Below are positions 1 to 64,000 of a stretch of DNA of 64,000 bases, piece after piece (position 1 is the first letter of the stretch; each line of letters begins with the position of its first letter). A model generated the notes under the pieces. The model was not told the DNA's origin. It was given only the letters and a program-made list of their open reading frames with translations, and ran no database searches. Both the position numbers and the translations under genes were made by a program. Source of the stretch: Collinsella aerofaciens (GTDB lineage Bacteria; Actinomycetota; Coriobacteriia; Coriobacteriales; Coriobacteriaceae); assembly GCF_028209625.1 (NCBI RefSeq), contig NZ_JAQLDU010000008.1, forward strand, positions 46,283 through 110,282. Reading direction: 5' to 3'.

Positions 1-375
1 GTGGTGGTCCAGATGCACGTGCATGGTCGAGACGATCTCGTCGGTGTAGTCGTGCTGCACCTCGTCCAGACGGCGCGTCAGATCGCCGGTATGGTGGTCA
101 TAGATCATGGTGAGCGAACCGATGACCTGCTCGTCGGGCGTGCGCATCTGTTCCTTGGCGATCGAGGCGCGAATCAGATCGCGTACGGCCTCGGATCGGT
201 TAGCCACGTCACCACGGCGCGCGATCTGCTCGTCAAAGCGGCGCAGTAGGTCATCGGGCGCGGTGACCGAAAAACGGACCAGCTCGGAGCCGCCGCCGCA
301 GCGGCAGCTCGTCTCATCGCCCGTGCCGTTATGGTGGTCGTGCCCGCAGCCGTGCGCGTGCTCGTGCTCGGCCAC
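1..375 (-). CDS. nikR: Nickel-responsive regulator NikR (partial, C-terminus beyond left edge)
   Basis: Ribbon-helix-helix repressor that senses nickel and controls nickel uptake. Translating the minus strand from the GTG at 375 gives a His-rich leader (EHEHAHGCGHDHH), then an RHH domain (LVRFSVTAPDDLLRRFDEQI ... NRSEAVRDLIR) and the ACT-like metal domain with DHHTGD and MHVHLDHH, which matches the H-x-H part of the NikR nickel site. The conserved cysteine that should follow lies just outside the window. The start is 1 nt after the stop of the upstream small gene, so the two are probably co-transcribed. The leader is longer and richer in His/Cys than the E. coli protein. The family is secure; the exact start is not. 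Confidence 0.88.
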   Translation of the reverse strand, partial: MAEHEHAHGCGHDHHNGTGDETSCRCGGGSELVRFSVTAPDDLLRRFDEQIARRGDVANRSEAVRDLIRASIAKEQMRTPDEQVIGSLTMIYDHHTGDLTRRLDEVQHDYTDEIVSTMHVHLDHH

Positions 376-376
376 G

Positions 377-625
377 TTACACCAGTTTCACAGAGCCGAC
401 GGAGTTGTGGTCGGCCTCGATGGCTTCCTCGTAGCCCTCGAGCGCGTCATGCGCCTCGTGCAGTGCGGCCATGGCAGCTTCGAGCTTGGCGCCAATGCGC
501 TCCATATCAAAGTTCTCGGTCGCATGCAGCAGCTGATGGCTCCACTCGTGGGCGAGCTCGATGGTGTCGTCGACCTGCTTGACGCTCATGGCAAGCTGGC
601 TCATGTTCATTCCGACGTCATGCAT
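377..625 (-). CDS. Small protein encoded directly upstream of nikR
   Basis: Predicted 82-residue cytosolic protein, mostly helical, acidic, with several histidines (HEWSHQLLH, ALHEAHDALEG, EADHN). It has no signal peptide or membrane segment. A good ribosome site (AGGAG, 632-637) precedes the ATG at 625, and the stop is one base from the nikR GTG, so translational coupling is likely. I do not recognise the family. Its place beside nikR and its His/Glu content suggest a role in nickel handling or in modulating NikR, but this is inference from context only. Confidence 0.7.
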   Translation of the reverse strand: MHDVGMNMSQLAMSVKQVDDTIELAHEWSHQLLHATENFDMERIGAKLEAAMAALHEAHDALEGYEEAIEADHNSVGSVKLV

Positions 626-703
626 GGGGAGTCTCCTTTTGTACGGGGCGATATGGTGGTTCAGATTCTACTACGCCCGCCTTGGGCGCCGCCGCATAAG
701 AAA

Positions 704-738
704 ACGGGCGCGAGTCCGTCTGACCCGCACCCGTTCAC
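704..738 (-). terminator. Rho-independent terminator after trxA
   Basis: Read on the minus strand, ACGGGTGCGGGTC and GACTCGCGCCCGT form a 13-bp stem (two G-U pairs) with a 5-nt loop, followed by TTTTCTT. It lies downstream of trxA and upstream of the small nikR-partner gene, separating the two transcripts. Confidence 0.75.
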
Positions 739-846
739 TGGGGGCTGTTTGTGTTTACCATACTATCCGTGGTCGCATGCCTTGCGTTTGGCACTCCGGT
801 GAGCGGTGCGAAACCGCTCATGGACGGCGGGTAAGTAACAAGCGTA

Positions 847-1167
847 TTACAGATGCTTCTCCAGCAGCGCCTGCAGCCTCGCCTTGGGCAGAGCGCCAAC
901 CGAGCGGTCAATCTCCTCGCCGTTCTTAAACACAATCAGCGTGGGGATGCTCATGACGCCATACTTCATGGCCAGGTCCTGGTTGTCGTCGACGTTGCAT
1001 TTGGCAACGGCAAGCTTGCCCGCCAGCTCATCGGCAACCTCGTCAACGATGGGCGAGAGGGATCGACAGGGCCCGCACCACGGTGCCCAAAAATCGACCA
1101 GCACGGGCAGGCTGTCGTTAACGACGGAATTGAAGTTCTCGGGGGTAATCTGCTTAATGTCAGCCAT
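847..1167 (-). CDS. trxA: Thioredoxin
   Basis: 106-residue cytosolic thiol-disulfide oxidoreductase that reduces protein disulfides using electrons from thioredoxin reductase. The active site WCGPC is present in the context DFWAPWCGPCRSL, as are the cis-proline loop (SIPTLIVFKNG) and the usual thioredoxin length. An upstream in-frame start at 1251 exists, but GGAGGT sits 5 nt before the ATG at 1167, so that start is preferred. The gene stands alone between a terminator and a divergent gene. Confidence 0.93.
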   Translation of the reverse strand: MADIKQITPENFNSVVNDSLPVLVDFWAPWCGPCRSLSPIVDEVADELAGKLAVAKCNVDDNQDLAMKYGVMSIPTLIVFKNGEEIDRSVGALPKARLQALLEKHL

Positions 1168-1269
1168 GGTGACCTCCATAATGTGACGCGGCTTGGCCGC
1201 GTAAAACTCAGTACGACCGTGCTTATACCCAGCCGCCCGCAAAGCAACCACTCGCGGGCAGCTCTTTTA

Positions 1270-1275
1270 TATAAT
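1270..1275 (+). promoter_or_regulatory. Candidate -10 box (TATAAT)
   Basis: A perfect TATAAT inside TATATAATGG lies 29 nt upstream of the preferred start at 1304. No convincing -35 hexamer is seen 17 nt upstream, so this is a weak call. Confidence 0.35.
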
Positions 1276-1303
1276 GGTGGGCACGCAAACGATTGGAGAG
1301 CGC

Positions 1304-1879
1304 ATGTCCACGTCACAAAGCCAGAAAAAAGAAGCCATCGCCCAGGCGGCCGAGCAGGAGCTCACATCGCTTGCGGTCCGTGGCGTGCGCATCGTGGGCA
1401 ACGCGTGCTCGCCGATCGTGCTGGTCAAAGGCGATTTGGACGAGGCCGAGCGTTCGGGTGGCGAGCTTGCCGCCGGTCCGGATGGCGCGGCGTTGCGCAA
1501 GGCGCTTGGGGCCATCGGCTACGCGCCCGAGGATTTTTGCGTGCTGGCAAGCGTCGCCGGCGCAGGCGATGGAGCGGTCGCGGTGGGCGAGACTCTGCCG
1601 TGCGAGCTGTTCCGCGAGGCGCTTGAGGCTCTGGATCCCGAGGCGGTGCTGCTGCTCGATAACAGCGCGGCCGATGTCATGCGCGAAACCTACGCCGATA
1701 TGCTCGTGGCGATTGATGACTTCGACACCGCCATGCTCAAGCCCGGCCTGGTCGCCCATGTGCAGGGCCGCCGCGTGCTCGCGCTCGATGGCTTTGAGGC
1801 GGCGCTGACCGACAAGGCGGCCAAGCAGCGCATGTGGGCCTACATCAAGCAGCTGACTCCGGCGGCTGCACCGCTGTAG
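1304..1879 (+). CDS. Hypothetical protein, 191 residues
   Basis: Soluble alpha/beta-looking protein with no signal peptide or membrane segment. The central part contains VGNACSPIVLVKGDLDEAE, GPDGAALRKALGAIGYAPED and a later ALDPEAVLLLDNSAADVMRE stretch. The ATG at 1304 is preferred over the one at 1274 because GGAGAG lies about 7 nt before it and the earlier ATG overlaps a -10-like box. It is divergent from trxA and convergent with the kinase remnant. I do not recognise the family with confidence and assign no function. Confidence 0.75.
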   Translation: MSTSQSQKKEAIAQAAEQELTSLAVRGVRIVGNACSPIVLVKGDLDEAERSGGELAAGPDGAALRKALGAIGYAPEDFCVLASVAGAGDGAVAVGETLPCELFREALEALDPEAVLLLDNSAADVMRETYADMLVAIDDFDTAMLKPGLVAHVQGRRVLALDGFEAALTDKAAKQRMWAYIKQLTPAAAPL

Positions 1880-1897
1880 CGAGGTTGGCGGCAGCCC

Positions 1898-2434
1898 CTA
1901 CATCACGGCGCGCAGCTCAAACCGGTCGCCGTTAATGCGGAACTGGCAGTTGCCGTTCATGCGCTCGACGGCAAGCATAATGCTCTTGGTGCCAAAGCCG
2001 TGCCCAGTGTGCTGAGCCACGGGCATGCCGTCGACCATGTGCGGCGCACGGCCAAACGTGTTGGAAACCAGCAATAGAAGCTGACCGTCTTCGTAGCGAA
2101 GGTCCAGGTCGACAAACCGCTTGCCTTCGGGGGCGGCGCTCGCCGCGGCGATGGCATTGTCCAGGGCGTTCGATACCACACTGAATAGATCGACATCGCC
2201 CACGTGGACGGTTTCGGGCACGGCGGCGTGCAGGTCGGCGGTGATGCCGTGCGCGTTGATGTCCGCGGAAAGCGACGAGAGCGCAATGTTGACCGTTTCG
2301 TTGGCGCAGTAGCGGCGCACGGCGGTGCGGTCGTTGGTCTCGCAGAGCGCGTCGATGCGCTCGAGTGCCTCATCGGTGTGACCCTCTTCGATCAGGGCCG
2401 CTAGACCGCGCAGGTAGTGGCGCATGTCGTATCA
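1898..2434 (-). pseudogene. Remnant of a GHKL (AgrC-type) sensor histidine kinase
   Basis: The minus strand encodes about 175 residues that match only the cytosolic half of an AgrC/LytS-like kinase: an H-box-like start (MRHYLRGLAALIEEGHTDEAL), an N-box (FSVVSNALDNAIAAA) and a G-box (GHGFGTKSIMLAVERMNG) of the HATPase_c_5 fold. Family members normally carry five to seven membrane helices before the H-box. Here an in-frame TGA lies four codons upstream of the ATG at 2425, and nothing resembling the sensor half follows, so the N-terminus has been lost. No response-regulator gene is adjacent. A short stand-alone kinase domain is possible but less likely than decay. Confidence 0.65.
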
Positions 2435-2600
2435 CATTGAGACCAAGTCAAGAAGAATCGCTTCGGTCGAATCGCGTCTTTTGGGTGAGTTCTCAACGTC
2501 CGCTGCCGCTGGTTTCCACCGTATGCCGAAAACACCCGGACGATGCCGTGCAGATCGCTTCGCTCTGCTATAGTCTCTCCAATTCAAGTTCTCTATTGGG

Positions 2601-3719
2601 ATGGTGGTTAATATGGGCGACATACTCGAATCGTTCCTGCGCGTGGCGATGGTGGTGTTCATCGTCGGTCCGCTCACTGCATGGGTCGCCCGTCGCGGCG
2701 CGCGCGAGCGCAGTGAGGCGACGGACAGCCTCGATCGCTTCACGGTGCGCATGCCCGCTGCCATTCGCACGATCATCGCCTGCTGCGCCGTCGCGTTCGA
2801 ACTGCTCATGCTGGGTGTCTACGTCTGGCAGGGCGTCTCGTTGGGCGAGTGGGACCACGAACTTGTGTGGTTCGGTCACGCCATGGCGCTCGCGGGCATG
2901 GCCATCTGGGCCCTGCTGAGCATCCCGCGCATCGACGTGGACGGTGAGCGAATTCTCTCGCGTAACGCCTTCGGCATCCGCAAGGAGACGACGTTTGGCC
3001 ACATCACCCGTGCAACGCTTCACACGCAGATGATGAGGATCGACCTGTTCGAGGGCGACCGGAAGTTCTGCTCGATAAGCCTCGAGGGGGTGTGCTCGCT
3101 CAACCTCCTCGCCCGTCTGGAGGAAGAGGGCATCGAAGTCTCGGACGCCGTCGACGGTCCCATGACCAAGGCGGGCCTGTGTTGGTCTGCCATCAAGCCG
3201 TTGACGATTGTTTTCAACGGCATGGCGCTCGTCTTCTCGCTCGTGATCGCCTTCATGGCTGTTTTCACCGATGCCGGAGCCCGCTTGCTCTTGCTCGTCC
3301 CGTTCCTCTTCCTGTTCATAGGGGGACTCCTGCCCCTGCTCATGCTCAGTATGCCCGCCCGCGGCATCCTCGAGATCGGCAGGCAGGAGCGCGAACTCGG
3401 CTTCTCCTTCGCCGAGGAGATGGCAAGTCGAGGTACCACGGGCACTTCGCTTGTCGACGATGATTGGTTCATCGAGATCAGCAATGCCCGCGTCGTGGCG
3501 TTCCGTCGCGATTACCTCAAGAAGGTCACGGCGCACGAGAACAGCGAGAGCGGCGACCGCTGCACGGTGACTACGAAGGGCGGTCGAAAAATCAAGGTGT
3601 ATGCAGCGGGCAGCACCCTCGAGGACCTGCGCTCGTGGTTCAAGCAGGGCGCCAAGGTCAGAAGCACGGTCGACCGTGCAGAGGACGCGCTCGAGACGAC
3701 GTCTGATTGGGTTGTCTGA
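2601..3719 (+). CDS. Multi-pass membrane protein, C-terminus reset by IS insertion
   Basis: About 370 residues with hydrophobic segments near residues 10-30, 55-77, 88-108, 205-225 and 230-250, and soluble regions between and after them. The C-terminal part (WFIEISNARVVAFRRDYLKK) looks like a folded cytosolic domain. The start may be the ATG at 2601 or the one at 2613, which has GGTGG a few bases upstream. The stop codon TGA at 3717-3719 is the first three bases of the left inverted repeat of the IS element, so the original C-terminus was probably longer or different. The family is not recognised. Confidence 0.7.
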   Translation: MVVNMGDILESFLRVAMVVFIVGPLTAWVARRGARERSEATDSLDRFTVRMPAAIRTIIACCAVAFELLMLGVYVWQGVSLGEWDHELVWFGHAMALAGMAIWALLSIPRIDVDGERILSRNAFGIRKETTFGHITRATLHTQMMRIDLFEGDRKFCSISLEGVCSLNLLARLEEEGIEVSDAVDGPMTKAGLCWSAIKPLTIVFNGMALVFSLVIAFMAVFTDAGARLLLLVPFLFLFIGGLLPLLMLSMPARGILEIGRQERELGFSFAEEMASRGTTGTSLVDDDWFIEISNARVVAFRRDYLKKVTAHENSESGDRCTVTTKGGRKIKVYAAGSTLEDLRSWFKQGAKVRSTVDRAEDALETTSDWVV

Positions 3720-3747
3720 CCTGTATCGTCTTTTCGGACGCGCATGC
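3717..3747. repeat. IS left inverted repeat
   Basis: 31 bp beginning TGACCTGTATCG and ending GCGCATGC. It pairs with 4992-5022. Its first three bases serve as the stop codon of the upstream membrane gene. Confidence 0.85.
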
Positions 3748-3801
3748 TAGAGGCCCAATCCTTTAGAATGCATTCATCGACGACCGAGAGGACGGTATGC
3801 T

Positions 3802-4983
3802 ATGTCCAACCCAGCCGCCAAGTACACCGACGAGTTCAGGTGCGAGACCGCCGACTACATCATCTCGACGGGCAGGCCGATAACGGAATGCTGCGCAGAA
3901 CTGGGCCTGAATTCCAAGACCGTGAACAAGTGGGTGCAGAACCGCCGGCGCGAGCTTGCCGGCGGGCCCGACCCCAAGGCCGAGGACCGCGAGCTTCGCG
4001 AGGCGAAAAGGCGCATGCGCGAGCTCGAGATGGAGAACGCCTTCTTGAAAAAAAGCCGCGGCCTTCTTCGCCAAAAGCCAGGCGTAGCCGCATGCTACCG
4101 GATGATGTTGGCGGAGAAGGCCGAATTCCCGGTGAAAATGATGGCCCGCGTGCTCGGCGTGAGCCGATCGGGCTTCTGCTCGTGGCTCTCCAACGGCTGC
4201 CCGCGAGAAGACTGGTCGGCCGAGCGCGAGGCGGTCCGGCGCGTGTGGCTGGAGTCGGACCGCAGGTTCGGCTTCCGGTTCGTGAAATGCTTCCTGCCCG
4301 GCGAGTTCTCCGGATTGACCCTGTACAGGGTGCGCAAGCTGATGCGCGAGCTGGGAATACGCGGCTGCACGCCCAACGCCAGGAAGCGCACCACCATCCC
4401 CGACCCGAAGGCCAGGCCCCGGCCCGACCTGGTGCGCCGCGACTTCACCAGTCCCGTTCCAACCTGCAAGCTCGTGGGCGACATCACCTACCTGCGCACC
4501 GGCGAGGGATGGCTGTACCTGTCGACGGTCATCGACCTCAACACCCGCATGGTGGTGGGCTGGTCGCTCTCCGAGCGCATGACCGCCGACATCGTGGTTT
4601 CGGCGCTGGCGTCGGCCAAATCGCGCGGCTACGTGGCCGGCAACGCGATATTCCACGCCGACCGCGGCGCCCAGTACACCAGCAGGCTTCTGGCCGAATG
4701 GGCGCGCGACAACGACGTGCGGCTGTCCTGCAGCCGCGCCGGCAACTGCCACGACAACGCGGTGGCCGAGTCGTTCCTCGCCACGCTGAAGAACGAGATG
4801 TACTACAGGCGCAGCTTCCCGACCAGGGATTCCGCCAAGCACGCGGTGGTCGAGTTCATCGAGGCGTACTACAACCGCCGAAGGCCCCGCTCGACGATCG
4901 GCTACAAGGTGCCGGCCGAGGCCATGGCGGCCTTCTTCGAGAGAACCGAGCCCAAGCTCGAGGCCATGCCTATGGCCGCTTGA
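3802..4983 (+). CDS. IS3-family transposase, OrfA and OrfB fused in one frame
   Basis: 393-residue DDE transposase. Residues 1-80 are OrfA-like, with an N-terminal helix-turn-helix (YTDEFRCETADYIISTGRPI, SKTVNKWVQNRR) and a leucine-zipper region. OrfB-like sequence begins near MLAEKAEFPVKMMARVLGVS and contains the rve fold with the triad in GDITYLRT, FHADRGAQYTS and AVAESFLATLKNE. IS3 elements usually make OrfAB by a -1 frameshift. Here the run of seven A at 4048-4054 keeps OrfA and OrfB in the same frame. With six A the frame would read KKAAAFFAKSQA-stop, the classic OrfA end. The start has GAGAGGACGG upstream. Confidence 0.9.
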   Translation: MSNPAAKYTDEFRCETADYIISTGRPITECCAELGLNSKTVNKWVQNRRRELAGGPDPKAEDRELREAKRRMRELEMENAFLKKSRGLLRQKPGVAACYRMMLAEKAEFPVKMMARVLGVSRSGFCSWLSNGCPREDWSAEREAVRRVWLESDRRFGFRFVKCFLPGEFSGLTLYRVRKLMRELGIRGCTPNARKRTTIPDPKARPRPDLVRRDFTSPVPTCKLVGDITYLRTGEGWLYLSTVIDLNTRMVVGWSLSERMTADIVVSALASAKSRGYVAGNAIFHADRGAQYTSRLLAEWARDNDVRLSCSRAGNCHDNAVAESFLATLKNEMYYRRSFPTRDSAKHAVVEFIEAYYNRRRPRSTIGYKVPAEAMAAFFERTEPKLEAMPMAA

Positions 4984-4991
4984 TTTCTCGA

Positions 4992-5022
4992 GCATGCGTG
5001 TCCGAAATCTTGACACAGGTCA
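4992..5022. repeat. IS right inverted repeat
   Basis: 31 bp whose reverse complement begins TGACCTGTGTCA and ends ACGCATGC. It pairs with 3717-3747. Confidence 0.85.
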
Positions 5023-5087
5023 GAAGGCCTCGATGCCAGCGCTGCGCCGATATGGGGCAGCGGCCCCCCGTTGGCCGCCATGGCCCT

Positions 5088-5417
5088 GACTTCCGAGCGT
5101 ATGCTGGCGCCGCTCGTCTTAAGACGTTGACCTCCATCCGGAGCCTGCGGTTCTCGCGCTCGGGCTCCAGGATCCGGTTCTACTCGGGCGTGCGGTTGTC
5201 GGCGGCGCGCGGCGAGCCGGTCTCGTTTATCGACTTGACCCGCCTCTCCACGGTGCTCTTGTCGAGGTCGCACTCGTCCATGGCCTCGCGCCTGGGCTTT
5301 CCGGCGTTGTGGAGATCGACTATCTTCCTCTTGAACTCGTCGGTGAAATGCCTCGGTCTGGGGCCGGTCGAGGCCGAGCCCCCGGTCCGGCTGGGGTAGC
5401 ATGTCGCTGCGGACCAT
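5088..5417 (-). pseudogene. Degenerate IS3-type orfA fragment
   Basis: In one minus-strand frame the sequence reads RPRHFTDEFKRKIVDLHNAG, then KPRREAMDECDLDKSTVERR, which is the helix-turn-helix N-terminus of an IS150-like OrfA. It then meets an in-frame stop and continues as NRILEPERENRRLRMEVNVL, the zipper region. The ATG at 5417 with an AGAGGAAAG ribosome site is out of frame with this segment, so at least one frameshift has occurred. No OrfB follows. This is a dead fragment of a second element next to the intact IS. Confidence 0.7.
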
Positions 5418-5562
5418 TGTCTTTCCTCTCGTTGAATATCTAGGCGCTGACGATTCTAGGCGATGGCCCTCTCTTGCTTCTTACACCTCGATTGTGCTCG
5501 CTACCCCCAGCGGGTCCGGATCGAGCGATTCGGGCCCGCTTTTGGGGTCTGCCGGAAGCCCG

Positions 5563-5771
5563 GTGGTCAAAAAAGGCCAAATATGAGTACTGTTACCAGT
5601 TTAGTGGCAGCAAAATGGCCTCCAAAATCGGTGCCAGCGGCCAAAAGCGCATCGATTTTCGTCCGTCAGAGTCACGATCGGGCTCCAAACAAGGCGATTT
5701 TGCTGATCTGGACCGGAAAATCGCTGCTACTAATTTGGTGACAGTACTCATATTTGGCCTTTTTTGACCAC
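5563..5771. repeat. 209-bp MITE-like element with 49-bp inverted arms
   Basis: The arms at 5563-5611 and 5723-5771 begin GTGGTCAAAAAAGGCC and match inversely with only about four mismatches. The 111-bp centre has no coding potential I can defend. Arms this long around a short non-coding core look like a non-autonomous transposable element or a large hairpin RNA. The surrounding 5418-5562 and 5772-5890 hold no recognisable gene. Confidence 0.75.
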
Positions 5772-5892
5772 TGCCTCTCGGGCCAGGACAAAACGGGCTG
5801 CTCGAATCTTGAGGCGGGCCCATTTTCAACTATCCTCAGCTTGCCAGTTCGAAAATGGACCCGCCCCATGATTGAATCTTTATTCCAACTTT

Positions 5893-5942
5893 ACACCTGG
5901 CTTTACAGCTGTCTTGTCAGCTGTAAAGCCAGGTGTCATACT
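5893..5942 (+). promoter_or_regulatory. nad operon promoter with overlapping palindromic operator (probable NiaR site)
   Basis: A perfect 19-bp inverted repeat (ACACCTGGCTTTACAGCTG at 5893-5911, its complement at 5918-5936, 6-nt spacer) overlaps a promoter with -35 TTGTCA (5914-5919), a 17-nt spacer and -10 CATACT (5937-5942). The operon it precedes ends in niaR, and NiaR represses NAD genes when niacin is present. Binding here is inferred from position, symmetry and gene content. Confidence 0.7.
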
Positions 5943-5977
5943 AAAGCCCCAAGATTCGCCAAAAGAGAGGGGCCTTG

Positions 5978-7003
5978 ATGGCACAGAGCGCGAACATGGA
6001 TGCGTCGGAGCTTGCACGCGATATCGCGGCCGGCCTAGCATCGGCAACGACGGCAACGGAGCGCGCGGCACTGGTGCCCGCAGAGCTCGTCGAGGCCATT
6101 CAGCAACTAAAAACCCAACGTGACGCGGTGATCCTGGCGCACTACTATGTGGCGCCCGAGGTCCAGGCCGTTGCCGATTACGTCGGCGACAGCTTTTACC
6201 TGGCAAAGCTTGCCAAAAGCCTGCCGCAGCAGACTATCGTGCTGTGCGGCGTGGAGTTTATGGGCGAGAGCGCCAAGCTGCTCAACCCCACCAAGACCGT
6301 GCTGCTGCCCGAGCCGGGTGCGGACTGCCCCATGGCGCACATGGTCAAGCGCGAGACGGTCGACGCGGCGCGCGCCGAGTACGGCGACGACCTGGCCGTG
6401 GTCTGCTACGTCAACTCCACGGTCGAGATCAAGAGCTGGAGCGACGTGTGCGTCACCAGCTCCAACGCCGTCAAGATCGTGTCCGAGCTGCCGCAGCAGC
6501 ATATCCTGTTCATTCCCGACCAAAACCTCGGCCGCTTCGTAGCCGAGCAGGTGCCGCAAAAGCACGTCATTCTCAACAACGGCTACTGCCCGCGCCATCA
6601 CATCATCACCGTCGAGCAGATCGTCGACGCGACGGAGGCCCACCCCGACGCGCTCGTGCTGGCGCACCCCGAGTGCAAGGCCGACGTCCTGGCCGAGGCC
6701 GACTACATCGGCTCCACCGCCGGCATCATCAAGTATGCCGAGGAGTCCGACGCGAGCGAGTTCATTATCGTGACGGTTCGCGGCGTGCTCTACGAGCTCG
6801 AGCGCCGCTGCCAGGGCACCGGCAAGAAGTTCTACTTCCCCGCGGTGCAGCCCACCTGCGTCAACATGGACCTCATCACGCTCGAAAAGCTCGTGCGCTG
6901 CCTGGAGACGGGCGAGGGCGAGGTGCAGATCGGCGTCTCGGACGAGGCGGCAGACCAGGCCAAGCTCACGCTCGACCGCATGCTCGAGTACGCAGCACGC
7001 TAG
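5978..7003 (+). CDS. nadA: Quinolinate synthase NadA
   Basis: 341-residue 4Fe-4S enzyme that condenses iminoaspartate with dihydroxyacetone phosphate to quinolinate, the second step of de novo NAD synthesis. Family motifs are present: VILAHYYVAPEVQAVADYVG, the first cluster cysteine in VLCGVEFMGESAKLL, LLPEPGADCPMA, VCYVNSTVEIK, PDQNLGRFVA and the late cysteine in AVQPTCVNMDLI. The ATG at 5978 is preferred over the TTG three bases earlier; AGAGAGGGG is upstream. It is the first gene of nadA-nadB-nadC-niaR. Confidence 0.95.
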   Translation: MAQSANMDASELARDIAAGLASATTATERAALVPAELVEAIQQLKTQRDAVILAHYYVAPEVQAVADYVGDSFYLAKLAKSLPQQTIVLCGVEFMGESAKLLNPTKTVLLPEPGADCPMAHMVKRETVDAARAEYGDDLAVVCYVNSTVEIKSWSDVCVTSSNAVKIVSELPQQHILFIPDQNLGRFVAEQVPQKHVILNNGYCPRHHIITVEQIVDATEAHPDALVLAHPECKADVLAEADYIGSTAGIIKYAEESDASEFIIVTVRGVLYELERRCQGTGKKFYFPAVQPTCVNMDLITLEKLVRCLETGEGEVQIGVSDEAADQAKLTLDRMLEYAAR

Positions 7004-7006
7004 AAC

Positions 7007-7041
7007 AATGTGGCATGAGGGACGGTTCCTTATGTCACATT
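7007..7041. repeat. REP-like dyad in the nadA-nadB gap
   Basis: AATGTGGCATGAGG and CCTTATGTCACATT pair as a 14-bp stem (two G-U pairs) around GACGGTT. The apex contains GGGACGG, a core shared with other intergenic dyads here. It fills most of the 55-nt gap before nadB. Confidence 0.7.
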
Positions 7042-7058
7042 CAAGGGAGAGGATTCCT

Positions 7059-8435
7059 GTGGAAACCAAGCAATACCCCGATATGGAGTGCGACGTCGTT
7101 ATTGCCGGCTGCGGTGTAGCGGGCCTGTATGCGGCTCTCAACCTGCCGACGAGCATGCGCGTGATCATGCTCTCCAAGGGCGCTGTCGACGAGTGCGATT
7201 CGATGCTCGCGCAGGGCGGCATTTGCGTGCTGCCCGAGGGCTCGGACTACGATGCCTTCTTTGAGGACACCATGCACGCCGGCCACTACGAGAACCGCCG
7301 CGAGAGCGTCGACATCATGATTCGCTCGAGCCGTTCGGTCATCAACGACCTGCTGGCCATGGGCGTGGATTTTGAGCGCAAGGCCGATGGCGGCCTCGAC
7401 TTTACCCGCGAGGGCGCGCACAGCCGCCCCCGCATTGCCTTCCATGCCGACATTACGGGCAAGGAGATTACGACCAAGCTGCTTCAGGCCGTCCGCAAGC
7501 TGGACAACGTGCAGATTCTCGAACACGTTGCCATGACCGACATCCTGACGGCCGAGCGCGATGGGGCTACGGTGTGCACTGGTGTCGTCGCTGTTGCCGT
7601 GGACGAGGACGATTCAGCTCGCCCCGCCGACGAGCTGGCAAATGCCGCTGAGGGCGTGCATGTCGATAAGCCGTTTAAGATCCATGCCCGCCATACGCTG
7701 TGGGCGACGGGCGGCATCGGTGGCGTATACGACCATTCGACCAACTACCCGCAGCTCACGGGCGACGCCTGCTACATCGCGCAGGAGCACGGCATTAAGA
7801 TGGAGCACCTGGACTACGTGCAGATCCATCCCACGGGCCTGTTCTCGCCGCAGCCAGGCCGTACGTTCCTGATCAGCGAGAGCTGCCGCGGTGAGGGCGC
7901 GATTCTGCTCAATGCCGCCGGCGAGCGTTTTACCGACGAGTTGCAGCCGCGCGACGTTGTCGCTGCCGCCATCCGCGAGCAGATGAAGCAGGACGGCACC
8001 GAGCACGAGTGGCTGAGCTTTGCCCCCGTCGAGCGCGACGTGGTGACTGGGCACTTTGCCAACATTCGCGCGCGCTGCCTTGAGGACGGCCGCGACATCT
8101 TGGACGAGCCCATCCCCGTTACGCCCACGCAGCACTACTTTATGGGCGGCGTATGGGTCGATAAGGACGGCCGCACTTCGATGCCCGAGCTCTACGCCGC
8201 GGGCGAGACGGCTTGCAACGGCGTTCACGGCAAGAATCGCCTTGCATCAAATAGTCTGCTCGAGGCGCTGGTCTGGGGTCGTCGCGCCGCGTGGTACATG
8301 CGCACCGGCGAGTCGCTGGCCGTGGAGCAGGCGGGCGAGCCCGCGCTCGATGGACGCCATCGCGCCCTGAGTTCCGATACCCTTGCAATCGATGATTTGG
8401 CCCGTGCCGCCGGCACGCAGGCCGTGGAGGAGTAG
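7059..8435 (+). CDS. nadB: L-aspartate oxidase NadB
   Basis: 458-residue FAD enzyme oxidising L-aspartate to iminoaspartate, the substrate of NadA. The dinucleotide-binding motif is CDVVIAGCGVAGLYAALNLP at the N-terminus. Further motifs are MLAQGGICVLPEGSD, WATGGIGGVYDHSTNYPQLT and HGKNRLASNSLLEALVWGRR, as in succinate dehydrogenase/aspartate oxidase flavoproteins. AAGGGAGAGG lies 6 nt before the GTG at 7059, which is preferred over upstream in-frame ATG codons at 7032 and earlier. The length is a little short of the E. coli enzyme. Fumarate is the likely acceptor in an anaerobe. Confidence 0.92.
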   Translation: METKQYPDMECDVVIAGCGVAGLYAALNLPTSMRVIMLSKGAVDECDSMLAQGGICVLPEGSDYDAFFEDTMHAGHYENRRESVDIMIRSSRSVINDLLAMGVDFERKADGGLDFTREGAHSRPRIAFHADITGKEITTKLLQAVRKLDNVQILEHVAMTDILTAERDGATVCTGVVAVAVDEDDSARPADELANAAEGVHVDKPFKIHARHTLWATGGIGGVYDHSTNYPQLTGDACYIAQEHGIKMEHLDYVQIHPTGLFSPQPGRTFLISESCRGEGAILLNAAGERFTDELQPRDVVAAAIREQMKQDGTEHEWLSFAPVERDVVTGHFANIRARCLEDGRDILDEPIPVTPTQHYFMGGVWVDKDGRTSMPELYAAGETACNGVHGKNRLASNSLLEALVWGRRAAWYMRTGESLAVEQAGEPALDGRHRALSSDTLAIDDLARAAGTQAVEE

Positions 8436-8438
8436 ACC

Positions 8439-9299
8439 ATGAATCCCATTACCATGAAGCTCGTCGTCGATGATCTGATTCTGCAGGCTCTACGCGAGGA
8501 CATTACGTTTGAGGACGTGAGCACGGCGAGCGTGTGCCCCACGGCGCGTCCCGCCACGGTGGAGCTTATCGCCAAGGCCGACGGCATCATCGCCGGCTTG
8601 GATGTGTTTGCCCGTACCTTTGAGCTGCTGGATTCGCAGAGCTCGGTGCTGCTCGACGTTGCCGATGGCGAGGAGGTGCACGCCGGCGACCATGTGGGTC
8701 AGGTGCGCGGCGATGCGCGCGTGCTGCTTTCGGGTGAGCGCGTGGCGCTCAACTACCTGCAGCGCATGAGCGGCATCGCTACCTACACGCACAGCATGGC
8801 CGCGGCGCTCGAGGGAACCAAGACCGTGCTCGTCGACACGCGCAAGACCACGCCGGGCATGCGCGTGTTTGAGAAGGCGGCGGTTGAGATTGGCGGCGGC
8901 AGCAACCACCGCTACAACCTGTCGACGGCCGTCATGCTCAAGGACAACCACATCGATGCCGCCGGTGGCGTGACGCGCGCGATCGAGATGGCGCGCGCCC
9001 ATGCGTCGTTTACCACGACAGTTGAGATTGAGTGCGAGAACCTGGACATGGTGCGCGAAGCCGTGGAGGCCGGTGCCGACATTATCATGCTCGACAACAT
9101 GACCCATGACGACATGGCCGCCGCCATCGAGCTTATCGCCGGTCGCGCCAAGACCGAGTGCTCGGGCAACGTGGACGCCAGCAACATTCGCGCCCTGGCC
9201 GATCTGGGTGTCGACTATATTAGCTCGGGCGCCCTGACGCACTCTGCGCCGATCCTCGACCTCTCGCTTAAGCACCTGCGTCTGCTGGACGGTAAATAA
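8439..9299 (+). CDS. nadC: Nicotinate-nucleotide pyrophosphorylase NadC
   Basis: 286-residue enzyme converting quinolinate and PRPP to nicotinate mononucleotide with loss of CO2. Motifs include EDITFEDVSTASV, GERVALNYLQRMSGIAT, VDTRKTTPGMRVFEKAAV, GGGSNHRYNLSTAVMLKDNH and VDYISSGALTHSAPILDLSL. It begins 3 nt after the nadB stop and its TAA overlaps the niaR ATG (TAATG), so the operon is tightly coupled. Confidence 0.95.
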   Translation: MNPITMKLVVDDLILQALREDITFEDVSTASVCPTARPATVELIAKADGIIAGLDVFARTFELLDSQSSVLLDVADGEEVHAGDHVGQVRGDARVLLSGERVALNYLQRMSGIATYTHSMAAALEGTKTVLVDTRKTTPGMRVFEKAAVEIGGGSNHRYNLSTAVMLKDNHIDAAGGVTRAIEMARAHASFTTTVEIECENLDMVREAVEAGADIIMLDNMTHDDMAAAIELIAGRAKTECSGNVDASNIRALADLGVDYISSGALTHSAPILDLSLKHLRLLDGK

Positions 9300-9844
9300 T
9301 GAACGCCCGCGAGCGTCGCCGTGCCATCATGGCCGTGCTCGAGGGAGCCAAGGAGCCCGTTTCGGGCAGCGCACTTGCCCGCGAGGTTGGCGTGAGCCGT
9401 CAGGTCGTGGTTCAGGATATTGCCCTGTTGCGTGCCGATGGGCACGATATCGTGGCGACCAACCGCGGCTACGTGCTGCAGGAAGCCGCGAGTAGCCCCG
9501 CCGTGCCCACGCGTCTTGTTAAGGTGCGCCACGGCGTGGAGCAGGCGGGCGACGAGCTTACGAGTATCGTCGACGCGGGTGGCGCCGTGCTCAACGTGAT
9601 CGTCAACCATCGTGTGTACGGTAAGATCACGGCCGACTTGGACATTCGCAATCGTCGCGATGTTGAGCGCTACCTGCATGATATCGAGAGCGGCAAGAGC
9701 TTTCCACTACTAACGGTGACGAGCGGCTATCACTTCCATCGCATTGCGGCGGAGGACGAACAGACCCTCGACGAGATCGAGGCCATGCTTAAGGAGAAGG
9801 GCTACCTTGCCGATTTAATGCCCTACGAGGATGATTTGTCCTAA
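9299..9844 (+). CDS. niaR: Niacin-responsive repressor NiaR (HTH plus 3H domain)
   Basis: 181 residues. Residues 1-60 form an HTH_11 DNA-binding domain (SGSALAREVGVSRQVVVQDI). The rest is a 3H domain whose metal-binding histidines are visible in VRHGVEQAG, VNHRVYGK, YLHDIESG and SGYHFHRI. The family represses NAD biosynthesis or niacin uptake genes with nicotinic acid as co-repressor. Being the last gene of the operon it probably regulates, it fits the palindrome before nadA and implies autoregulation. Confidence 0.9.
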   Translation: MNARERRRAIMAVLEGAKEPVSGSALAREVGVSRQVVVQDIALLRADGHDIVATNRGYVLQEAASSPAVPTRLVKVRHGVEQAGDELTSIVDAGGAVLNVIVNHRVYGKITADLDIRNRRDVERYLHDIESGKSFPLLTVTSGYHFHRIAAEDEQTLDEIEAMLKEKGYLADLMPYEDDLS

Positions 9845-9862
9845 CCCGATACTGTCTTTATA

Positions 9863-9929
9863 AGTTGCGGTGAAATAGTTCCTACAATCGGCACCTAAGC
9901 AATGAGCCAGGAACTATTCCACCGCAACT
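9863..9929. repeat. Intergenic dyad, GCGGTGAAATAG family, copy 1
   Basis: Arms beginning AGTTGCGGTGAAATAG (9863-9883) and ending CACCGCAACT (9909-9929) pair over 21 bp with one mismatch. The same outer arms recur at 22928-22994, and a half-copy appears near 34013. Confidence 0.75.
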
Positions 9930-9969
9930 GCCAAGGTAGCCCCGTCCCCAATTAGCTGCCTGTACAAAC

Positions 9970-10008
9970 AAAAGGAGGCCTCCGCGGCGATGCGGAAGCC
10001 TCCTTTTT
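9970..10008. terminator. Bidirectional terminator between niaR and ferredoxin
   Basis: AAAAGGAGGC-CTCCGC and its complement form a 16-bp stem with one mismatch and a 6-nt loop, flanked by A-run and T-run. It sits between convergent genes and can end both transcripts. Confidence 0.85.
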
Positions 10009-10048
10009 TGCGCACGGTGTACTTTTGAGTGTGCAAGTGGGGGAGTTG

Positions 10049-10234
10049 TTACTCCTCGACGATCTCGGTGATCGCGCCAGCGGGGCAAGCGTCCTGGCAA
10101 GCGCCGCAGGCGACGCAGGAGTCCTCGTCGGCGACGGTAGCGACGTCCTGGAGCTCCAGAACGCCAGCGGGGCAGGAGTCGACGCAAACGCCACAAGCGA
10201 TGCACTCGTCGGCATCAATTACGGGATGAGCCAT
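10049..10234 (-). CDS. 2[4Fe-4S] ferredoxin
   Basis: 61-residue clostridial-type ferredoxin, a soluble electron carrier. Two cluster motifs are plain: CIACGVCVDSCP and CVACGACQDACP. The protein is acidic and of standard length. The ATG at 10234 follows GAGAGGAAA. A likely partner in this window is pyruvate:ferredoxin oxidoreductase. The 5' side (10235-10641) holds one copy of the 62-bp repeat family and nothing else I can assign. Confidence 0.93.
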   Translation of the reverse strand: MAHPVIDADECIACGVCVDSCPAGVLELQDVATVADEDSCVACGACQDACPAGAITEIVEE

Positions 10235-10458
10235 GGTAGTTTCCTCTCTGTTGACCGACGCTACAGGCGATGCGCGCCGGTTTGATTCGGGCAAAAACAT
10301 ACCACGGGAGCGACCGTTTGCAATACCCTCTGGCCGGCATCTTCATACCGTTCGCCGAGTATGCCAAGGTTTACTAAAAAACGCGCAGGTGGGGCCGTTG
10401 AGCTGCGCAAATGTTAGCTATAGGTGACTTGAAATATAGGGCGATTGAGCGTGCTTGC

Positions 10459-10504
10459 GGAAACCGCATCCCATTATTTGGCCGAAAAACGGGTCGAACT
10501 TTCC
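10459..10504. repeat. 62-bp-period palindrome family, single unit
   Basis: GGAAACCGCATCCC (10459-10472) and GGGTCGAACTTTCC (10491-10504) are inverted half-units 32 bp apart, the same geometry as the longer arrays at 33805 and 44666. Confidence 0.6.
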
Positions 10505-10641
10505 CCAGGGAAGCCCGGGGCCGCCATGTGCGCTCCCAAGCCCAAACCTCAGCCATCTCTACATAGATCTCAATAGATCTGCCGAGAACTCAGACAGCGC
10601 ATCTACCTGCGTATTTGTGAACCTAAACTCTCGGCAACAAG

Positions 10642-10668
10642 AAATCTTATATGAATTGACTTAGATTT
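10642..10668 (+). promoter_or_regulatory. HspR-type operator candidate upstream of dnaK
   Basis: AAATCTTATAT-N5-GACTTAGATTT, 27 bp. The same two 11-mers with identical spacing occur upstream of clpB (19834-19860). hspR is in the dnaK operon, and dnaK and clpB are standard HspR targets. The sequence differs from the actinomycete HAIR consensus, so this is inference from conservation between the two promoters. Confidence 0.7.
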
Positions 10669-10777
10669 TGTATATTCCGGCCCATAAGGGGATACACTAC
10701 ATCCTGAAAGACAAGCCGAAGCACTGCGCGGCAGACCGCCGAGGCGGTGCAAACGCACAAGAGAGAGGGAATTTCTA

Positions 10778-12670
<1,893 letters not shown>

Positions 12671-12672
12671 TC

Positions 12673-13515
12673 ATGTCCGCCCGTAAAGCTCGCACGGAGG
12701 CGGCCGCCGCTGGCGCCGCCCCCGTTGACTCTGAGGAGAAGGACGTGAAGATTCCCGTAGAGGCCGTTGACGATACCGAGGCCAACGAGGCCCCGGCCGC
12801 CGAGGCTGCCGAGAACCAGGTAGAGGATTCCAACAAGGAGGCGACGATGACCGAGGACGAGATGGTGGAAGCCGCTATCCGCGCCGGTGAGGAAGCCGCC
12901 GACAACGACTTTAAGCTCAAGTTCGAGCAGGCTCAGAAAGAGCTTGCCGACGTGCGCAATGAGCTCGATGCTGCGGCAGAGGCTCAGAAGGCCGCCGAGG
13001 ACAAGGCAAAGGACGCCACCGAGCGTACCGCCCGTCTGCAGGCCGACTGGGAGAACTTCCGTCGCCGCACCGCCAATGAGCGTATCGCCGAGCGCGAGCG
13101 CGCGACCGAGAAGCTTGTCACCGCGCTGTTGCCGGTGATTGACGATATCGAGCGCGCGATCGACCATGCCCGCAGTCAAGAGCTTTCCGACGACTTTAAG
13201 CAGTTCGTCGATGGCGTTGACGCGGTACATGCCAAGCTGCTCGACGTGTTTGCGCATGAGGGCGTTGAGTCCATCGACCCCAAGGGCGAGGCGTTCGATC
13301 CGCTCGAGCATCAGGCTGTGGGTCGCGTCGAGGACGCATCGCAGTACGACGAGACTGTCAACGACGTGTACCAGAAGGGCTACCGCATGGCGGATCGCAT
13401 CCTGCGTTCCGCGATGGTGACGGTGACCTACGGTGGCGAGAAGCGCCCCGCACCGGAGCCCGAAGCGGCGCCCGAGGATGCTGCGGCCGATACGGCCGAG
13501 AGCACCGAGGAGTAA
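12673..13515 (+). CDS. grpE: Nucleotide exchange factor GrpE
   Basis: Predicted 280 residues, longer than the usual 180-210 because of an acidic Ala/Glu-rich N-terminus. The long coiled coil spans about residues 75-150, followed by the GrpE core (LQADWENFRRRTANERIAER, LLPVIDDIERAIDHA, FDPLEHQAVGRVED, VYQKGYRMADRILR). An internal ATG at 12847 has a much better ribosome site (AAGGAGG, 6 nt) than the first ATG 2 nt after dnaK, so a 222-residue form may be the main product. It releases ADP from DnaK. Confidence 0.93.
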   Translation: MSARKARTEAAAAGAAPVDSEEKDVKIPVEAVDDTEANEAPAAEAAENQVEDSNKEATMTEDEMVEAAIRAGEEAADNDFKLKFEQAQKELADVRNELDAAAEAQKAAEDKAKDATERTARLQADWENFRRRTANERIAERERATEKLVTALLPVIDDIERAIDHARSQELSDDFKQFVDGVDAVHAKLLDVFAHEGVESIDPKGEAFDPLEHQAVGRVEDASQYDETVNDVYQKGYRMADRILRSAMVTVTYGGEKRPAPEPEAAPEDAAADTAESTEE

Positions 13516-13520
13516 TTGAG

Positions 13521-13552
13521 AAGGGCCCCGGGGCAACACCCGGGGCCCTTTC
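13521..13552 (+). terminator. Terminator between grpE and dnaJ
   Basis: GGGCCCCGGG and CCCGGGGCCC form a perfect 10-bp stem with loop GCAACA, followed by TTTCT. It may reduce read-through from dnaK-grpE into dnaJ-hspR. Confidence 0.75.
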
Positions 13553-13622
13553 TGGCCTAGTGCCATATGAAAGCATGAGCCGCCGCCCGCTGGGCGGCGG
13601 ATGAAACAGGAGAGGAGCTACG

Positions 13623-14588
13623 ATGGCTGCAGGCAAAACCTTCTATGACATCCTGGGCGTATCCAAGAGCGCCTCCGACAAAGAGATCAAGAGCGCGTTT
13701 CGCAAGCTCGCGCAAAAATATCACCCCGATGCCGGCGGCGACGAGGCCAAGTTCAAGGAGATTAGCGAGGCCTACGAGACGCTTTCGGACGAGAAGAAGC
13801 GCAAAGAGTACGACCAGATGCTCATGTTTGGCGGCATGCCGGGCGCGGGCGGCGCGTATGGCGGCGGCTACGGTGCCGGCGCTGGTGCCAGCGGCTGGGG
13901 CGACATCTTCGACAGCATCTTTAGCGGCAACGGCGCCTGGGGCAGCGATTGGGGCTCGGGCTTTGCCGGGGCTGCGGGCGCTGCCGGTGCCGGTGCTGGC
14001 CGCAGCCGCGCTCGCAAGGGCGGCGACCTGTCGTTGACCGTCGATGTGACGGCCGAGGACGCGTTTCGCGGTGTGACGCACAAGGTCACCTACCGCATTC
14101 CCTCGACAGGCGAGCAGCAGACCATTACGGTCTCGGTGCCTGCAGGCGCGGTCGACGGCGGCAAGCTGCGTTACAAACGTCGCGGCGAGTATGGCGTTGC
14201 CGGCGGCGAGCGCGGCGACCTGGTCGTGACCACGCACGTGGAGGAGCATCCGCTGTTTAAGCGTAAAGGTGCCGACGTGACCATGGAGGTACCGGTCTCG
14301 GTCTATGAGGCGGCGCTCGGCTGCACGGTGGACGTGCCGACGCCCGGCGGTGCGACGGTTCGTCTGAAGGTGCCCGCGGGTACCCAGACGGGCAAGAAGT
14401 TCCGCTTTAAGGAAATGGGGGCGCCCGACGTTAAGCACCGTGGCCGTACGGGCGCGCTGCTCGTCGAGATCAAGGTGCAGGTCCCCACGAACCTATCCGA
14501 TGACGAGCGCGATGCCATGACCAAGCTGCGCGAGGTCGACACGCGCGATTATCGCGAGAAGGTCAACCGTTACAAGGCGACGTACTAG
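13623..14588 (+). CDS. dnaJ: DnaJ-class co-chaperone without zinc finger
   Basis: 321 residues. The J domain (residues 4-66) has the HPD motif in [21 protein letters not shown] Gly/Ala-rich linker follows (about 70-135), then two beta-barrel C-terminal domains ([39 protein letters not shown]). The four CxxCxGxG repeats of classical DnaJ are absent, making this a type II (CbpA-like) protein. It stimulates DnaK ATPase. AGGAGAGGAG precedes the ATG. Its place before hspR matches the actinobacterial operon. Confidence 0.92.
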
Positions 14589-14660
14589 GGCGGTCGTGGC
14601 GCACACCCGCGCACGCGGGCTTATGATGGACGATAACGAGACGGAAAGGGGTCAGGTAGC

Positions 14661-15077
14661 ATGGCCGAGGACAATAGGAATAAACCGCTGTACATGATCA
14701 GCGTGGCGGCCGAGTTGACCGGCATGCATCCGCAGACTCTGCGCGTCTACGAGTCCAAGGGCCTGGTGAACCCCCAGCGCTCGGGCGGCAACACGCGTCT
14801 GTATTCGCGTGCCGATATCGAGCGCCTGGAGCTCATCAACCAGCTGACTGACGAGGGCATCAACCTTGCCGGCGTGGTGCGCATCCTCGATATGAAGGAG
14901 CGTGCCGAGGAGCGCGAGCGCGAGAACGAAAAACTCCGCGCACGCGTGCGCCAGCTCGAGGACGAGCTGCACGAGTACAAGATGCAGAAGAAGATCACCG
15001 CCCTGGCCCCGCGCGACGGCTCGGTCAACCCCGAGCAAGTCATGCGCAAGCTGCTAGGTACGGGTAGCGACCTATAG
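14661..15077 (+). CDS. hspR: Heat-shock repressor HspR (MerR family)
   Basis: 138 residues. The N-terminal MerR winged helix is clear (YMISVAAELTGMHPQTLRVY, ESKGLVNPQRSGGNTRLYS). A coiled-coil helix rich in Glu/Arg (about residues 75-112) and a short tail follow. HspR represses dnaK and clpB operons and uses DnaK as co-repressor in Streptomyces. Its operon position and the shared operator-like sequence before dnaK and clpB agree with that role. Confidence 0.92.
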   Translation: MAEDNRNKPLYMISVAAELTGMHPQTLRVYESKGLVNPQRSGGNTRLYSRADIERLELINQLTDEGINLAGVVRILDMKERAEERERENEKLRARVRQLEDELHEYKMQKKITALAPRDGSVNPEQVMRKLLGTGSDL

Positions 15078-15093
15078 CTCCGCCGACGCTGCC

Positions 15094-15225
15094 GGGCACT
15101 CATTGGGGACAGACTTAAATGAGTGCCCGCAGAATGAGAGTGGATAATCTCCCGTTTTTGGCCTGTTTGCAGGCTCAAAGTGGGAGATTATCCACTCTCG
15201 TCATTTCGGCGTCTAAGTCTGCCCC
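15094..15225. repeat. Composite nested dyad after hspR
   Basis: Three inverted repeats are nested or adjacent: GGGCACTCATT / AATGAGTGCCC (15094-15128), an outer GGGGACAGACTTA (15105) pairing with TAAGTCTGCCCC (15214-15225), and between them a perfect 18-bp repeat beginning GAGAGTGGATAATCTCCC (15136-15153 with 15182-15199) whose loop has its own GCCTG/CAGGC stem. No gene lies here (15078-15364). It could end hspR transcription or be a mobile REP-like unit. Confidence 0.75.
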
Positions 15226-15364
15226 CGGCACCTAACTCGTTCTTTGCTTTACTGAGATAAAGTGAACGTGCAGATTCGTAACCCACTCGCAACCGTTCTA
15301 TGGCACGATATTGAACGAATGTATGCTATGCGCCCAAATCGTTTTGGGCAGAGTGGGAGACAGT

Positions 15365-17665
15365 ATGGTCAAGCTGTACGAGGACGGCATCTACCTGCGC
15401 GGCGGCAGCGAGGTTGTGCCTGCGGCCGAGGCTGCCGAGCGCGGTATTACGCAGACGCCCGAGGATGCCAAGCGCGGCACCATCGCGTATTCGATCCTCC
15501 AGGCACACAATACGTCCGGAGATCCCGAGGCACTCAAGATTCGCTTCGACGCCATGGCGAGCCACGACATCACCTTTGTCGGCATCATCCAGACGGCGCG
15601 CGCCTCGGGCATGGAGCAGTTCCCGCTGCCTTACGTGCTCACCAACTGCCATAACTCGCTGTGCGCCGTGGGCGGCACCATCAACGAGGACGACCACGTC
15701 TTTGGCCTCTCGGCTGCCAAGAAGTACGGCGGCATCTTCGTTCCGCCGCACATCGCCGTCATCCACTCCTTTATGCGTGAGAACTTCGCCGGCTGCGGCA
15801 AGATGATCCTAGGTTCCGACTCGCACACCCGCTATGGTGCCCTGGGTACCATGGCCGTGGGCGAGGGCGGCGGCGAGTTGGCAAAGCAGCTGCTGCGCGA
15901 CACCTACGATGTCGCCTATCCCGGCGTCGTGGCCATCTACCTCACGGGCGCCCCGCGCCCCGGCGTCGGCCCGCACGATGTGGCGCTCGCCATTATCCGC
16001 GCCGTCTTTGCCAAGGGCTATGTCAAGAACAAGGTCATGGAGTTCGTGGGCCCCGGCATCGCGAGCATGACGACCGACTACCGCAACGGCGTCGACGTCA
16101 TGACCACCGAGACCACCTGCCTTTCCTCCATCTGGGCAACCGACGACGACACGCACGCGTTTTTGACCATGCACGGCCGTGGCGACGACTACCGCGAGCT
16201 CAAGCCCGCCGATGTCGCCTACTACGACGGCTGCGTCGAGGTCGACCTGTCGAGCATCAAGCCTATGATCGCGCTGCCGTTCCATCCTTCCAACGGCTCT
16301 GAGATCGACGAGCTCAACGAGAACCTCGAGGACATCCTGCACGAGGTTGAGCTCGAGGCCGCCAAGATCGGCGAGGGCAAGACACACTTTAGTCTGCTCG
16401 ACAAGATCGTCGACGGCAAGCTGCACGTGCAGCAGGGCGTTATCGCCGGCTGCTCGGGCGGCAACTACGACTCCGTGGTTCAGGCTGCCCGCGTGCTCAA
16501 GGGCGCCAACACCGGCTGCGGCGAGTTCTCGCTGTCGGTCTATCCCACGAGCCAGCCCGTGGCACTCGAGCTTACACGCCGCGGCTATATCTACGACCTT
16601 ATGGAGGCCGGCGCGATCGTGCGCACGGCATTCTGCGGCCCGTGCTTCGGTGCCGGCGACACGCCCGCCAACAACGGCCTGTCGATCCGCCACACTACGC
16701 GCAACTTCCCCAACCGCGAGGGCTCCAAGCCGGGCAATGGCCAGCTGAGCGCCGTGGCTCTGATGGACGCCCGTTCCATTGCGGCGACGGCTGCCAACGG
16801 CGGCATCCTGACGCCGGCGACCGACCTGCCCGAGGACACCTGGGACGAGGCTTGCGAGTACACCTTCGACGACGCGCCGTACAAGAAGCGCGTGTACTGG
16901 GGCTTTGGCAAGGCGGAGCCTGCCGACGAGCTGGTCGAAGGCCCCAACATCAAGCCGTGGCCCGCGATGGAGCCTCTCGGCGACGACATTCTGCTCAAGG
17001 TGTGCTCCAAGATCATGGACCCGGTCACTACGACCGACGAGCTCATTCCTTCGGGCGAGACGAGCTCCTTCCGCTCCAACCCGCTGGGCCTGGCCGAGTT
17101 TACGCTGAGCCGCCGCGATCCGGCCTACGTCGGTCGTTCCAAGGAGGTCGACGCCGTGGAGAAGCGTCGCGTGGCCGGCGAGGCCGCGGGTGACCTGGCG
17201 GCGCTCGATGCCGAGCTTGCCGGCGTGTTTGAGGCACTGGCTGGCGCGGGTGTCGCGGCCGATGCCAAGGCGACCGAGTACGGCTCCATGCTCTATGCCA
17301 AGAAGCCGGGCGACGGTTCTGCCCGCGAGCAGGCCGCGAGCTGCCAGCGCGTGATCGGCGGCCTGGCCAACATCGTTCACGAGTACGCCACCAAGCGCTA
17401 TCGCTCCAACGTGATGAACTGGGGCATGGTGCCCTTCCAGATGGAGGCCGAGCCCAGCTTTGAGGTGGGCGACTACGTCTTTGTGCCGGGCATCCGTGCC
17501 GCGCTCGATGGCGACCTAAAGGACATCGCCGCCTACGTGGTGCGCGCCGATGGTGCGGTCGAGCAGATTGTGCTCTACATTGCCGATATGACGGCCGAAG
17601 AACGTGCCATCGTCAAGGCCGGCTGTCTGATCAACTACAACAAGTTCAAGGCCGCTGCCGAGTAA
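15365..17665 (+). CDS. Aconitase-family hydratase
   Basis: 766-residue 4Fe-4S lyase of the aconitase superfamily. Motifs include [20 protein letters not shown] (about residue 152), cluster cysteine candidates in [11 protein letters not shown] (about 362) and [15 protein letters not shown] (about 425), and a C-terminal swivel-like region ([14 protein letters not shown]). The length and domain order resemble the hydratase branch (YbhJ-like) rather than AcnA/AcnB. The substrate is not certain: citrate/isocitrate isomerisation is possible but no citrate synthase or isocitrate dehydrogenase is nearby. GGGAG lies 5 nt before the ATG at 15365. Confidence 0.85.
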
Positions 17666-17682
17666 CTCTGCTGTACGCCCCT

Positions 17683-17742
17683 GCCACACCTTTCCCTCGT
17701 GCTCACGCGCTTCGCGAGGGTCGCCCGAGGGAAAGGTGTGGC
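17683..17742. repeat. Long hairpin after the hydratase
   Basis: GCCACACCTTTCCCTCG (17683-17699) and its exact complement (17726-17742) form a 17-bp stem with a 26-nt loop. There is no T-run directly after it; a canonical terminator follows at 17803. Confidence 0.75.
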
Positions 17743-17802
17743 CGGGGCTACCGCGATGTTCTCGTTGGGTCTTGAGGGACGCCAAAAATAGACTTGCTTG
17801 AT

Positions 17803-17834
17803 GCCGCCTCTGCTATCGGGGCGGCTTCTTTTTG
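17803..17834 (+). terminator. Terminator downstream of the hydratase
   Basis: GCCGCC and GGCGGC form a 6-bp stem followed by TTCTTTTTG. Confidence 0.6.
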
Positions 17835-17840
17835 TCGAAA

Positions 17841-17875
17841 ACCACCACAAAGGGGACAGGCACCTTTGTGGTGGT
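17841..17875. repeat. ACCACCACAAAGG dyad, copy 1
   Basis: Perfect 13-bp inverted repeat ACCACCACAAAGG / CCTTTGTGGTGGT with the loop GGACAGGCA; a REP-like unit with GGGGAC at its apex. Copies recur at 18708 (loop inverted) and 19512. Confidence 0.8.
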
Positions 17876-17928
17876 GGGGACTAGCTCGATGTTGTTGTGA
17901 TCGTTGAGCGGCATGTTAATGGGCGTCC

Positions 17929-18597
17929 CTACAGGATTTCATCCAAGCCGGGAGTCTTGGTTGTTTTGGGGATGCCGAGTTTGGATGACGCGAAATCGTC
18001 AACATTGTCCTTAATTCCGTCTTTGGTGTAGACAGTGACTATATAGGTGCTGTGCCCAAATTCGCTCTTGTCGCGTATCGCCCAGGCCTGCCAGTAGGCA
18101 GCTCCGCCTCGCTCTCTGATTTTTCCAATGCGGCGGAGTTCTGTTCGCTTTAATTTCTGGTCGCTGTCGACGGTTCGGCCGACCTCATCGGTGAGCCCGC
18201 ACTGTTCAAGCAGTTTGTCGAGGACTTGGTTCATGTGACGCTCATCGGTGTTTGGAGCATAGTCGTAAGCGAGGGTGATGGAGTCGAGTGGCTGGTCGTC
18301 GATCAAATAATTCATCGTCTGAGGTTCAAGGCTGAAATGGGGGAAGCATCCGTCAATCGTTCCGAGCAGCGGTAACATTGACCGCCAAATTCCGGTGGGA
18401 ATTCCATCTTCGTAGAACACGCCGCGACAGATAAAGGAGAGCGAGGTGGCACGCGAGCCGGCGTCGACCATTCCGCATAAATCGAAGGGCGAGGCGATGC
18501 CAAGGGAAAAGGGCGTGGCGACGATAAGGAAGAGCATCACGATGGGTATGGCGAGAATGGCGATGACGTTGCGACCGGTGGAATGAGACGGCTTCAT
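17929..18597 (-). CDS. Membrane-anchored protein of unknown function
   Basis: 222 residues from the ATG at 18597, which has GAGGAG 6 nt upstream. One N-terminal membrane segment (about residues 12-36, VIAILAIPIVMLFLIVATPF) is followed by an exported domain with cysteines in FDLCGMVD, FICRGVF and EQCGLTDE. It could be a signal anchor. The gene lies between two oppositely oriented copies of the ACCACCACAAAGG dyad. The family is not recognised; a lipid-anchor lipobox is not seen. Confidence 0.7.
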   Translation of the reverse strand: MKPSHSTGRNVIAILAIPIVMLFLIVATPFSLGIASPFDLCGMVDAGSRATSLSFICRGVFYEDGIPTGIWRSMLPLLGTIDGCFPHFSLEPQTMNYLIDDQPLDSITLAYDYAPNTDERHMNQVLDKLLEQCGLTDEVGRTVDSDQKLKRTELRRIGKIRERGGAAYWQAWAIRDKSEFGHSTYIVTVYTKDGIKDNVDDFASSKLGIPKTTKTPGLDEIL

Positions 18598-18707
18598 ATG
18601 CGCTCCTCGAGACAAAGATCTGTTGAGGATAGGCAGAAATGGATATGTTCAGAGAACAATTCAAGTTTAATCTCATGGCGCGAGATGGTCGACCGTTAGC
18701 GTCGAAA

Positions 18708-18742
18708 ACCACCACAAAGGTGCCTGTCCCCTTTGTGGTGGT
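18708..18742. repeat. ACCACCACAAAGG dyad, copy 2 (inverted)
   Basis: Same 13-bp arms as copy 1, but the loop reads TGCCTGTCC, the complement of the copy-1 loop, so the unit is in the opposite orientation. The two copies bracket the gene at 17929-18597. Confidence 0.8.
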
Positions 18743-18831
18743 GAGGAGCGCGCGGCTTCTTTTGGTAATAATGCTGGCTGGCGATATCATTAGTGCAGGT
18801 AGCGAAGGTTTGCGTTGCGAGGTGCTTTGCT

Positions 18832-19503
18832 GTGAGAAGTCCTGCCCGTATTGGATTGATTGTTTTGGCGCTTGCGATTACCGTGGTTGGCATGGGCACT
18901 GTCGGCATGGCGTTTCTACCTGCTGCGGTGACGGAGCCGGTGGTCAAGCCTGTGACTCAATCTGTCGAACTTCTGACCGGCGACGACAAGCCCGAGACCA
19001 TTACCGTTGATTTTGATGAGCAGCCGGCTGTGCTGGGTATTAGCAATTATCCGCGTATTCAGCTTGGGGCCATGCGCTATACCACGGATACAAGCCTGAT
19101 CGATAGGGCGTCCGAGCTACTCAAGGGCAAACCATTTAAGCGTTGGTACGGATATGCGTCCTATCGGGCAAAAGCGAACGACATGGTTGGCGGATGCCAC
19201 TCTTCCATCGAGCTGGACACTGCAAACGGCGCATAGTTATGTGATGTCTCGTACGATCCGGGCTACGAGGGCAATGAGGGTCCGGGCATCTACATCATGG
19301 ACGGCGATGTCGCCTATGTCATGGAGGGCGACCAGACCGAGCTCAACGATTTTATGGGTCAGTGTATCCAAGATGCCTATAAACAGACCTGCTTGCCTGA
19401 CCCGCAGACTGCACGCGATAGTGGGTCTGCCCGTACATGGCTGTTCGAGGATGAGATGCCCTGGACCGTCGAATCGGGAAGTACGGGTTCGGCGAAGGAG
19501 TAG
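18832..19503 (+). pseudogene. Membrane-anchored protein interrupted by an in-frame amber codon
   Basis: One continuous frame encodes an N-terminal membrane segment (RIGLIVLALAITVVGMGTVG) and an exported domain up to SSIELDTANGA, then TAG at 19234-19236. The same frame continues as LCDVSYDPGYEGNEGPGIYI and on to the stop at 19501-19503, about 223 codons in all. A downstream start at 19297 would give only a 68-residue tail. A nonsense mutation in a once-intact gene is the simplest reading. Start GTG 18832 (with GAGG upstream) or GTG 18793. Family unknown. Confidence 0.7.
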
Positions 19504-19511
19504 AGACCGCG

Positions 19512-19546
19512 ACTACCACAAAGGTACCCGTCCCCTTTGTAGTAGT
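19512..19546. repeat. ACCACCACAAAGG dyad, copy 3 (diverged)
   Basis: ACTACCACAAAGG and CCTTTGTAGTAGT pair with one mismatch around TACCCGTCC. It follows the broken gene at 18832-19503. Confidence 0.7.
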
Positions 19547-19554
19547 TCTCGGTT

Positions 19555-19772
19555 TGTCTCGATCTGTAACATCTTGGCCGCTAAAAGTGGGCCTGGTGTT
19601 ACAGATTTAGATTTTCGACTCAGGTGTCTTCGTTCGTCTCGATTTGTAACAGTTAGACCCTAATTTGCCGAGTAGATGTTACAGATTGAGACAAACGGTT
19701 GCCGCTGGTCATTTCATCTTGATCCGTAACATCTAGGATCAAAAATGGCTGCTAGATGTTACAGATCGAGAC
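19555..19772. repeat. Three tandem CGATCTGTAACATC dyads upstream of clpB
   Basis: Three consecutive imperfect hairpins share the arms CTCGATCTGTAACATC and GATGTTACAGATCGAG: left/right arms near 19557/19598, 19636/19678 and 19718/19752. Spacing between successive left arms is about 80 bp. No gene lies in 19504-19949; besides these dyads the stretch holds the clpB operator candidate. Confidence 0.75.
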
Positions 19773-19833
19773 GGTAGTGCGCCTGGGCAGCGGCGGGCTG
19801 ACATCTCAGTACCCTATCCATCAATCACTCAGA

Positions 19834-19860
19834 AAATCTTATATATAGAGACTTAGATTT
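19834..19860 (+). promoter_or_regulatory. HspR-type operator candidate upstream of clpB
   Basis: AAATCTTATAT-N5-GACTTAGATTT, matching the site before dnaK in both 11-mers and in spacing while the surrounding DNA is unrelated. A TATAAG follows 4 nt downstream (19863) and may be the -10 box. Confidence 0.7.
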
Positions 19861-19949
19861 GTGTATAAGATCGCGCAAAGCTGGCAACAATACTTCTCGA
19901 ACAACGTGAAGCCGCCCCGTAGGGCGGCCGCCCCAAGAGAGGTGATTCC

Positions 19950-22577
19950 ATGAGAATCGATAAGCTAGCAATGACGTCGCGCGAGGCGCTGCAGACCGCC
20001 ATGAGCACAGCTGCCGACGCGCAGGCCGGCGCGGTGGAGCCGATTCACCTGCTGTCCGCCCTGCTTGGTGCCGGCGAGCGCAATATCTCCGTGATCATCG
20101 AGCGCATCGGCGCCGATCCGGCCCAGCTTGCACGCTCCACACAAGATGCCATCGACCGCGCGCCCAAGGTTTCGGGCGAGGGCCAGCAGATGGGCCTTTC
20201 CAATGAGCTCGTCCGTGTCATCGAGAAGGCCGAGAAGAAGGCCACCAAGATGGGTGACAGCTTTGTGGTGACCGAGCATCTGCTGATGGCGCTTGCCGAG
20301 GACAAGGGCGAGGCTGGTCGTGTACTGCGTGACGCTGGCGTGACCAAGGAGCGCATCGAGCAGGTCTACGAGGAGCTGCGTGGCGATGACCGCGTGACGT
20401 CTGCCGAGGACAAGACCCAGTTTGAGGCGCTGGAGCAGTACGGTCGCAACATCTGCGATCTGGCCCGCGCCGGCAAGCTCGACCCGGTCATCGGCCGTAC
20501 CGACGAGATCCGCCGTACCATCCAGGTTCTGTCCCGCCGCACCAAGAACAACCCCGTGCTCATCGGCGAGCCGGGCGTCGGCAAGACGGCCATCGTCGAG
20601 GGTATCGCCCAGCGTATCGTGGCCGGCGACGTGCCGAGCACCCTGCGCGACCGCGACCTCATCGAGCTCGACATGAGCGCGCTGGTCGCCGGCGCCAAGT
20701 ATCGCGGCGAGTTCGAGGACCGCTTGAAGGCCGTGCTCAAGGAAGTGCAAAAGGCGCAAGGCAAGGTCATCCTGTTCATCGATGAGCTCCACACCATCGT
20801 GGGCGCGGGTGCCACCGAGGGCTCCATGGATGCCGGCAACATCCTCAAGCCGGCGCTCGCCCGTGGCGACTTGCACGCAATCGGCGCGACTACGCTCGAC
20901 GAGTACCGCAAGTACATCGAGAAGGACGCGGCACTCGCCCGTCGTTTCCAGACCGTGATGGTCAGCGAGCCTACCGTCGAGGACACCATTTCAATCCTGC
21001 GTGGCCTCAAGGAGAAGTACGAGATCTTCCACGGCGTGCATATCACCGATAGTGCGCTCGTGGCAGCTGCCGACCTCTCCGATCGCTATATCGCCGACCG
21101 CTTCCTGCCCGACAAGGCCATCGACCTGGTCGATGAGGCGGCAAGCCGCTTGCGCATGGAGCTCGACAGCATGCCGGTCGAGATTGACGCCACCACGCGT
21201 CAGCTCACCCAGCTGCAGATCGAGGAACAGGCGCTCATGAAGGAGACCGACGACGCCTCCAAGGAGCGTCTGGAGGCCCTGCGCCAAGAGATTGCCGAGG
21301 TCCAAGAAAAGCTCAACGTGCAAAAGGCCGGCTGGCTCAACCAGAAGAACGCCATCGACCACGTGCAGGAGCTCAAGGGACAGCTCGACGAGGCCAAGAG
21401 CGAAGAGGAGCGTGCGACGCGCAACGGCGACCTGGGCCGTGCGTCCGAGCTGCGCTATTCCGTGATCCCGGGTCTGCAGCAGCAGATTCAGGATTCCGAG
21501 GCTGCGCTCGAGGCACAAAAGCAGCAGGACGGCGAGGGCCTCAACGAGCAGGTGACCTCCGATGAGATCGCCGAGGTCGTGAGCGCCTGGACCGGCGTGC
21601 CCGTGTCCAAGATGATGCAGGGCGAGCTCGACAAACTGAAGGGCTTGGAGGACGAGCTGCATAAGCGCGTCATCGGCCAGGAGGAGGCGGTCTCCGCCGT
21701 GGCCGCGGCCGTGCGCCGCAGCCGTGCGGGCCTCTCCGATCCGGACAAGCCCATCGGCAGCTTCTTCTTCCTGGGCCCCACCGGCGTGGGCAAGACCGAG
21801 CTCGCCAAGGCACTGGCCGAGTGCCTGTTCGACGACGAGCGCGCGCTCGTGCGTATCGACATGTCCGAGTACATGGAGAAGTTCAGCGTCCAGCGTCTGA
21901 TCGGTGCGCCTCCGGGATATGTGGGTTACGACGAGGGTGGTCAGCTCACCGAGGCTGTGCGCCGTCGTCCGTACTCCGTGATCTTGCTCGACGAGATGGA
22001 GAAGGCTCATCCGGATGTCTTCAACGTGCTGCTGCAGGTGCTCGACGACGGCCGCCTGACTGATGGCCAAGGTCGCCAGGTGTCCTTCAAGAACACGATC
22101 ATTATCATGACGTCCAACGTGGGCTCCAAGGCTATCGCCGAGCTTTCCGGCAAGGACGAGGAAGAGATGCGCCATCAGGTCGACGCGGCCATGGCTCAGA
22201 CCTTCCGCCCCGAGTTCCTCAACCGTATCGACGATATCGTGGTGTTCCATCCGCTCGGCATGGCGCAGATTGAGAAGATCGTCGATATCCAGCTCGCCGA
22301 TGTCCGCGCACGTCTGGCCAAGGAGCGCATGACGCTGGCCATCACCCCGGCGGCCAAGCAGATGCTCGCCGTGGGCGGCCTGGACCCGGTCTTTGGTGCC
22401 CGTCCGCTCAAGCGTCTCGTGCAGCGCGAGGTCGTGGATGCCATTGCCGCCGCTATCATCGACGGCACGGTGCGCGAGGGCGATCAGGTGACGGTCGATG
22501 TCGACAAGGACGGCGGCTTTACCGTCGTGTGCGACAACACGCCGGCGGCCACCTACGAAGTCCCCGACGCCGAGTAG
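19950..22577 (+). CDS. clpB: Disaggregase ClpB
   Basis: 875-residue Hsp100 ATPase that rescues aggregated proteins with DnaK. An N-terminal double Clp repeat (about 1-150) is followed by NBD1 with Walker [14 protein letters not shown] (about 205) and Walker [16 protein letters not shown], a coiled-coil middle domain (about 400-540) and NBD2 with Walker [13 protein letters not shown] (about 608). The middle domain separates ClpB from ClpA/ClpC. GAGAGGTGATTCC precedes the ATG. Its promoter shares the HspR-like site with dnaK. Confidence 0.97.
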
Positions 22578-22621
22578 ATTTTGGGCCGGCTTTAAAACCG
22601 CCCCTCATCGCAAAACGCCAA

Positions 22622-22656
22622 GGGCGGCGGATCCAATCGGGTCCGCCGCCCTTTTT
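22622..22656 (+). terminator. Terminator after clpB
   Basis: GGGCGGCGGA and TCCGCCGCCC form a perfect 10-bp stem with a 10-nt loop, followed by TTTTT. Confidence 0.9.
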
Positions 22657-22708
22657 CGTGCGACAATCGATGGTGTTGAACGTGAGTACATGGCAAGGAG
22701 CTATGCAG

Positions 22709-22903
22709 ATGACAGACAAGAACAAGACGAACACGCCGGCGACCGATGCCGCACCCGCCGCACCTAAGCCTGCGCCTAAACCGGCGCCCAAGCCGCGCGA
22801 CCCCTATATCCGTGCCGAGAACGAGGATGACGACGGCTACGATCCTTATAGCGATCGTCGCCCCGAGCGCGAGCCGCTGTTCGAAGCCGACCCGTGGCGC
22901 TGA
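22709..22903 (+). CDS. Small Pro/Ala-rich acidic protein
   Basis: 64 residues from the ATG at 22709; AGGAG lies 8 nt upstream. The N-terminal half is low complexity (AAPAAPKPAPKPAPKP), the C-terminal half is charged (AENEDDDGYDPYSDRRPERE). It has no membrane segment. It is likely disordered. Unrecognised; the good ribosome site and clean borders support a real gene. Confidence 0.55.
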   Translation: MTDKNKTNTPATDAAPAAPKPAPKPAPKPRDPYIRAENEDDDGYDPYSDRRPEREPLFEADPWR

Positions 22904-22927
22904 GCGCCACCCAAAAGGCCACTAATA

Positions 22928-22994
22928 AGTTGCGGTGAAATAGGGACTGTTTTGCGGTTTGACCAGCAAAAACAGTCCCTATTTCACCGCAACT
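22928..22994. repeat. GCGGTGAAATAG family dyad, copy 2
   Basis: A perfect 26-bp inverted repeat starting AGTTGCGGTGAAATAGGGAC (22928-22953 with 22969-22994) and a 15-nt loop. The arms share their outer 16 bases with the copy at 9863. The inner part holds GGGAC/GTCCC. Confidence 0.85.
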
Positions 22995-23035
22995 GCGTTA
23001 GGGATGTGGGTGTTGGGCGGCTGTCTTCGAGCTGG

Positions 23036-24532
23036 CTAGTCCTGGGCCTTGATGCTCGGCAGGAGAATCTGGGCGAGGTAGTCGGTCTCGAGTTTGGTCG
23101 CGGCGTCTGCCTTGCCGTCTTTGCCGACCAGTACGTTCTTGATCTGGCTATAGGTGTAGCGGTTACCGGTCGTGAGCTCGACAAGCTCAATGGCCGTGTC
23201 CATGGGGTAGGTTGACACGGGATTCTGCGTCCGTCCGTTGATGGTCTGGGGCACCACGTACGGATAGACGGGGCCGCTGGCGTAGACGGTATAACCGTTG
23301 CCTAGATTGGCCGCACCCAAAACCGTATCGCCCTCATCGGGCGTAAAGCTCTCGCCCTCGCGCACCGCGACGAGCGTCACAATCGGCGTATCGCTGTCGC
23401 CGGCAAGATAGATGCATAGCGTGCTGCCATTTTGCCAAGTCTCGACCTTGCCGTACCACTCGACGGGGATATCGAGCTGGTAGAGGTCGGTTGCCTTGTG
23501 GCGAGCGTCAGCATCGCGGGCTGCCTGTGCCTTTTGCGCGCTCACGGCATTGACGGCGGCGTCGCGCCGCGCGGTTGCCGCCTGCTGGAGCACCTTGGCG
23601 GTGGCGGAGGAGCTCGCGCCTCCCTCCTCGGCATATTTGGCGGCGGCATCGATCTGGTCGTCGGTTACCGTGTCGGCCGAAGGCACCTTGAGCTTAAAGG
23701 TGACCTGGGCACTTAAATCCTGTCCATCGCTCTTAACGGTGACCTGCGTCTTGGTGGTCGGGACGGTATAGATGGTGCCGTCGGCCGCGATGGGGGAGGC
23801 AGCGATGGAGAGCGTGTAGTCACCGGGTAGTAGTTTGATGCCACGGCCGTGCTCGTCAACATAGAGTGTTTCGCTTACGGAGGATCCGTCAGAATCCTGG
23901 CCACTTACCTGTACGGGAATCTTGGAGCCGGTGGAACAGTCGAGCCCCGCGGCATGTACGCCAATCTGCACCGACATCATCGTGTGGGCATTGGCGGCGA
24001 CAGCGGCAGCCTGCTCTTGCTGATATCCGTTCCAGGCAGCATAGCCTGCACCACCGGCGACGAGCGCGACGGCCACGACACCGGCGACCATCAGATTGCG
24101 GCGCTTGGGCGACATCTTGCGATGGCGAACCTCGGCCTCGCGTGCCGAGGGAACGGACGGCAGGGGAATATCGCCCATGGCGATGGTCTCGTCCACGGCT
24201 GGTGCGGAACCCAGGCCAGGAAGCTCGCGGGTCAGCGAATCCTCGGCCGGCAAGCTGTCGAGCAAGACGGTTTCCTCGCCCGTGTCGGATTCGGGCTGAT
24301 TGCCGGCCTCGCTTTCGGTACCTTCGTGACCTGCCTCATCTTCGGCAGGCTCAACGTCGTCTGCATCCTGATCATCGGACTGCGCCTCGGCTTCCAGCTC
24401 ATCCTGCACATCAACGCCCGAATCGTCAAACGCAATCTCATCGAGTGAAATCCGGTCTAAGCTCTCCAAGGCCTCAGCGCAAGCTTCTGCATCTTGGGTC
24501 GCATCCTCTTGGCCCATCGTCTCATCTTTCAT
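23036..24532 (-). CDS. Single-pass membrane protein with long acidic cytoplasmic tail
   Basis: 498 residues. Residues 1-140 are very acidic and low complexity. A basic patch (RHRKMSPKRRN) precedes one membrane helix (about 146-168, LMVAGVVAVALVAGGAGYAA), so the C-terminus is outside. The exterior has a beta-rich segment (VSETLYVDEHGRGIKLLPGD), a helical Ala-rich stretch (about 300-350) and a terminal domain (DIPVEWYGKVETWQNGS). GGGGGA precedes the ATG. Unknown family; possibly cell-envelope signalling or adhesion. Confidence 0.75.
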   Translation of the reverse strand: MKDETMGQEDATQDAEACAEALESLDRISLDEIAFDDSGVDVQDELEAEAQSDDQDADDVEPAEDEAGHEGTESEAGNQPESDTGEETVLLDSLPAEDSLTRELPGLGSAPAVDETIAMGDIPLPSVPSAREAEVRHRKMSPKRRNLMVAGVVAVALVAGGAGYAAWNGYQQEQAAAVAANAHTMMSVQIGVHAAGLDCSTGSKIPVQVSGQDSDGSSVSETLYVDEHGRGIKLLPGDYTLSIAASPIAADGTIYTVPTTKTQVTVKSDGQDLSAQVTFKLKVPSADTVTDDQIDAAAKYAEEGGASSSATAKVLQQAATARRDAAVNAVSAQKAQAARDADARHKATDLYQLDIPVEWYGKVETWQNGSTLCIYLAGDSDTPIVTLVAVREGESFTPDEGDTVLGAANLGNGYTVYASGPVYPYVVPQTINGRTQNPVSTYPMDTAIELVELTTGNRYTYSQIKNVLVGKDGKADAATKLETDYLAQILLPSIKAQD

Positions 24533-24680
24533 ATATCCCCCAAGCTCAATATCGGGACAACAATGTACCCAAAAACAAGGTCATATAGAGCTGTCAGGCG
24601 ATCGGAAATCTGATTTTATCTGTGCGAGAGGTTTTGAATGTGTGTGCGAATGGAATATGTGCGTGAATGCGTGCAACAAC

Positions 24681-24719
24681 AAAAAGCCCCGGAAAGCGGG
24701 CGAATCGCTTTCCGGGGCT
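24681..24719 (-). terminator. Terminator after the DUF5692-like gene
   Basis: On the minus strand AGCCCCGGAAAGCG and its complement form a 14-bp stem with a 7-nt loop followed by TTTTTGTTGTTG. It lies 68 nt beyond the stop at 24787. Nothing else is recognised in 24533-24786. Confidence 0.85.
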
Positions 24720-24786
24720 GCGCATGACGCGCGATTGCGGTATCGGCTAAGTTTGCCTACATTCAAATGTGGACGGAATAAACATG

Positions 24787-25793
24787 TTACTCGGCGTGAG
24801 CGTAATCAACCTTGGCGCGGCGGGCGGTAGCCTTCTCCCAATCGCTGGTGCCCTCAAAGACATCCTGCTTGTAGGGATTGCGGCCGAGCTTCTTGGCACG
24901 GTAGGCGATGTAGATGATCGCGGCGATGTTGGCGACCAGTGCGGCGATCGAGACCGCGGTAGCGGCACTGGGGTCGAGCGTGGAGTGGGTTACAAAGATG
25001 GACTCCTCCTGGAAGTAGGGGAACACCTGGGCAAACATGCACCAAATGGCAAGCGTAAAGGCGCGATTCTGGATCCAGCCGCCCTTGTTCCAGATAAAGG
25101 CGGCGACGGTGGGCGCCAGCAGCAGCGCAAAGCCGCAGAACCAGGAGTGGGTGGGCAGGCAGTTGTAGGTGTAGCAGAAGTTCCAGATATCGTAGGCGAT
25201 GATGTAGACCCAGGTCATGTCGGGCCACAGCATGTCGGTCTGATCCTCGGAGGCGTAGACGCTCCACCAACCGGTCATGCAGAAGATGTTGATGATACCG
25301 GCGATGCCGTTGAACACGTTGTTCCAGCCGGCAAGCTGCGTGGCGCCCTCGGAGGTGACCCAGGTGGACTCGCCCAGGACAAAGAAGTGATAGGCGCTCT
25401 CGAAGTCGGATACGACGGCGATCATGATGTTGATGGCAACGATCACAAACGGCCACGCGCGGAACCAATGCGCCTTGCCGATCTTGCCCCACTGGTACTT
25501 AATGGCAATGAAGCCCCAGCAACCGGCCAGCGCCGCGTATACCTTGGCGTAGTGGAACCAGCTGTTCTGGTACACATGGGTGGGGTTGGTGAGCGCCCAC
25601 TCGGCGCCCTGTGAGACGCCGATGGCGATGGCGACGCAGTAGATGGTCATGGCAAGCGGAGCTACGCCAAAGATGATTGCCGCGCCCAGCTTGGTGCGGC
25701 GGCCGACCTCGTTGAGCACGATCAGGCCGATAAAGACCATCGCCCAGCCGACCCAGTGGATAGGGTATCGCTACCCCAGACATCGAACAGCAT
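24787..25793 (-). CDS. DUF5692-like multi-pass membrane protein with 5' frameshift
   Basis: The open frame up to 25740 encodes 317 residues with about eight hydrophobic helices and many aromatic residues (NSWFHYAKVYAALAGCWGFI, MTGWWSVYASEDQTDMLWPD). It resembles the DUF5692 family of Eggerthella/Collinsella, from memory. The best start is the ATG at 25793 (GGAGAG upstream), giving MLFDVWGSDT. That frame shifts near the GGG at 25763-25765. One extra base there would join it to PIHWVGWAMVFIGLIVLNE. So a single-base deletion, or a sequencing error in a homopolymer, separates start and body. Downstream of a divergent tetR; function unknown, perhaps transport. Confidence 0.65.
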
Positions 25794-25856
25794 GCTGCTC
25801 TCCTTTCATGCGCCCGCGGCCCCTCTTCTGATCGCGGGCAGTTTGGCCAAATGTCG

Positions 25857-26519
25857 TCAGTTCTGGGGCTTGCGCTCCTGATACTTGGCGGTATAGCCCT
25901 CGATATGGAGCGTCGAGGCGATGATTTCCTTGACTGTCTCGTCGGGCACATCGGGGTGCGTGCGGATATACATCAGCAGCCCCATGATGAGGGTGTAGAA
26001 CGTCTCGTAGACATGGTCGATGCGTAGCTCGTGATGGGCGACAAAATCCACCACGGTGGTATCGCAGATATACTGCGCCACGCGCTGGACCACGTTGTGC
26101 AAAAAGCCGCCGTAGAGCGCGCCGCTGCTCGAGGTGAGCGTGCTCGGCAACTCGTGGCCGCTCACGACCAGGCGCTTAAAGAGCGGAGCAACGGTGTCGA
26201 GTGCGCCTTCGATGTCGCCAACCGTGCGGCTGGCGTTCCACTGCTCGAGCTCGGCGATAAAGCCGTCGATTGCCTCGTCCATAACGGCGGTGACGGCGGC
26301 ATCCATATCGGCAAAGTAGTGGTAGAACAGCGAACGCGTGCAGCCAGCCCGCTTGGTCACGGCCGATACCGAAAGATGGGACACACCAAGCTCGGCGCTC
26401 ACGGCGCGCACAGCGGCGAGGATCTCGCGACGGCGCTCGTCGCCCGTCAGGCGTTTTGCCGCGCTATCGGATGCGGGGACGGCATCGACCACAGAGATAT
26501 CTGCTGCGTTGTCGCCCAT
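25857..26519 (-). CDS. TetR/AcrR-family transcriptional regulator
   Basis: 220 residues. The N-terminal HTH is typical (REILAAVRAVSAELGVSHLS, VTKRAGCTRSLFYHYFADMD, about residues 28-75). The C-terminal ligand domain is all helical and unassigned. It precedes the DUF5692-like gene by 63 nt on the same strand and is divergent from the large oxidoreductase. It probably represses both sides through the paired TTGAC-N5-GTCAA sites in the 187-bp divergent region. The inducer is unknown. Confidence 0.88.
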   Translation of the reverse strand: MGDNAADISVVDAVPASDSAAKRLTGDERRREILAAVRAVSAELGVSHLSVSAVTKRAGCTRSLFYHYFADMDAAVTAVMDEAIDGFIAELEQWNASRTVGDIEGALDTVAPLFKRLVVSGHELPSTLTSSSGALYGGFLHNVVQRVAQYICDTTVVDFVAHHELRIDHVYETFYTLIMGLLMYIRTHPDVPDETVKEIIASTLHIEGYTAKYQERKPQN

Positions 26520-26577
26520 GTTTTGCCGCCTTTCATCCTCTTTTGCCTGACCGTTCGCCTAACAGTCTTGAATATTG

Positions 26578-26615
26578 TTGACGGTTCGTCAATACTGTTT
26601 TTGACACAATGTCAA
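26578..26615. promoter_or_regulatory. Two TTGAC-N5-GTCAA operators in the divergent tetR/oxidoreductase region
   Basis: TTGACGGTTCGTCAA (26578-26592) and TTGACACAATGTCAA (26601-26615) are identical 15-bp dyads except for the 5-nt centres. Their centres are 23 bp apart. Extended outward they read TATTGTTGAC ... GTCAACAATA, so the pair is itself symmetric. Likely TetR-family binding sites; -35/-10 boxes are not clear. Confidence 0.65.
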
Positions 26616-26706
26616 CAATAGCGGGTGAACGGCATGGGGGCATGTCGAGCCCGTACAAAGAGGGGCGCCGCGGTCTCGCCGGGCTGTGGCAAGAGAAGGG
26701 ACGACT

Positions 26707-29484
26707 ATGATTCTCAACGGACCGGGGATTAGCTATACCGAGCCCGATATCGGCGCGGAGTTCGTGCCGCCGATACCGGAGCATCCGCGCGAGGCCATCG
26801 TCAAACTGTGTGAGCACTGCACCAACCGCCTGCTGCACCGCGACGAGCTGCTGGGCTACGAGTACTGGTCGTTTGCCGAGGCCGCAACCGACGAGCAGGC
26901 CGAAGTGCTCTGCAAGATGAAGATGCGCCGTCCCTATACGCTGCCCGAGATGGTCAAGCTCACCGGCATGCCCGAGGCCGATATCGAAAAAATGCTCGAC
27001 GACATGAGCTACACGGGTCTACTCGAGTACAACTGGGAAAACCCCGAGCGCGCCAAGCAGTGGGTGCTGCCCATGCTGGTGCCGGGTTCCGCCGAGTTCC
27101 TCAACATGCGCGTGAGCCAGCTCGAGGAGCATCCGGTCTATGCCAAGTTCTTTGAGCAGGCGTCCAAGGGACCGCTGTCCAAGGCCACGCCGATGGTGCC
27201 GCCCGGCGGTGCCGGCATCGGCATGCATGTCATTCCGGTCGAGAAGGCCATCGATGCCGCGAGCACCTCGGTGCCGATCGAGCATATCGAGCATTGGCTC
27301 GACAAATACGAAGGTAAGTATGCCGCTAGCACCTGCAGCTGCCGCGCGAGCCGTCGCGTGATGGGAGAGGGCTGCGCCGACGACCCGGCCGATTGGTGCA
27401 TCGCCGTGGGCGATATGGCCGACTACGTGGTCGAGACCGACCGCGGCCATTATGTGACGCGCGAGGAGGTCTACGACATCCTGCGCCAGGCCGAGGACAA
27501 CGGCTTTGTGCACCAGATCACCAACATCGACGGTGAGAACAAAATCTTCGCCATCTGCAACTGCAACGTCAACGTGTGCTACGCCCTGCGCACTTCGCAG
27601 CTGTTCAACACGCCCAACCTGTCGCGCTCGGCCTACGTCGCCAAGGTCGAGAAGGACAAGTGCGTGGCCTGCGGTCGCTGCGTTGAGGTGTGTCCGGCCG
27701 GCGCCGCCAAACTGGGCCAGAAGCTCTGTAGCAAAAAGGCTGGCGGACAGGTGCCCGAGTATCCGCGCCAGGAGCTGCCCGATGCCACCAAGTGGGACCA
27801 CACCAAGTGGTCGCCCAACTACCGCAACGACAACCGTATCGAGACGCATGAGTCCGGCACCGCTCCCTGCAAGACGGCCTGCCCCGCGCACGTTGCCGTT
27901 CAGGGCTATTTGAAGCTCGCGGCGCAGGGCCGCTATGACGAGGCGTTGGCGCTCATCAAGCGCGAGAACCCGTTGCCCGCTATCTGCGGCCGTGTGTGCA
28001 ACCGCCGCTGTGAGGATGCCTGCACCCGCGGTCGCGTGGACGAGGCCGTGGCCATCGACGAGGTCAAGAAGTTTATCGCCCAGCGCGATCTGGATGCCGC
28101 GACTCGCTATGTCCCACCTGTGGTGACCCCGACGCGTGCCGGCGGCTTCGACCAGAAGATCGCCATCATCGGCGCCGGTCCGGCCGGTCTGTCCTGCGCC
28201 TTCTATCTGGCCGAGAAGGGCTACAAGCCCGTCGTGTTCGAGAAAAACGAGCGCCCGGGCGGCATGCTCACCTATGGCATTCCCAGCTTTAAGCTGCAGA
28301 AGGATGTTATCGAGGCCGAGGTCGAGGTTATTCGCCTGATGGGTGCCGAGTTCCGCTATGGCGTGGAAGTCGGTCGCGACGTGACGCTCGACGAGCTGCG
28401 CGCGCAGGGCTTTAAGGCCTTCTACGTTGCCATTGGCTGCCAGGGCGGCCGCCTTGCCGGCATTCCGGGCGAGGATGCCGAGGACGTGACCGTGGCCGTC
28501 GACTTCCTTCGCGAGGTTAACAGCGGCAAGATCGACGCGCTGCCCGGCCGCACCATTGTGGTGGGCGGCGGCAACGTTGCTATCGATGTCGCGCGCAACG
28601 CCTGCCGTCTGGGCTCTGAGCACGTTGAGATGTTCTGCCTGGAGAGTGAGGCCCAGATGCCCGCCAGCGAGGAGGAGCGTCGCGAGGCCATCGAGGACGG
28701 CGTGCACATCAGCTGCGGTTGGGGCCCCAAGGAGGTTCACCTGGACGAGGCCGGTCATGTGCGCGGCATCACCTTCAAGCGCTGCACGCGTGTCTTTGAC
28801 GACGAGGGCCGTTTTGCGCCCGAGTACGATGAGAACGATCTGCGTCGTGTCGATGCCGACCGTGTCGTCATGTCGATTGGCCAGTCCATTGTGTGGGGCG
28901 ACCTGCTGGCTGGCTCCAAGGTGGAGCTTGGCCGCGGTCAGGGTGCCCTTGCCGATCCTCAGACCTACCAGACCGCCGAGCCAGACATCTTTGTGGGCGG
29001 CGACGTCTACACCGGTCCGAGTTTTGCCATCGATGCCATCGCCGCCGGCCACGAGGCCGCCGTGTCCATCCATCGCTTTGTGCAGCCGGGGTCCACGCTC
29101 ACCATCGGCCGCAACCAGCGCCGCTACACCGCGCTTGACCGCGACGATGTTGTGATTGAGAGCTACGACAACGCGAGCCGCGAGGTTGCCCATGTGGACC
29201 GCGAGCGCGAGAAGGCCGCGCCGTTTAGCGAGTACGTCGAGACCTTTACCGAAGAGCAGGTGCGCGCCGAGACCGCCCGTTGCCTGGGCTGCGGCGCCTC
29301 GATCGTCGACCCCAACAAGTGTATCGGCTGCGGCCTGTGCACCACCAAGTGCGCGTTCGATGCCATCCATCTGGATCGCGATCGCCCCGAGTGCTCCACG
29401 ATGGTCAAATACGAGCAAAAGCTCCCCAGCCTGGGCAAGTACGCTTTGAAGCGTGCGATCAAAATCAAATTTGGGAAGAAATAA
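26707..29484 (+). CDS. Large FAD/NAD(P) and multi-[4Fe-4S] oxidoreductase
   Basis: 925 residues. An N-terminal region of about 300 residues is unusual, with CSCRASRR (about 208) and clustered cysteines (FAICNCNVNVCYA). Then come a ferredoxin motif CVACGRCVEVCPAG (about 318), a GltD-type N-terminal cluster domain (CKTACPAHVAVQGY, ICGRVCNRRCEDAC), FAD binding IAIIGAGPAGLSCAFYLAEK (about 488), NAD(P) binding IVVGGGNVAIDVARNA (about 619) and a C-terminal ferredoxin domain (CIGCGLCTTKCAFDA, about 872). The core matches glutamate-synthase small-subunit-like electron input modules. The substrate is unknown. ATG at 26707 follows AGAAGGGA. Likely under the divergent TetR. Confidence 0.85.
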   Translation: MILNGPGISYTEPDIGAEFVPPIPEHPREAIVKLCEHCTNRLLHRDELLGYEYWSFAEAATDEQAEVLCKMKMRRPYTLPEMVKLTGMPEADIEKMLDDMSYTGLLEYNWENPERAKQWVLPMLVPGSAEFLNMRVSQLEEHPVYAKFFEQASKGPLSKATPMVPPGGAGIGMHVIPVEKAIDAASTSVPIEHIEHWLDKYEGKYAASTCSCRASRRVMGEGCADDPADWCIAVGDMADYVVETDRGHYVTREEVYDILRQAEDNGFVHQITNIDGENKIFAICNCNVNVCYALRTSQLFNTPNLSRSAYVAKVEKDKCVACGRCVEVCPAGAAKLGQKLCSKKAGGQVPEYPRQELPDATKWDHTKWSPNYRNDNRIETHESGTAPCKTACPAHVAVQGYLKLAAQGRYDEALALIKRENPLPAICGRVCNRRCEDACTRGRVDEAVAIDEVKKFIAQRDLDAATRYVPPVVTPTRAGGFDQKIAIIGAGPAGLSCAFYLAEKGYKPVVFEKNERPGGMLTYGIPSFKLQKDVIEAEVEVIRLMGAEFRYGVEVGRDVTLDELRAQGFKAFYVAIGCQGGRLAGIPGEDAEDVTVAVDFLREVNSGKIDALPGRTIVVGGGNVAIDVARNACRLGSEHVEMFCLESEAQMPASEEERREAIEDGVHISCGWGPKEVHLDEAGHVRGITFKRCTRVFDDEGRFAPEYDENDLRRVDADRVVMSIGQSIVWGDLLAGSKVELGRGQGALADPQTYQTAEPDIFVGGDVYTGPSFAIDAIAAGHEAAVSIHRFVQPGSTLTIGRNQRRYTALDRDDVVIESYDNASREVAHVDREREKAAPFSEYVETFTEEQVRAETARCLGCGASIVDPNKCIGCGLCTTKCAFDAIHLDRDRPECSTMVKYEQKLPSLGKYALKRAIKIKFGKK

Positions 29485-29531
29485 AAAACGCAACAAACAA
29501 GAGAACGGCGCAGAGAACGGTTGGACAGCGA

Positions 29532-29629
29532 GCGAGTCCCAGGCGTGGCGAGGTGCCTTGAAAGAGGAGGGCATAGGGCTTTTGCCCATGCCCGACGATT
29601 GAAAGGCAGATCGTCCGTCTGGGGCTCGC
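29532..29629 (+). ncRNA. Structured RNA candidate between the oxidoreductase and hypA
   Basis: Four helices can be drawn: an 11-bp closing stem GCGAGTCCCAG / CTGGGGCTCGC (29532-29542 with 29619-29629, one G-U), AGGC/GCCT (29541-29558), GGGCAT-A-GGGC-TTTT-GCCC-ATGCCC (29569-29593) and GACGAT/ATCGTC (29594-29615). The multibranched fold ahead of hypA looks like a cis-regulatory leader. It does not match a riboswitch class I can name. 29485-29674 has no gene. Confidence 0.45.
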
Positions 29630-29644
29630 GCAGCGTCAAGTCGA

Positions 29645-29666
29645 CCGCCGTTCGTTAGAACGGCGG
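29645..29666 (+). promoter_or_regulatory. Hairpin abutting the hypA ribosome site
   Basis: CCGCCGTTC and GAACGGCGG form a perfect 9-bp stem with loop GTTA. Its 3' arm runs into the GGAAGA that serves as the only ribosome site for the GTG at 29675, so folding could limit hypA translation. Confidence 0.5.
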
Positions 29667-29674
29667 AAGAAAAA

Positions 29675-30094
29675 GTGCATGAATTAGGAATCGTCTATCA
29701 CATCATTCGCGATGTCGAGAATGTGGCGCGCGCCAATGGCGTGAGTCGCGTTTCGAACGTGACGCTGCTCCTGGGCGAGGTCTCGGGCGTCGTTCCCGAT
29801 CTGCTGCTTGATGCTTGGCGCTGGGCGGCAGATAAAAAGCCTATCACGCAGGGCGCGGAGCTTATTGTGGAGCCTGTCGAGGCCGTGACGCATTGCGAGG
29901 CGTGCGGCTGCGACTACGCGACGGTCGAGCACGGCAAGACCTGCCCCCATTGCGGTAGCGGCGAGACCTATCTGCTGCAGGGCCAGGAGGTCATGATCAA
30001 GCAGATCGAGACCCCCGACGAGGACCCGACAGACGCTGCCCCCGACGGCCTATCCGATGCCGTCGACGCCGCCAACCCCCTCCACATCGCCTAA
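29675..30094 (+). CDS. hypA: Hydrogenase nickel-incorporation protein HypA
   Basis: 139-residue nickel chaperone for [NiFe]-hydrogenase (or urease) maturation. The N-terminus MHELG carries the nickel-binding His2. The zinc site is CEACGCDY ... CPHCG (about residues 73-94). A 30-residue acidic C-terminal tail extends beyond the usual HypA end. The start is GTG (29675). No other hyp gene or hydrogenase is adjacent, so it may serve enzymes elsewhere or connect to the upstream oxidoreductase. Confidence 0.9.
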   Translation: MHELGIVYHIIRDVENVARANGVSRVSNVTLLLGEVSGVVPDLLLDAWRWAADKKPITQGAELIVEPVEAVTHCEACGCDYATVEHGKTCPHCGSGETYLLQGQEVMIKQIETPDEDPTDAAPDGLSDAVDAANPLHIA

Positions 30095-30096
30095 CT

Positions 30097-30179
30097 TAGT
30101 CGTTGGGGACGTTCTTAAACGACTAGTCGAAAAAGAACGTCCCCAATGACTAGCCATTTAAGAACGTCCCCAATAACTA
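30097..30179. repeat. GGGGACGTTCTT dyad with extra half-copy
   Basis: TAGTCGTTGGGGACGTTCTT (30097-30116) pairs with 30133-30152 with one mismatch, and the right arm is repeated directly at 30160-30179. Another REP-like unit with a GGGGAC core, just after hypA. Confidence 0.75.
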
Positions 30180-30221
30180 CTTTGCTAGAGCATATCGCTC
30201 GCCATTAGTCAAGGCATAGCT

Positions 30222-30393
30222 GTTTAAACGAAATAGCCTCAGTCTCAGCACGTTTGCATCTGTTTAAAAGCGGTAATAATGACAGCATGCGCATATCCGT
30301 CGTGTAAGTATTGGTTGGGTATCAGTTATCAGCGGCAGATCAGCCAATGATGCTGGAATGTAATCAACTTGTAACAAATTAAGACGTTTAAAC
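30222..30393. promoter_or_regulatory. Repeated GTTTAAAC motifs upstream of the PTS operon
   Basis: GTTTAAAC occurs at 30222-30229 and 30386-30393, with a near copy GTTTAAAA at 30262-30269, in an AT-rich stretch unlike the rest of the window. A TATACT at 30445-30450 may be the -10 box of the operon. Possible binding sites for an unidentified regulator; 30180-30497 has no gene. Confidence 0.4.
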
Positions 30394-30497
30394 AAATAAT
30401 GCTACCTTTTGCAGTTTTTCAAACAATTCTGCTGTATTTGCAGCTATACTCCATAACTGTCGTGTAGGAATTACGTAGACAAAAAGGAGGTTATGTG

Positions 30498-31487
30498 ATG
30501 GTAAGTATTGTTCTTGCTAGCCATGGTGACTTGGCGGCTGGAATCAAGCAGACGGGCTCGATGGTCTTTGGCGATCAGCCGTCTGTAGCCGTGGTCTCGC
30601 TCGAGCCGAGCATGGGCCCCGACGACTTCCGAGCCAAGGTCGAGGAAGCAGTCGCTTCCTTCGAGGACCAGGAGCAGGTGCTCTTCCTCGTTGATCTGTG
30701 GGGCGGCACGCCCTTCAACCAGATCAGCGGGCTCATCGAGGGCCACGATTCCTGGGCTATCGTCACCGGTGTCAACCTGCCTATGCTCATCGAGGCATAT
30801 TCGCAGCGCTTTGACGCAAAGAACACTGCACATGCGATCGCAAAACATCTCGTGACTGAGGCTAAGGCCGGCGTGCGCGTCAAGCCCGAGTCTCTGGAGC
30901 CCGAGGAGAAGAAGCCGGCTGCGGCCGCCGCTGCTCCTGCGGGTGCCATTCCTCCGGGAACGGTGATCGGCGACGGGCACATCAAGATCGCCCACGTCCG
31001 TATCGACACGCGCCTGCTGCATGGTCAGGTGGCCACCACGTGGACCAAGCAGATCAACCCCAACCGCATCATCGTGGTCTCCGACGGCGTTGCTCACGAC
31101 GAGCTCCGCAAGACCATGATCGAGCAGGCTGCCCCTCCGGGAGTCCACGCCAACGTCGTGCCTATCAAGAAGATGGCCGAGGTCGTCAAGGACACGCGCT
31201 TTGGCGACACCAAGGCGATGCTGCTGTTCGAGAACCCGCAGGATCTGCTCAGGGCCATCGAGGCCGGCGTCGACATCAAGGAAGCCAACATCGGTTCCAT
31301 GGCCCACTCCAAGGGCAAGGTCGTCGTCACTAACGCTGTCGCTATGGGCGATGATGACGTCAAGACTCTCGAGGCCCTCAAGGCCAAGGGCGTCAAGTTC
31401 GAGGTCCGCAAGGTTCCTTCGGATTCCTCCGAGGATCTCGACGCCATGTTGAAGAAAGCTAAGGCCGAACTGGCCGCTCAAGCATAG
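30498..31487 (+). CDS. PTS mannose-class EIIAB component
   Basis: 329-residue cytosolic phosphotransfer protein. The EIIA domain (1-130) carries the phospho-His in IVLASHGDLAAG and LVDLWGGTPFNQ. An Ala/Pro linker (EEKKPAAAAAAPAGA) leads to the EIIB domain with its phospho-His in HVRIDTRLLHGQVATTW. It takes phosphate from HPr and passes it to the sugar carried by IIC/IID. The ATG at 30498 has AAGGAGG 7 nt upstream. First of IIAB-IIC-IID. Likely a mannose/glucose/hexosamine transporter; the exact sugar cannot be read. Confidence 0.93.
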   Translation: MVSIVLASHGDLAAGIKQTGSMVFGDQPSVAVVSLEPSMGPDDFRAKVEEAVASFEDQEQVLFLVDLWGGTPFNQISGLIEGHDSWAIVTGVNLPMLIEAYSQRFDAKNTAHAIAKHLVTEAKAGVRVKPESLEPEEKKPAAAAAAPAGAIPPGTVIGDGHIKIAHVRIDTRLLHGQVATTWTKQINPNRIIVVSDGVAHDELRKTMIEQAAPPGVHANVVPIKKMAEVVKDTRFGDTKAMLLFENPQDLLRAIEAGVDIKEANIGSMAHSKGKVVVTNAVAMGDDDVKTLEALKAKGVKFEVRKVPSDSSEDLDAMLKKAKAELAAQA

Positions 31488-31505
31488 TAAAGGAGGGTCC
31501 GATAC

Positions 31506-32324
31506 ATGTCTGCAATCACTATTCTGCTTGTTGCGATTGTCGCGTTGCTTGCCGGTATGGAAGGCATTCTGGATGAGTTCCAGTTCCATCAGCCGCTCGT
31601 GGCATGCACGCTTATCGGTCTCGTAACCGGTCACCTTCAGGAGGGCATCCTCCTGGGCGGTTCGCTCCAGATGATGGCCCTTGGCTGGGCTAACGTCGGC
31701 GCCGCCGTCGCGCCTGACGCCGCTCTGGCCTCGGTCGCTTCTTCGATCATCATGGTGCTCGCCCTCAACGGTGGCGCCACCGATTCGGCCAAGGCCGTTA
31801 CCGCCGCCATCGCCGTCGCCGTCCCGCTGTCGGTCGCTGGTCTGTTCCTGACCATGATCTGCCGTACCCTGGCTACCGCTATGGTTCACGCCATGGACGC
31901 CTGCGCCGAGAAGGGCGACTTCGCCGGCATCGAGCGTTGGCAGTACGCCGGCATCCTCATGCAGGGTGTTCGTATCGCCATCCCGGCAGTACTTCTGTGC
32001 ATCATCCCGGCCGAGGCCGTTACCAACGCGCTTAACGCTATGCCCGATTGGCTGTCCGGCGGCATGGCTGTCGGCGGCGGCATGGTCGCTTCCGTCGGTT
32101 ACGCCATGGTCATCAACATGATGGCCACCAAGGAGACCTGGCCGTTCTTCATCCTCGGCTTTGTCCTTGCTGCCATCCCTCAGCTCACGCTGATCGCCCT
32201 TGGCCTCATCGGCATCTCCCTTGCCCTCATCTACCTTGGCCTTAAGGATCTGGCCAAGCAGGGTGGCGGCATGGGCGGTGGCTCCGGTGACCCGCTCGGC
32301 GACATTCTGAACGATTACGAGTAG
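31506..32324 (+). CDS. PTS mannose-class EIIC membrane component
   Basis: 272-residue integral membrane protein (sorbose-specific IIC family). The family signature region LVACTLIGLVTGHLQEGILL GGSLQ is split here as LVTGHLQEGILLGGSLQMMA, followed by LGWANVGAAVAPDAALASVA. About seven to eight hydrophobic helices; the C-terminus is Gly-rich (GGGMGGGSGDPLG). It forms the sugar channel with IID. It starts 18 nt after IIAB with AGGAGGG upstream. Confidence 0.92.
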   Translation: MSAITILLVAIVALLAGMEGILDEFQFHQPLVACTLIGLVTGHLQEGILLGGSLQMMALGWANVGAAVAPDAALASVASSIIMVLALNGGATDSAKAVTAAIAVAVPLSVAGLFLTMICRTLATAMVHAMDACAEKGDFAGIERWQYAGILMQGVRIAIPAVLLCIIPAEAVTNALNAMPDWLSGGMAVGGGMVASVGYAMVINMMATKETWPFFILGFVLAAIPQLTLIALGLIGISLALIYLGLKDLAKQGGGMGGGSGDPLGDILNDYE

Positions 32325-32340
32325 GAGGGGAGTGATACAT

Positions 32341-33261
32341 ATGGCAGAGAACAAGATTCAGCTCACCAAGGCTGACCGTAAGAAGGTTTGCTTCCGTCAT
32401 CAGTTCCTTCAGGGCTCGTGGAACTACGAGCGTATGCAGAACGGCGGCTGGTGCTTCGCAATGATCCCTGCGATCAAGAAGCTCTACACCAGCAAGGATG
32501 ACCAGATTGCCGCTCTTAAGCGCCACCTGGAGTTCTATAACACCCACCCCTATGTTTCCGCCCCCGTCATTGGCGTTACCCTCGCCCTCGAGGAGGAGCG
32601 CGCCAACGGTGCTCCGATTGACGACGTCGCCATTCAGGGCGTCAAGGTCGGTATGATGGGCCCGCTCGCCGGCGTCGGCGACCCCGCCTTCTGGTTCACC
32701 CTTCGCCCGATTCTGGGTGCACTGGGCGCTTCCCTGGCCCTGTCCGGCAGCATCGCCGGTCCGCTGCTGTTCTTCTTCGCGTGGAACATCATCCGTTACG
32801 CCTTCCTGTGGTACACGCAGGAGTTTGGCTACAAGGTCGGCTCCTCCATCGCCAAGGACCTCTCCGGCGGTCTGATGGGCAAGGTCACCGAGGGTGCTTC
32901 CATCCTGGGTATGTTCATCATCGGCGCCCTGGTCGAGCGCTGGGTGTCCATCTCCTTCACCCCGGTCGTCTCCAAGGTCACGCAGTCCGCTGGCGCCTAT
33001 ATCGACTGGGCCAACCTGCCCGCCGGTTCTGAGGGCATCAAGCAGGCATTGACGATGTACAGCTCTGTCGGTGCCAACGCACTCGACCCGGTGAAGGTCA
33101 CCACGCTTCAGGCCAACCTCGATCAGCTCATCCCCGGCCTTGCCGCCGTGTGCCTGACCCTTCTGGTCTGCAAGCTCCTCAAGAAGAAGGTCAGCCCGAT
33201 CGTCATCATCCTGGCTCTCTTCGCCGTCGGCATCATCGGTCGCGTCTGCGGCTTCATGTAA
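32341..33261 (+). CDS. PTS mannose-class EIID membrane component
   Basis: 306 residues. The family start is evident (LTKADRKKVCFRHQFLQGSW, NYERMQNGGWCFAMIPAIKK), with EEERANGAPIDDVAIQGVKV and GPLAGVGDPAFWFTLRPILG, the signature of ManZ-type IID. C-terminal helices follow. The ATG at 32341 is chosen because AGGAGGGGAG is upstream. It lies 16 nt after IIC, in one transcript. Confidence 0.93.
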   Translation: MAENKIQLTKADRKKVCFRHQFLQGSWNYERMQNGGWCFAMIPAIKKLYTSKDDQIAALKRHLEFYNTHPYVSAPVIGVTLALEEERANGAPIDDVAIQGVKVGMMGPLAGVGDPAFWFTLRPILGALGASLALSGSIAGPLLFFFAWNIIRYAFLWYTQEFGYKVGSSIAKDLSGGLMGKVTEGASILGMFIIGALVERWVSISFTPVVSKVTQSAGAYIDWANLPAGSEGIKQALTMYSSVGANALDPVKVTTLQANLDQLIPGLAAVCLTLLVCKLLKKKVSPIVIILALFAVGIIGRVCGFM

Positions 33262-33317
33262 GCACGCTTCGGCTTAAGACCGAGAGTTGCTAGGCAAGGG
33301 CTTTTGAGCCATTGAAA

Positions 33318-33362
33318 CGGACCGCACCCGGTGGGTACACTGGATGCGGTCCGATTGTTTTA
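33318..33362 (+). terminator. Terminator after the PTS genes
   Basis: CGGACCGCA and TGCGGTCCG enclose a second stem CCGGTG/CACTGG with loop GGTA, followed by ATTGTTTTATTT. It lies just before manO, so it may give partial read-through. Confidence 0.88.
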
Positions 33363-33381
33363 TTTGGAGGGCGAGGCGCGT

Positions 33382-33780
33382 ATGGCGCAATCTCAGAACA
33401 GCACGGTCGATCTGGCAACGCCGGCAACCTGCCTGATGGGGCTTACCAGTCACGGTAACGTGATGGTGGGCAATAAGGCGTTTGAGTACTATAACGAGCG
33501 CAATCCCGAGGATTATATCCAAATCCCGTGGGACGAGGTCGACTATATTGCCGCCGAGGTTTTGCGCGGCACCAAGAAGATTACGCGTTTTGCCATCTTT
33601 ACCAAAGAGAATGGCCACTTTACGTTTTCGACGCGCAATGACAAGGAAACGCTTCGCGCGGTGCGTAAGTACATTGACGAGGACAAGCTCGTGCGTTCGC
33701 CCGACTTTATCGATGTGACGGCCAAGGGCGCCAAGAGCATCCCCTCCGTCATCAAGAACCTTTTCCACAAAGGCAACTAG
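33382..33780 (+). CDS. ManO-like protein (DUF956)
   Basis: 132 residues from the ATG at 33382, with GGAGGGCGAGG upstream. The sequence reads as DUF956: VDLATPATCLMGLTSHGNVM, NKAFEYYNERNPEDYIQIPW, DEVDYIAAEVL and TRFAIFTKENGHFTFSTRND. In lactic acid bacteria this family (ManO) is encoded at the end of mannose PTS operons, which is its place here. Its molecular role is not established; the fold is PH/GRAM-like by my reading. Confidence 0.85.
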   Translation: MAQSQNSTVDLATPATCLMGLTSHGNVMVGNKAFEYYNERNPEDYIQIPWDEVDYIAAEVLRGTKKITRFAIFTKENGHFTFSTRNDKETLRAVRKYIDEDKLVRSPDFIDVTAKGAKSIPSVIKNLFHKGN

Positions 33781-33804
33781 CCATTAAAGAGCGCCCCCTA
33801 AAGT

Positions 33805-34003
33805 GGGACGCGGTTTCCCATGAGGCTCGATCGGGAAAGTGCATCCCGGTTCGAGTGCCGATTGCGGGATGTAGTTTCCGGAACGGGCCCGTTTGGGAAA
33901 CCGTGTCCCGTTTCGAGTCGAAATTCTGGGACACAGTTTCCCAGCGAGGTCCCATGGGGAAAGTCTGACCCAGAATTTGCCTGGATAGTGGGACGCACTT
34001 TCC
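33805..34003. repeat. Array of alternating inverted half-units with 62-bp period
   Basis: Seven half-units of 14-15 bp alternate in orientation: GGGACGCGGTTTCCC (33805), GGGAAAGTGCATCCC (33833), GGGATGTAGTTTCC (33866), GGGAAACCGTGTCCC (33895), GGGACACAGTTTCCC (33928), GGGAAAGTCTGACCC (33957) and GGGACGCACTTTCC (33990). Starts step by 28, 33, 29, 33, 29, 33, so each full unit is 61-62 bp. A half of the GCGGTGAAATAG dyad (TCCACCGCAACTT) follows at 34014. No gene lies in 33781-34083. Confidence 0.85.
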
Positions 34004-34083
34004 GGAGGGCTGTTCCACCGCAACTTCGAAGAGTGGCTACACGCTGCATCACAACGTGTAAATCTGCTACACTAGTACAACAT

Positions 34084-34159
34084 GCCTCCGTAGCTCAGGG
34101 GATAGAGCACCGCTCTCCTAAAGCGGGTGTCGACGGTTCGAATCCGCCCGGGGGCACCA
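34084..34159 (+). tRNA. tRNA-Arg (anticodon CCT)
   Basis: 76-nt cloverleaf with encoded CCA. The acceptor stem is GCCTCCG / CGGGGGC, the anticodon arm CCGCT-CTCCTAA-AGCGG puts CCT in the anticodon, and the T-loop is TTCGAAT. It decodes AGG. Confidence 0.95.
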
Positions 34160-34169
34160 GAAGATTATA

Positions 34170-34199
34170 ACGGCGTCGCGAGAGCGGCGCCGTTTCTGG
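34170..34199 (+). terminator. Terminator after tRNA-Arg
   Basis: ACGGCGTCGC and GCGGCGCCGT form a 10-bp stem (one G-U) with loop GAGA, followed by TTTCTGG. Confidence 0.75.
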
Positions 34200-34225
34200 T
34201 TTGTGGGAGCTGCCGACGGATTAGG

Positions 34226-34292
34226 ACCGTCGACACCCGCGTCACCAATTTCCCCGCGGGGGGAGTTTTCGAATCCGCCCGGGGACACCAGA
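34226..34292 (+). other. tRNA-Arg 3'-end duplication (attachment-site-like scar)
   Basis: TTCGAATCCGCCCGGGG-A-CACCAGA (34268-34292) repeats the last 25 nt around the end of tRNA-Arg (34137-34161) with one change. Just before it, ACCGTCGACACCCGC (34226-34240) is the exact complement of tRNA positions 34123-34137. Such tRNA 3' duplicates mark integration or excision of mobile elements. Confidence 0.65.
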
Positions 34293-34300
34293 GATTGATC

Positions 34301-34339
34301 GAGCCCGGTACACCGTCACGGTACCGGGCTCTTCTGGTT
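34301..34339 (+). terminator. Second terminator after the tRNA region
   Basis: GAGCCCGGTAC and GTACCGGGCTC form a perfect 11-bp stem with a 9-nt loop, followed by TTCTGGTTC. Confidence 0.7.
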
Positions 34340-34350
34340 CATGTCATGTC

Positions 34351-34390
34351 AAAAACGAAGCGCCCGCTTGCTGGGGAAGCAAGCGGGCGC
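34351..34390 (-). terminator. Terminator of the kinase/cell-wall operon
   Basis: GCGCCCGCTTGCT and AGCAAGCGGGCGC form a perfect 13-bp stem with a 5-nt loop. On the minus strand it is followed by TTCGTTTTT. It ends the six-gene operon after pknB. Confidence 0.85.
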
Positions 34391-34442
34391 CTGTGAGCGA
34401 ATATGTTTGCGGCGAGAGCCGTGATGAGCGGTGGGGTGGCGA

Positions 34443-36404
34443 CTAGTTGGTCGTACCGGAATCGTCGCCCGTGCCCGAGCCAGAGCCCGAACCCGAACCA
34501 GAAAGTGCGACCGTCAGCGTAATCGTGCTGTCGGTGGACTGCTTGCCGGTGGGGGAGACGCCCGTAACGGTGGCGTTTTCGTTGCCGCTCACGGGGTTGC
34601 CGTTCTGGTCGCAGAACGCGATGTTGTAGAACCCGGCGTTGTTGAGCGCGGTGACGGCGGCGGAGATGCTCTTGCCGTACAGGTTACCCGGAACGCTGGC
34701 CTTGCCGGACTTCTTGGCAATGACGACGGTAATCGTGGCGCCGGGCTTCTGCTTACCGCTGGGGTTCCAGCTGATCACGGTGCCCTCGGTAACCGAGTCG
34801 TTCTCCTGGTAGCTCACGTCGACGCCAAAGCCTGCCATATCGAGGGCGTTGCGCGCCTGGGCCTCGGTCATGTCGGTCAGGTCGGGGACGGACGTGGTAT
34901 CCGGGCCGCTCGAGACCTTGTACGAGATGGTCGTGCCCTTCTCGACTTCCTTACCGGCGTCGGTGCCCTGCTCAAAGACCTGGCCCTCATCGGCCTCGTT
35001 GGCCTCCTCGGTGGCGTTGCCCTTTAGGCCAACGCTTGCCAGTGCCGCCTCTGCCTGGTCCTTGGTTAGACCGACAAGCTGGGGAACCTCAACCTTCTCG
35101 GAGGGCTTGGGGCCCTTGGAGATCACCAGGTTCACCTTGGTGCCCTTGGCCTTCTTGGTGTGGCCGTTGGGCGTCTGCTCGGCGACCTTGCCCTCGTCGA
35201 CATCGTCGTTGTAGCTTTGGTCGATGGTGCCGACCTCGAGGCCGGCTTCCTTGATCTGCTCGACGGCAGTCTGCTGGTCCTTGCCCAGCACATCGGGCAC
35301 GGTGACCTGCTCGCCGCCAAAGAGTCCTGTGGCAAAGGCCACCACGATACCGATGACGGCAACGGCTGCCACCACGGCGGCGATGATCTTGTTCTTGTTG
35401 GATTTGGGCTTTTCGACCTCGTAGGAGCCGGTGGAGCCCGAAACCGAGCTACGAGCGGTATTCTGGCCGCTCACGCCCGAGACGGGACGTACCATGGCGC
35501 GCGTCTGATCGGAAAGCTCGCGAGTCTTGGTGGCGCCCAGCTCACCGGGTGCACCGATGATGCGCGTGGGCTCCGAGATGTTGACGGCACGGCCCGACAG
35601 GTAGCTGTTGAGCACCTGACGCAGCTCGTCGGCGGTCTGGAAGCGGTTTGCCGGGTCCTTCTCCATGCACTTGAGGATGATGCGCTCAAGGTCGGCGTCG
35701 ACACCGGAGTTGATCTGGCTCGGCGGAATAGGCAGCTCGTTGACCTGCTTGAGTGCGACCGAGATGGCGTCATCACCGTCAAAGGGCACGCGGCCGGTGG
35801 CGCACTCGTACATCACGACGCCCAGCGAGTAGATATCCGAGGTGGGGCCGAGGTCCTGACCACGGGTCTGCTCGGGACTGACGTAGTGGGCGGTTCCCAG
35901 CACGTTGTTGTCTTGCGTGAGGTGGCTGTTCTTGGCGCGCGCGATGCCAAAGTCCATCACCTTGATGTTGCCGTCGGGCAGCACCATGATGTTCTGCGGC
36001 TTGATGTCGCGGTGGATGATCTCGTGCTTGTGGGCGACCGAAAGCGCGGAGCTGATCTGCGAGCCGATCTGGGCGACCTTCTTGGGGTCGAGGGCGCCGT
36101 GGCTCTTGATGCCGCTCTTAAGGTCGGTGCCGCGCAGGTACTCCATGACGATGTAATAGGTGTCGCCGTCCTTGCCCCAATCGTAGACGCCCACGATATA
36201 GGGGGAGGAGAGACCGGCTGCTGCCTGGGCCTCCTGCTTAAAGCGTGCGGCGAAGGTTGCGTCGCCAGCATACTGCGGCAGCATGATCTTGACGGCTACC
36301 GTGCGGTCGAGGACCTGGTCCTGCGCACGGTAGACGGTCGCCATACCGCCTGTCCCCACCTTATCCTTGAGGAGGTATCTTCCCCCGAGGACCCTCTGTT
36401 CCAT
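34443..36404 (-). CDS. pknB: PASTA-domain Ser/Thr protein kinase PknB
   Basis: 653 residues. The kinase domain (about 5-270) has the glycine loop VGTGGMATVYRA, catalytic Lys in VAVKIMLPQ, HRDIKPQNIMV and DFGIARA. A juxtamembrane linker and one helix (KIIAAVVAAVAVIGIVVAFA, about 345-365) lead to four extracellular PASTA repeats starting VTVPDVLGKDQ, VEVPQLVGLTK, TSVPDLTDMTE and ASVPGNLYGKS, and a Gly/Ser tail. It senses peptidoglycan fragments and phosphorylates division and wall proteins. ATG 36404 (AGGAG upstream) is preferred over 36419. Last gene of the operon. Confidence 0.95.
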   Translation of the reverse strand: MEQRVLGGRYLLKDKVGTGGMATVYRAQDQVLDRTVAVKIMLPQYAGDATFAARFKQEAQAAAGLSSPYIVGVYDWGKDGDTYYIVMEYLRGTDLKSGIKSHGALDPKKVAQIGSQISSALSVAHKHEIIHRDIKPQNIMVLPDGNIKVMDFGIARAKNSHLTQDNNVLGTAHYVSPEQTRGQDLGPTSDIYSLGVVMYECATGRVPFDGDDAISVALKQVNELPIPPSQINSGVDADLERIILKCMEKDPANRFQTADELRQVLNSYLSGRAVNISEPTRIIGAPGELGATKTRELSDQTRAMVRPVSGVSGQNTARSSVSGSTGSYEVEKPKSNKNKIIAAVVAAVAVIGIVVAFATGLFGGEQVTVPDVLGKDQQTAVEQIKEAGLEVGTIDQSYNDDVDEGKVAEQTPNGHTKKAKGTKVNLVISKGPKPSEKVEVPQLVGLTKDQAEAALASVGLKGNATEEANEADEGQVFEQGTDAGKEVEKGTTISYKVSSGPDTTSVPDLTDMTEAQARNALDMAGFGVDVSYQENDSVTEGTVISWNPSGKQKPGATITVVIAKKSGKASVPGNLYGKSISAAVTALNNAGFYNIAFCDQNGNPVSGNENATVTGVSPTGKQSTDSTITLTVALSGSGSGSGSGTGDDSGTTN

Positions 36405-36536
36405 TCCTGCTCCTAACATAACTATTCGCTCAACGATGTGTGTAGTACCTACGATGTGGCCGCTGGGGCCGTGTGGCGCGTTGCCGCTAACTCTTCGGCC
36501 GCGGCGCGCCTCGGGTGTCCGATTCGATCATGGGCA

Positions 36537-39407
36537 TCACGCTCCCTGTGCGGCGAGCGCCGCGGTCAGGACGATGCCGGCAATCTTGGCCGCCTTGACG
36601 TCGTGTTTGTCGTAATCCTCCAAGGCCACCGAGATGGCGACCGTGGGTGAATCGTAAGGTGCAAAGCCAACGAACATCGAGTTGACGTTGGTGCCGCCGG
36701 TCTCGGCCGAGCCGGTCTTGCCGGCGACCTTGACGCCGGGGACCTGGGCATCGGTGCCGGTACCGGACTGGACGACGGCGAGCATGGCCTGCTTGACCTG
36801 GTCGGCCGTGGCGGAGCTGACGGCCTGACCCAGCGAGCGGGACTGCGTGGTCTTGACCACAGTTCCGTCCGGGGCGAGTACCTGGGCTACAAAGTACGGG
36901 TCCATGACCACGCCACTGTTAGCGATGGCGGCGGCAATCACGGCGTTTTGCATGACGGTGGTCTGCGGCCCGGGCGTGTGGTCCATGCCGACAGGCTGGC
37001 CGGCGCCGGCCCAGGCGGTCTCCCACTCGGTCATGAGCGACGGGTCGGCCATGATGGAGGCCGCGGAGGTCAGGTCTTGGCCGAGCTTTTGGCCGTAGCC
37101 AAAGGCGTTGGCAAACTGCACGAGCGTGTTTGCGCCAACTTCGTTTGCCACCTGGCCAAAGACGACGTTGGAAGACACGGCAAAGGCCTGCTGCAGGCTG
37201 ATGGTGCCGTAGCTCTCGTTGGCATAGTTGGTGACCGGCGCGTTGCCGATGTCCATGGAGCCGGGCGCCTGGTAGGTGCTGGTAAGGCTGGCGGTGCCGG
37301 TCTCGAGTGCCGCGGAAAGCGTAACGACCTTAAACGTGGAGCCCGGCGTGTACAGCGCGTCCATGGCGCGATTGTACATGGAGCCGTCCTCGCCGCCGCC
37401 CGCCTGCAGCAGGGCGTCGATGTTGGTGTTGTCATAGGTGGGCGAGCTGGCGCATGCGAGCACCGCACCGGTACGCGGGTCGATGACCACTACAGCGCCC
37501 TTAAAGCCCTTGAGCGCCTGCTCGGCCGCCGTCTGGATACGCGAGTCGATGGTGAGCTTGGCGGTGTTGCCCGGCTGGGTCTGGCCCGCGAGCGAAGCGA
37601 TGGCGTTGTTCCAGCTGGAGTAATCCTTAGAGCCGGTGAGCGTGTCGTTCATGACACTCTCGATGGCGGTGGTGCCATACTGCTGGCTCACGTAGCCAAC
37701 CACGTGCGCTGCCAGGTTGCCGTTGGGGTAGGAGCGTACGTAGGTGCCGTCCTCCTGCTGCAGCGACTCGGCCAGCGTCACGCCGTCGGACGTGATGATG
37801 GAACCGCGCTGGATGTACTTGGAGCGGGCGATAGTGTGGTTGTTGGTCGGCATATCCTGATAGTCCTTGGCCTTGATGACCTGGACATAGGTGAGGTTGC
37901 CGATAAGGATGGCGAATAGCGCCGTAAAGGCGAGCACCGCACGGGTTAGACGGTTGGCGAGCGCAACGCGGCCGAGCACACCGGATTCAGGCGTGTCGAG
38001 CAGGCGACGGCGCATGCGCGAGCCGACGGAATGGCTGCCGCTGCCGTAGGAAGACGAGGTGGCAAAGCGCGTGCCCGTCGGGGCGGCGGCAGATGCGACC
38101 TGATCATCGGTGATGGCGGCCATAGTGCCGGTGCCGGTAAGCTCGGCCTCGCGTCCGGTCGCTTCGTCACCGGCGCGCAGCAGGAGCGCGACGATGATAA
38201 AGCTCGCCAGCAGCGAGGAGCCGCCCTGGCTCATAAAGGGCAGGGTGACGCCGGTCAGCGGGATCAGGCGGGTTACGCCGCCAACGATCAAGAAGGCCTG
38301 GAAGCTGATGGCGGCCGTAAGGCCCGTGGCACTAAAGGCTGCGAGGTCGGATTTAGCGCGGGCGGCCGTGGTGAGGCCACGCACGGCAAAGAGCATAAAC
38401 AGGATGAGCACGGCGCCGCCGCCCAAAAGGCCCATCTCCTCGCCGATAGCCGAGAAGATAAAGTCGGACTCGACGACGGGGATGTTGTTGGCCATGCCGT
38501 TGCCGATGCCAACACCGACCAGACCGCCATCGGCAAGCGAGAAGAGCGATTGGACGATCTGGTAGCCCTGGCCCTGGGCGTCCTTAAAAGGATCGACCCA
38601 AACCTGGAAACGTACCTGAACGTGAGACAGGAACTTGTAGGCGCCCACGGCTCCAACGGCTAAGAGCGCAAGGCCGATAACGACATACGAGAATCGTCCC
38701 GTGGCAACGTAGAGCATCAGCAAGAAGATGGTGTAGAACAGCACGGCCGAACCCAGGTCGCGTTCGAAGACGACGACGAGCAGGCACACACCCCACACGG
38801 CAAACAGCGGCAGCAGCAGTCGCAGGCGAGGGATCTTAAAGCCCAGGATCTTGCGGTTGGAGATGGAGAGCAGCTCGCGGTTCTCAGCCAAGTAGCCGGC
38901 CAGGAACAGCACGATAAAGACCTTGGCGAACTCGCCGGGCTGGATGGTAAAGCCCGCGATGCGAATCCACAGCTTGGAGCCCGAGATCGTGGTGCCGATA
39001 AAGATAGGCAGCATCAGCAGAATGATGCCGATAATGCCAAAGGTGTACTTGTAGCGCATGACCACGTCGAGGTTTTTGACCAGTGCAAGCGTTCCCACCA
39101 TGAGCGCCACCGAGACAAACAGGATGATGAGCTGTGAGATGGCGAGAGCGGGGGCGAGGCGTGTCACGAACGTGATGCCGATGCCCGAAAGTATAAATAC
39201 GATGGGCAGGATGGCGGGATCGGCGCCAGGCGCCAAGATGCGCACGGCGATATGTGCTGCGGCGAAGGCGGCGAAGAGGCCGATCGGTACGGCGAGCGTC
39301 TCAAAGGAGATAGCGGCGCCCGCGGTGAGGACGTACATCGCATACAGCAGGATGACGGGGAACGCCGAGGCGATGAGCAAGAGCAGTTCGGTGTTGCGGC
39401 GACTCAT
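36537..39407 (-). CDS. RodA/FtsW polymerase fused to a class B penicillin-binding protein
   Basis: One 956-residue reading frame. Residues 1-425 are a SEDS glycosyltransferase with about ten membrane helices and family motifs (GSKLWIRIAGFTIQPGEFAK, FERDLGSAVLFYT, ESDFIFSAIGEEMGLLG, PLTGVTLPFMSQGGSS). After a linker (about 425-475) and one helix (VLAFTALFAILIGNLTYVQV), residues 500-956 are a PBP2/FtsI-type transpeptidase with SxxK in TPGSTFKVVT, SxN in AVSSNVVFGQ and KTG in AGKTGSAETGG. No stop or frameshift separates them. In other actinobacteria these are two genes, rodA and pbpA. ATG 39407 lies 9 nt after GGGAG; 16 nt after pstP. Confidence 0.93.
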   Translation of the reverse strand: MSRRNTELLLLIASAFPVILLYAMYVLTAGAAISFETLAVPIGLFAAFAAAHIAVRILAPGADPAILPIVFILSGIGITFVTRLAPALAISQLIILFVSVALMVGTLALVKNLDVVMRYKYTFGIIGIILLMLPIFIGTTISGSKLWIRIAGFTIQPGEFAKVFIVLFLAGYLAENRELLSISNRKILGFKIPRLRLLLPLFAVWGVCLLVVVFERDLGSAVLFYTIFLLMLYVATGRFSYVVIGLALLAVGAVGAYKFLSHVQVRFQVWVDPFKDAQGQGYQIVQSLFSLADGGLVGVGIGNGMANNIPVVESDFIFSAIGEEMGLLGGGAVLILFMLFAVRGLTTAARAKSDLAAFSATGLTAAISFQAFLIVGGVTRLIPLTGVTLPFMSQGGSSLLASFIIVALLLRAGDEATGREAELTGTGTMAAITDDQVASAAAPTGTRFATSSSYGSGSHSVGSRMRRRLLDTPESGVLGRVALANRLTRAVLAFTALFAILIGNLTYVQVIKAKDYQDMPTNNHTIARSKYIQRGSIITSDGVTLAESLQQEDGTYVRSYPNGNLAAHVVGYVSQQYGTTAIESVMNDTLTGSKDYSSWNNAIASLAGQTQPGNTAKLTIDSRIQTAAEQALKGFKGAVVVIDPRTGAVLACASSPTYDNTNIDALLQAGGGEDGSMYNRAMDALYTPGSTFKVVTLSAALETGTASLTSTYQAPGSMDIGNAPVTNYANESYGTISLQQAFAVSSNVVFGQVANEVGANTLVQFANAFGYGQKLGQDLTSAASIMADPSLMTEWETAWAGAGQPVGMDHTPGPQTTVMQNAVIAAAIANSGVVMDPYFVAQVLAPDGTVVKTTQSRSLGQAVSSATADQVKQAMLAVVQSGTGTDAQVPGVKVAGKTGSAETGGTNVNSMFVGFAPYDSPTVAISVALEDYDKHDVKAAKIAGIVLTAALAAQGA

Positions 39408-39423
39408 AAGCGGCACTCCCTTT

Positions 39424-41223
39424 CTAATTCTTATCGGAGGCTTCGGCCTCGGCGGACTGTTCGGCGGTTTTCTCGGAATCTGATTCGGAGGTCGATCCCT
39501 GGTCGGTGTTGTCGCGAATCGTTTGCGCGTCGATCACCTGGCGGGTCTGCTCCTCGTCGATCTGGTGGCGGTACTTGGATATCGTGTCCTGCGCATCGTC
39601 GACACTTGTTTGCGGAATGCCCGCCTTGAGGCGGTTTTGCGTGTCTTCGGGCAGGTCGGACAGCTTGATACTGGTTTCGCTTTCGAGCCAGTGGAGCTTG
39701 AGTCCGAGCGGCTTGCCGGGCAGGCCGCGCCAGACGGCGACATTGCCCTGGTAGGTACCCAGGTAGTACGAGCCGGTGACACCCGTGTAGGCCCAGATGG
39801 CAGCCGCCAGCACCAAGACGAGACCTAAGACGACGCCGATGGTGACGTTGCGGCGACGCACGCGTTGCGCCTCGCGCATAACGCCATCGTCAACCAGGTC
39901 AACGACTACTACGGTCACGTTGTCGTGGCCGCCGGCGGCAAGCGCCGCGTCCACTAGGTTGTCGACGCAGATTTGCGCGGTTGAGGACTGCGTGGCGATG
40001 TTCTCGATATCGCTATCGGGAATCATGCTCGAAAGGCCGTCGGAGCACAGGATCAGGCGGTCGCCTTCCTCGATATGCAGAGTGAAGTGGTCGGCATACA
40101 TGGCGGGGTCCGAGCCCAGCGCACGGGTGATGACCGAGCGGTTGGGGTGGACGCGAGCCTCGTCTGCCGTGATCTCGCCGGCGTCCACGAGCTCCTCCAC
40201 GTAGGAGTGGTCGCGGGTCACGCGGATGAGCGTGCCCTCGTGGAGCAGGTAGGCGCGAGAGTCGCCCACGTGGGCGATGGCGAGCGTGTCGTTTTCGATA
40301 TAGGCGCAAGTGGCTGTGCAGCCCATGCCGGGCTTGCCTAGGCCGTTCAGGGCCGCCTCGATTACGGCGGCGTTAGCTGCCTCGACGGCTGCCGCCAGGC
40401 GTGCTGCGTCGGCGGACTGCGGGGCCGTCTTGGCAATAGTCTCAACGGCGATGGAAGAGGCCACCTCGCCGGCAGCGTGACCACCCATGCCGTCGCATAC
40501 GCAAAAGAGCGGCGACTGCACCAGGTAGGAATCCTCATTGTGCGGGCGTACGCAGCCAACGTCGGAGCGGGCGCCCCACATGAGTTGCGTGGTGGTGCCG
40601 GCATCATAGGTCGAGTCGGTCTCGATGCGCTCCTCGGTCAGGGGCTCAAAGCTCATGGTCGAGCCGGGGTCTTTGAGCTTGGCCTCAACGGCGGCAACGT
40701 CGATTTCGGCTGTGTCACCGGGAGAGACGGTGTCGGTCTCGGCGTTTGATTCGGAATCGCCGGTGTCCGGGGAGTCGGGCTCCTCGGACACGCGGGCGGT
40801 CGACTCGTCGTCTTGCGGGCTGACGTCTATAGGCTCGGGCGCCGGCGTAGACGCGGGCGCAACCTCGGATGCCGGGGCTATGGGAAACGCCGGCGCGGCG
40901 GGCTCGGGTGCCGCAAACACCGCAGCGCTCTCGTTAATTGCCGCGGCGACGGGCTCTGCAAAGTGAGCCGGCGCCGGGGCTGCTTCGGGCGCTGTGGGCT
41001 GTTCCGCAGCATGTGCGCCGATGGGCGCCGCTACGGCATCCTCTTCGTCCTCGTTATCGGCGAGATCCGAAATATCATGCGTTACATGCGAAAGAGGCAG
41101 GGAGAACACGGTGTCCTCGGGCTCCACGGGTGCGGAGCCCGCCGGAGCGGCGTGGGCCGGCGCAGCTGTGGCGGCGGCCGGTGCCTCGGTCATAGTTGCG
41201 GACTTGTTCTCCTCGTCGATCAT
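39424..41223 (-). CDS. PP2C-type Ser/Thr phosphatase PstP with long N-terminal extension
   Basis: 599 residues. Residues 1-210 are Ala/Pro/Glu-rich and probably disordered. The PP2C domain (about 213-450) has WGARSDVGCVRPHNEDSYLV, FCVCDGMGGHAAGEVAS, IAHVGDSRAYLL, LILCSDGLSSM and GGHDNVTVVVVDL, giving all metal-binding aspartates. One helix (about 470-490) and an exported tail of about 110 residues follow. It reverses PknB phosphorylation. The N-terminal extension is absent from typical PstP. Start overlaps the fhaB stop by 4 nt (ATGA). Confidence 0.9.
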   Translation of the reverse strand: MIDEENKSATMTEAPAAATAAPAHAAPAGSAPVEPEDTVFSLPLSHVTHDISDLADNEDEEDAVAAPIGAHAAEQPTAPEAAPAPAHFAEPVAAAINESAAVFAAPEPAAPAFPIAPASEVAPASTPAPEPIDVSPQDDESTARVSEEPDSPDTGDSESNAETDTVSPGDTAEIDVAAVEAKLKDPGSTMSFEPLTEERIETDSTYDAGTTTQLMWGARSDVGCVRPHNEDSYLVQSPLFCVCDGMGGHAAGEVASSIAVETIAKTAPQSADAARLAAAVEAANAAVIEAALNGLGKPGMGCTATCAYIENDTLAIAHVGDSRAYLLHEGTLIRVTRDHSYVEELVDAGEITADEARVHPNRSVITRALGSDPAMYADHFTLHIEEGDRLILCSDGLSSMIPDSDIENIATQSSTAQICVDNLVDAALAAGGHDNVTVVVVDLVDDGVMREAQRVRRRNVTIGVVLGLVLVLAAAIWAYTGVTGSYYLGTYQGNVAVWRGLPGKPLGLKLHWLESETSIKLSDLPEDTQNRLKAGIPQTSVDDAQDTISKYRHQIDEEQTRQVIDAQTIRDNTDQGSTSESDSEKTAEQSAEAEASDKN

Positions 41224-41636
41224 CGACGGTTCACCTTCATGACCACATCGCCAATCTGGACTTCGTCGCCCTCGCGCAGCGTCGCGGGCTCCACGAGCTG
41301 GCGGCCGTTGACGAGCGTGCCGTTAAGCGAGTTGAGGTCCTCGATGATGAGCGCCGGGCCCTGCAGCGAAAAGCGCGCATGCGAGGCCGAGACGAACGGT
41401 TCGTTGATGCAGATGTCCGAAGATGGCGAGCGACCGACGATGACGGGGCCGAGCATGTCTACGTGGATGCCACGGATGCCGCGCGGGCCCTTGTCCACAT
41501 CGATCGTCCAGATAGCCGAGTCGCGGCGCTGTCCGCGCACAAGTCCCACGCCGGTCTTCATGACGGCGAACAGGAAGATATAGAGCAGGGCGACCAGGAC
41601 GATGCGGCCTGCAAAAAGGACGATATCGATGTTCAT
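41220..41636 (-). CDS. FHA-domain membrane protein (FhaB type)
   Basis: 138 residues. An N-terminal membrane helix (about 4-26, IVLFAGRIVLVALLYIFLFA) is followed by a linker and one FHA domain (VIVGRSPSSDICI, VSASHARFSLQG, EDLNSLNGTLVNGR). FHA domains bind phosphothreonine, so it can dock kinase substrates at the membrane, as FhaB/FipA does for PknA/B targets in mycobacteria. AGGGGATAG precedes the ATG; overlaps pstP by 4 nt. Confidence 0.9.
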   Translation of the reverse strand: MNIDIVLFAGRIVLVALLYIFLFAVMKTGVGLVRGQRRDSAIWTIDVDKGPRGIRGIHVDMLGPVIVGRSPSSDICINEPFVSASHARFSLQGPALIIEDLNSLNGTLVNGRQLVEPATLREGDEVQIGDVVMKVNRR

Positions 41637-41642
41637 AAGCGA

Positions 41643-42656
41643 CTATCCCCTAAATTCAAAGGTGCTCAGGCCAAACGTCAGCAGATCGCCGTTGCGCAGC
41701 GGGCAGCGCGTAATGCGGCGGTTGTTGACGAGCGTGCCGTTGGTGGAATTGAGGTCCTCGATCGACCAATCCGAGCCCGTAAAGGTGAGCTGGGCGTGGC
41801 GGCGCGACACGTTGGGGTCGCGCAGGGCAATATCGGAAACCGAGCGCTCGCGACCGATAGTCACCTGTGCGGAGGTGATGCTATGGCTCTCGCCGCTCAC
41901 GACGTCGACGAGCTGGGCGAGCGGGCGCTGCGGGGCGCGAGTGCTCGCCATGTTGGAGGCGATGCCGGCTGCGGCGCCTAGGCCCACGGCGGCACCGGTC
42001 GCGGCGGCTCCGCCCATGCCGGCAAGCGCGTCGCGCGAGACGGTCTGCGGCACCGGGATGGGTGCGGCGGCGGGGTCGGGGACGCTAGGCGCGAAGGGGT
42101 CTGCCACGGCAAGCGGGTCGGGAGCGGCGGCGCGAGGCGTCGGCTGCTGCTGGGGCATGGCGGCGGGGCGCTGCTGCTGCGGGGCAGCAAACTGCTGCTG
42201 GCCGGCGCGCGGGGCGCTGGCGGCACGGCTTGCCGCGGAGTTGTTTTGGCCCAGACCGTTTTGATAGGCGCGCTCTTCTTCGTACAGGCGGCCGAGCGTG
42301 GGGGCATCGACGTTCTCGGCAAAGACCGAGAACTTGCCGGCGCGCAGCTGCGGATCGATCATAAAGCGCACGAGGGGCTCGCCGACAAAGACATAGCGGC
42401 GCTTTTCGGCCTGCGCCTTCACAAACTCGCGGACCTCGCGCGAAAGCTCGGGGTAGAACGGGGCGAGCATGGGATCGTCGTCGGCGGCGATCAGGATGGT
42501 ATAGAGTGCCGGCGCCGTGTTGACGCCGTTGATCACCAGAGTCTGATCCTCCATGTCGCGAGCGGCCTGCTTGGCAAGCTTCTTAAAGGAGAACGGGGCA
42601 CGGGTGGCACCGAAGATGCCGGCCACGTGGTCCTCGAAGATGTTCAGGAAGTTCAC
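41643..42656 (-). CDS. DUF3662/FHA-domain protein (FhaA type)
   Basis: 337 residues. The N-terminal DUF3662 domain is recognisable (MNFLNIFEDHVAGIFGATRA, FYPELSREVREFVKAQAEKR). A Pro/Gln/Ala-rich linker (about 140-240) leads to a C-terminal FHA domain (VTIGRERSVSDIAL, VSRRHAQLTF, EDLNSTNGTLVNNR). In mycobacteria FhaA binds the phosphorylated MviN/MurJ pseudokinase and regulates lipid II export. The GTG start overlaps the upstream kinase stop (GTGA). Confidence 0.9.
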   Translation of the reverse strand: MNFLNIFEDHVAGIFGATRAPFSFKKLAKQAARDMEDQTLVINGVNTAPALYTILIAADDDPMLAPFYPELSREVREFVKAQAEKRRYVFVGEPLVRFMIDPQLRAGKFSVFAENVDAPTLGRLYEEERAYQNGLGQNNSAASRAASAPRAGQQQFAAPQQQRPAAMPQQQPTPRAAAPDPLAVADPFAPSVPDPAAAPIPVPQTVSRDALAGMGGAAATGAAVGLGAAAGIASNMASTRAPQRPLAQLVDVVSGESHSITSAQVTIGRERSVSDIALRDPNVSRRHAQLTFTGSDWSIEDLNSTNGTLVNNRRITRCPLRNGDLLTFGLSTFEFRG

Positions 42657-44506
42657 GAAAGATCACTCTCCGTATAGGTTCTTTGGTATCCGAGCAAATA
42701 TAGGCATATCCCAACGATTATAGAGGATAGGGTTCCCGCAACCGCCGCCTTGGCGACGACCGCGGCTGCAAGGCTGGCAATTTCCATATGGTGTGCAAGA
42801 CAGGACGCCGCTGCGCAGCCGATGCCGGCGACAGCGATGGCGGCGATTACGGCAAGGTTTGAGCCCTGATCGGCACGCTTGGCATGGGCGTTGAGCAGCG
42901 CAGATGACGCCGCGGCAGTTGCCGCTACCAGCACAAAGGCAGCCCAAAGGAGTGGGTCTCCCAGCGCTGCGGCAACGTTACCGAGCCCCAGCACGCCTCC
43001 GGCTGAAAGCGCGACCGTGGCCAGACGGGCAAAAAGTGCGCCCATGCCCGTTGCCGCGGCGGCGCTTGCCGGGCCGAGCCAAAATGACGCGACGCCGGCG
43101 GTGACCCCAGCTGCCAGGAAGGTATTGCCGGTCAGACAGCCAAGCGCGAGTGCACAGGTGAGTGCGGCGCTCGCGGCAGCCTCGGTGCGACCCCAGGCGA
43201 TCCACCAACCGGACATGGCGGCGGCAAAGATCACCGCGACGGGCAACATCGACAGGACGCCCTGTGCCTGCATGGTGGCGTTTGCCATGAGCACCAAAAA
43301 GCCCACAGCCGAGATGGCCGAGCCAATCTGGGGGGCCAGGCCGGCCGCCGCTCCGATCGCGATAGCCGCAATGACCAGGCCGGGAAGCGCCGCGACGCCG
43401 GCCGTCTGCATCAGCAAAAAGCTAAAGGCGCCGCACGTTAGCGCCGAGATAGCGTGCATGGCGTAGTCGCGCGCATGGCTCCAGCGCGTGCCTGCCCAGC
43501 CGAGTGCGGGGTCGACTTCGATGGTGTCGTCCTCGTAGTGCGACGGCTCGATATCGTCGAGCTCCTGCTCGTCATCCGAAAGTTCGCCAACCATTTGCTC
43601 CAGGCTGCGACGGCCTTCGCGCACGCTGCCCAGACCGGCAAGGAGCTGGTCGCAAAATGCCTCGATGCTGTTGGGGCGGTCCTGCGGCATGGGGGAGAGC
43701 GCGCTCATGAGCGCGGCCTCGGCTCCCGGGGGAAAGTGTGGTATCAGCTCGCTGGGATAGGTGGCGCCGCCGATGATGCGGCCGAGCGAGTCGGCGGGCG
43801 TGGCCGCCATAAAAGGAGCGCTGCCGCACAGGCCCTCGTAGATCACACAGGCGAGGGCAAAGACATCGGCGCGCTCGTCGACCGTGCCGGTCTCGATATC
43901 GAGCTGCTCGGGCGGCATGTAGCCGATGGTGCCGCCGCGTGAGCCGCCAAAGCCACCGGCGGACGACAGCCGCGCCATGCCAAAGTCGGTGAGCTTTACA
44001 TTGCCCGAGTGGTCGATGAGCACGTTGGCGGGCTTAATGTCCAGGTGGAGTACGCCATTACTGTGGGCGAAGGTGAGCGCCTGGCCCAGGGCATCGGCAA
44101 TGGCCGCGGCCTCGTCAAAGGTAAGTGAGTGGCCGTCCGCGCGGTGCAAAAACTCGGCCAGCGACATGCCATCGACATATTCCATAACCAGGTAGGCATA
44201 GGCTGTGTCGTGCGTAAAGTCGATGACCTGCACGATGTTGGGATGTTGAAGCATGGCGGCAGTGTGCGCCTCGCGCAGGACATCCATGATGTCGCTAGCG
44301 GGCATGCCGGCACCGTTGATAAGGGGGATGCGTTTAATGGCGACGCGGCGGCGCAGGTGCGTGTCGCGGCAGATCTCGATGGAGCCAAAACCGCCGGTCG
44401 CAAGTGTCTCGAGCGGCTGGTACCGCTTGAGCAGCTCGCGAGAGCTGGTGCCCTCCAAAGGAACGTCCGGCGAGAACCGGGCGGTATGTTGCGAGAAAAG
44501 CGGCAT
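42653..44506 (-). CDS. Ser/Thr kinase with multi-pass membrane C-terminus
   Basis: 617 residues. The kinase domain (about 25-290) has LATGGFGSIEICRD, RRVAIKRIPL, HLDIKPANVLID (HLD in place of HRD), LTDFGMARL and GTIGYMPPEQ. After an acidic linker come about seven to eight hydrophobic helices (about 370-610), an arrangement unlike PknA or PknB. It is the first gene of the operon and overlaps fhaA by 4 nt, so it takes the place pknA holds in mycobacteria. ATG 44506 follows GAGGG by 7 nt. Kinase activity is likely because Lys, Asp and Asn are intact. Confidence 0.85.
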   Translation of the reverse strand: MPLFSQHTARFSPDVPLEGTSSRELLKRYQPLETLATGGFGSIEICRDTHLRRRVAIKRIPLINGAGMPASDIMDVLREAHTAAMLQHPNIVQVIDFTHDTAYAYLVMEYVDGMSLAEFLHRADGHSLTFDEAAAIADALGQALTFAHSNGVLHLDIKPANVLIDHSGNVKLTDFGMARLSSAGGFGGSRGGTIGYMPPEQLDIETGTVDERADVFALACVIYEGLCGSAPFMAATPADSLGRIIGGATYPSELIPHFPPGAEAALMSALSPMPQDRPNSIEAFCDQLLAGLGSVREGRRSLEQMVGELSDDEQELDDIEPSHYEDDTIEVDPALGWAGTRWSHARDYAMHAISALTCGAFSFLLMQTAGVAALPGLVIAAIAIGAAAGLAPQIGSAISAVGFLVLMANATMQAQGVLSMLPVAVIFAAAMSGWWIAWGRTEAAASAALTCALALGCLTGNTFLAAGVTAGVASFWLGPASAAAATGMGALFARLATVALSAGGVLGLGNVAAALGDPLLWAAFVLVAATAAASSALLNAHAKRADQGSNLAVIAAIAVAGIGCAAASCLAHHMEIASLAAAVVAKAAVAGTLSSIIVGICLYLLGYQRTYTESDLS

Positions 44507-44665
44507 GGCCAACCCTCGTGCGTTTAAAGTTCGTTTGCGAGCGGCGGGCGCGGGGCCGAGCCGTTCGCGGTGGCATAGATGCTGCTAGTGTAGCACGCTC
44601 GGGCAGATGGCGAGGATAGCGGGATGCGAGGTGGCCCGATCGATTCGGCCCGTTTCGGCTCGTTT

Positions 44666-44803
44666 GGAAAGCGCATCTCAGTTTTCAGCCAAATTATGGG
44701 ATGCGCTTTCCAAATGGGGTGGGCTGCGGAAACTGCATCCCAGAATATTGCCCTGGAACGGGATGCGCTTTCCGAACCGGCGTCCAAAAGGAAACCGCAT
44801 CCC
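44666..44803. repeat. 62-bp-period palindrome array, second locus
   Basis: Half-units GGAAAGCGCATC (44666), GGGATGCGCTTTCC (44698), GGAAACTGCATCCC (44728), GGGATGCGCTTTCC (44760) and GGAAACCGCATCCC (44790) alternate in orientation. Steps are 32, 30, 32, 30, so the full period is again 62 bp. The region 44507-44945 has no gene; it separates divergent transcripts. Confidence 0.85.
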
Positions 44804-44945
44804 GCTTTGATGTGGGGACTGCGAACAAAAGCCGGACCGTGATCTGGCGCGGATTGGAGTTCGCCTGAATCATTGATGCTGGCTGGTGTGAGAACAGAGA
44901 TAAACGAGCGGCTCGAGCGATATAATGACACGCTATGGAGGCCGT

Positions 44946-47081
44946 ATGCTCTTTTCCCGCCGTTCTGCTACATTTGCCTGCGCCATTGCGCTTGTCGTAA
45001 TGGCGGTCACCCCTTATCACCGGTTTTCATCTTCAATCGGCCTAGCGTCAGGTGCAATGACCTGGCTCGTTATCCTGGGCGCATGCCTCGCGGCGTTTGT
45101 TCATGGTGCTGCGCTATGCAAGGGGGGAATGAGAAGGCCGAGGCATCTCGGTGCCATCGGTGTTTTCCTTGGTGTTATTGCAACGGTTCCCGAATGGGCC
45201 GACCTGGCTTTCTATGCTCGCGGAGACTCTATTCCAATCGTGTTTGCACCGATTTGGTTGTTACATGGCGTTTCGTGTGTCTCGTGCTTTGTTGGGTCGC
45301 TGCTTCTCTCATATGTTATTTGGGGCACGGCGGACTCTCCTTTGACGCAGAGGTCGACACGGACTGACGAAAGGGAAACTCGTCACCCGCAGGACGCGAT
45401 TTTTACAGAAACAATAGCCGTCATGTCTTGCCTGCTGTTTTGCTGTCGAGTTTCATGGAGAGTCGTTCCCGAGCCATGGGGGATGCCCCCTGTAACGGCC
45501 GCGTCAATTGGCCTTGCGCTTTTAATTCCGTTGGTCTATCTCGCATTGACTGTGGCCCCGCCGTTTTGCCGCCCTCGTGCCTTTGGCCATGGGCGGCGCG
45601 ACGTGTTTGCCTGTTCTGTGCTCGTAGCAGTTCCTATTGGTCTTATTCCGGCTGTTGAGGCGGCATACTTCGCAAGCGATGCCGTGGTCATTGCATTGCT
45701 GGCGATGGGGTCCGTTATCGCTGCTGCCTTCGTATGCATGTTGCTAAGGGGGAAACGGGACAACAATTCGGATATCGCCTGTGCGTCCGACACATTCGAT
45801 GCGGGGGTGTTTTCCCCTGCCCTGTCGCCTAGAGAAGAGCAGTTTGTTCGACTGCTGCTCAAAGGGAAAACGCCGGCGGAAATTGCCAAGGAGACGGATA
45901 CGAAGCCATCGACGGTGAGAACAACGCTTCACCGAGCATACGGGAAGGCGTCGGTTGCGGGCTCACGCGAGCTCGTGGCGCTGTTTGCGGGTGAGGGCGA
46001 TACTGTAGGGCATGAGCTACCGCAGCGGCATGCTGACGATATAGTGGCATCAGCTCGAACGCGCCGGCTGTTTCGATACCTGCTCACATTATTCTTTATC
46101 CTCCTTGCGGCGGGGCCCTTGGTAATGGCGGATAGCGATTGGGGGTCCGGTGTTTCGCGGGCTGTCGCCTTTTCCCTCTTAAGCTACGCATTGGGTCTCG
46201 GACTGCTTCTGTCGCTACGCTACGCGGGTGGAAAAGCGAATCGTGGCGCTGCGCTGGATAGAGCGGGTGAAGCGATTTGGCTCGGAAGCCCGTACGTATG
46301 GGCGGTGCTATCTGCTGTGGAATGGTCTTTTATCTATATCGCGGCATTGATGTGCATACGCGTTCCGTTGATGGCTGTGCCGGTCCTGTTTTGCGGCGTG
46401 GCGTCTACGGCTTCGCTCGCTGTTGGGCTGCGTCCGTTTAAGGTGCATGCCCATGCTCGGGCTATCGTGCCGTTGGTGTCAATGGGCATGGTTGCCTTAA
46501 TCTATGCGGTCGCTAGGGGGCGAATCCATGGACTTGCGGTGCTGACGGGGGTGCTGCTCACATATATAGTGATGCGAAGCTGTCCGCAGCGCAAAATGCT
46601 TGGGATATGGATGCTTTGCTTCGGGGCGACGGCTCCTGTTTGGGCTGTCTTGCTCAATATGGTGCAGGATCTGACGGTTTTCGAGCCGTTGTTCCTCGCG
46701 TCGTTGTTGGGGCAAAGTTCGGCTGTCAATGTCGTCGTGGCAACGGTGATTGTTTGCTGGTCTGTGCCCATGTTCGTTACGCACATCGCGCTCGCCCGCT
46801 CGGTTGAGGACGAGAAGGCCGTCTTGGAGTACCGGACGAACGGGTCCACCGAAACGGCCCGCGTGCGCCAGCTGGCCCTGCTTACGTCGCGCTCCCTTTC
46901 TGATGTTCAGTCGCAAATTTTGCTGATGACGGCAGAGGGGGCAACGACAAAGGCCATTGCGGAGGATGTCGGTTACGCTGCATCTACGGTGCAAGCGCTG
47001 CGGTCTGCATCTTACCGCCAGTTGAAGATCAAGAATAAGGCGGAGCTAATTTTATTGTTATCGCAGGTAAATAACGTGTAA
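44946..47081 (+). CDS. Membrane protein with two LuxR-type HTH domains
   Basis: 711 residues in two similar halves. Half 1 has about seven hydrophobic helices (1-265) and a LuxR HTH (ALSPREEQFVRLLLKGKTPA, STVRTTLHRAYGKA, about 290-345). Half 2 repeats this: about eight helices (375-620) and an HTH at the C-terminus (SLSDVQSQILLMTAEGATTK, ASTVQALRSASYRQLKIKNK, about 650-703). Membrane-LuxR proteins are common in Coriobacteriia, but usually with one module. No receiver domain is present. GGAGG lies 5 nt before the ATG at 44946. It precedes the secreted-protein/ABC genes and is the likely regulator. Base composition is less GC-rich than neighbours. Confidence 0.8.
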   Translation: MLFSRRSATFACAIALVVMAVTPYHRFSSSIGLASGAMTWLVILGACLAAFVHGAALCKGGMRRPRHLGAIGVFLGVIATVPEWADLAFYARGDSIPIVFAPIWLLHGVSCVSCFVGSLLLSYVIWGTADSPLTQRSTRTDERETRHPQDAIFTETIAVMSCLLFCCRVSWRVVPEPWGMPPVTAASIGLALLIPLVYLALTVAPPFCRPRAFGHGRRDVFACSVLVAVPIGLIPAVEAAYFASDAVVIALLAMGSVIAAAFVCMLLRGKRDNNSDIACASDTFDAGVFSPALSPREEQFVRLLLKGKTPAEIAKETDTKPSTVRTTLHRAYGKASVAGSRELVALFAGEGDTVGHELPQRHADDIVASARTRRLFRYLLTLFFILLAAGPLVMADSDWGSGVSRAVAFSLLSYALGLGLLLSLRYAGGKANRGAALDRAGEAIWLGSPYVWAVLSAVEWSFIYIAALMCIRVPLMAVPVLFCGVASTASLAVGLRPFKVHAHARAIVPLVSMGMVALIYAVARGRIHGLAVLTGVLLTYIVMRSCPQRKMLGIWMLCFGATAPVWAVLLNMVQDLTVFEPLFLASLLGQSSAVNVVVATVIVCWSVPMFVTHIALARSVEDEKAVLEYRTNGSTETARVRQLALLTSRSLSDVQSQILLMTAEGATTKAIAEDVGYAASTVQALRSASYRQLKIKNKAELILLLSQVNNV

Positions 47082-47190
47082 ACGCCTGAGCAATCAACTC
47101 AATAGCGGGTGTTTACAGACATCTTTCTCTATTCATGCGAAGGTTGCCGTGCGTCGACGCATTGTTAACCGCTTTTGATTGGAGAAGGCC

Positions 47191-47703
47191 ATGATTAAGC
47201 CAAGGAGCGCTATTGCTCGAATCGGAGTCGGCTTGGTGATTGCAGCTGGTCTGTCCCTAGGGGTTCCCGCTGCATCGTTTGCACAAGAGGAGTTTGACAC
47301 CTCTCAGGTTTCCAGCATTACTCAAAACGCCGATACGGGAATTACGACCTGTACGAACAATGCCGATAAGGCATTTAGTTTTCAATGTGCCGGGACGAGT
47401 GCAACTGGCTACCGTCAAAAGGATGATTCCTCATCGCTCTATCTGGATATCCAGGGCCATACGGGAAATCCGCTTCGGTTATATACAGACGGTGCGTATA
47501 ACACAAGCGGTAGCGGCAGCATGAATTGTACTCAGGGAACGTATCGTTCGAATCACAAGGGACAGTGGGAAATGTATAACCTCGTCCGTGAGAACGGGCG
47601 ATCTGCGGCGCGACTGACTGCATGGGCGGAGTCTGGCTACGGCACTGTTATTGGCGTATGGAGCCCCGACTGCGTCGGGCATTTCCACAAGCTTCCCGCA
47701 TAG
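47191..47703 (+). CDS. Secreted four-cysteine protein beside an ABC transporter
   Basis: 170 residues. A clear signal peptide (basic MIKPRSAIARIG, core VGLVIAAGLSLGVPAASFA) should be cut after residue 31. The mature part of about 139 residues has four Cys (TTCTNNA, FQCAGTS, MNCTQGT, SPDCVGH) that could form two disulfides, many Ser/Thr/Asn/Tyr, and ends HFHKLPA. The RLTAWAESGYGTVIGVWSPD region recalls small secreted DUF2712 proteins encoded next to ABC transporters in bacilli, from memory. GGAGAAGG precedes the ATG. A bacteriocin, signal or surface protein is possible; none is proven. Confidence 0.7.
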   Translation: MIKPRSAIARIGVGLVIAAGLSLGVPAASFAQEEFDTSQVSSITQNADTGITTCTNNADKAFSFQCAGTSATGYRQKDDSSSLYLDIQGHTGNPLRLYTDGAYNTSGSGSMNCTQGTYRSNHKGQWEMYNLVRENGRSAARLTAWAESGYGTVIGVWSPDCVGHFHKLPA

Positions 47704-47757
47704 TTGTTTGAAATGGCTCCCTTCCGGCTTTCTGGGTCGGAAGGGGGAGGAGGACGT

Positions 47758-48639
47758 ATGAACCAAAAGCTCGCAAGATACGAACTGTCGAAAACGATTA
47801 GACGTCCAGCTTTTATCCTTGCTCTCTTGATTGCGGTCGCAGTTGCAATAGCTGCCGCGCTGGAGCCGTGGGCAAATTTGGAAAAAGAGCGCCACAACCT
47901 TCTTTCTTTTGGTTACGGCGTTGGCGTGCAAGCCGAAAATTATCTCGGTCAAACACGTGAAAGCAGCTTCGGTAACTGGATTGTTGTGAGCGCGAACGCG
48001 CCACTGTCTGCGTCGGTGTTTTTCTATGCACTGCCCCTGCTTGCAATGTTGGCTGGATCTTGGTCGTGTCTCTTTGAGCGTTTGAGTGGTTATGACATGC
48101 AGATATGCACGCGCGTTTCCAGAAAGGCGTACGTGAACGTAAAGATGCTGTCTGCTTTCCTCTCCGCGTTTACAGTGACTGCCATTCCTCTGCTCGTCAA
48201 TTTCCTGATCGTCTCGATGCTTTTTCCTGCGTATCTTCCTCGGGTCGATGAGTCGACTTACGTAGGACTTTACCTGCATAGCTACTTCTCCGGTCTATTT
48301 TATTCGCATCCTTTGTCATATGTGCTCGCATACACGCTGTTCGATGCTGTCACGCTCGGGACTTTATCCATGGCTGTAACTGGCTTCTCAATTTTGTTTC
48401 GTAGCAGAATCAAAGCGATAATTGTCCCGTATCTGCTAATGGTTGCGTGGCATTTTGCAAATGGCTGGATCTTCGGCGTAATGGCTTGTGTGGGGTTTAA
48501 CTGCAATATCCTCAACAGCATCAGGTCGGAATCGCTGAATAACTGGCCAGACATTCGAGCCGGTTTTGCGGAAATCATATTATTGACCCTTGCTTCGTTG
48601 GCTTTTTCTGGGGCGTGGAAAAGACGCGAGGTGGTCTGA
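47758..48639 (+). CDS. ABC transporter permease 1
   Basis: 293 residues, about six hydrophobic helices (near 18-36, 95-115, 130-150, 180-200, 215-240, 275-290). The N-terminus NQKLARYELSKTIRRPAF resembles ABC-2 type permeases that start with a soluble amphipathic helix. GGAGGAGG precedes the ATG. Its stop overlaps the next start (TGATG). With the following permease and ATPase it makes one exporter or self-protection transporter. Confidence 0.75.
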   Translation: MNQKLARYELSKTIRRPAFILALLIAVAVAIAAALEPWANLEKERHNLLSFGYGVGVQAENYLGQTRESSFGNWIVVSANAPLSASVFFYALPLLAMLAGSWSCLFERLSGYDMQICTRVSRKAYVNVKMLSAFLSAFTVTAIPLLVNFLIVSMLFPAYLPRVDESTYVGLYLHSYFSGLFYSHPLSYVLAYTLFDAVTLGTLSMAVTGFSILFRSRIKAIIVPYLLMVAWHFANGWIFGVMACVGFNCNILNSIRSESLNNWPDIRAGFAEIILLTLASLAFSGAWKRREVV

Positions 48640-49475
48640 TGCTGTTTAGGCTGGTCGCCGCGGACCTGAGGACCGTTTTGAAGAAGAACATCATCACTTT
48701 TATTGCAATTGCGGCAGTGACCGTTGCGAACTTGGTGTACGCCTACGGATTGTCTTCTGTGTATGGGGTTAGAACGGATACCTTGGGGTTTGCGGATAAT
48801 CTTGCGCTCGTGTTTGCCGGATCTGCTCCGTTTGAGCCTAGGCCCGGGGTCATGTTTGTGCCTCCGCTAGGATGGCTATTTCTCATTCTGCTTATTCTCT
48901 ATACAACACTCGACTATCCGACCGAATCGTTGCACGGGTTTGGTTTGCAAGCGCTTGTTCGATGCCGGGCAAGAACCCTTTGGTGGGTCTCGCGTTTTAT
49001 CTTGGTGGCGGCAGTAACGGCATTTTCACTGCTCGTGGTGGTTTGCTCTGTTGTGATTTGGAGCTTGGTGGTGAGCTCCTCGTTCAGCGCGGTCATTCAT
49101 GGTGAGTCGCTTCAACTGGCTAATTTGGCGCCGTGGTTTCTCAAAGCTGCCGAGGCAGATGCGCTGCCGTTTTTCATAGGTCTCTTATTTGCTTTTGAGG
49201 CGCTTGCGTTTGCGCAGGCAGCGGTTGGGTTTGTGCTTGGGTCGTCAGTCTCGTTTGTGGTTTTAATGAGCTACCTGATCTGCTCGGCATATGCACGACA
49301 TTGGGCGCTATTGGGTAACGCCTTGATGCTGTTGCGCTGGGGTGGAATTGTCAAAGAGGGAATCGCGGCGGGCTCGAGTGTCTTGTCATCAATTGGGCTT
49401 ATGTCGTTATGCCTATCGTTGGGTGGACTGTGGTTTCGAAGGGCCGACCTTATAGAAAAGGGGGACAAGATATGA
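48639..49475 (+). CDS. ABC transporter permease 2
   Basis: 278 residues with about six hydrophobic helices and the same N-terminal layout as permease 1 (LFRLVAADLRTVLKKNIITF). The two permeases are only distantly alike. The stop overlaps the ATPase start by 4 nt (ATGA). Probably a heterodimer with permease 1. Confidence 0.75.
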   Translation: MLFRLVAADLRTVLKKNIITFIAIAAVTVANLVYAYGLSSVYGVRTDTLGFADNLALVFAGSAPFEPRPGVMFVPPLGWLFLILLILYTTLDYPTESLHGFGLQALVRCRARTLWWVSRFILVAAVTAFSLLVVVCSVVIWSLVVSSSFSAVIHGESLQLANLAPWFLKAAEADALPFFIGLLFAFEALAFAQAAVGFVLGSSVSFVVLMSYLICSAYARHWALLGNALMLLRWGGIVKEGIAAGSSVLSSIGLMSLCLSLGGLWFRRADLIEKGDKI

Positions 49476-50116
49476 GTGTGATCGTAAGGGGCGTATCGAA
49501 GCGCATGGGTAAAAACGATGTCCTGCGCAACGTGTCCATCGAGGTTGACCCTGGGACTGTGGTCGGGCTTCAGGGGATAAACGGTTCGGGTAAGACCATG
49601 CTCATGCGAGCGGTTTGCGGGTTGATCAAGCCTACCGAAGGCGAAATCTCTATCGATGGCCAAAGGCTTGGGGCGGACATCTCGTTCCCGCCGAGTCTGG
49701 GGATGTTGATCGAGGCGCCTTCCTTTTTGGGATATCTGTCTGGCTACGACAATCTGAAGCTCATCGCTCAGATCAAGGGCGTTGCCACCCCCGAGGACAT
49801 TCGCTCTGCCCTGCGGCTCGTGGGGCTCGATGCAGACGAAAAAAAGAAGTTCCGAGCATACTCGCTTGGGATGAAGCAGCGTCTGGGGATAGCTGCGGCA
49901 ATTATGGAGAAGCCGAAGCTGCTTGTTCTCGATGAGCCAACGAATGCCCTCGACGAAGCGGGCGTTGAAATGCTCAAGCGCGTTGTGGCGATGGCGGCAT
50001 CAACGGGTCGTGAGGTCCTTCTGTCCAGCCATGACGGAGAGGTGCTCGAGGAACTGGCCGATCGGGTTTACTGTATGCGCGACGGTGCCGTTGTGAAAGC
50101 TCGGGAAAGGTCGTGA
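49472..50116 (+). CDS. ABC transporter ATP-binding protein
   Basis: 214 residues. Walker A GINGSGKTMLMRA, signature YSLGMKQRLGIAAAIM, Walker B LLVLDEPTNALDE and switch His in LLSSHDGEVLE are all present, and the protein stops soon after the core, as in BcrA/LolD-size ATPases. It energises the two permeases. Its overlaps with both neighbours show one translational unit. Confidence 0.92.
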   Translation: MSVIVRGVSKRMGKNDVLRNVSIEVDPGTVVGLQGINGSGKTMLMRAVCGLIKPTEGEISIDGQRLGADISFPPSLGMLIEAPSFLGYLSGYDNLKLIAQIKGVATPEDIRSALRLVGLDADEKKKFRAYSLGMKQRLGIAAAIMEKPKLLVLDEPTNALDEAGVEMLKRVVAMAASTGREVLLSSHDGEVLEELADRVYCMRDGAVVKARERS

Positions 50117-50781
50117 GCGCGATGAAGAAGACCCTGTGGACGAGAAGATCGGCGCTCGCGCTTTTTTGCTGTGCTGCTGCCGGCCTTGCGGGCATGAGGG
50201 TGAGCGTCGTTAACGGGAACCGGACGGTCATTCCTGAGAAATATTACGCGGAGGGCGAATGGCTCTCGATGGATGGAGCGTTTCTGGGGTCGAAGGATGT
50301 GGTGACTGATGGGTATTCGTTTTGCATAGACGGGGCAGAGTTGCTCACGCCGCGCGAGTATCTCAAACGAGCACATGACGATTATTCAAAATATGGCACC
50401 GTGGATACGAAAACGAGACTGAAGGATGCCGACATCACGTGCGTTATCGCCGTAAAGATGCGTGTCAGAAATAGGGATAATATCGACGGTGGAATCAAAG
50501 CGTATGTTTGGCATCTGGTTCCGGAGTCTGCGCCAAACTATGATTTTGTAGTCAATACCGATCTGATAACGCAAGCCATGCCGGTCCTTGGCGGCTCTGC
50601 TGCGTTTGCCGTGGAGGTTGGGGCAGAAAACGAGTTGCTCGTCCCATTTATGATGCAGAACACCAACGACTATTTCGAAGGTTACGAGACCGTCCGTTTT
50701 GAGAAAGCAATTCCCGGGACTTACACGATGAAGATGACCGATCTGCCGGAGCGGAGGCTCTTAAGGTTTGAAGTGAAATAG
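50113..50781 (+). CDS. Exported or membrane-anchored protein of the ABC locus
   Basis: 222 residues from GTG 50113, or 219 from ATG 50122 (GGAAAGG upstream). Basic start (MKKTLWTRRSALALFCCAAA) and a hydrophobic core to residue 30; a cysteine pair lies in the core but no clean lipobox. The mature part (YAEGEWLSMDGAFLGSKDVV, DGYSFCIDGAELLTPREYLK) resembles the DUF5028 group of Firmicutes surface proteins, from memory. The start overlaps the ATPase stop. Likely immunity, sensing or substrate-handling partner of the transporter. Confidence 0.65.
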   Translation: MSAMKKTLWTRRSALALFCCAAAGLAGMRVSVVNGNRTVIPEKYYAEGEWLSMDGAFLGSKDVVTDGYSFCIDGAELLTPREYLKRAHDDYSKYGTVDTKTRLKDADITCVIAVKMRVRNRDNIDGGIKAYVWHLVPESAPNYDFVVNTDLITQAMPVLGGSAAFAVEVGAENELLVPFMMQNTNDYFEGYETVRFEKAIPGTYTMKMTDLPERRLLRFEVK

Positions 50782-50818
50782 CTCGAGAGCAAGGCAAAAC
50801 GGGTCCATTGGCGGTACG

Positions 50819-50858
50819 CGCGCCCGATTCCAGGCGCCCCGGCCCGGAATCGGGCGCG
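50819..50858. terminator. Strong hairpin between convergent genes
   Basis: CGCGCCCGATTCC and GGAATCGGGCGCG form a perfect 13-bp stem with a 14-nt GC-rich loop, between the ABC locus and the convergent YcxB-like gene. There is no T-run, so termination is inferred from position. Confidence 0.5.
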
Positions 50859-50886
50859 GGACGAGGCGCCTTCGGTGTCGGCCGGC

Positions 50887-51603
50887 CTACCGCTTCTTCT
50901 TGCTCTTCTTCTGCTTGCGCTGCTTGCCCTTGGTCTCCTGGGGCTTGTCGCCCTGTTTTGCTTCGGCAGCGGCCTTTTCTGCCTTCATCTTCTTGCGTTT
51001 GGTCTCGATGCGGAGTTTTTTGTTGATGCGCGCCTTAAGGAAGGGACCGAACTGCTCGGCATCGCCGCGGACAAAGGTGTCCTTAGGGATCGTCACGCCC
51101 TGGTCGGCGAACATGGCCACAAAGATGCGCTCGCCGTCGAGCACGTGGTCGAGCTTTTCAAACGGGAAGAACTGCGACTTGCCGCTCGTGCCCCAAACCA
51201 TCAGGCCGTCCTCGTTGGCGGCGACGCGGCGATAGCGGCCACCCATGGACTCGTCGGCCTCAACGGCGTCGATAAAGTCGCGGGCGAGGGTGTGGTGCAG
51301 GTTTTTGCTCCACCAGGCCAAAAAGGCGCCGAATACGATCAAGACGACGCCAAACTTGATCCAGTTGCCGCCGGCCACCAGCATGCCGATGCCGATGAGC
51401 GCGGCAATTGCCGCGGCGACATACAGCGAGCCGCGACGCCTGGGCGAGGCGACCAGGCGGGCGAAGTCGGTGACGAGGTCGTTTTCGTATTGGTACTCGT
51501 TGAGGTACAGGATGCCGTCGTCGGCTGCGGCCTGCTCCTCGAGCGCGACCTCGACCTGGTCGGCTGCTTCGGAGGGAACGAGGTTGCTCTCTGCGTCTGC
51601 CAT
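50887..51603 (-). CDS. YcxB-like membrane protein
   Basis: 238 residues. After an acidic N-terminus there are two membrane helices (about 62-95, SLYVAAAIAALIGIGMLVAG). The cytosolic part carries RYRRVAANEDGLMVWGTSGK and SQFFPFEKLDHVLDGERIFV, the pattern of YcxB-like C-terminal domains, and a long Lys-rich tail (KAKQGDK ... KKSKKKR). AGGAG precedes the ATG. Function unknown. Confidence 0.7.
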   Translation of the reverse strand: MADAESNLVPSEAADQVEVALEEQAAADDGILYLNEYQYENDLVTDFARLVASPRRRGSLYVAAAIAALIGIGMLVAGGNWIKFGVVLIVFGAFLAWWSKNLHHTLARDFIDAVEADESMGGRYRRVAANEDGLMVWGTSGKSQFFPFEKLDHVLDGERIFVAMFADQGVTIPKDTFVRGDAEQFGPFLKARINKKLRIETKRKKMKAEKAAAEAKQGDKPQETKGKQRKQKKSKKKR

Positions 51604-51719
51604 GCTCTTTGGACTCCTATCGCGGCGGGCTCGCCGTACGGGTTATTATGGAATGCAGTATGCCGTGCGACCGCATGGCCGCCGCGGCAACAAGACTCAG
51701 TATACCCGGGGGAGCACCC

Positions 51720-54200
51720 ATGGAATCGTTGTACCGAAAGTATCGCCCGCTCACCTTTGACTCCGTGGTGGGCCAGCAGCATATCGTCTCGACGCTCGAG
51801 CACGCCATCACCGAGGGGCGCCTGTCCCACGCCTACCTGTTCTGCGGACCGCGCGGCACGGGCAAGACCACCATGGCGCGCATTCTGGCCAAGGCGCTGC
51901 TGTGCCGCAATGCCGAGGCGGCGCGCGCCGAGGGTGCAAGCGGCTGCATGCCCGACGGTACTTGCGAGGAGTGCGAGCTCATTGCCGAGGGTAACCACCC
52001 CGATGTCTACGAGCTCGATGCCGCCTCCCGCACGGGCGTGGACAATGTGCGCGAGGAAATCATCAACTCCGTCAACTTTGCCCCGGTGCGCGGCAAGTAC
52101 AAGATCTATATCATCGACGAGGTCCACATGCTCACGACGGCGGCGTTCAACGCGCTGCTCAAGACGCTCGAGGAGCCGCCGGCACACGTGATCTTTGTGC
52201 TGTGCACCACCGACCCGCAAAAGATTCTGGAGACCATCCTCTCGCGCTGCCAGCGTTTCGATTTCCATCGCATCGGCAACGAGGATATCGAGCGTCGCCT
52301 GGCATACGTGTGCGAGCAGGAGGGCTTCGATTACGACGATGAGGCGCTGGCTATCGTGGCGCGCCATGCCAAGGGCGGTATGCGCGACGCGCTGTCCACG
52401 CTGGAGCAGCTGAGCGTCTTTGGCAACGGTTCTGTGCATGCGGACGACGCCCGCTCGCTTTTAGGCGAGGTTTCGGACCAGATTCTGGGCGAGTTTTCCC
52501 GCGCCATTGCCGATCGCGATGTTGCCGAGCTCTATGGACTGATCCGTGCGCAGGTCGAGGAAGGAAACGACCTGCTGGAGCTGACGCGCGACCTGGTGGC
52601 GCATGTGCGTGACGTGTACGTTGCCTGCGTTGCCGGTGCCCGTGCCGAGCTGTTTGAGGGCGGCTCCGAGCAGGCCGAGGCGCTTGCTGCCGAGGCCGCT
52701 GCCTTTGGCGAGCATCCTGCCGACCGCCTGGCCCGTGTGCTGACGGTGCTCGACGATGCCGCACTGGAGATGAGGGGCGCGAGCGACGTGCGCCTGGTGC
52801 TCGAGATCGCCTGCACGCGCCTGGCACGTCCCGAGGCCGATTTAACGATTGAGGCATTGGCCGAGCGCGTGGCCCGCTTGGAGGCCATGGTTGCCAACGG
52901 CGCCGTGCCGGCGAGCGTGGCTGCTGCTCAGGCCGCCGCGCCTGCAGCATCCGTACCCGCTGCTGCCCAACAGCCGACGCTAATTTCGGGCGCTCGTGCT
53001 GCCGCTCCGGCGGCATCCGCTGCCCCCGCTGCTACGTCCGCGCGCCAGGGCGGTATGCCTTGGGACCGTGGTGCTGCTGTTCCGGCTGCCCAGCCTGCGT
53101 CCCGTTCTGCGTCCGTGTCAGCTTCCAAGCCTGCAGCGCCTGCACCTCAGCCTGCGCCGACTCCGACGCCTCAGCCCGTTGCGGCTCCCGCGCCTGCCAC
53201 CGCTCCGGCACCTAAGCCCCAGTCCAACAATGCCGCCCAGGTTGCCGCCGCCGGTACTGCCGAGACGCCCGCGGTCGAGGATGCCGGAGAGCTGCAGCGC
53301 AAATGGGCCGAGGTTGTCGAGCGTGTCAAGGCGCGTCAGGCTTCCTACGCGGGGCTTTTGCTCAATGCCCGCGCCACGGCTGACGACGGCTCCAGGCTCA
53401 CGGTCTCGTTCCCCGCGGGCTCGACCTTTGCCATCAAGATGCTTGGACGCGCCGACACGCAGTCGGTGGTCCTGCCGACAGTCAGTGCGGTCTTCGGTCG
53501 TCGTACCGTCGACTATGTCCTGGATGGGGGTGGCACGCCGGCTCCTCAACATGAGGAGCATTCTCCATCTGCACGGGCTGCGGTATCTGCGGACCCGCAA
53601 CCCGTGTCCTCGGCGGCCCCTGCATCCTCGAGCGCCAGCGCGACGCAGCCAAAAGCAGCACCGATAGCGGCGCCGACCCCGTCGGCGCCTAAGCCCGTCA
53701 TGGCCAAACCGGCTGCTCCGACACCCGCGCCCAAGCCTGCCTCGCCCGCGCCCAAGTCGTCTGACCTGGGCAAAGCCCCCTGGCTGCGCTCCGACAACCC
53801 CGCCGGCGCTCCTGCCACGGGCAAGCTCCCGACCGAGCCCGCGCCCCGAGCGCCCGAGCGCGCGTCCGCTCCCAAGGCTCAGCCCGCCGCGCCGTCTGCG
53901 CCATGGGAATCCGAGCAGGTTCCCTACGACGATGCCATGGTTGGCGGTTTTGTTGCCGATGCTGGTGGGGACGATCTGCCTCCGTTCGACGTGCCGGGTG
54001 CGGCGTCCGCGCCCAAGTCCGCTGCAACTGCCCCCAAAGAGGAGGACGCTCCTGCAGCTCCCTGGGAGTCCAACTCCGGTGCGGGCGGCCCCTTCGGCCA
54101 TCAGGGTGCAGCCCCGAGCATCCCGCAGACCGAGGACGAGGCCAAAGCCCTCATCCGCAGCGTCTTCGGCCAGTCCACCATCTTCAAGCCGGTGGAGTAG
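51720..54200 (+). CDS. dnaX: DNA polymerase III subunit gamma/tau
   Basis: 826-residue clamp-loader ATPase. Motifs: RKYRPLTFDSVVGQQHIV, Walker A CGPRGTGKTTMARI, zinc cysteines in CMPDGTCEECE, Walker B IIDEVHMLTTAAFNALLKTL and the SRC motif LSRCQRFDFHRI. Residues 390-826 are mostly Ala/Pro-rich linker with a folded segment near ELQRKWAEVVERVKARQASY, which in tau binds the polymerase alpha subunit. GGGGGAG precedes the ATG at 51720. Together with ybaB and recR downstream it forms the classic dnaX-ybaB-recR group, here interrupted by one minus-strand gene. Confidence 0.95.
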   Translation: MESLYRKYRPLTFDSVVGQQHIVSTLEHAITEGRLSHAYLFCGPRGTGKTTMARILAKALLCRNAEAARAEGASGCMPDGTCEECELIAEGNHPDVYELDAASRTGVDNVREEIINSVNFAPVRGKYKIYIIDEVHMLTTAAFNALLKTLEEPPAHVIFVLCTTDPQKILETILSRCQRFDFHRIGNEDIERRLAYVCEQEGFDYDDEALAIVARHAKGGMRDALSTLEQLSVFGNGSVHADDARSLLGEVSDQILGEFSRAIADRDVAELYGLIRAQVEEGNDLLELTRDLVAHVRDVYVACVAGARAELFEGGSEQAEALAAEAAAFGEHPADRLARVLTVLDDAALEMRGASDVRLVLEIACTRLARPEADLTIEALAERVARLEAMVANGAVPASVAAAQAAAPAASVPAAAQQPTLISGARAAAPAASAAPAATSARQGGMPWDRGAAVPAAQPASRSASVSASKPAAPAPQPAPTPTPQPVAAPAPATAPAPKPQSNNAAQVAAAGTAETPAVEDAGELQRKWAEVVERVKARQASYAGLLLNARATADDGSRLTVSFPAGSTFAIKMLGRADTQSVVLPTVSAVFGRRTVDYVLDGGGTPAPQHEEHSPSARAAVSADPQPVSSAAPASSSASATQPKAAPIAAPTPSAPKPVMAKPAAPTPAPKPASPAPKSSDLGKAPWLRSDNPAGAPATGKLPTEPAPRAPERASAPKAQPAAPSAPWESEQVPYDDAMVGGFVADAGGDDLPPFDVPGAASAPKSAATAPKEEDAPAAPWESNSGAGGPFGHQGAAPSIPQTEDEAKALIRSVFGQSTIFKPVE

Positions 54201-54221
54201 CTGCGCAGGCGGGTATACTGC

Positions 54222-54695
54222 TCAAGAAGAGAACCCCTTGCCCGGGCGCATCTGTATTTCGGACATGTGCAACGTGGTGCCGCGTATATCGCATTCGAGC
54301 AGACAGGCGCGTGACGGTCGGCCTAGGATGCTGAGGTCGATACGATACGTCGCATGGCTGTCCGTGTACTCGACTTGCTCGGCGTTGACGGTTGCTCCGA
54401 TTGTAAATAAAGAGCCCAGTTCGGCATCGACAATCTTGGAGTCCTTTATCTTGACCTTGAACTCTTGGTAGAGGGACGGGCTGTTGTAGTAAATGGTTCG
54501 GGTTCCGTCGGTGCATTCATCGGTCGTCTCCCATTTGACGACGGGCTGGTCCGAGCTGGCTATCAGCAGTTCTGCTCCAAAAGCTATGGCATGGGTGATG
54601 ATAACCAGTAATACCCAGACGACAAAGAGATAGAGAACCACATATGCAACGGGGTGTTTTGAGCGGATGTTTTGGAGTACGGCTGGGACATTCAC
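54222..54695 (-). CDS. Membrane-anchored protein of unknown function
   Basis: 157 residues from GTG 54695, which has GGAGGTG 7 nt upstream. One helix (about 17-42, VAYVVLYLFVVWVLLVIITH) is followed by an exported beta-rich domain (TRTIYYNSPSLYQEFKVKIK, TYRIDLSILGRPSRACLLEC). It is convergent with dnaX and splits dnaX from ybaB. Codon use looks less GC-rich than dnaX, so a later insertion is possible. Not recognised. Confidence 0.65.
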   Translation of the reverse strand: MNVPAVLQNIRSKHPVAYVVLYLFVVWVLLVIITHAIAFGAELLIASSDQPVVKWETTDECTDGTRTIYYNSPSLYQEFKVKIKDSKIVDAELGSLFTIGATVNAEQVEYTDSHATYRIDLSILGRPSRACLLECDIRGTTLHMSEIQMRPGKGFSS

Positions 54696-54847
54696 GAGGG
54701 CACCTCCAAATCGTCATCTATGACAATCAAATTATACCCAGCCGCCATGCGTGCCGCCTCGAGCAGCGGCTCGGCATTTTGCCATGTAGCCTTGTAGCCC
54801 TACGCATAAACTGCCTGGTTCCAGCTCTGCTAGATGTAGCTTGAGAT

Positions 54848-54883
54848 AATTATGCAACCTTGCATAATTCGACCTTGCATAAT
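54848..54883. repeat. TTGCATAAT repeats upstream of ybaB
   Basis: AATTATGCAA-CC-TTGCATAATT (54848-54869) is a perfect palindrome; a third TTGCATAAT follows in direct orientation at 54875-54883, preceded like the second by ACC. Probable protein-binding site or small repeat. Apart from this, 54696-55044 holds no gene; a TACGAT near 54963 may be a -10 box. Confidence 0.55.
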
Positions 54884-55044
54884 CTTGGGCGTGCGTCACG
54901 CTCAAGGACATGTATATCGACTGAGGTAGCGTGTCCGCCCCGCTTGCTTGCCCCGCGCCGTGGTACGATTTTTGAGTTTGAAAGTCCCGTCGCGCTCCGG
55001 CTGCCCTTGCAGCTTGTCGCGCGGCCGCACGTAAAGGAGCCATC

Positions 55045-55365
55045 ATGGCCGGTATGAACATGCAGCAAATGATGAAGCAGGCTCGCAAGATGCAGGAGCA
55101 GCTTGCCGCCGCGCAGGAAAACCTTAAGTCCCAGACCGTCGACGCCTCTGCCGGCGGCGGCATGGTCAAGGTGACCGTTAACGGCGAGATGGAGCTCGTC
55201 AACCTCACCATCGACCCCGATGCCCTCGATCCCGAGGACGTCGATATGCTGCAGGACATGATCATGGCTGCCGTCAACGAGGCCGTCCGCGGTGTCAACG
55301 AGCTCGCCAACAAGCAGATGGGCGCCATCACCGGCGGCCTCAACATCCCGGGCATGCCGTTCTAA
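55045..55365 (+). CDS. YbaB/EbfC nucleoid-associated protein
   Basis: 106 residues. Family features: [60 protein letters not shown] and a Gly/Pro/Met tail. It binds DNA as a tweezers-shaped dimer. AAAGGAG precedes the ATG. It is followed 13 nt later by recR. Confidence 0.93.
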
Positions 55366-55378
55366 GACACGCATATAT

Positions 55379-55975
55379 ATGAGTGCCAACCATAGTCTGC
55401 AAAAATTGCTCGATGAGCTGGGCCGTCTGCCGGGCATTGGTCCCAAGTCGGCCCAGCGCATCGCCTATTACCTGCTCGAGGCCGATGCCGAGGAGGCGCG
55501 CCGCCTGGCCGAGGCTATCCTGGAGGTTAAGCAGGAGGTTCACTTTTGCAGCCGCTGCTTTAACTACGCCACGGCCGACGAGTGCTCCATCTGCCAGGAT
55601 TCGATGCGCGATACCACTCGCATTTGCGTGGTGGGCGAGCCGCGCGATGTCCAGGCGATTGAGCGCACGGGCAGCTACCACGGTCTCTACCACGTATTGG
55701 GCGGCGTGATCAGTCCCATGGACAAGATTGGTCCCGAGCAGTTGCACATTCGTGAGCTGCTGGCACGCTTGGGCCACGAGGACATCCACGAGGTCATCAT
55801 CGCCACCAACCCCAATATCGAGGGCGAGACCACGGCGAGCTACCTGGCCCGCACTATCAAGCCGCTGGGCGTTGAGGTATCGCGTCTGGCGAGCGGCCTT
55901 CCCGTGGGCGGCGACCTGGAGTATGCCGACGAGCTTACGCTTGGGCGCGCCATCGAGGCCCGTCGCACGATTTAG
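55379..55975 (+). CDS. recR: Recombination protein RecR
   Basis: 198 residues. Helix-hairpin-helix ([20 protein letters not shown]), a Cys4 zinc finger ([16 protein letters not shown]), a Toprim domain ([36 protein letters not shown]) and the Walker-like C-terminus [18 protein letters not shown] are all present. RecR acts with RecO/RecF to load RecA at gaps. The ATG at 55379 has no strong ribosome site and probably depends on coupling to ybaB. Confidence 0.95.
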
Positions 55976-56180
55976 GTGGCGAGCCTGCTCCTGCCGTATG
56001 TCTTCATCGCGACGCACGGGGTAGCCATAATTTCCCCGTGCGACTGTAAGTTTGTTGTGCAACAAAGATGCTTTGTATCCGCTTATCGCATGGATGCTTC
56101 CACTCGCATCCTTAATTTGCCCATTCGTTGCGCAACCTTTTGGGTTCGCTGATACACTCAAATATGGATTCGAATGAATG

Positions 56181-56206
56181 CGCCGCTCCCGAGCGGCGTG
56201 TTTTTG
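56181..56206 (+). terminator. Terminator-like hairpin in the leader of the second kinase cluster
   Basis: CGCCGCT and AGCGGCG form a 7-bp stem with a 4-nt loop, followed by TGTTTTTGTT, only 15 nt before the start at 56221. A possible promoter (TTGCGC near 56127 and ATACAC about 18 nt on) lies upstream, so this may be an attenuator rather than the end of recR. Confidence 0.6.
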
Positions 56207-56220
56207 TTGGAGGAGAACGC

Positions 56221-57126
56221 ATGCGGCCCGGTGGTACTCAGACAAAGCGCGGCGCCGCGGTGCGCATGCGACGCCGACTGGGCTTGGCGCCGCGGGCGTA
56301 CGCACTGCTGTCTTGCTCGCTGGTGCTGGTCATAGCTGGCGTTTCTGCCTATGGCATGACCGTGCCGTCCATGATGCAGGCACATGCCGCACGCGAACCG
56401 CGCGTGGGGCATGAGGTCAAAAGTGACCTGGGGACCACGACTGGATATGCTTGGGCAAGTGTGGTCGCGCATATTGTGTTTGGCACCGGCGACGCGGACG
56501 GCGCCGAGGCCCCGGACAACGAAGTCACGCTTGCCAATGGCAAAACCATCGTGCTCACCAACACCAAGATCATCGATCGGTTGTCCAACAATAGCGTGGC
56601 GGCAACGGTGAATAAGGTCGAGCAGCAGAAGGAGCAGGACGCCCAGCAGTCCGGAAAGCCCGGTAGCTCGGATACTTCTGGCTCCGGCTCGGATTCGTCG
56701 AGTTCGGGCGGTGGCTCTGGGTCGGGTTCCTCTGCCGGAGGGTCTGGAAACGGCGGCTCGACGGGCGGCAACACTGACAACGATGCAAACTCCGGTGGCC
56801 TTTCCGCTGCTGAGGAAGAGAGCATTCACAGCTGGCTTGTGACCAAGTACAACATGCTCGACGGCTATGTTTCTCGTGCCAATGACGTGGTCTCGACCTA
56901 TAACTCTACGGGAGATCCCAGGCCGTGCGACAGCCTGGTCGGGGAGATGTTTGTCATTCGAGCCGAGTTCGGTCGTCAGACATTCTCGCCCCGGTCAAAG
57001 TGGTATCAGCAGTATGCCAATCTGTGGGGCTGTTACACCAACCTATGTCAATGGGTCGGCCATTACGGCGATGATGACGTCGCGCTCGGTAACTTCAACA
57101 ATAACGTGGCGGCGCTTGCCCTATGA
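56221..57126 (+). CDS. Membrane-anchored protein with Gly/Ser-rich linker
   Basis: 301 residues from ATG 56221 (GGAGGAG upstream). A basic N-terminus (RMRRRLGLAPRAYALL) precedes one helix (about 22-42). The exported region has a short domain, a Ser/Gly low-complexity linker (about 145-200) and a C-terminal domain with three Cys (PRPCDSLV, NLWGCYTNLCQWVGHYG). Its stop overlaps the kinase start. Possibly the outside sensor of the kinase/FHA pair. Family not recognised. Confidence 0.75.
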   Translation: MRPGGTQTKRGAAVRMRRRLGLAPRAYALLSCSLVLVIAGVSAYGMTVPSMMQAHAAREPRVGHEVKSDLGTTTGYAWASVVAHIVFGTGDADGAEAPDNEVTLANGKTIVLTNTKIIDRLSNNSVAATVNKVEQQKEQDAQQSGKPGSSDTSGSGSDSSSSGGGSGSGSSAGGSGNGGSTGGNTDNDANSGGLSAAEEESIHSWLVTKYNMLDGYVSRANDVVSTYNSTGDPRPCDSLVGEMFVIRAEFGRQTFSPRSKWYQQYANLWGCYTNLCQWVGHYGDDDVALGNFNNNVAALAL

Positions 57127-58967
57127 TGACCGATCTTGCATCCACCACACCACAATCGCTCGGTCGCGATCCCATGGTCGGCCTGCGCCTGGCGCGTGTC
57201 GACGGGTTTGAGCCGGCCATTGCGCTCGGTCAGGGCGAACTGCCTGCCTATCTGCGTCGTTTTACGATGCTGTTTGCCGACGATGCCACCATGCGCCGTG
57301 GCGGTATCGGCCGCGTGACGCGTGCCGTCAACGCCCAAGGCGAGGCCGTGGCACTCAAACAGCTCATCTTGCCGACGCGCGATGAGTTTGACGACGATGC
57401 CGCTCACGAGGCGCTGGTCGCCAAGTTCAAGGCGGCGTTTCGCGAGGAATACGAATGCCATCGCGCCCTTTCGGGCCTTAAGGGCTTTCCCCGCCTCTAT
57501 GGCTGGGGCGAGGTCGACGGTGTGCCTGCAATTGTCATGGAATGGGTCGAGGGCGAGACGCTTGCCCGCTTGCGTTCGCGACTTGCCGTGGACGATGCCG
57601 GACGCCTGTCGCCGCTTGTGGCGGCGCGTCTGGGTCGCGACCTGTTCGATCTGCTCTGCCGTATGAGCCTGGTGGGCGAGGGCTTTGTCCATCGCGATAT
57701 CTCGCCCGCTAATATTATGGTGCGTACGGCGCGTCTACCGCTTGACCGGCAGCTTGCCGAGGGCACCTTTGACCTGTGCCTGATCGACTTTGGCTCGTCG
57801 CTGGCGCTTGAGCCTGCGTCGGCCGTGGCCGGTACCGGCGGCAAGGCGTCGTTTACGGAGCGTTATGCCACGCTGCGTCGCGCGACGGTTGCCTATGCCC
57901 CGCCCGAGATGCTCACCGACGATATTCCCGACCTGCGCGCTTTGCGTATGTCGCCGGCGATTGACGTCTATGCCGCGGCAAGCACGGTTTACGAGCTCAT
58001 TGCCGGCATCGCGCCATACGAAACCGCGCCGAGCACTTCGGGCACCTCGGGTTCGCGCAAAAAGACGCGCGACATCGCGAGCCCCTACCGTCTCAAGATG
58101 GACACGCGGCCCGACTATCCCATTGGTGCCCATGCGCCCGGTTGCGATTTGACGCAGCTGCTTCGTCGTGAGCCCGATGTGGCGCTCGCCGCGGCCGAGC
58201 AGGCCCAGCAGCTGGGGCTTGAGCCGGATTCCGAGGAGCTACGCGATGCGCTGGCGTTTGTCGATGCCCAGCTGTTCAACGTGGTGATGGCCTGTCTGTC
58301 CAGCCATCAAAAAGATCGTCCCGAGCCGGCGGCGGTCGAGGCGGCGCTCTCGGCGTTTTGTGACCACTATGCGCAAAATGTCGGTCGTTCGCTCCGCGGC
58401 GAGCCGCTCACGCCGTGCCCCATGGATGCGTCCGGCCGCGCGGTTCGTCGCGCGCTGATGGTCGGCGCGGCGGTCGTCTGTGGCGTGGTTTGGGCTGCGG
58501 TCGTGGTTTCGGCCGCGCTGCTGGCGTCGGGCGCTCGCGTGACGGCGACTTTGGGATCGCTCGTGTGGCCTGGGTCGCTACCGGGTGTTATTGCCGCACT
58601 GGCGCTGGCGCTGCCAGGCATGGCCGGCGTTGTCGCGGGGGCACTTGCGCGCGATCGACGCTCGGGGTTCCTGCAGGGTGTGCTTGCGCTTTCTGCCTGC
58701 GAGGTTCCGGTACTGGCTGTGGCTGCATGTAGCGTATTTTCCCAACGCGCCGTGATGGGCGGCCTTGTTGCCGCTCTGGTTGCAACCTATACGCTTACGT
58801 GGTTTTTGCTTGCGATGGGCTTTGCCTTTGAACTTCCCGTTTCGGCACCGCGACGCACAAAAGCCCAGATGGCGACTCCGCTTGCCGGTGGAGCCGCAGC
58901 TGCCCGTACTTTTGGCGGACCTGTCGAAGTATCGTCCGATTCTATTTCTACGACCAAGGAGGCCTAG
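57123..58967 (+). CDS. Atypical Ser/Thr kinase with membrane C-terminus
   Basis: 614 residues. Kinase domain about 45-415: RRGGIGRVTRAVN, catalytic Lys in AVALKQLILP, FVHRDISPANIMV (Ser in place of the usual Lys after HRD), LIDFGSSLAL and VAYAPPEML. Insertions make it larger than a PknB domain. About five hydrophobic helices follow (440-570). The ATG overlaps the upstream stop (ATGA), and an FHA gene follows 3 nt later. No PASTA repeats. Substrate unknown; the FHA protein is the obvious candidate. Confidence 0.82.
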   Translation: MMTDLASTTPQSLGRDPMVGLRLARVDGFEPAIALGQGELPAYLRRFTMLFADDATMRRGGIGRVTRAVNAQGEAVALKQLILPTRDEFDDDAAHEALVAKFKAAFREEYECHRALSGLKGFPRLYGWGEVDGVPAIVMEWVEGETLARLRSRLAVDDAGRLSPLVAARLGRDLFDLLCRMSLVGEGFVHRDISPANIMVRTARLPLDRQLAEGTFDLCLIDFGSSLALEPASAVAGTGGKASFTERYATLRRATVAYAPPEMLTDDIPDLRALRMSPAIDVYAAASTVYELIAGIAPYETAPSTSGTSGSRKKTRDIASPYRLKMDTRPDYPIGAHAPGCDLTQLLRREPDVALAAAEQAQQLGLEPDSEELRDALAFVDAQLFNVVMACLSSHQKDRPEPAAVEAALSAFCDHYAQNVGRSLRGEPLTPCPMDASGRAVRRALMVGAAVVCGVVWAAVVVSAALLASGARVTATLGSLVWPGSLPGVIAALALALPGMAGVVAGALARDRRSGFLQGVLALSACEVPVLAVAACSVFSQRAVMGGLVAALVATYTLTWFLLAMGFAFELPVSAPRRTKAQMATPLAGGAAAARTFGGPVEVSSDSISTTKEA

Positions 58968-58970
58968 GTC

Positions 58971-59909
58971 ATGGCATCTCAAGTTGAGCTCACCCCATGC
59001 GGGGCCATGTTTGACATCTTTAAGCGCGCGGCGCATCTGAGCCATATCGAGCTGTGCGGCTTGGTGCTTTCGTCCCGTCCGCTCGCCGACGGCCGCAGCC
59101 CGCAGAGCCGAGCCGCCGATCGCTCTTGGGTTTCCCGCTTTATCGTTCGCGCGCCGGTCGGCACGCTTCAGCAGCGCTACTTTGCCGAATACGGTACCTC
59201 GGCTGCGCGTATTATGTCGCAACTGGCCCTGCGCCAGCGCAATCCCATGGACTCCACGGCTGTGATCAATATGGTGTGCGGTCCTGCAGGTGAACCGATG
59301 GTACGCGCGCTCGAAGAGTGCCATCAGGACACGAATCTCTATCGCAACGCGCTCGATCGCCTGTCCCAGGCGGCGGAACTCATGCCCGCCGAGCGCGCCG
59401 AGGCCGTGCTGGTGCTGTTTGTCGCCGTCGGTTGTTCGGCGGATGTGCGGTCCTCGGTGAACTATGCCATCGACTACGCGCACGCGACCTGTGGCGGAGG
59501 CACCTCCACGCCGCGTTCGCTTGGCATGTCGATGACCGCGGGCGAACGCGAACCCGCTCCGGCGCACCCCTTGGGCTTGCTGCGCGTACAAAACAGTTTT
59601 GTCGTGAGCGCCCCGCGCTGGATTCAGCCGAGTGAGCAGGGTGTTGAGATTGGTGCGCTGGCCACTGGTGAGGGCGATATTACCGACGTCGGCGACGATG
59701 TCTCGGCCCGCCATGCCCATATCTGGTGCGATGCTCAAAATATCTGGCACGTCGAGGACTTGTCGTCCACCAACGGAACCGTGGTGGTAAACGGGGCCAC
59801 GCGCGTCTGCATTCAGGTCGAGCCCGGCCGTTCCGCCCAACTCAATCCCGGCGACGAGCTCAAGCTCGGCGAATCCACTACCTACGCCATCCTCTTCGGT
59901 GCCCTCTAG
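58971..59909 (+). CDS. FHA-domain protein of the second kinase cluster
   Basis: 312 residues, no membrane segment. Residues 1-215 are a helical region without a recognised family (FDIFKRAAHLSHIELCGLVL, FAEYGTSAARIMSQLALRQR). The C-terminal FHA domain (about 225-310) has GVEIGALATGEGDITDVGDD, SARHAHIWCD and EDLSSTNGTVVVNG. The leading Arg of a standard FHA (GR) is replaced by Ala. GGAGG lies before the ATG. Last gene of the cluster. Confidence 0.8.
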   Translation: MASQVELTPCGAMFDIFKRAAHLSHIELCGLVLSSRPLADGRSPQSRAADRSWVSRFIVRAPVGTLQQRYFAEYGTSAARIMSQLALRQRNPMDSTAVINMVCGPAGEPMVRALEECHQDTNLYRNALDRLSQAAELMPAERAEAVLVLFVAVGCSADVRSSVNYAIDYAHATCGGGTSTPRSLGMSMTAGEREPAPAHPLGLLRVQNSFVVSAPRWIQPSEQGVEIGALATGEGDITDVGDDVSARHAHIWCDAQNIWHVEDLSSTNGTVVVNGATRVCIQVEPGRSAQLNPGDELKLGESTTYAILFGAL

Positions 59910-60024
59910 CCAGTCCCGCCAAATGGTCCCTCCGTCCCCAAGGGATCATTTTGCTCCCGGCAGTCACCCGAGGTAAACCTTTACCGCCCGCCTATATTTG
60001 CCGAAATTACACTTGACGGCGGGG

Positions 60025-60285
60025 TACAATAAACCCGCATGCGGATTTCCGTTGCGGGCGCTTCCCATCGCCGGGGCGTGCCCGGGAGCATCCGGCATGC
60101 GGCCTTTGCGGCGCTCGGTCATGTGCAAGACGGGCGGTCGGGTCTGTGGGGCGCATCAGTTGCCCCTCGCCTCGGCATGTCTTCTCTCCACGCCACGTAC
60201 CTGCTGCTGAGCCTGCCTGCCAGATGATTGGAAGCAACAGCGTAAATCCCATCACGCCAATATCCCGGCGATCGCCGGGGCCTGT
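60025..60285 (+). ncRNA. Possible structured leader RNA before PFOR
   Basis: A TACAAT -10-like box (60025-60030) is followed by about 230 nt without a gene. GGATTT (60043) ... GCTTCC (60060-60065) can pair with GGAAGC ... AAATCC (60230-60249), closing a long structure with inner hairpins such as CCGGG/CCCGG (60071-60085) and GGGGC/GCCCC (60149-60166). The palindrome CCCGGCGATCGCCGGG (60264-60279) lies next to the ribosome site. It could be a cis-regulatory leader or a 6S-like RNA; the -35 is poor. Confidence 0.3.
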
Positions 60286-60311
60286 ATACCTATATGAGAG
60301 GAGAGGGGTAT

Positions 60312-63851
<3,540 letters not shown>

Positions 63852-63929
63852 GTCTCCCACCGCAGGATCTGAGGGCTGACCTTCGCGGACGTCCTCGGAC
63901 ATGAAAGAACCCCCGCTGCGCACTGAACT

Positions 63930-63969
63930 GCCTCCCATTTCTTGGACACAAGAAATGGGAGGCCTTTTT
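63930..63969 (+). terminator. Terminator after PFOR
   Basis: GCCTCCCATTTCTTG and CAAGAAATGGGAGGC form a perfect 15-bp stem with loop GACA, followed by CTTTTTA. Confidence 0.85.
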
Positions 63970-64000
63970 ATGGCTGGAAACGCTTTGTACGACGTCGGGA
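63970..64000 (+). CDS. Possible start of a gene cut by the right edge
   Basis: ATG at 63970 with GGGAGG about 7 nt upstream opens MAGNALYDVG before the window ends. The ribosome site would lie in the 3' arm of the terminator, so this may be chance or the start of an inserted element. Confidence 0.25.
   Translation, partial: MAGNALYDVG

What the first reader, a model, noticed from the sequence alone, without database searches (positions are those of the whole stretch)
44946..50781. Island of double-LuxR membrane regulator, secreted four-Cys protein, two-permease ABC transporter and exported partner
Seen: a 711-residue protein with two [helices + LuxR HTH] modules in tandem, then five genes (47191-50781), the last four overlapping or nearly so, encoding a signal-peptide protein with four Cys, two permeases, a short ATPase and an exported protein. 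Codon use and base composition are less GC-rich than the flanking genes. Known: membrane-LuxR proteins are abundant in Coriobacteriia; bacteriocin and signal loci often pair a small secreted protein with a two-permease ABC system. Inference: a self-contained secreted-signal or antagonism system with its own membrane-bound transcription factor that carries two DNA-binding modules.
Basis: partly seen in the sequence, partly recalled or inferred. Interest (0 to 1): 0.72.

Follow-up and report, generated by a model that had tools for sequence, protein, structure and literature searches.

The report
Two-headed LuxR beside bacteriocin-like gene island
A gut bacterium of the genus Collinsella carries an inserted gene island in which a membrane protein with two DNA-binding heads probably switches on a secreted protein and its dedicated transporter, an arrangement found in many related bacteria that looks like an undescribed weapon-and-immunity system.

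Summary
Six genes at 44946-50781 form an inserted island in a Collinsella chromosome; 16 related genomes keep the empty site, and a close copy sits on a C. aerofaciens plasmid. Five genes belong to a cassette conserved in Coriobacteriia and Bacillota: DUF2712 secreted beta-sandwich, two permeases, ATPase, DUF5028 exported protein. A membrane regulator with two LuxR-type HTH domains lies directly upstream in 27 of 37 assessable classic Coriobacteriia cassettes. Between regulator and cassette I find an operator-promoter: two inverted, covarying sites 33-35 bp apart (the first contains the regulator's stop codon) and a -10-like hexamer at a fixed 21-nt spacing in 17 of 18 loci. Best reading: the regulator activates a bacteriocin-like secreted protein with a LanFEG-like self-protection transporter. 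Support: Q-loop Glu in 70 of 71 ATPases, joint allele exchange of the secreted gene and permease 1, excess breakage of the secreted gene and its absence from 14 of 38 cassettes. Killing, inducer and operator binding are untested.

The parts
44946..47081 (+). membrane regulator with two LuxR-type HTH domains, 711 aa (start at 44925 also possible)
   Evidence: ORF; GerE twice; about 15 hydrophobic helices
45819..45983 (+). HTH1 (residues 292-346)
46890..47060 (+). HTH2 (residues 649-705)
47077..47084 (+). left operator arm TGTAAACG, containing the regulator's stop codon TAA (47079-47081)
   Evidence: inverted repeat with the right box, covarying between loci
47110..47121 (+). right operator box TGTTTACAGACA
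   Evidence: conserved box in 16 of 23 non-redundant cassette regulators; only such element in this window
47139..47144 (+). -10-like hexamer GAAGGT, 21 nt after the TACA of the box
   Evidence: NANNNT at this spacing in 17 of 18 loci
47191..47703 (+). secreted DUF2712-type protein: signal peptide (about residues 1-31, by eye) and beta-sandwich 60-170 with GxWSPD motif invariant in 35 aligned relatives
47758..48639 (+). ABC permease 1 (its allele changes together with the secreted gene)
48639..49475 (+). ABC permease 2 (weak DUF2705)
49472..50116 (+). ABC ATPase, best NCBIfam match lantibiotic protection ATPase TIGR03740 (179.1 bits, cut-off 309.75); Q-loop Gln replaced by Glu (GMLIEAPSF)
50122..50781 (+). 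exported DUF5028-type protein, N-terminal helix and MPT63-like beta-sandwich
44599..50886 (.). inserted segment (left edge between 44598 and 44638, right edge at about 50886), absent from 16 related chromosomes
   Evidence: empty sites L143-L148, L150-L159

Best explanation
The island is a horizontally acquired bacteriocin-like antagonism system. The secreted DUF2712-type protein leaves by the Sec route and acts outside on competitors, most likely at the cell envelope. The ATPase and two permeases form a LanFEG-like transporter that protects the producer, permease 1 carrying the specificity for its own secreted protein, helped by the membrane-anchored DUF5028-type protein. The two-headed membrane LuxR senses an unknown signal and activates the cassette from the operator just behind its own gene: two inverted sites 33-35 bp apart, the promoter-proximal one overlapping the -35 position. 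Shown by computation: linkage, insertion, operator conservation and covariation, fixed -10 spacing, fold class, allele exchange, excess of broken or missing secreted genes. Inferred: activation, protection, killing, which HTH reads which site.
For: Linkage: 27 of 37 assessable classic Coriobacteriia cassettes have a two-HTH regulator directly upstream. Operator: box score >=8.5 in 16 of 23 non-redundant cassette regulators against 0.7% of 4000 random segments; arms match each other better than permuted arms (119 against mean 107.9, sd 2.9; 1 of 5000 permutations reached it); NANNNT at spacer 21 in 17 of 18 loci, at most 3 of 18 at any other spacing from 12 to 29. Protection pump: TIGR03740 is the best NCBIfam match; Glu in the Q-loop in 70 of 71 cassette-type ATPase rows, the pattern found in 0 of 25 rows for other ABC ATPases of the same loci. 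Toxin-like evolution: against L060 the DNA identity is 96% in the promoter region, 73% in the secreted gene, 74% in permease 1 and 92-97% in the three genes after; shortened or frameshifted products make up 413 of 2881 member sequences for the secreted protein, 100 of 5046 for the exported protein and 75 of 7433 for permease 1 (my sums), with frameshifts at more than ten positions; 14 of 38 classic cassettes have no recognised secreted gene in front, one of them with a 52-aa remnant. Tandem secreted/mid pairs in L068. GHKL kinase genes near four Bacillota cassettes, three of them shown with a LytTR regulator. Insertion and plasmid copy.
Confidence: 0.55

Rival explanations
1. Secreted-signal system: the DUF2712-type protein is an extracellular signal or co-sensor for kin, the ABC transporter and DUF5028-type protein clear or perceive it, and the two-headed regulator closes an autoinduction loop.
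For: Regulator and secreted protein are neighbours; Bacillota counterparts lie near GHKL/LytTR genes, a type recalled to serve peptide quorum sensing; the secreted gene has divergent alleles linked to permease 1.
Against: A folded protein of about 139 residues is large for a signal; many strains break or lack the secreted gene but keep the rest; no second element lies before the regulator in this window, although L096 has one beside its regulator's start.
Confidence: 0.2
2. Envelope-stress or resistance operon: the transporter and exported proteins protect against foreign antimicrobials, and the secreted sandwich is an extracellular decoy or wall/sugar-binding helper rather than a weapon.
For: The transporter resembles lantibiotic protection pumps; carbohydrate-binding modules are among the weak fold matches; Cpr resistance operons have one ATPase and two different permeases (PMC5786555, passages); 14 of 38 cassettes do without a recognised secreted gene.
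Against: Does not explain the joint allele exchange of secreted gene and permease 1 or the selective breakage of the secreted gene.
Confidence: 0.17
3. The inverted repeat works as an RNA hairpin at the end of the regulator message (attenuator or terminator) and not as a DNA operator.
For: The arms covary and, in many loci, the left arm contains the regulator's stop codon.
Against: The spacing to a -10-like hexamer is constant (17 of 18) and arm spacing nearly so while the sequence between differs; the arms lie upstream of the start site inferred from that hexamer; no T-run follows in the window.
Confidence: 0.15

Closest known systems
yybN operon of Bacillus subtilis (YybJ2KL transporter; DUF2712)
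   Same: B. subtilis is the only one of 14 control genomes in which DUF2712 rings; YybJKL is an ATPase with two permeases, function unknown (PMC11466899, passages); the yybN operon is thought horizontally acquired and is listed among Rok targets with sdp, sboA, sunA and yyd units (PMC2978689, passages).
   Different: No LuxR regulator is mentioned in the passages read; the operon's proteins were not compared by sequence here; that YybN is the DUF2712 protein is recalled.
Lactococcin 972-type bacteriocins (Lcn972, streptococcin B, mediterrocin)
   Same: Signal-peptide-bearing beta-sandwich encoded beside an ABC ATPase and a membrane protein; some strains keep the partner genes but lack a functional bacteriocin (PMC11796350 and PMC12345188, passages).
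   Different: Lactococcin_972 is not among the Pfam families matched by 35 secreted proteins at E<=1; two separate permeases in place of one DUF1430 protein.
LanFEG / Cpr lantibiotic protection transporters
   Same: One ATPase and two multi-helix permeases; TIGR03740 best NCBIfam match; Glu in the Q-loop, recalled as the 'E-loop' of LanF.
   Different: Below the TIGR03740 cut-off; no lanthionine gene among the six.
10-12-TM LuxR regulators of Coriobacteriia (DadR, HcdR, CadR; PMC9734109, abstract, passages and section 13)
   Same: Multi-helix membrane protein with C-terminal LuxR HTH, located beside the genes it is thought to control.
   Different: Two HTHs with a second block of membrane helices between them; linked to a secreted-protein/ABC cassette, not to a metabolic enzyme.
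XepA of prophage PBSX (PMC6834076, abstract and passages)
   Different: Two-domain pentamer of a phage lytic cassette, 5% identity; the match is barely above what unrelated sandwiches reach.

Membership tests
DUF2712 (PF10916) | whole-protein score over Pfam cut-off 22 bits | tested here: not met
   15.0 bits, E 0.039 for the window protein; 17 of 35 family members match at E<=1, best 5.5e-7; the 99%-identical P0001 carries PF10916.15 as a precomputed label
DUF5028 (PF16431) | whole-protein score over Pfam cut-off 29.9 bits | tested here: not met
   22.4 bits, E 1.6e-4; 26 of 35 members match at E<=0.1, best 1.7e-20; the 98%-identical P0048 carries PF16431.12 as a precomputed label
LanFEG lantibiotic protection transporter | ATPase over TIGR03740 cut-off | tested here: not met
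   179.1 bits against 309.75
LanFEG lantibiotic protection transporter | Glu in place of Gln in the Q-loop (E-loop; recalled as a LanF hallmark, no paper found for it) | tested here: met
   GMLIEAPSF in the window; 70 of 71 cassette-type ATPase rows, the exception being L091
LanFEG lantibiotic protection transporter | confers resistance to the cognate peptide | not testable with these tools
   needs expression and killing assays
Lactococcin 972 bacteriocins (PF09683) | Lactococcin_972 domain in the secreted protein | tested here: not met
   not among the 18 families matched by 35 members at E<=1
Lactococcin 972 bacteriocins (PF09683) | seven-helix DUF1430 partner | tested here: not met
   no DUF1430 match in the six window proteins at E<=1
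Coriobacteriia 10-12-TM LuxR regulators | LuxR HTH (PF00196) at the C-terminus | tested here: met
   GerE best stretch 650-704 of 711
Coriobacteriia 10-12-TM LuxR regulators | 10-12 N-terminal helices followed by a single HTH | tested here: not met
   two HTHs; hydropathy gives 8 + 7 helices
Coriobacteriia 10-12-TM LuxR regulators | activates the neighbouring operon on a ligand | not testable with these tools
   operator and promoter architecture is consistent with activation
XepA/YomS fold | same C2-like beta-sandwich | tested here: inconclusive

The most novel reading that the evidence does not exclude
A new regulatory design: one membrane polypeptide with two different LuxR heads, a built-in dimer, grips two inverted operator sites about three helical turns apart and, on sensing an envelope or neighbour signal, fires a new class of Sec-secreted beta-sandwich bacteriocin with its own protection pump. 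In the aligned set HTH1 keeps an Arg in its recognition helix (17 of 17) while the same position of HTH2 varies (Gln, Lys, Asn, Tyr, Ala) and follows operator base 3 (Asn in 7 of 7 sites with A, in 2 of 11 others; Fisher p 0.002, not corrected for kinship or for choosing the position after looking).
Probability: 0.3. Interest if true: 0.85.

Novelty: new variant of a known kind. Interest (0 to 1): 0.66.

Why it matters
Collinsella is a common human gut genus (recalled). If right, this gives its strains a transferable secreted weapon with allele-specific self-protection, offers a function for the yybN-type operons (yybN is called an operon of unknown function in PMC11841835, passage), and supplies a ready test system (defined operator, promoter and neighbour genes) for how multi-helix membrane LuxR proteins, abundant and mostly without assigned function in Coriobacteriia (PMC9734109, section 13), reach DNA from the membrane.

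Tried and rejected
Known housekeeping wall protein: rejected; the secreted protein is accessory (11 same-genus genomes matched; the genus holds 43) and sits in an insertion. Membership in lactococcin 972: no Pfam match; 2LGN was not among the 50 rows shown, which excludes nothing. PDB sequence search of A1: only fibrinogen chains at E 0.17-0.71, taken as chance. Two-HTH regulator as exclusive to the cassette: rejected; L083, L087, L088, L092, L094, L095 and L097 carry one away from cassettes, found from a GerE listing that was cut at the best matches. Duplication of a whole membrane-LuxR module: not supported for the membrane parts. sigma-70 consensus scan: 3 promoter-like sites found, 3.8 expected; none is the plus-strand promoter proposed here, and one on the minus strand (47082-47054) overlaps the left arm. 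Phage or widespread plasmid carriage: permease 1 has weak partial matches in 3 phage records and matches in 2 plasmid records, one being the C. aerofaciens plasmid, typed non-mobilizable. HTH residue-operator covariation scan: at most 456 column-base tests with smallest p 0.0005, so suggestive only; HTH1 columns 39 and 49 rank as high as HTH2 columns. Literature: searches for DUF2705/DUF2712/DUF5028/DUF5027/yybN/yybL, tandem-LuxR terms, E-loop terms, whose list held mostly phosphatase papers, and Collinsella with bacteriocin or LuxR terms showed no paper describing this system in the rows listed; apart from the papers cited with passages, only listings were seen.

What the check changed: the plasmid copy's regulator runs across the start of the circular record and is not cut; the allele drop is steepest, not exclusive, in the secreted gene and permease 1; left edge of the insertion widened to 44598-44638; absence of the secreted gene is now counted over all classic loci.
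Full report
What is there. The six genes are real and placed as stated. The 711-aa regulator has two GerE domains, at about 292-346 and 649-705, with roughly 8 hydrophobic helices before the first and 7 between them; the HTHs are homologous to each other, the membrane parts not detectably. The secreted protein has a Sec-type signal peptide by eye (AxA-like site before residue 32) and four Cys. GC drops to 50-58% over the island.

An insertion. The window's own assembly is not held; the closest named relatives are Collinsella. The gene just right of the island matched in 23 of 42 Collinsella genomes. In 21 of them the locus is well conserved: 5 carry the island (L139-L142, L149), and 16 have the kinase gene, 86-126 shared bases and, at most 56 bases later, the right-hand gene; the two other matches (L160, L161) are distant. 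The inserted segment is therefore about 44598/44638 to 50886. Genome G024 has both an empty chromosomal site (L157) and a related copy on the circular 29,994-bp plasmid NZ_CP084005.1 of C. aerofaciens NBRC 114504, 93-98% identical to the window over the five cassette genes. The plasmid's regulator runs across the start of the record: residues 1-277 match 29154-29987 and 281-711 match 3-1295.

A conserved cassette. The secreted protein matched in 18 of 148 relatives and, as an alignment, in 4 of 296 genomes drawn across the phylum; the exported protein in 13 of 43 Collinsella; a permease 1 profile in 52 of 396 genomes of the class. Neighbourhoods were annotated with HMMs built here. The usual order is regulator, secreted, DUF5027-like exported protein ('mid'), permease 1, permease 2, ATPase, DUF5028-type protein. 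The window clade lacks mid. The same cassette occurs in Bacillota (Amphibacillus, Bacillus niameyensis, Lederbergia, Dorea, Lachnoclostridium and others); L068 has three secreted/mid pairs in tandem. Of the hits, 39 further stretches were fetched; the weakest hits were not.

The regulator belongs to it. One search holds 39 distinct Coriobacteriia loci with a classic cassette (permease 1 at least 185 bits with permease 2, ATPase and DUF5028-type gene downstream; recount). Five near-identical copies of the window locus were not entered, and the second entry of L112 is the cassette of L111. Two loci lie at contig edges (L038, L119). Of the other 37, 27 have a two-HTH regulator directly upstream on the same strand: 26 by the script's rule and L102, where it overlaps an over-long mid frame. 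Nine have none there (L032, L033, L040, L103, L106, L110, L115, L116, L118; L115 has a LuxR-type frame on the other strand), and in L113 the regulator runs off the contig with one HTH visible. With close copies merged (window, L060 and L027; L030 and L100; L035 and L041; L112 and L114) this is 22 of 32. Among 19 loci with a more divergent permease 1 (L120-L138) only L137 has such a regulator, 1.3 kb away. All 10 regulators first examined had two HTHs, the second of L037 only weakly. In L031, L091 and L105 the first HTH lies within the first 100 residues of the frame, so the first membrane block is missing from the frame as called. Two-HTH regulators also occur elsewhere in Collinsella. Within the flanks held, none of 13 Bacillota loci had one; Pfam shows a GHKL histidine kinase near four (L065, L068, L069, L072) and a LytTR response regulator near three of these, the fourth not having been submitted.

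The operator-promoter. Between the regulator and the first cassette gene lies a box, TGNYTACAKACR, in most loci starting 28-30 nt after the regulator's stop codon. It scores at least 8.5 of 10 in 16 of 23 non-redundant cassette regulators, in 2 of 10 two-HTH regulators away from the cassette or in second position, and in 0.7% of 4000 random segments. Of 9 loci without a visible same-strand regulator that were tested (L118 was not), L038, cut by the contig edge, has a full box and the others score 8.0 or less. The consensus came from these sequences, so those counts are descriptive. Two checks are independent of it. First, a -10-like NANNNT lies exactly 21 nt after the TACA in 17 of 18 loci (the other is off by one), and at most 3 of 18 at any other spacing from 12 to 29. 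Second, an inverted copy of the box core lies 33-35 bp upstream in 17 of 18 best fits, in the window as TGTAAACG with the stop codon inside, and it covaries with the right box (TGTAAGCG with TGCTTACA, TGTAATCG with TGATTACA, TGTAGACA with TGTCTACA): 119 matches against a permuted mean of 107.9, reached by 1 of 5000 permutations; L035 and L108 fit poorly with 5 and 4 of 8, though L108 has its own 14-bp inverted repeat at a shorter spacing. The permutation test does not correct for kinship. The whole element occurs 21 times in 1.39 Mb of window and held loci, some loci being copies of each other, and 0.0 times per scan in 5 block shuffles. The box overlaps the -35 position, as expected for an activator site. 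L096 has two further elements, one beside its regulator's start and one before an ABC gene, and L097, a two-HTH regulator beside ABC transporter genes, has one too.

Verdict. A conserved, mobile, self-regulated cassette, most likely a bacteriocin-like weapon with a LanFEG-like protection pump, in a Coriobacteriia form driven by a two-headed membrane LuxR through a paired operator. Linkage, insertion and operator architecture are well supported by sequence; weapon function, activation and the two-site grip are inferences.

Noticed in passing
44640-44830: The 0.3 kb at the left end of the insertion holds repeats of GGGATGCGCTTTCC and similar forms, seen by eye.
   Followed up: no
41643-44512 and 50887-54200: The island lies between a serine/threonine kinase/FHA gene pair and a small membrane-protein gene next to dnaX; that junction is without the island in 16 relatives.
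   Followed up: yes
L096:3969-11257: Second two-HTH regulator and ABC genes with two further copies of the operator element, suggesting a wider regulon.
   Followed up: partly
L097:6654-10437: Two-HTH regulator beside ABC transporter genes, without the cassette, with the same operator and -10 spacing.
   Followed up: partly
L090:4951-11751: Two-HTH regulator followed by two small signal-peptide-like proteins and a related ABC transporter but no DUF2712 or DUF5028-type match; may be a sister system.
   Followed up: no
L068:6137-10147: Bacillus niameyensis locus with three tandem pairs of secreted DUF2712-type and exported DUF5027-like genes before one transporter.
   Followed up: no
P0021, P0029, P0031-P0035: Secreted-gene variants on different backgrounds that switch to a similar tail of about 25 residues at nearly the same place, suggesting repeated insertion of one element.
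   Followed up: no
L028:11821-12549: A C39-like peptidase gene follows the DUF5028-type gene in this locus; other loci were not tested for it.
   Followed up: no
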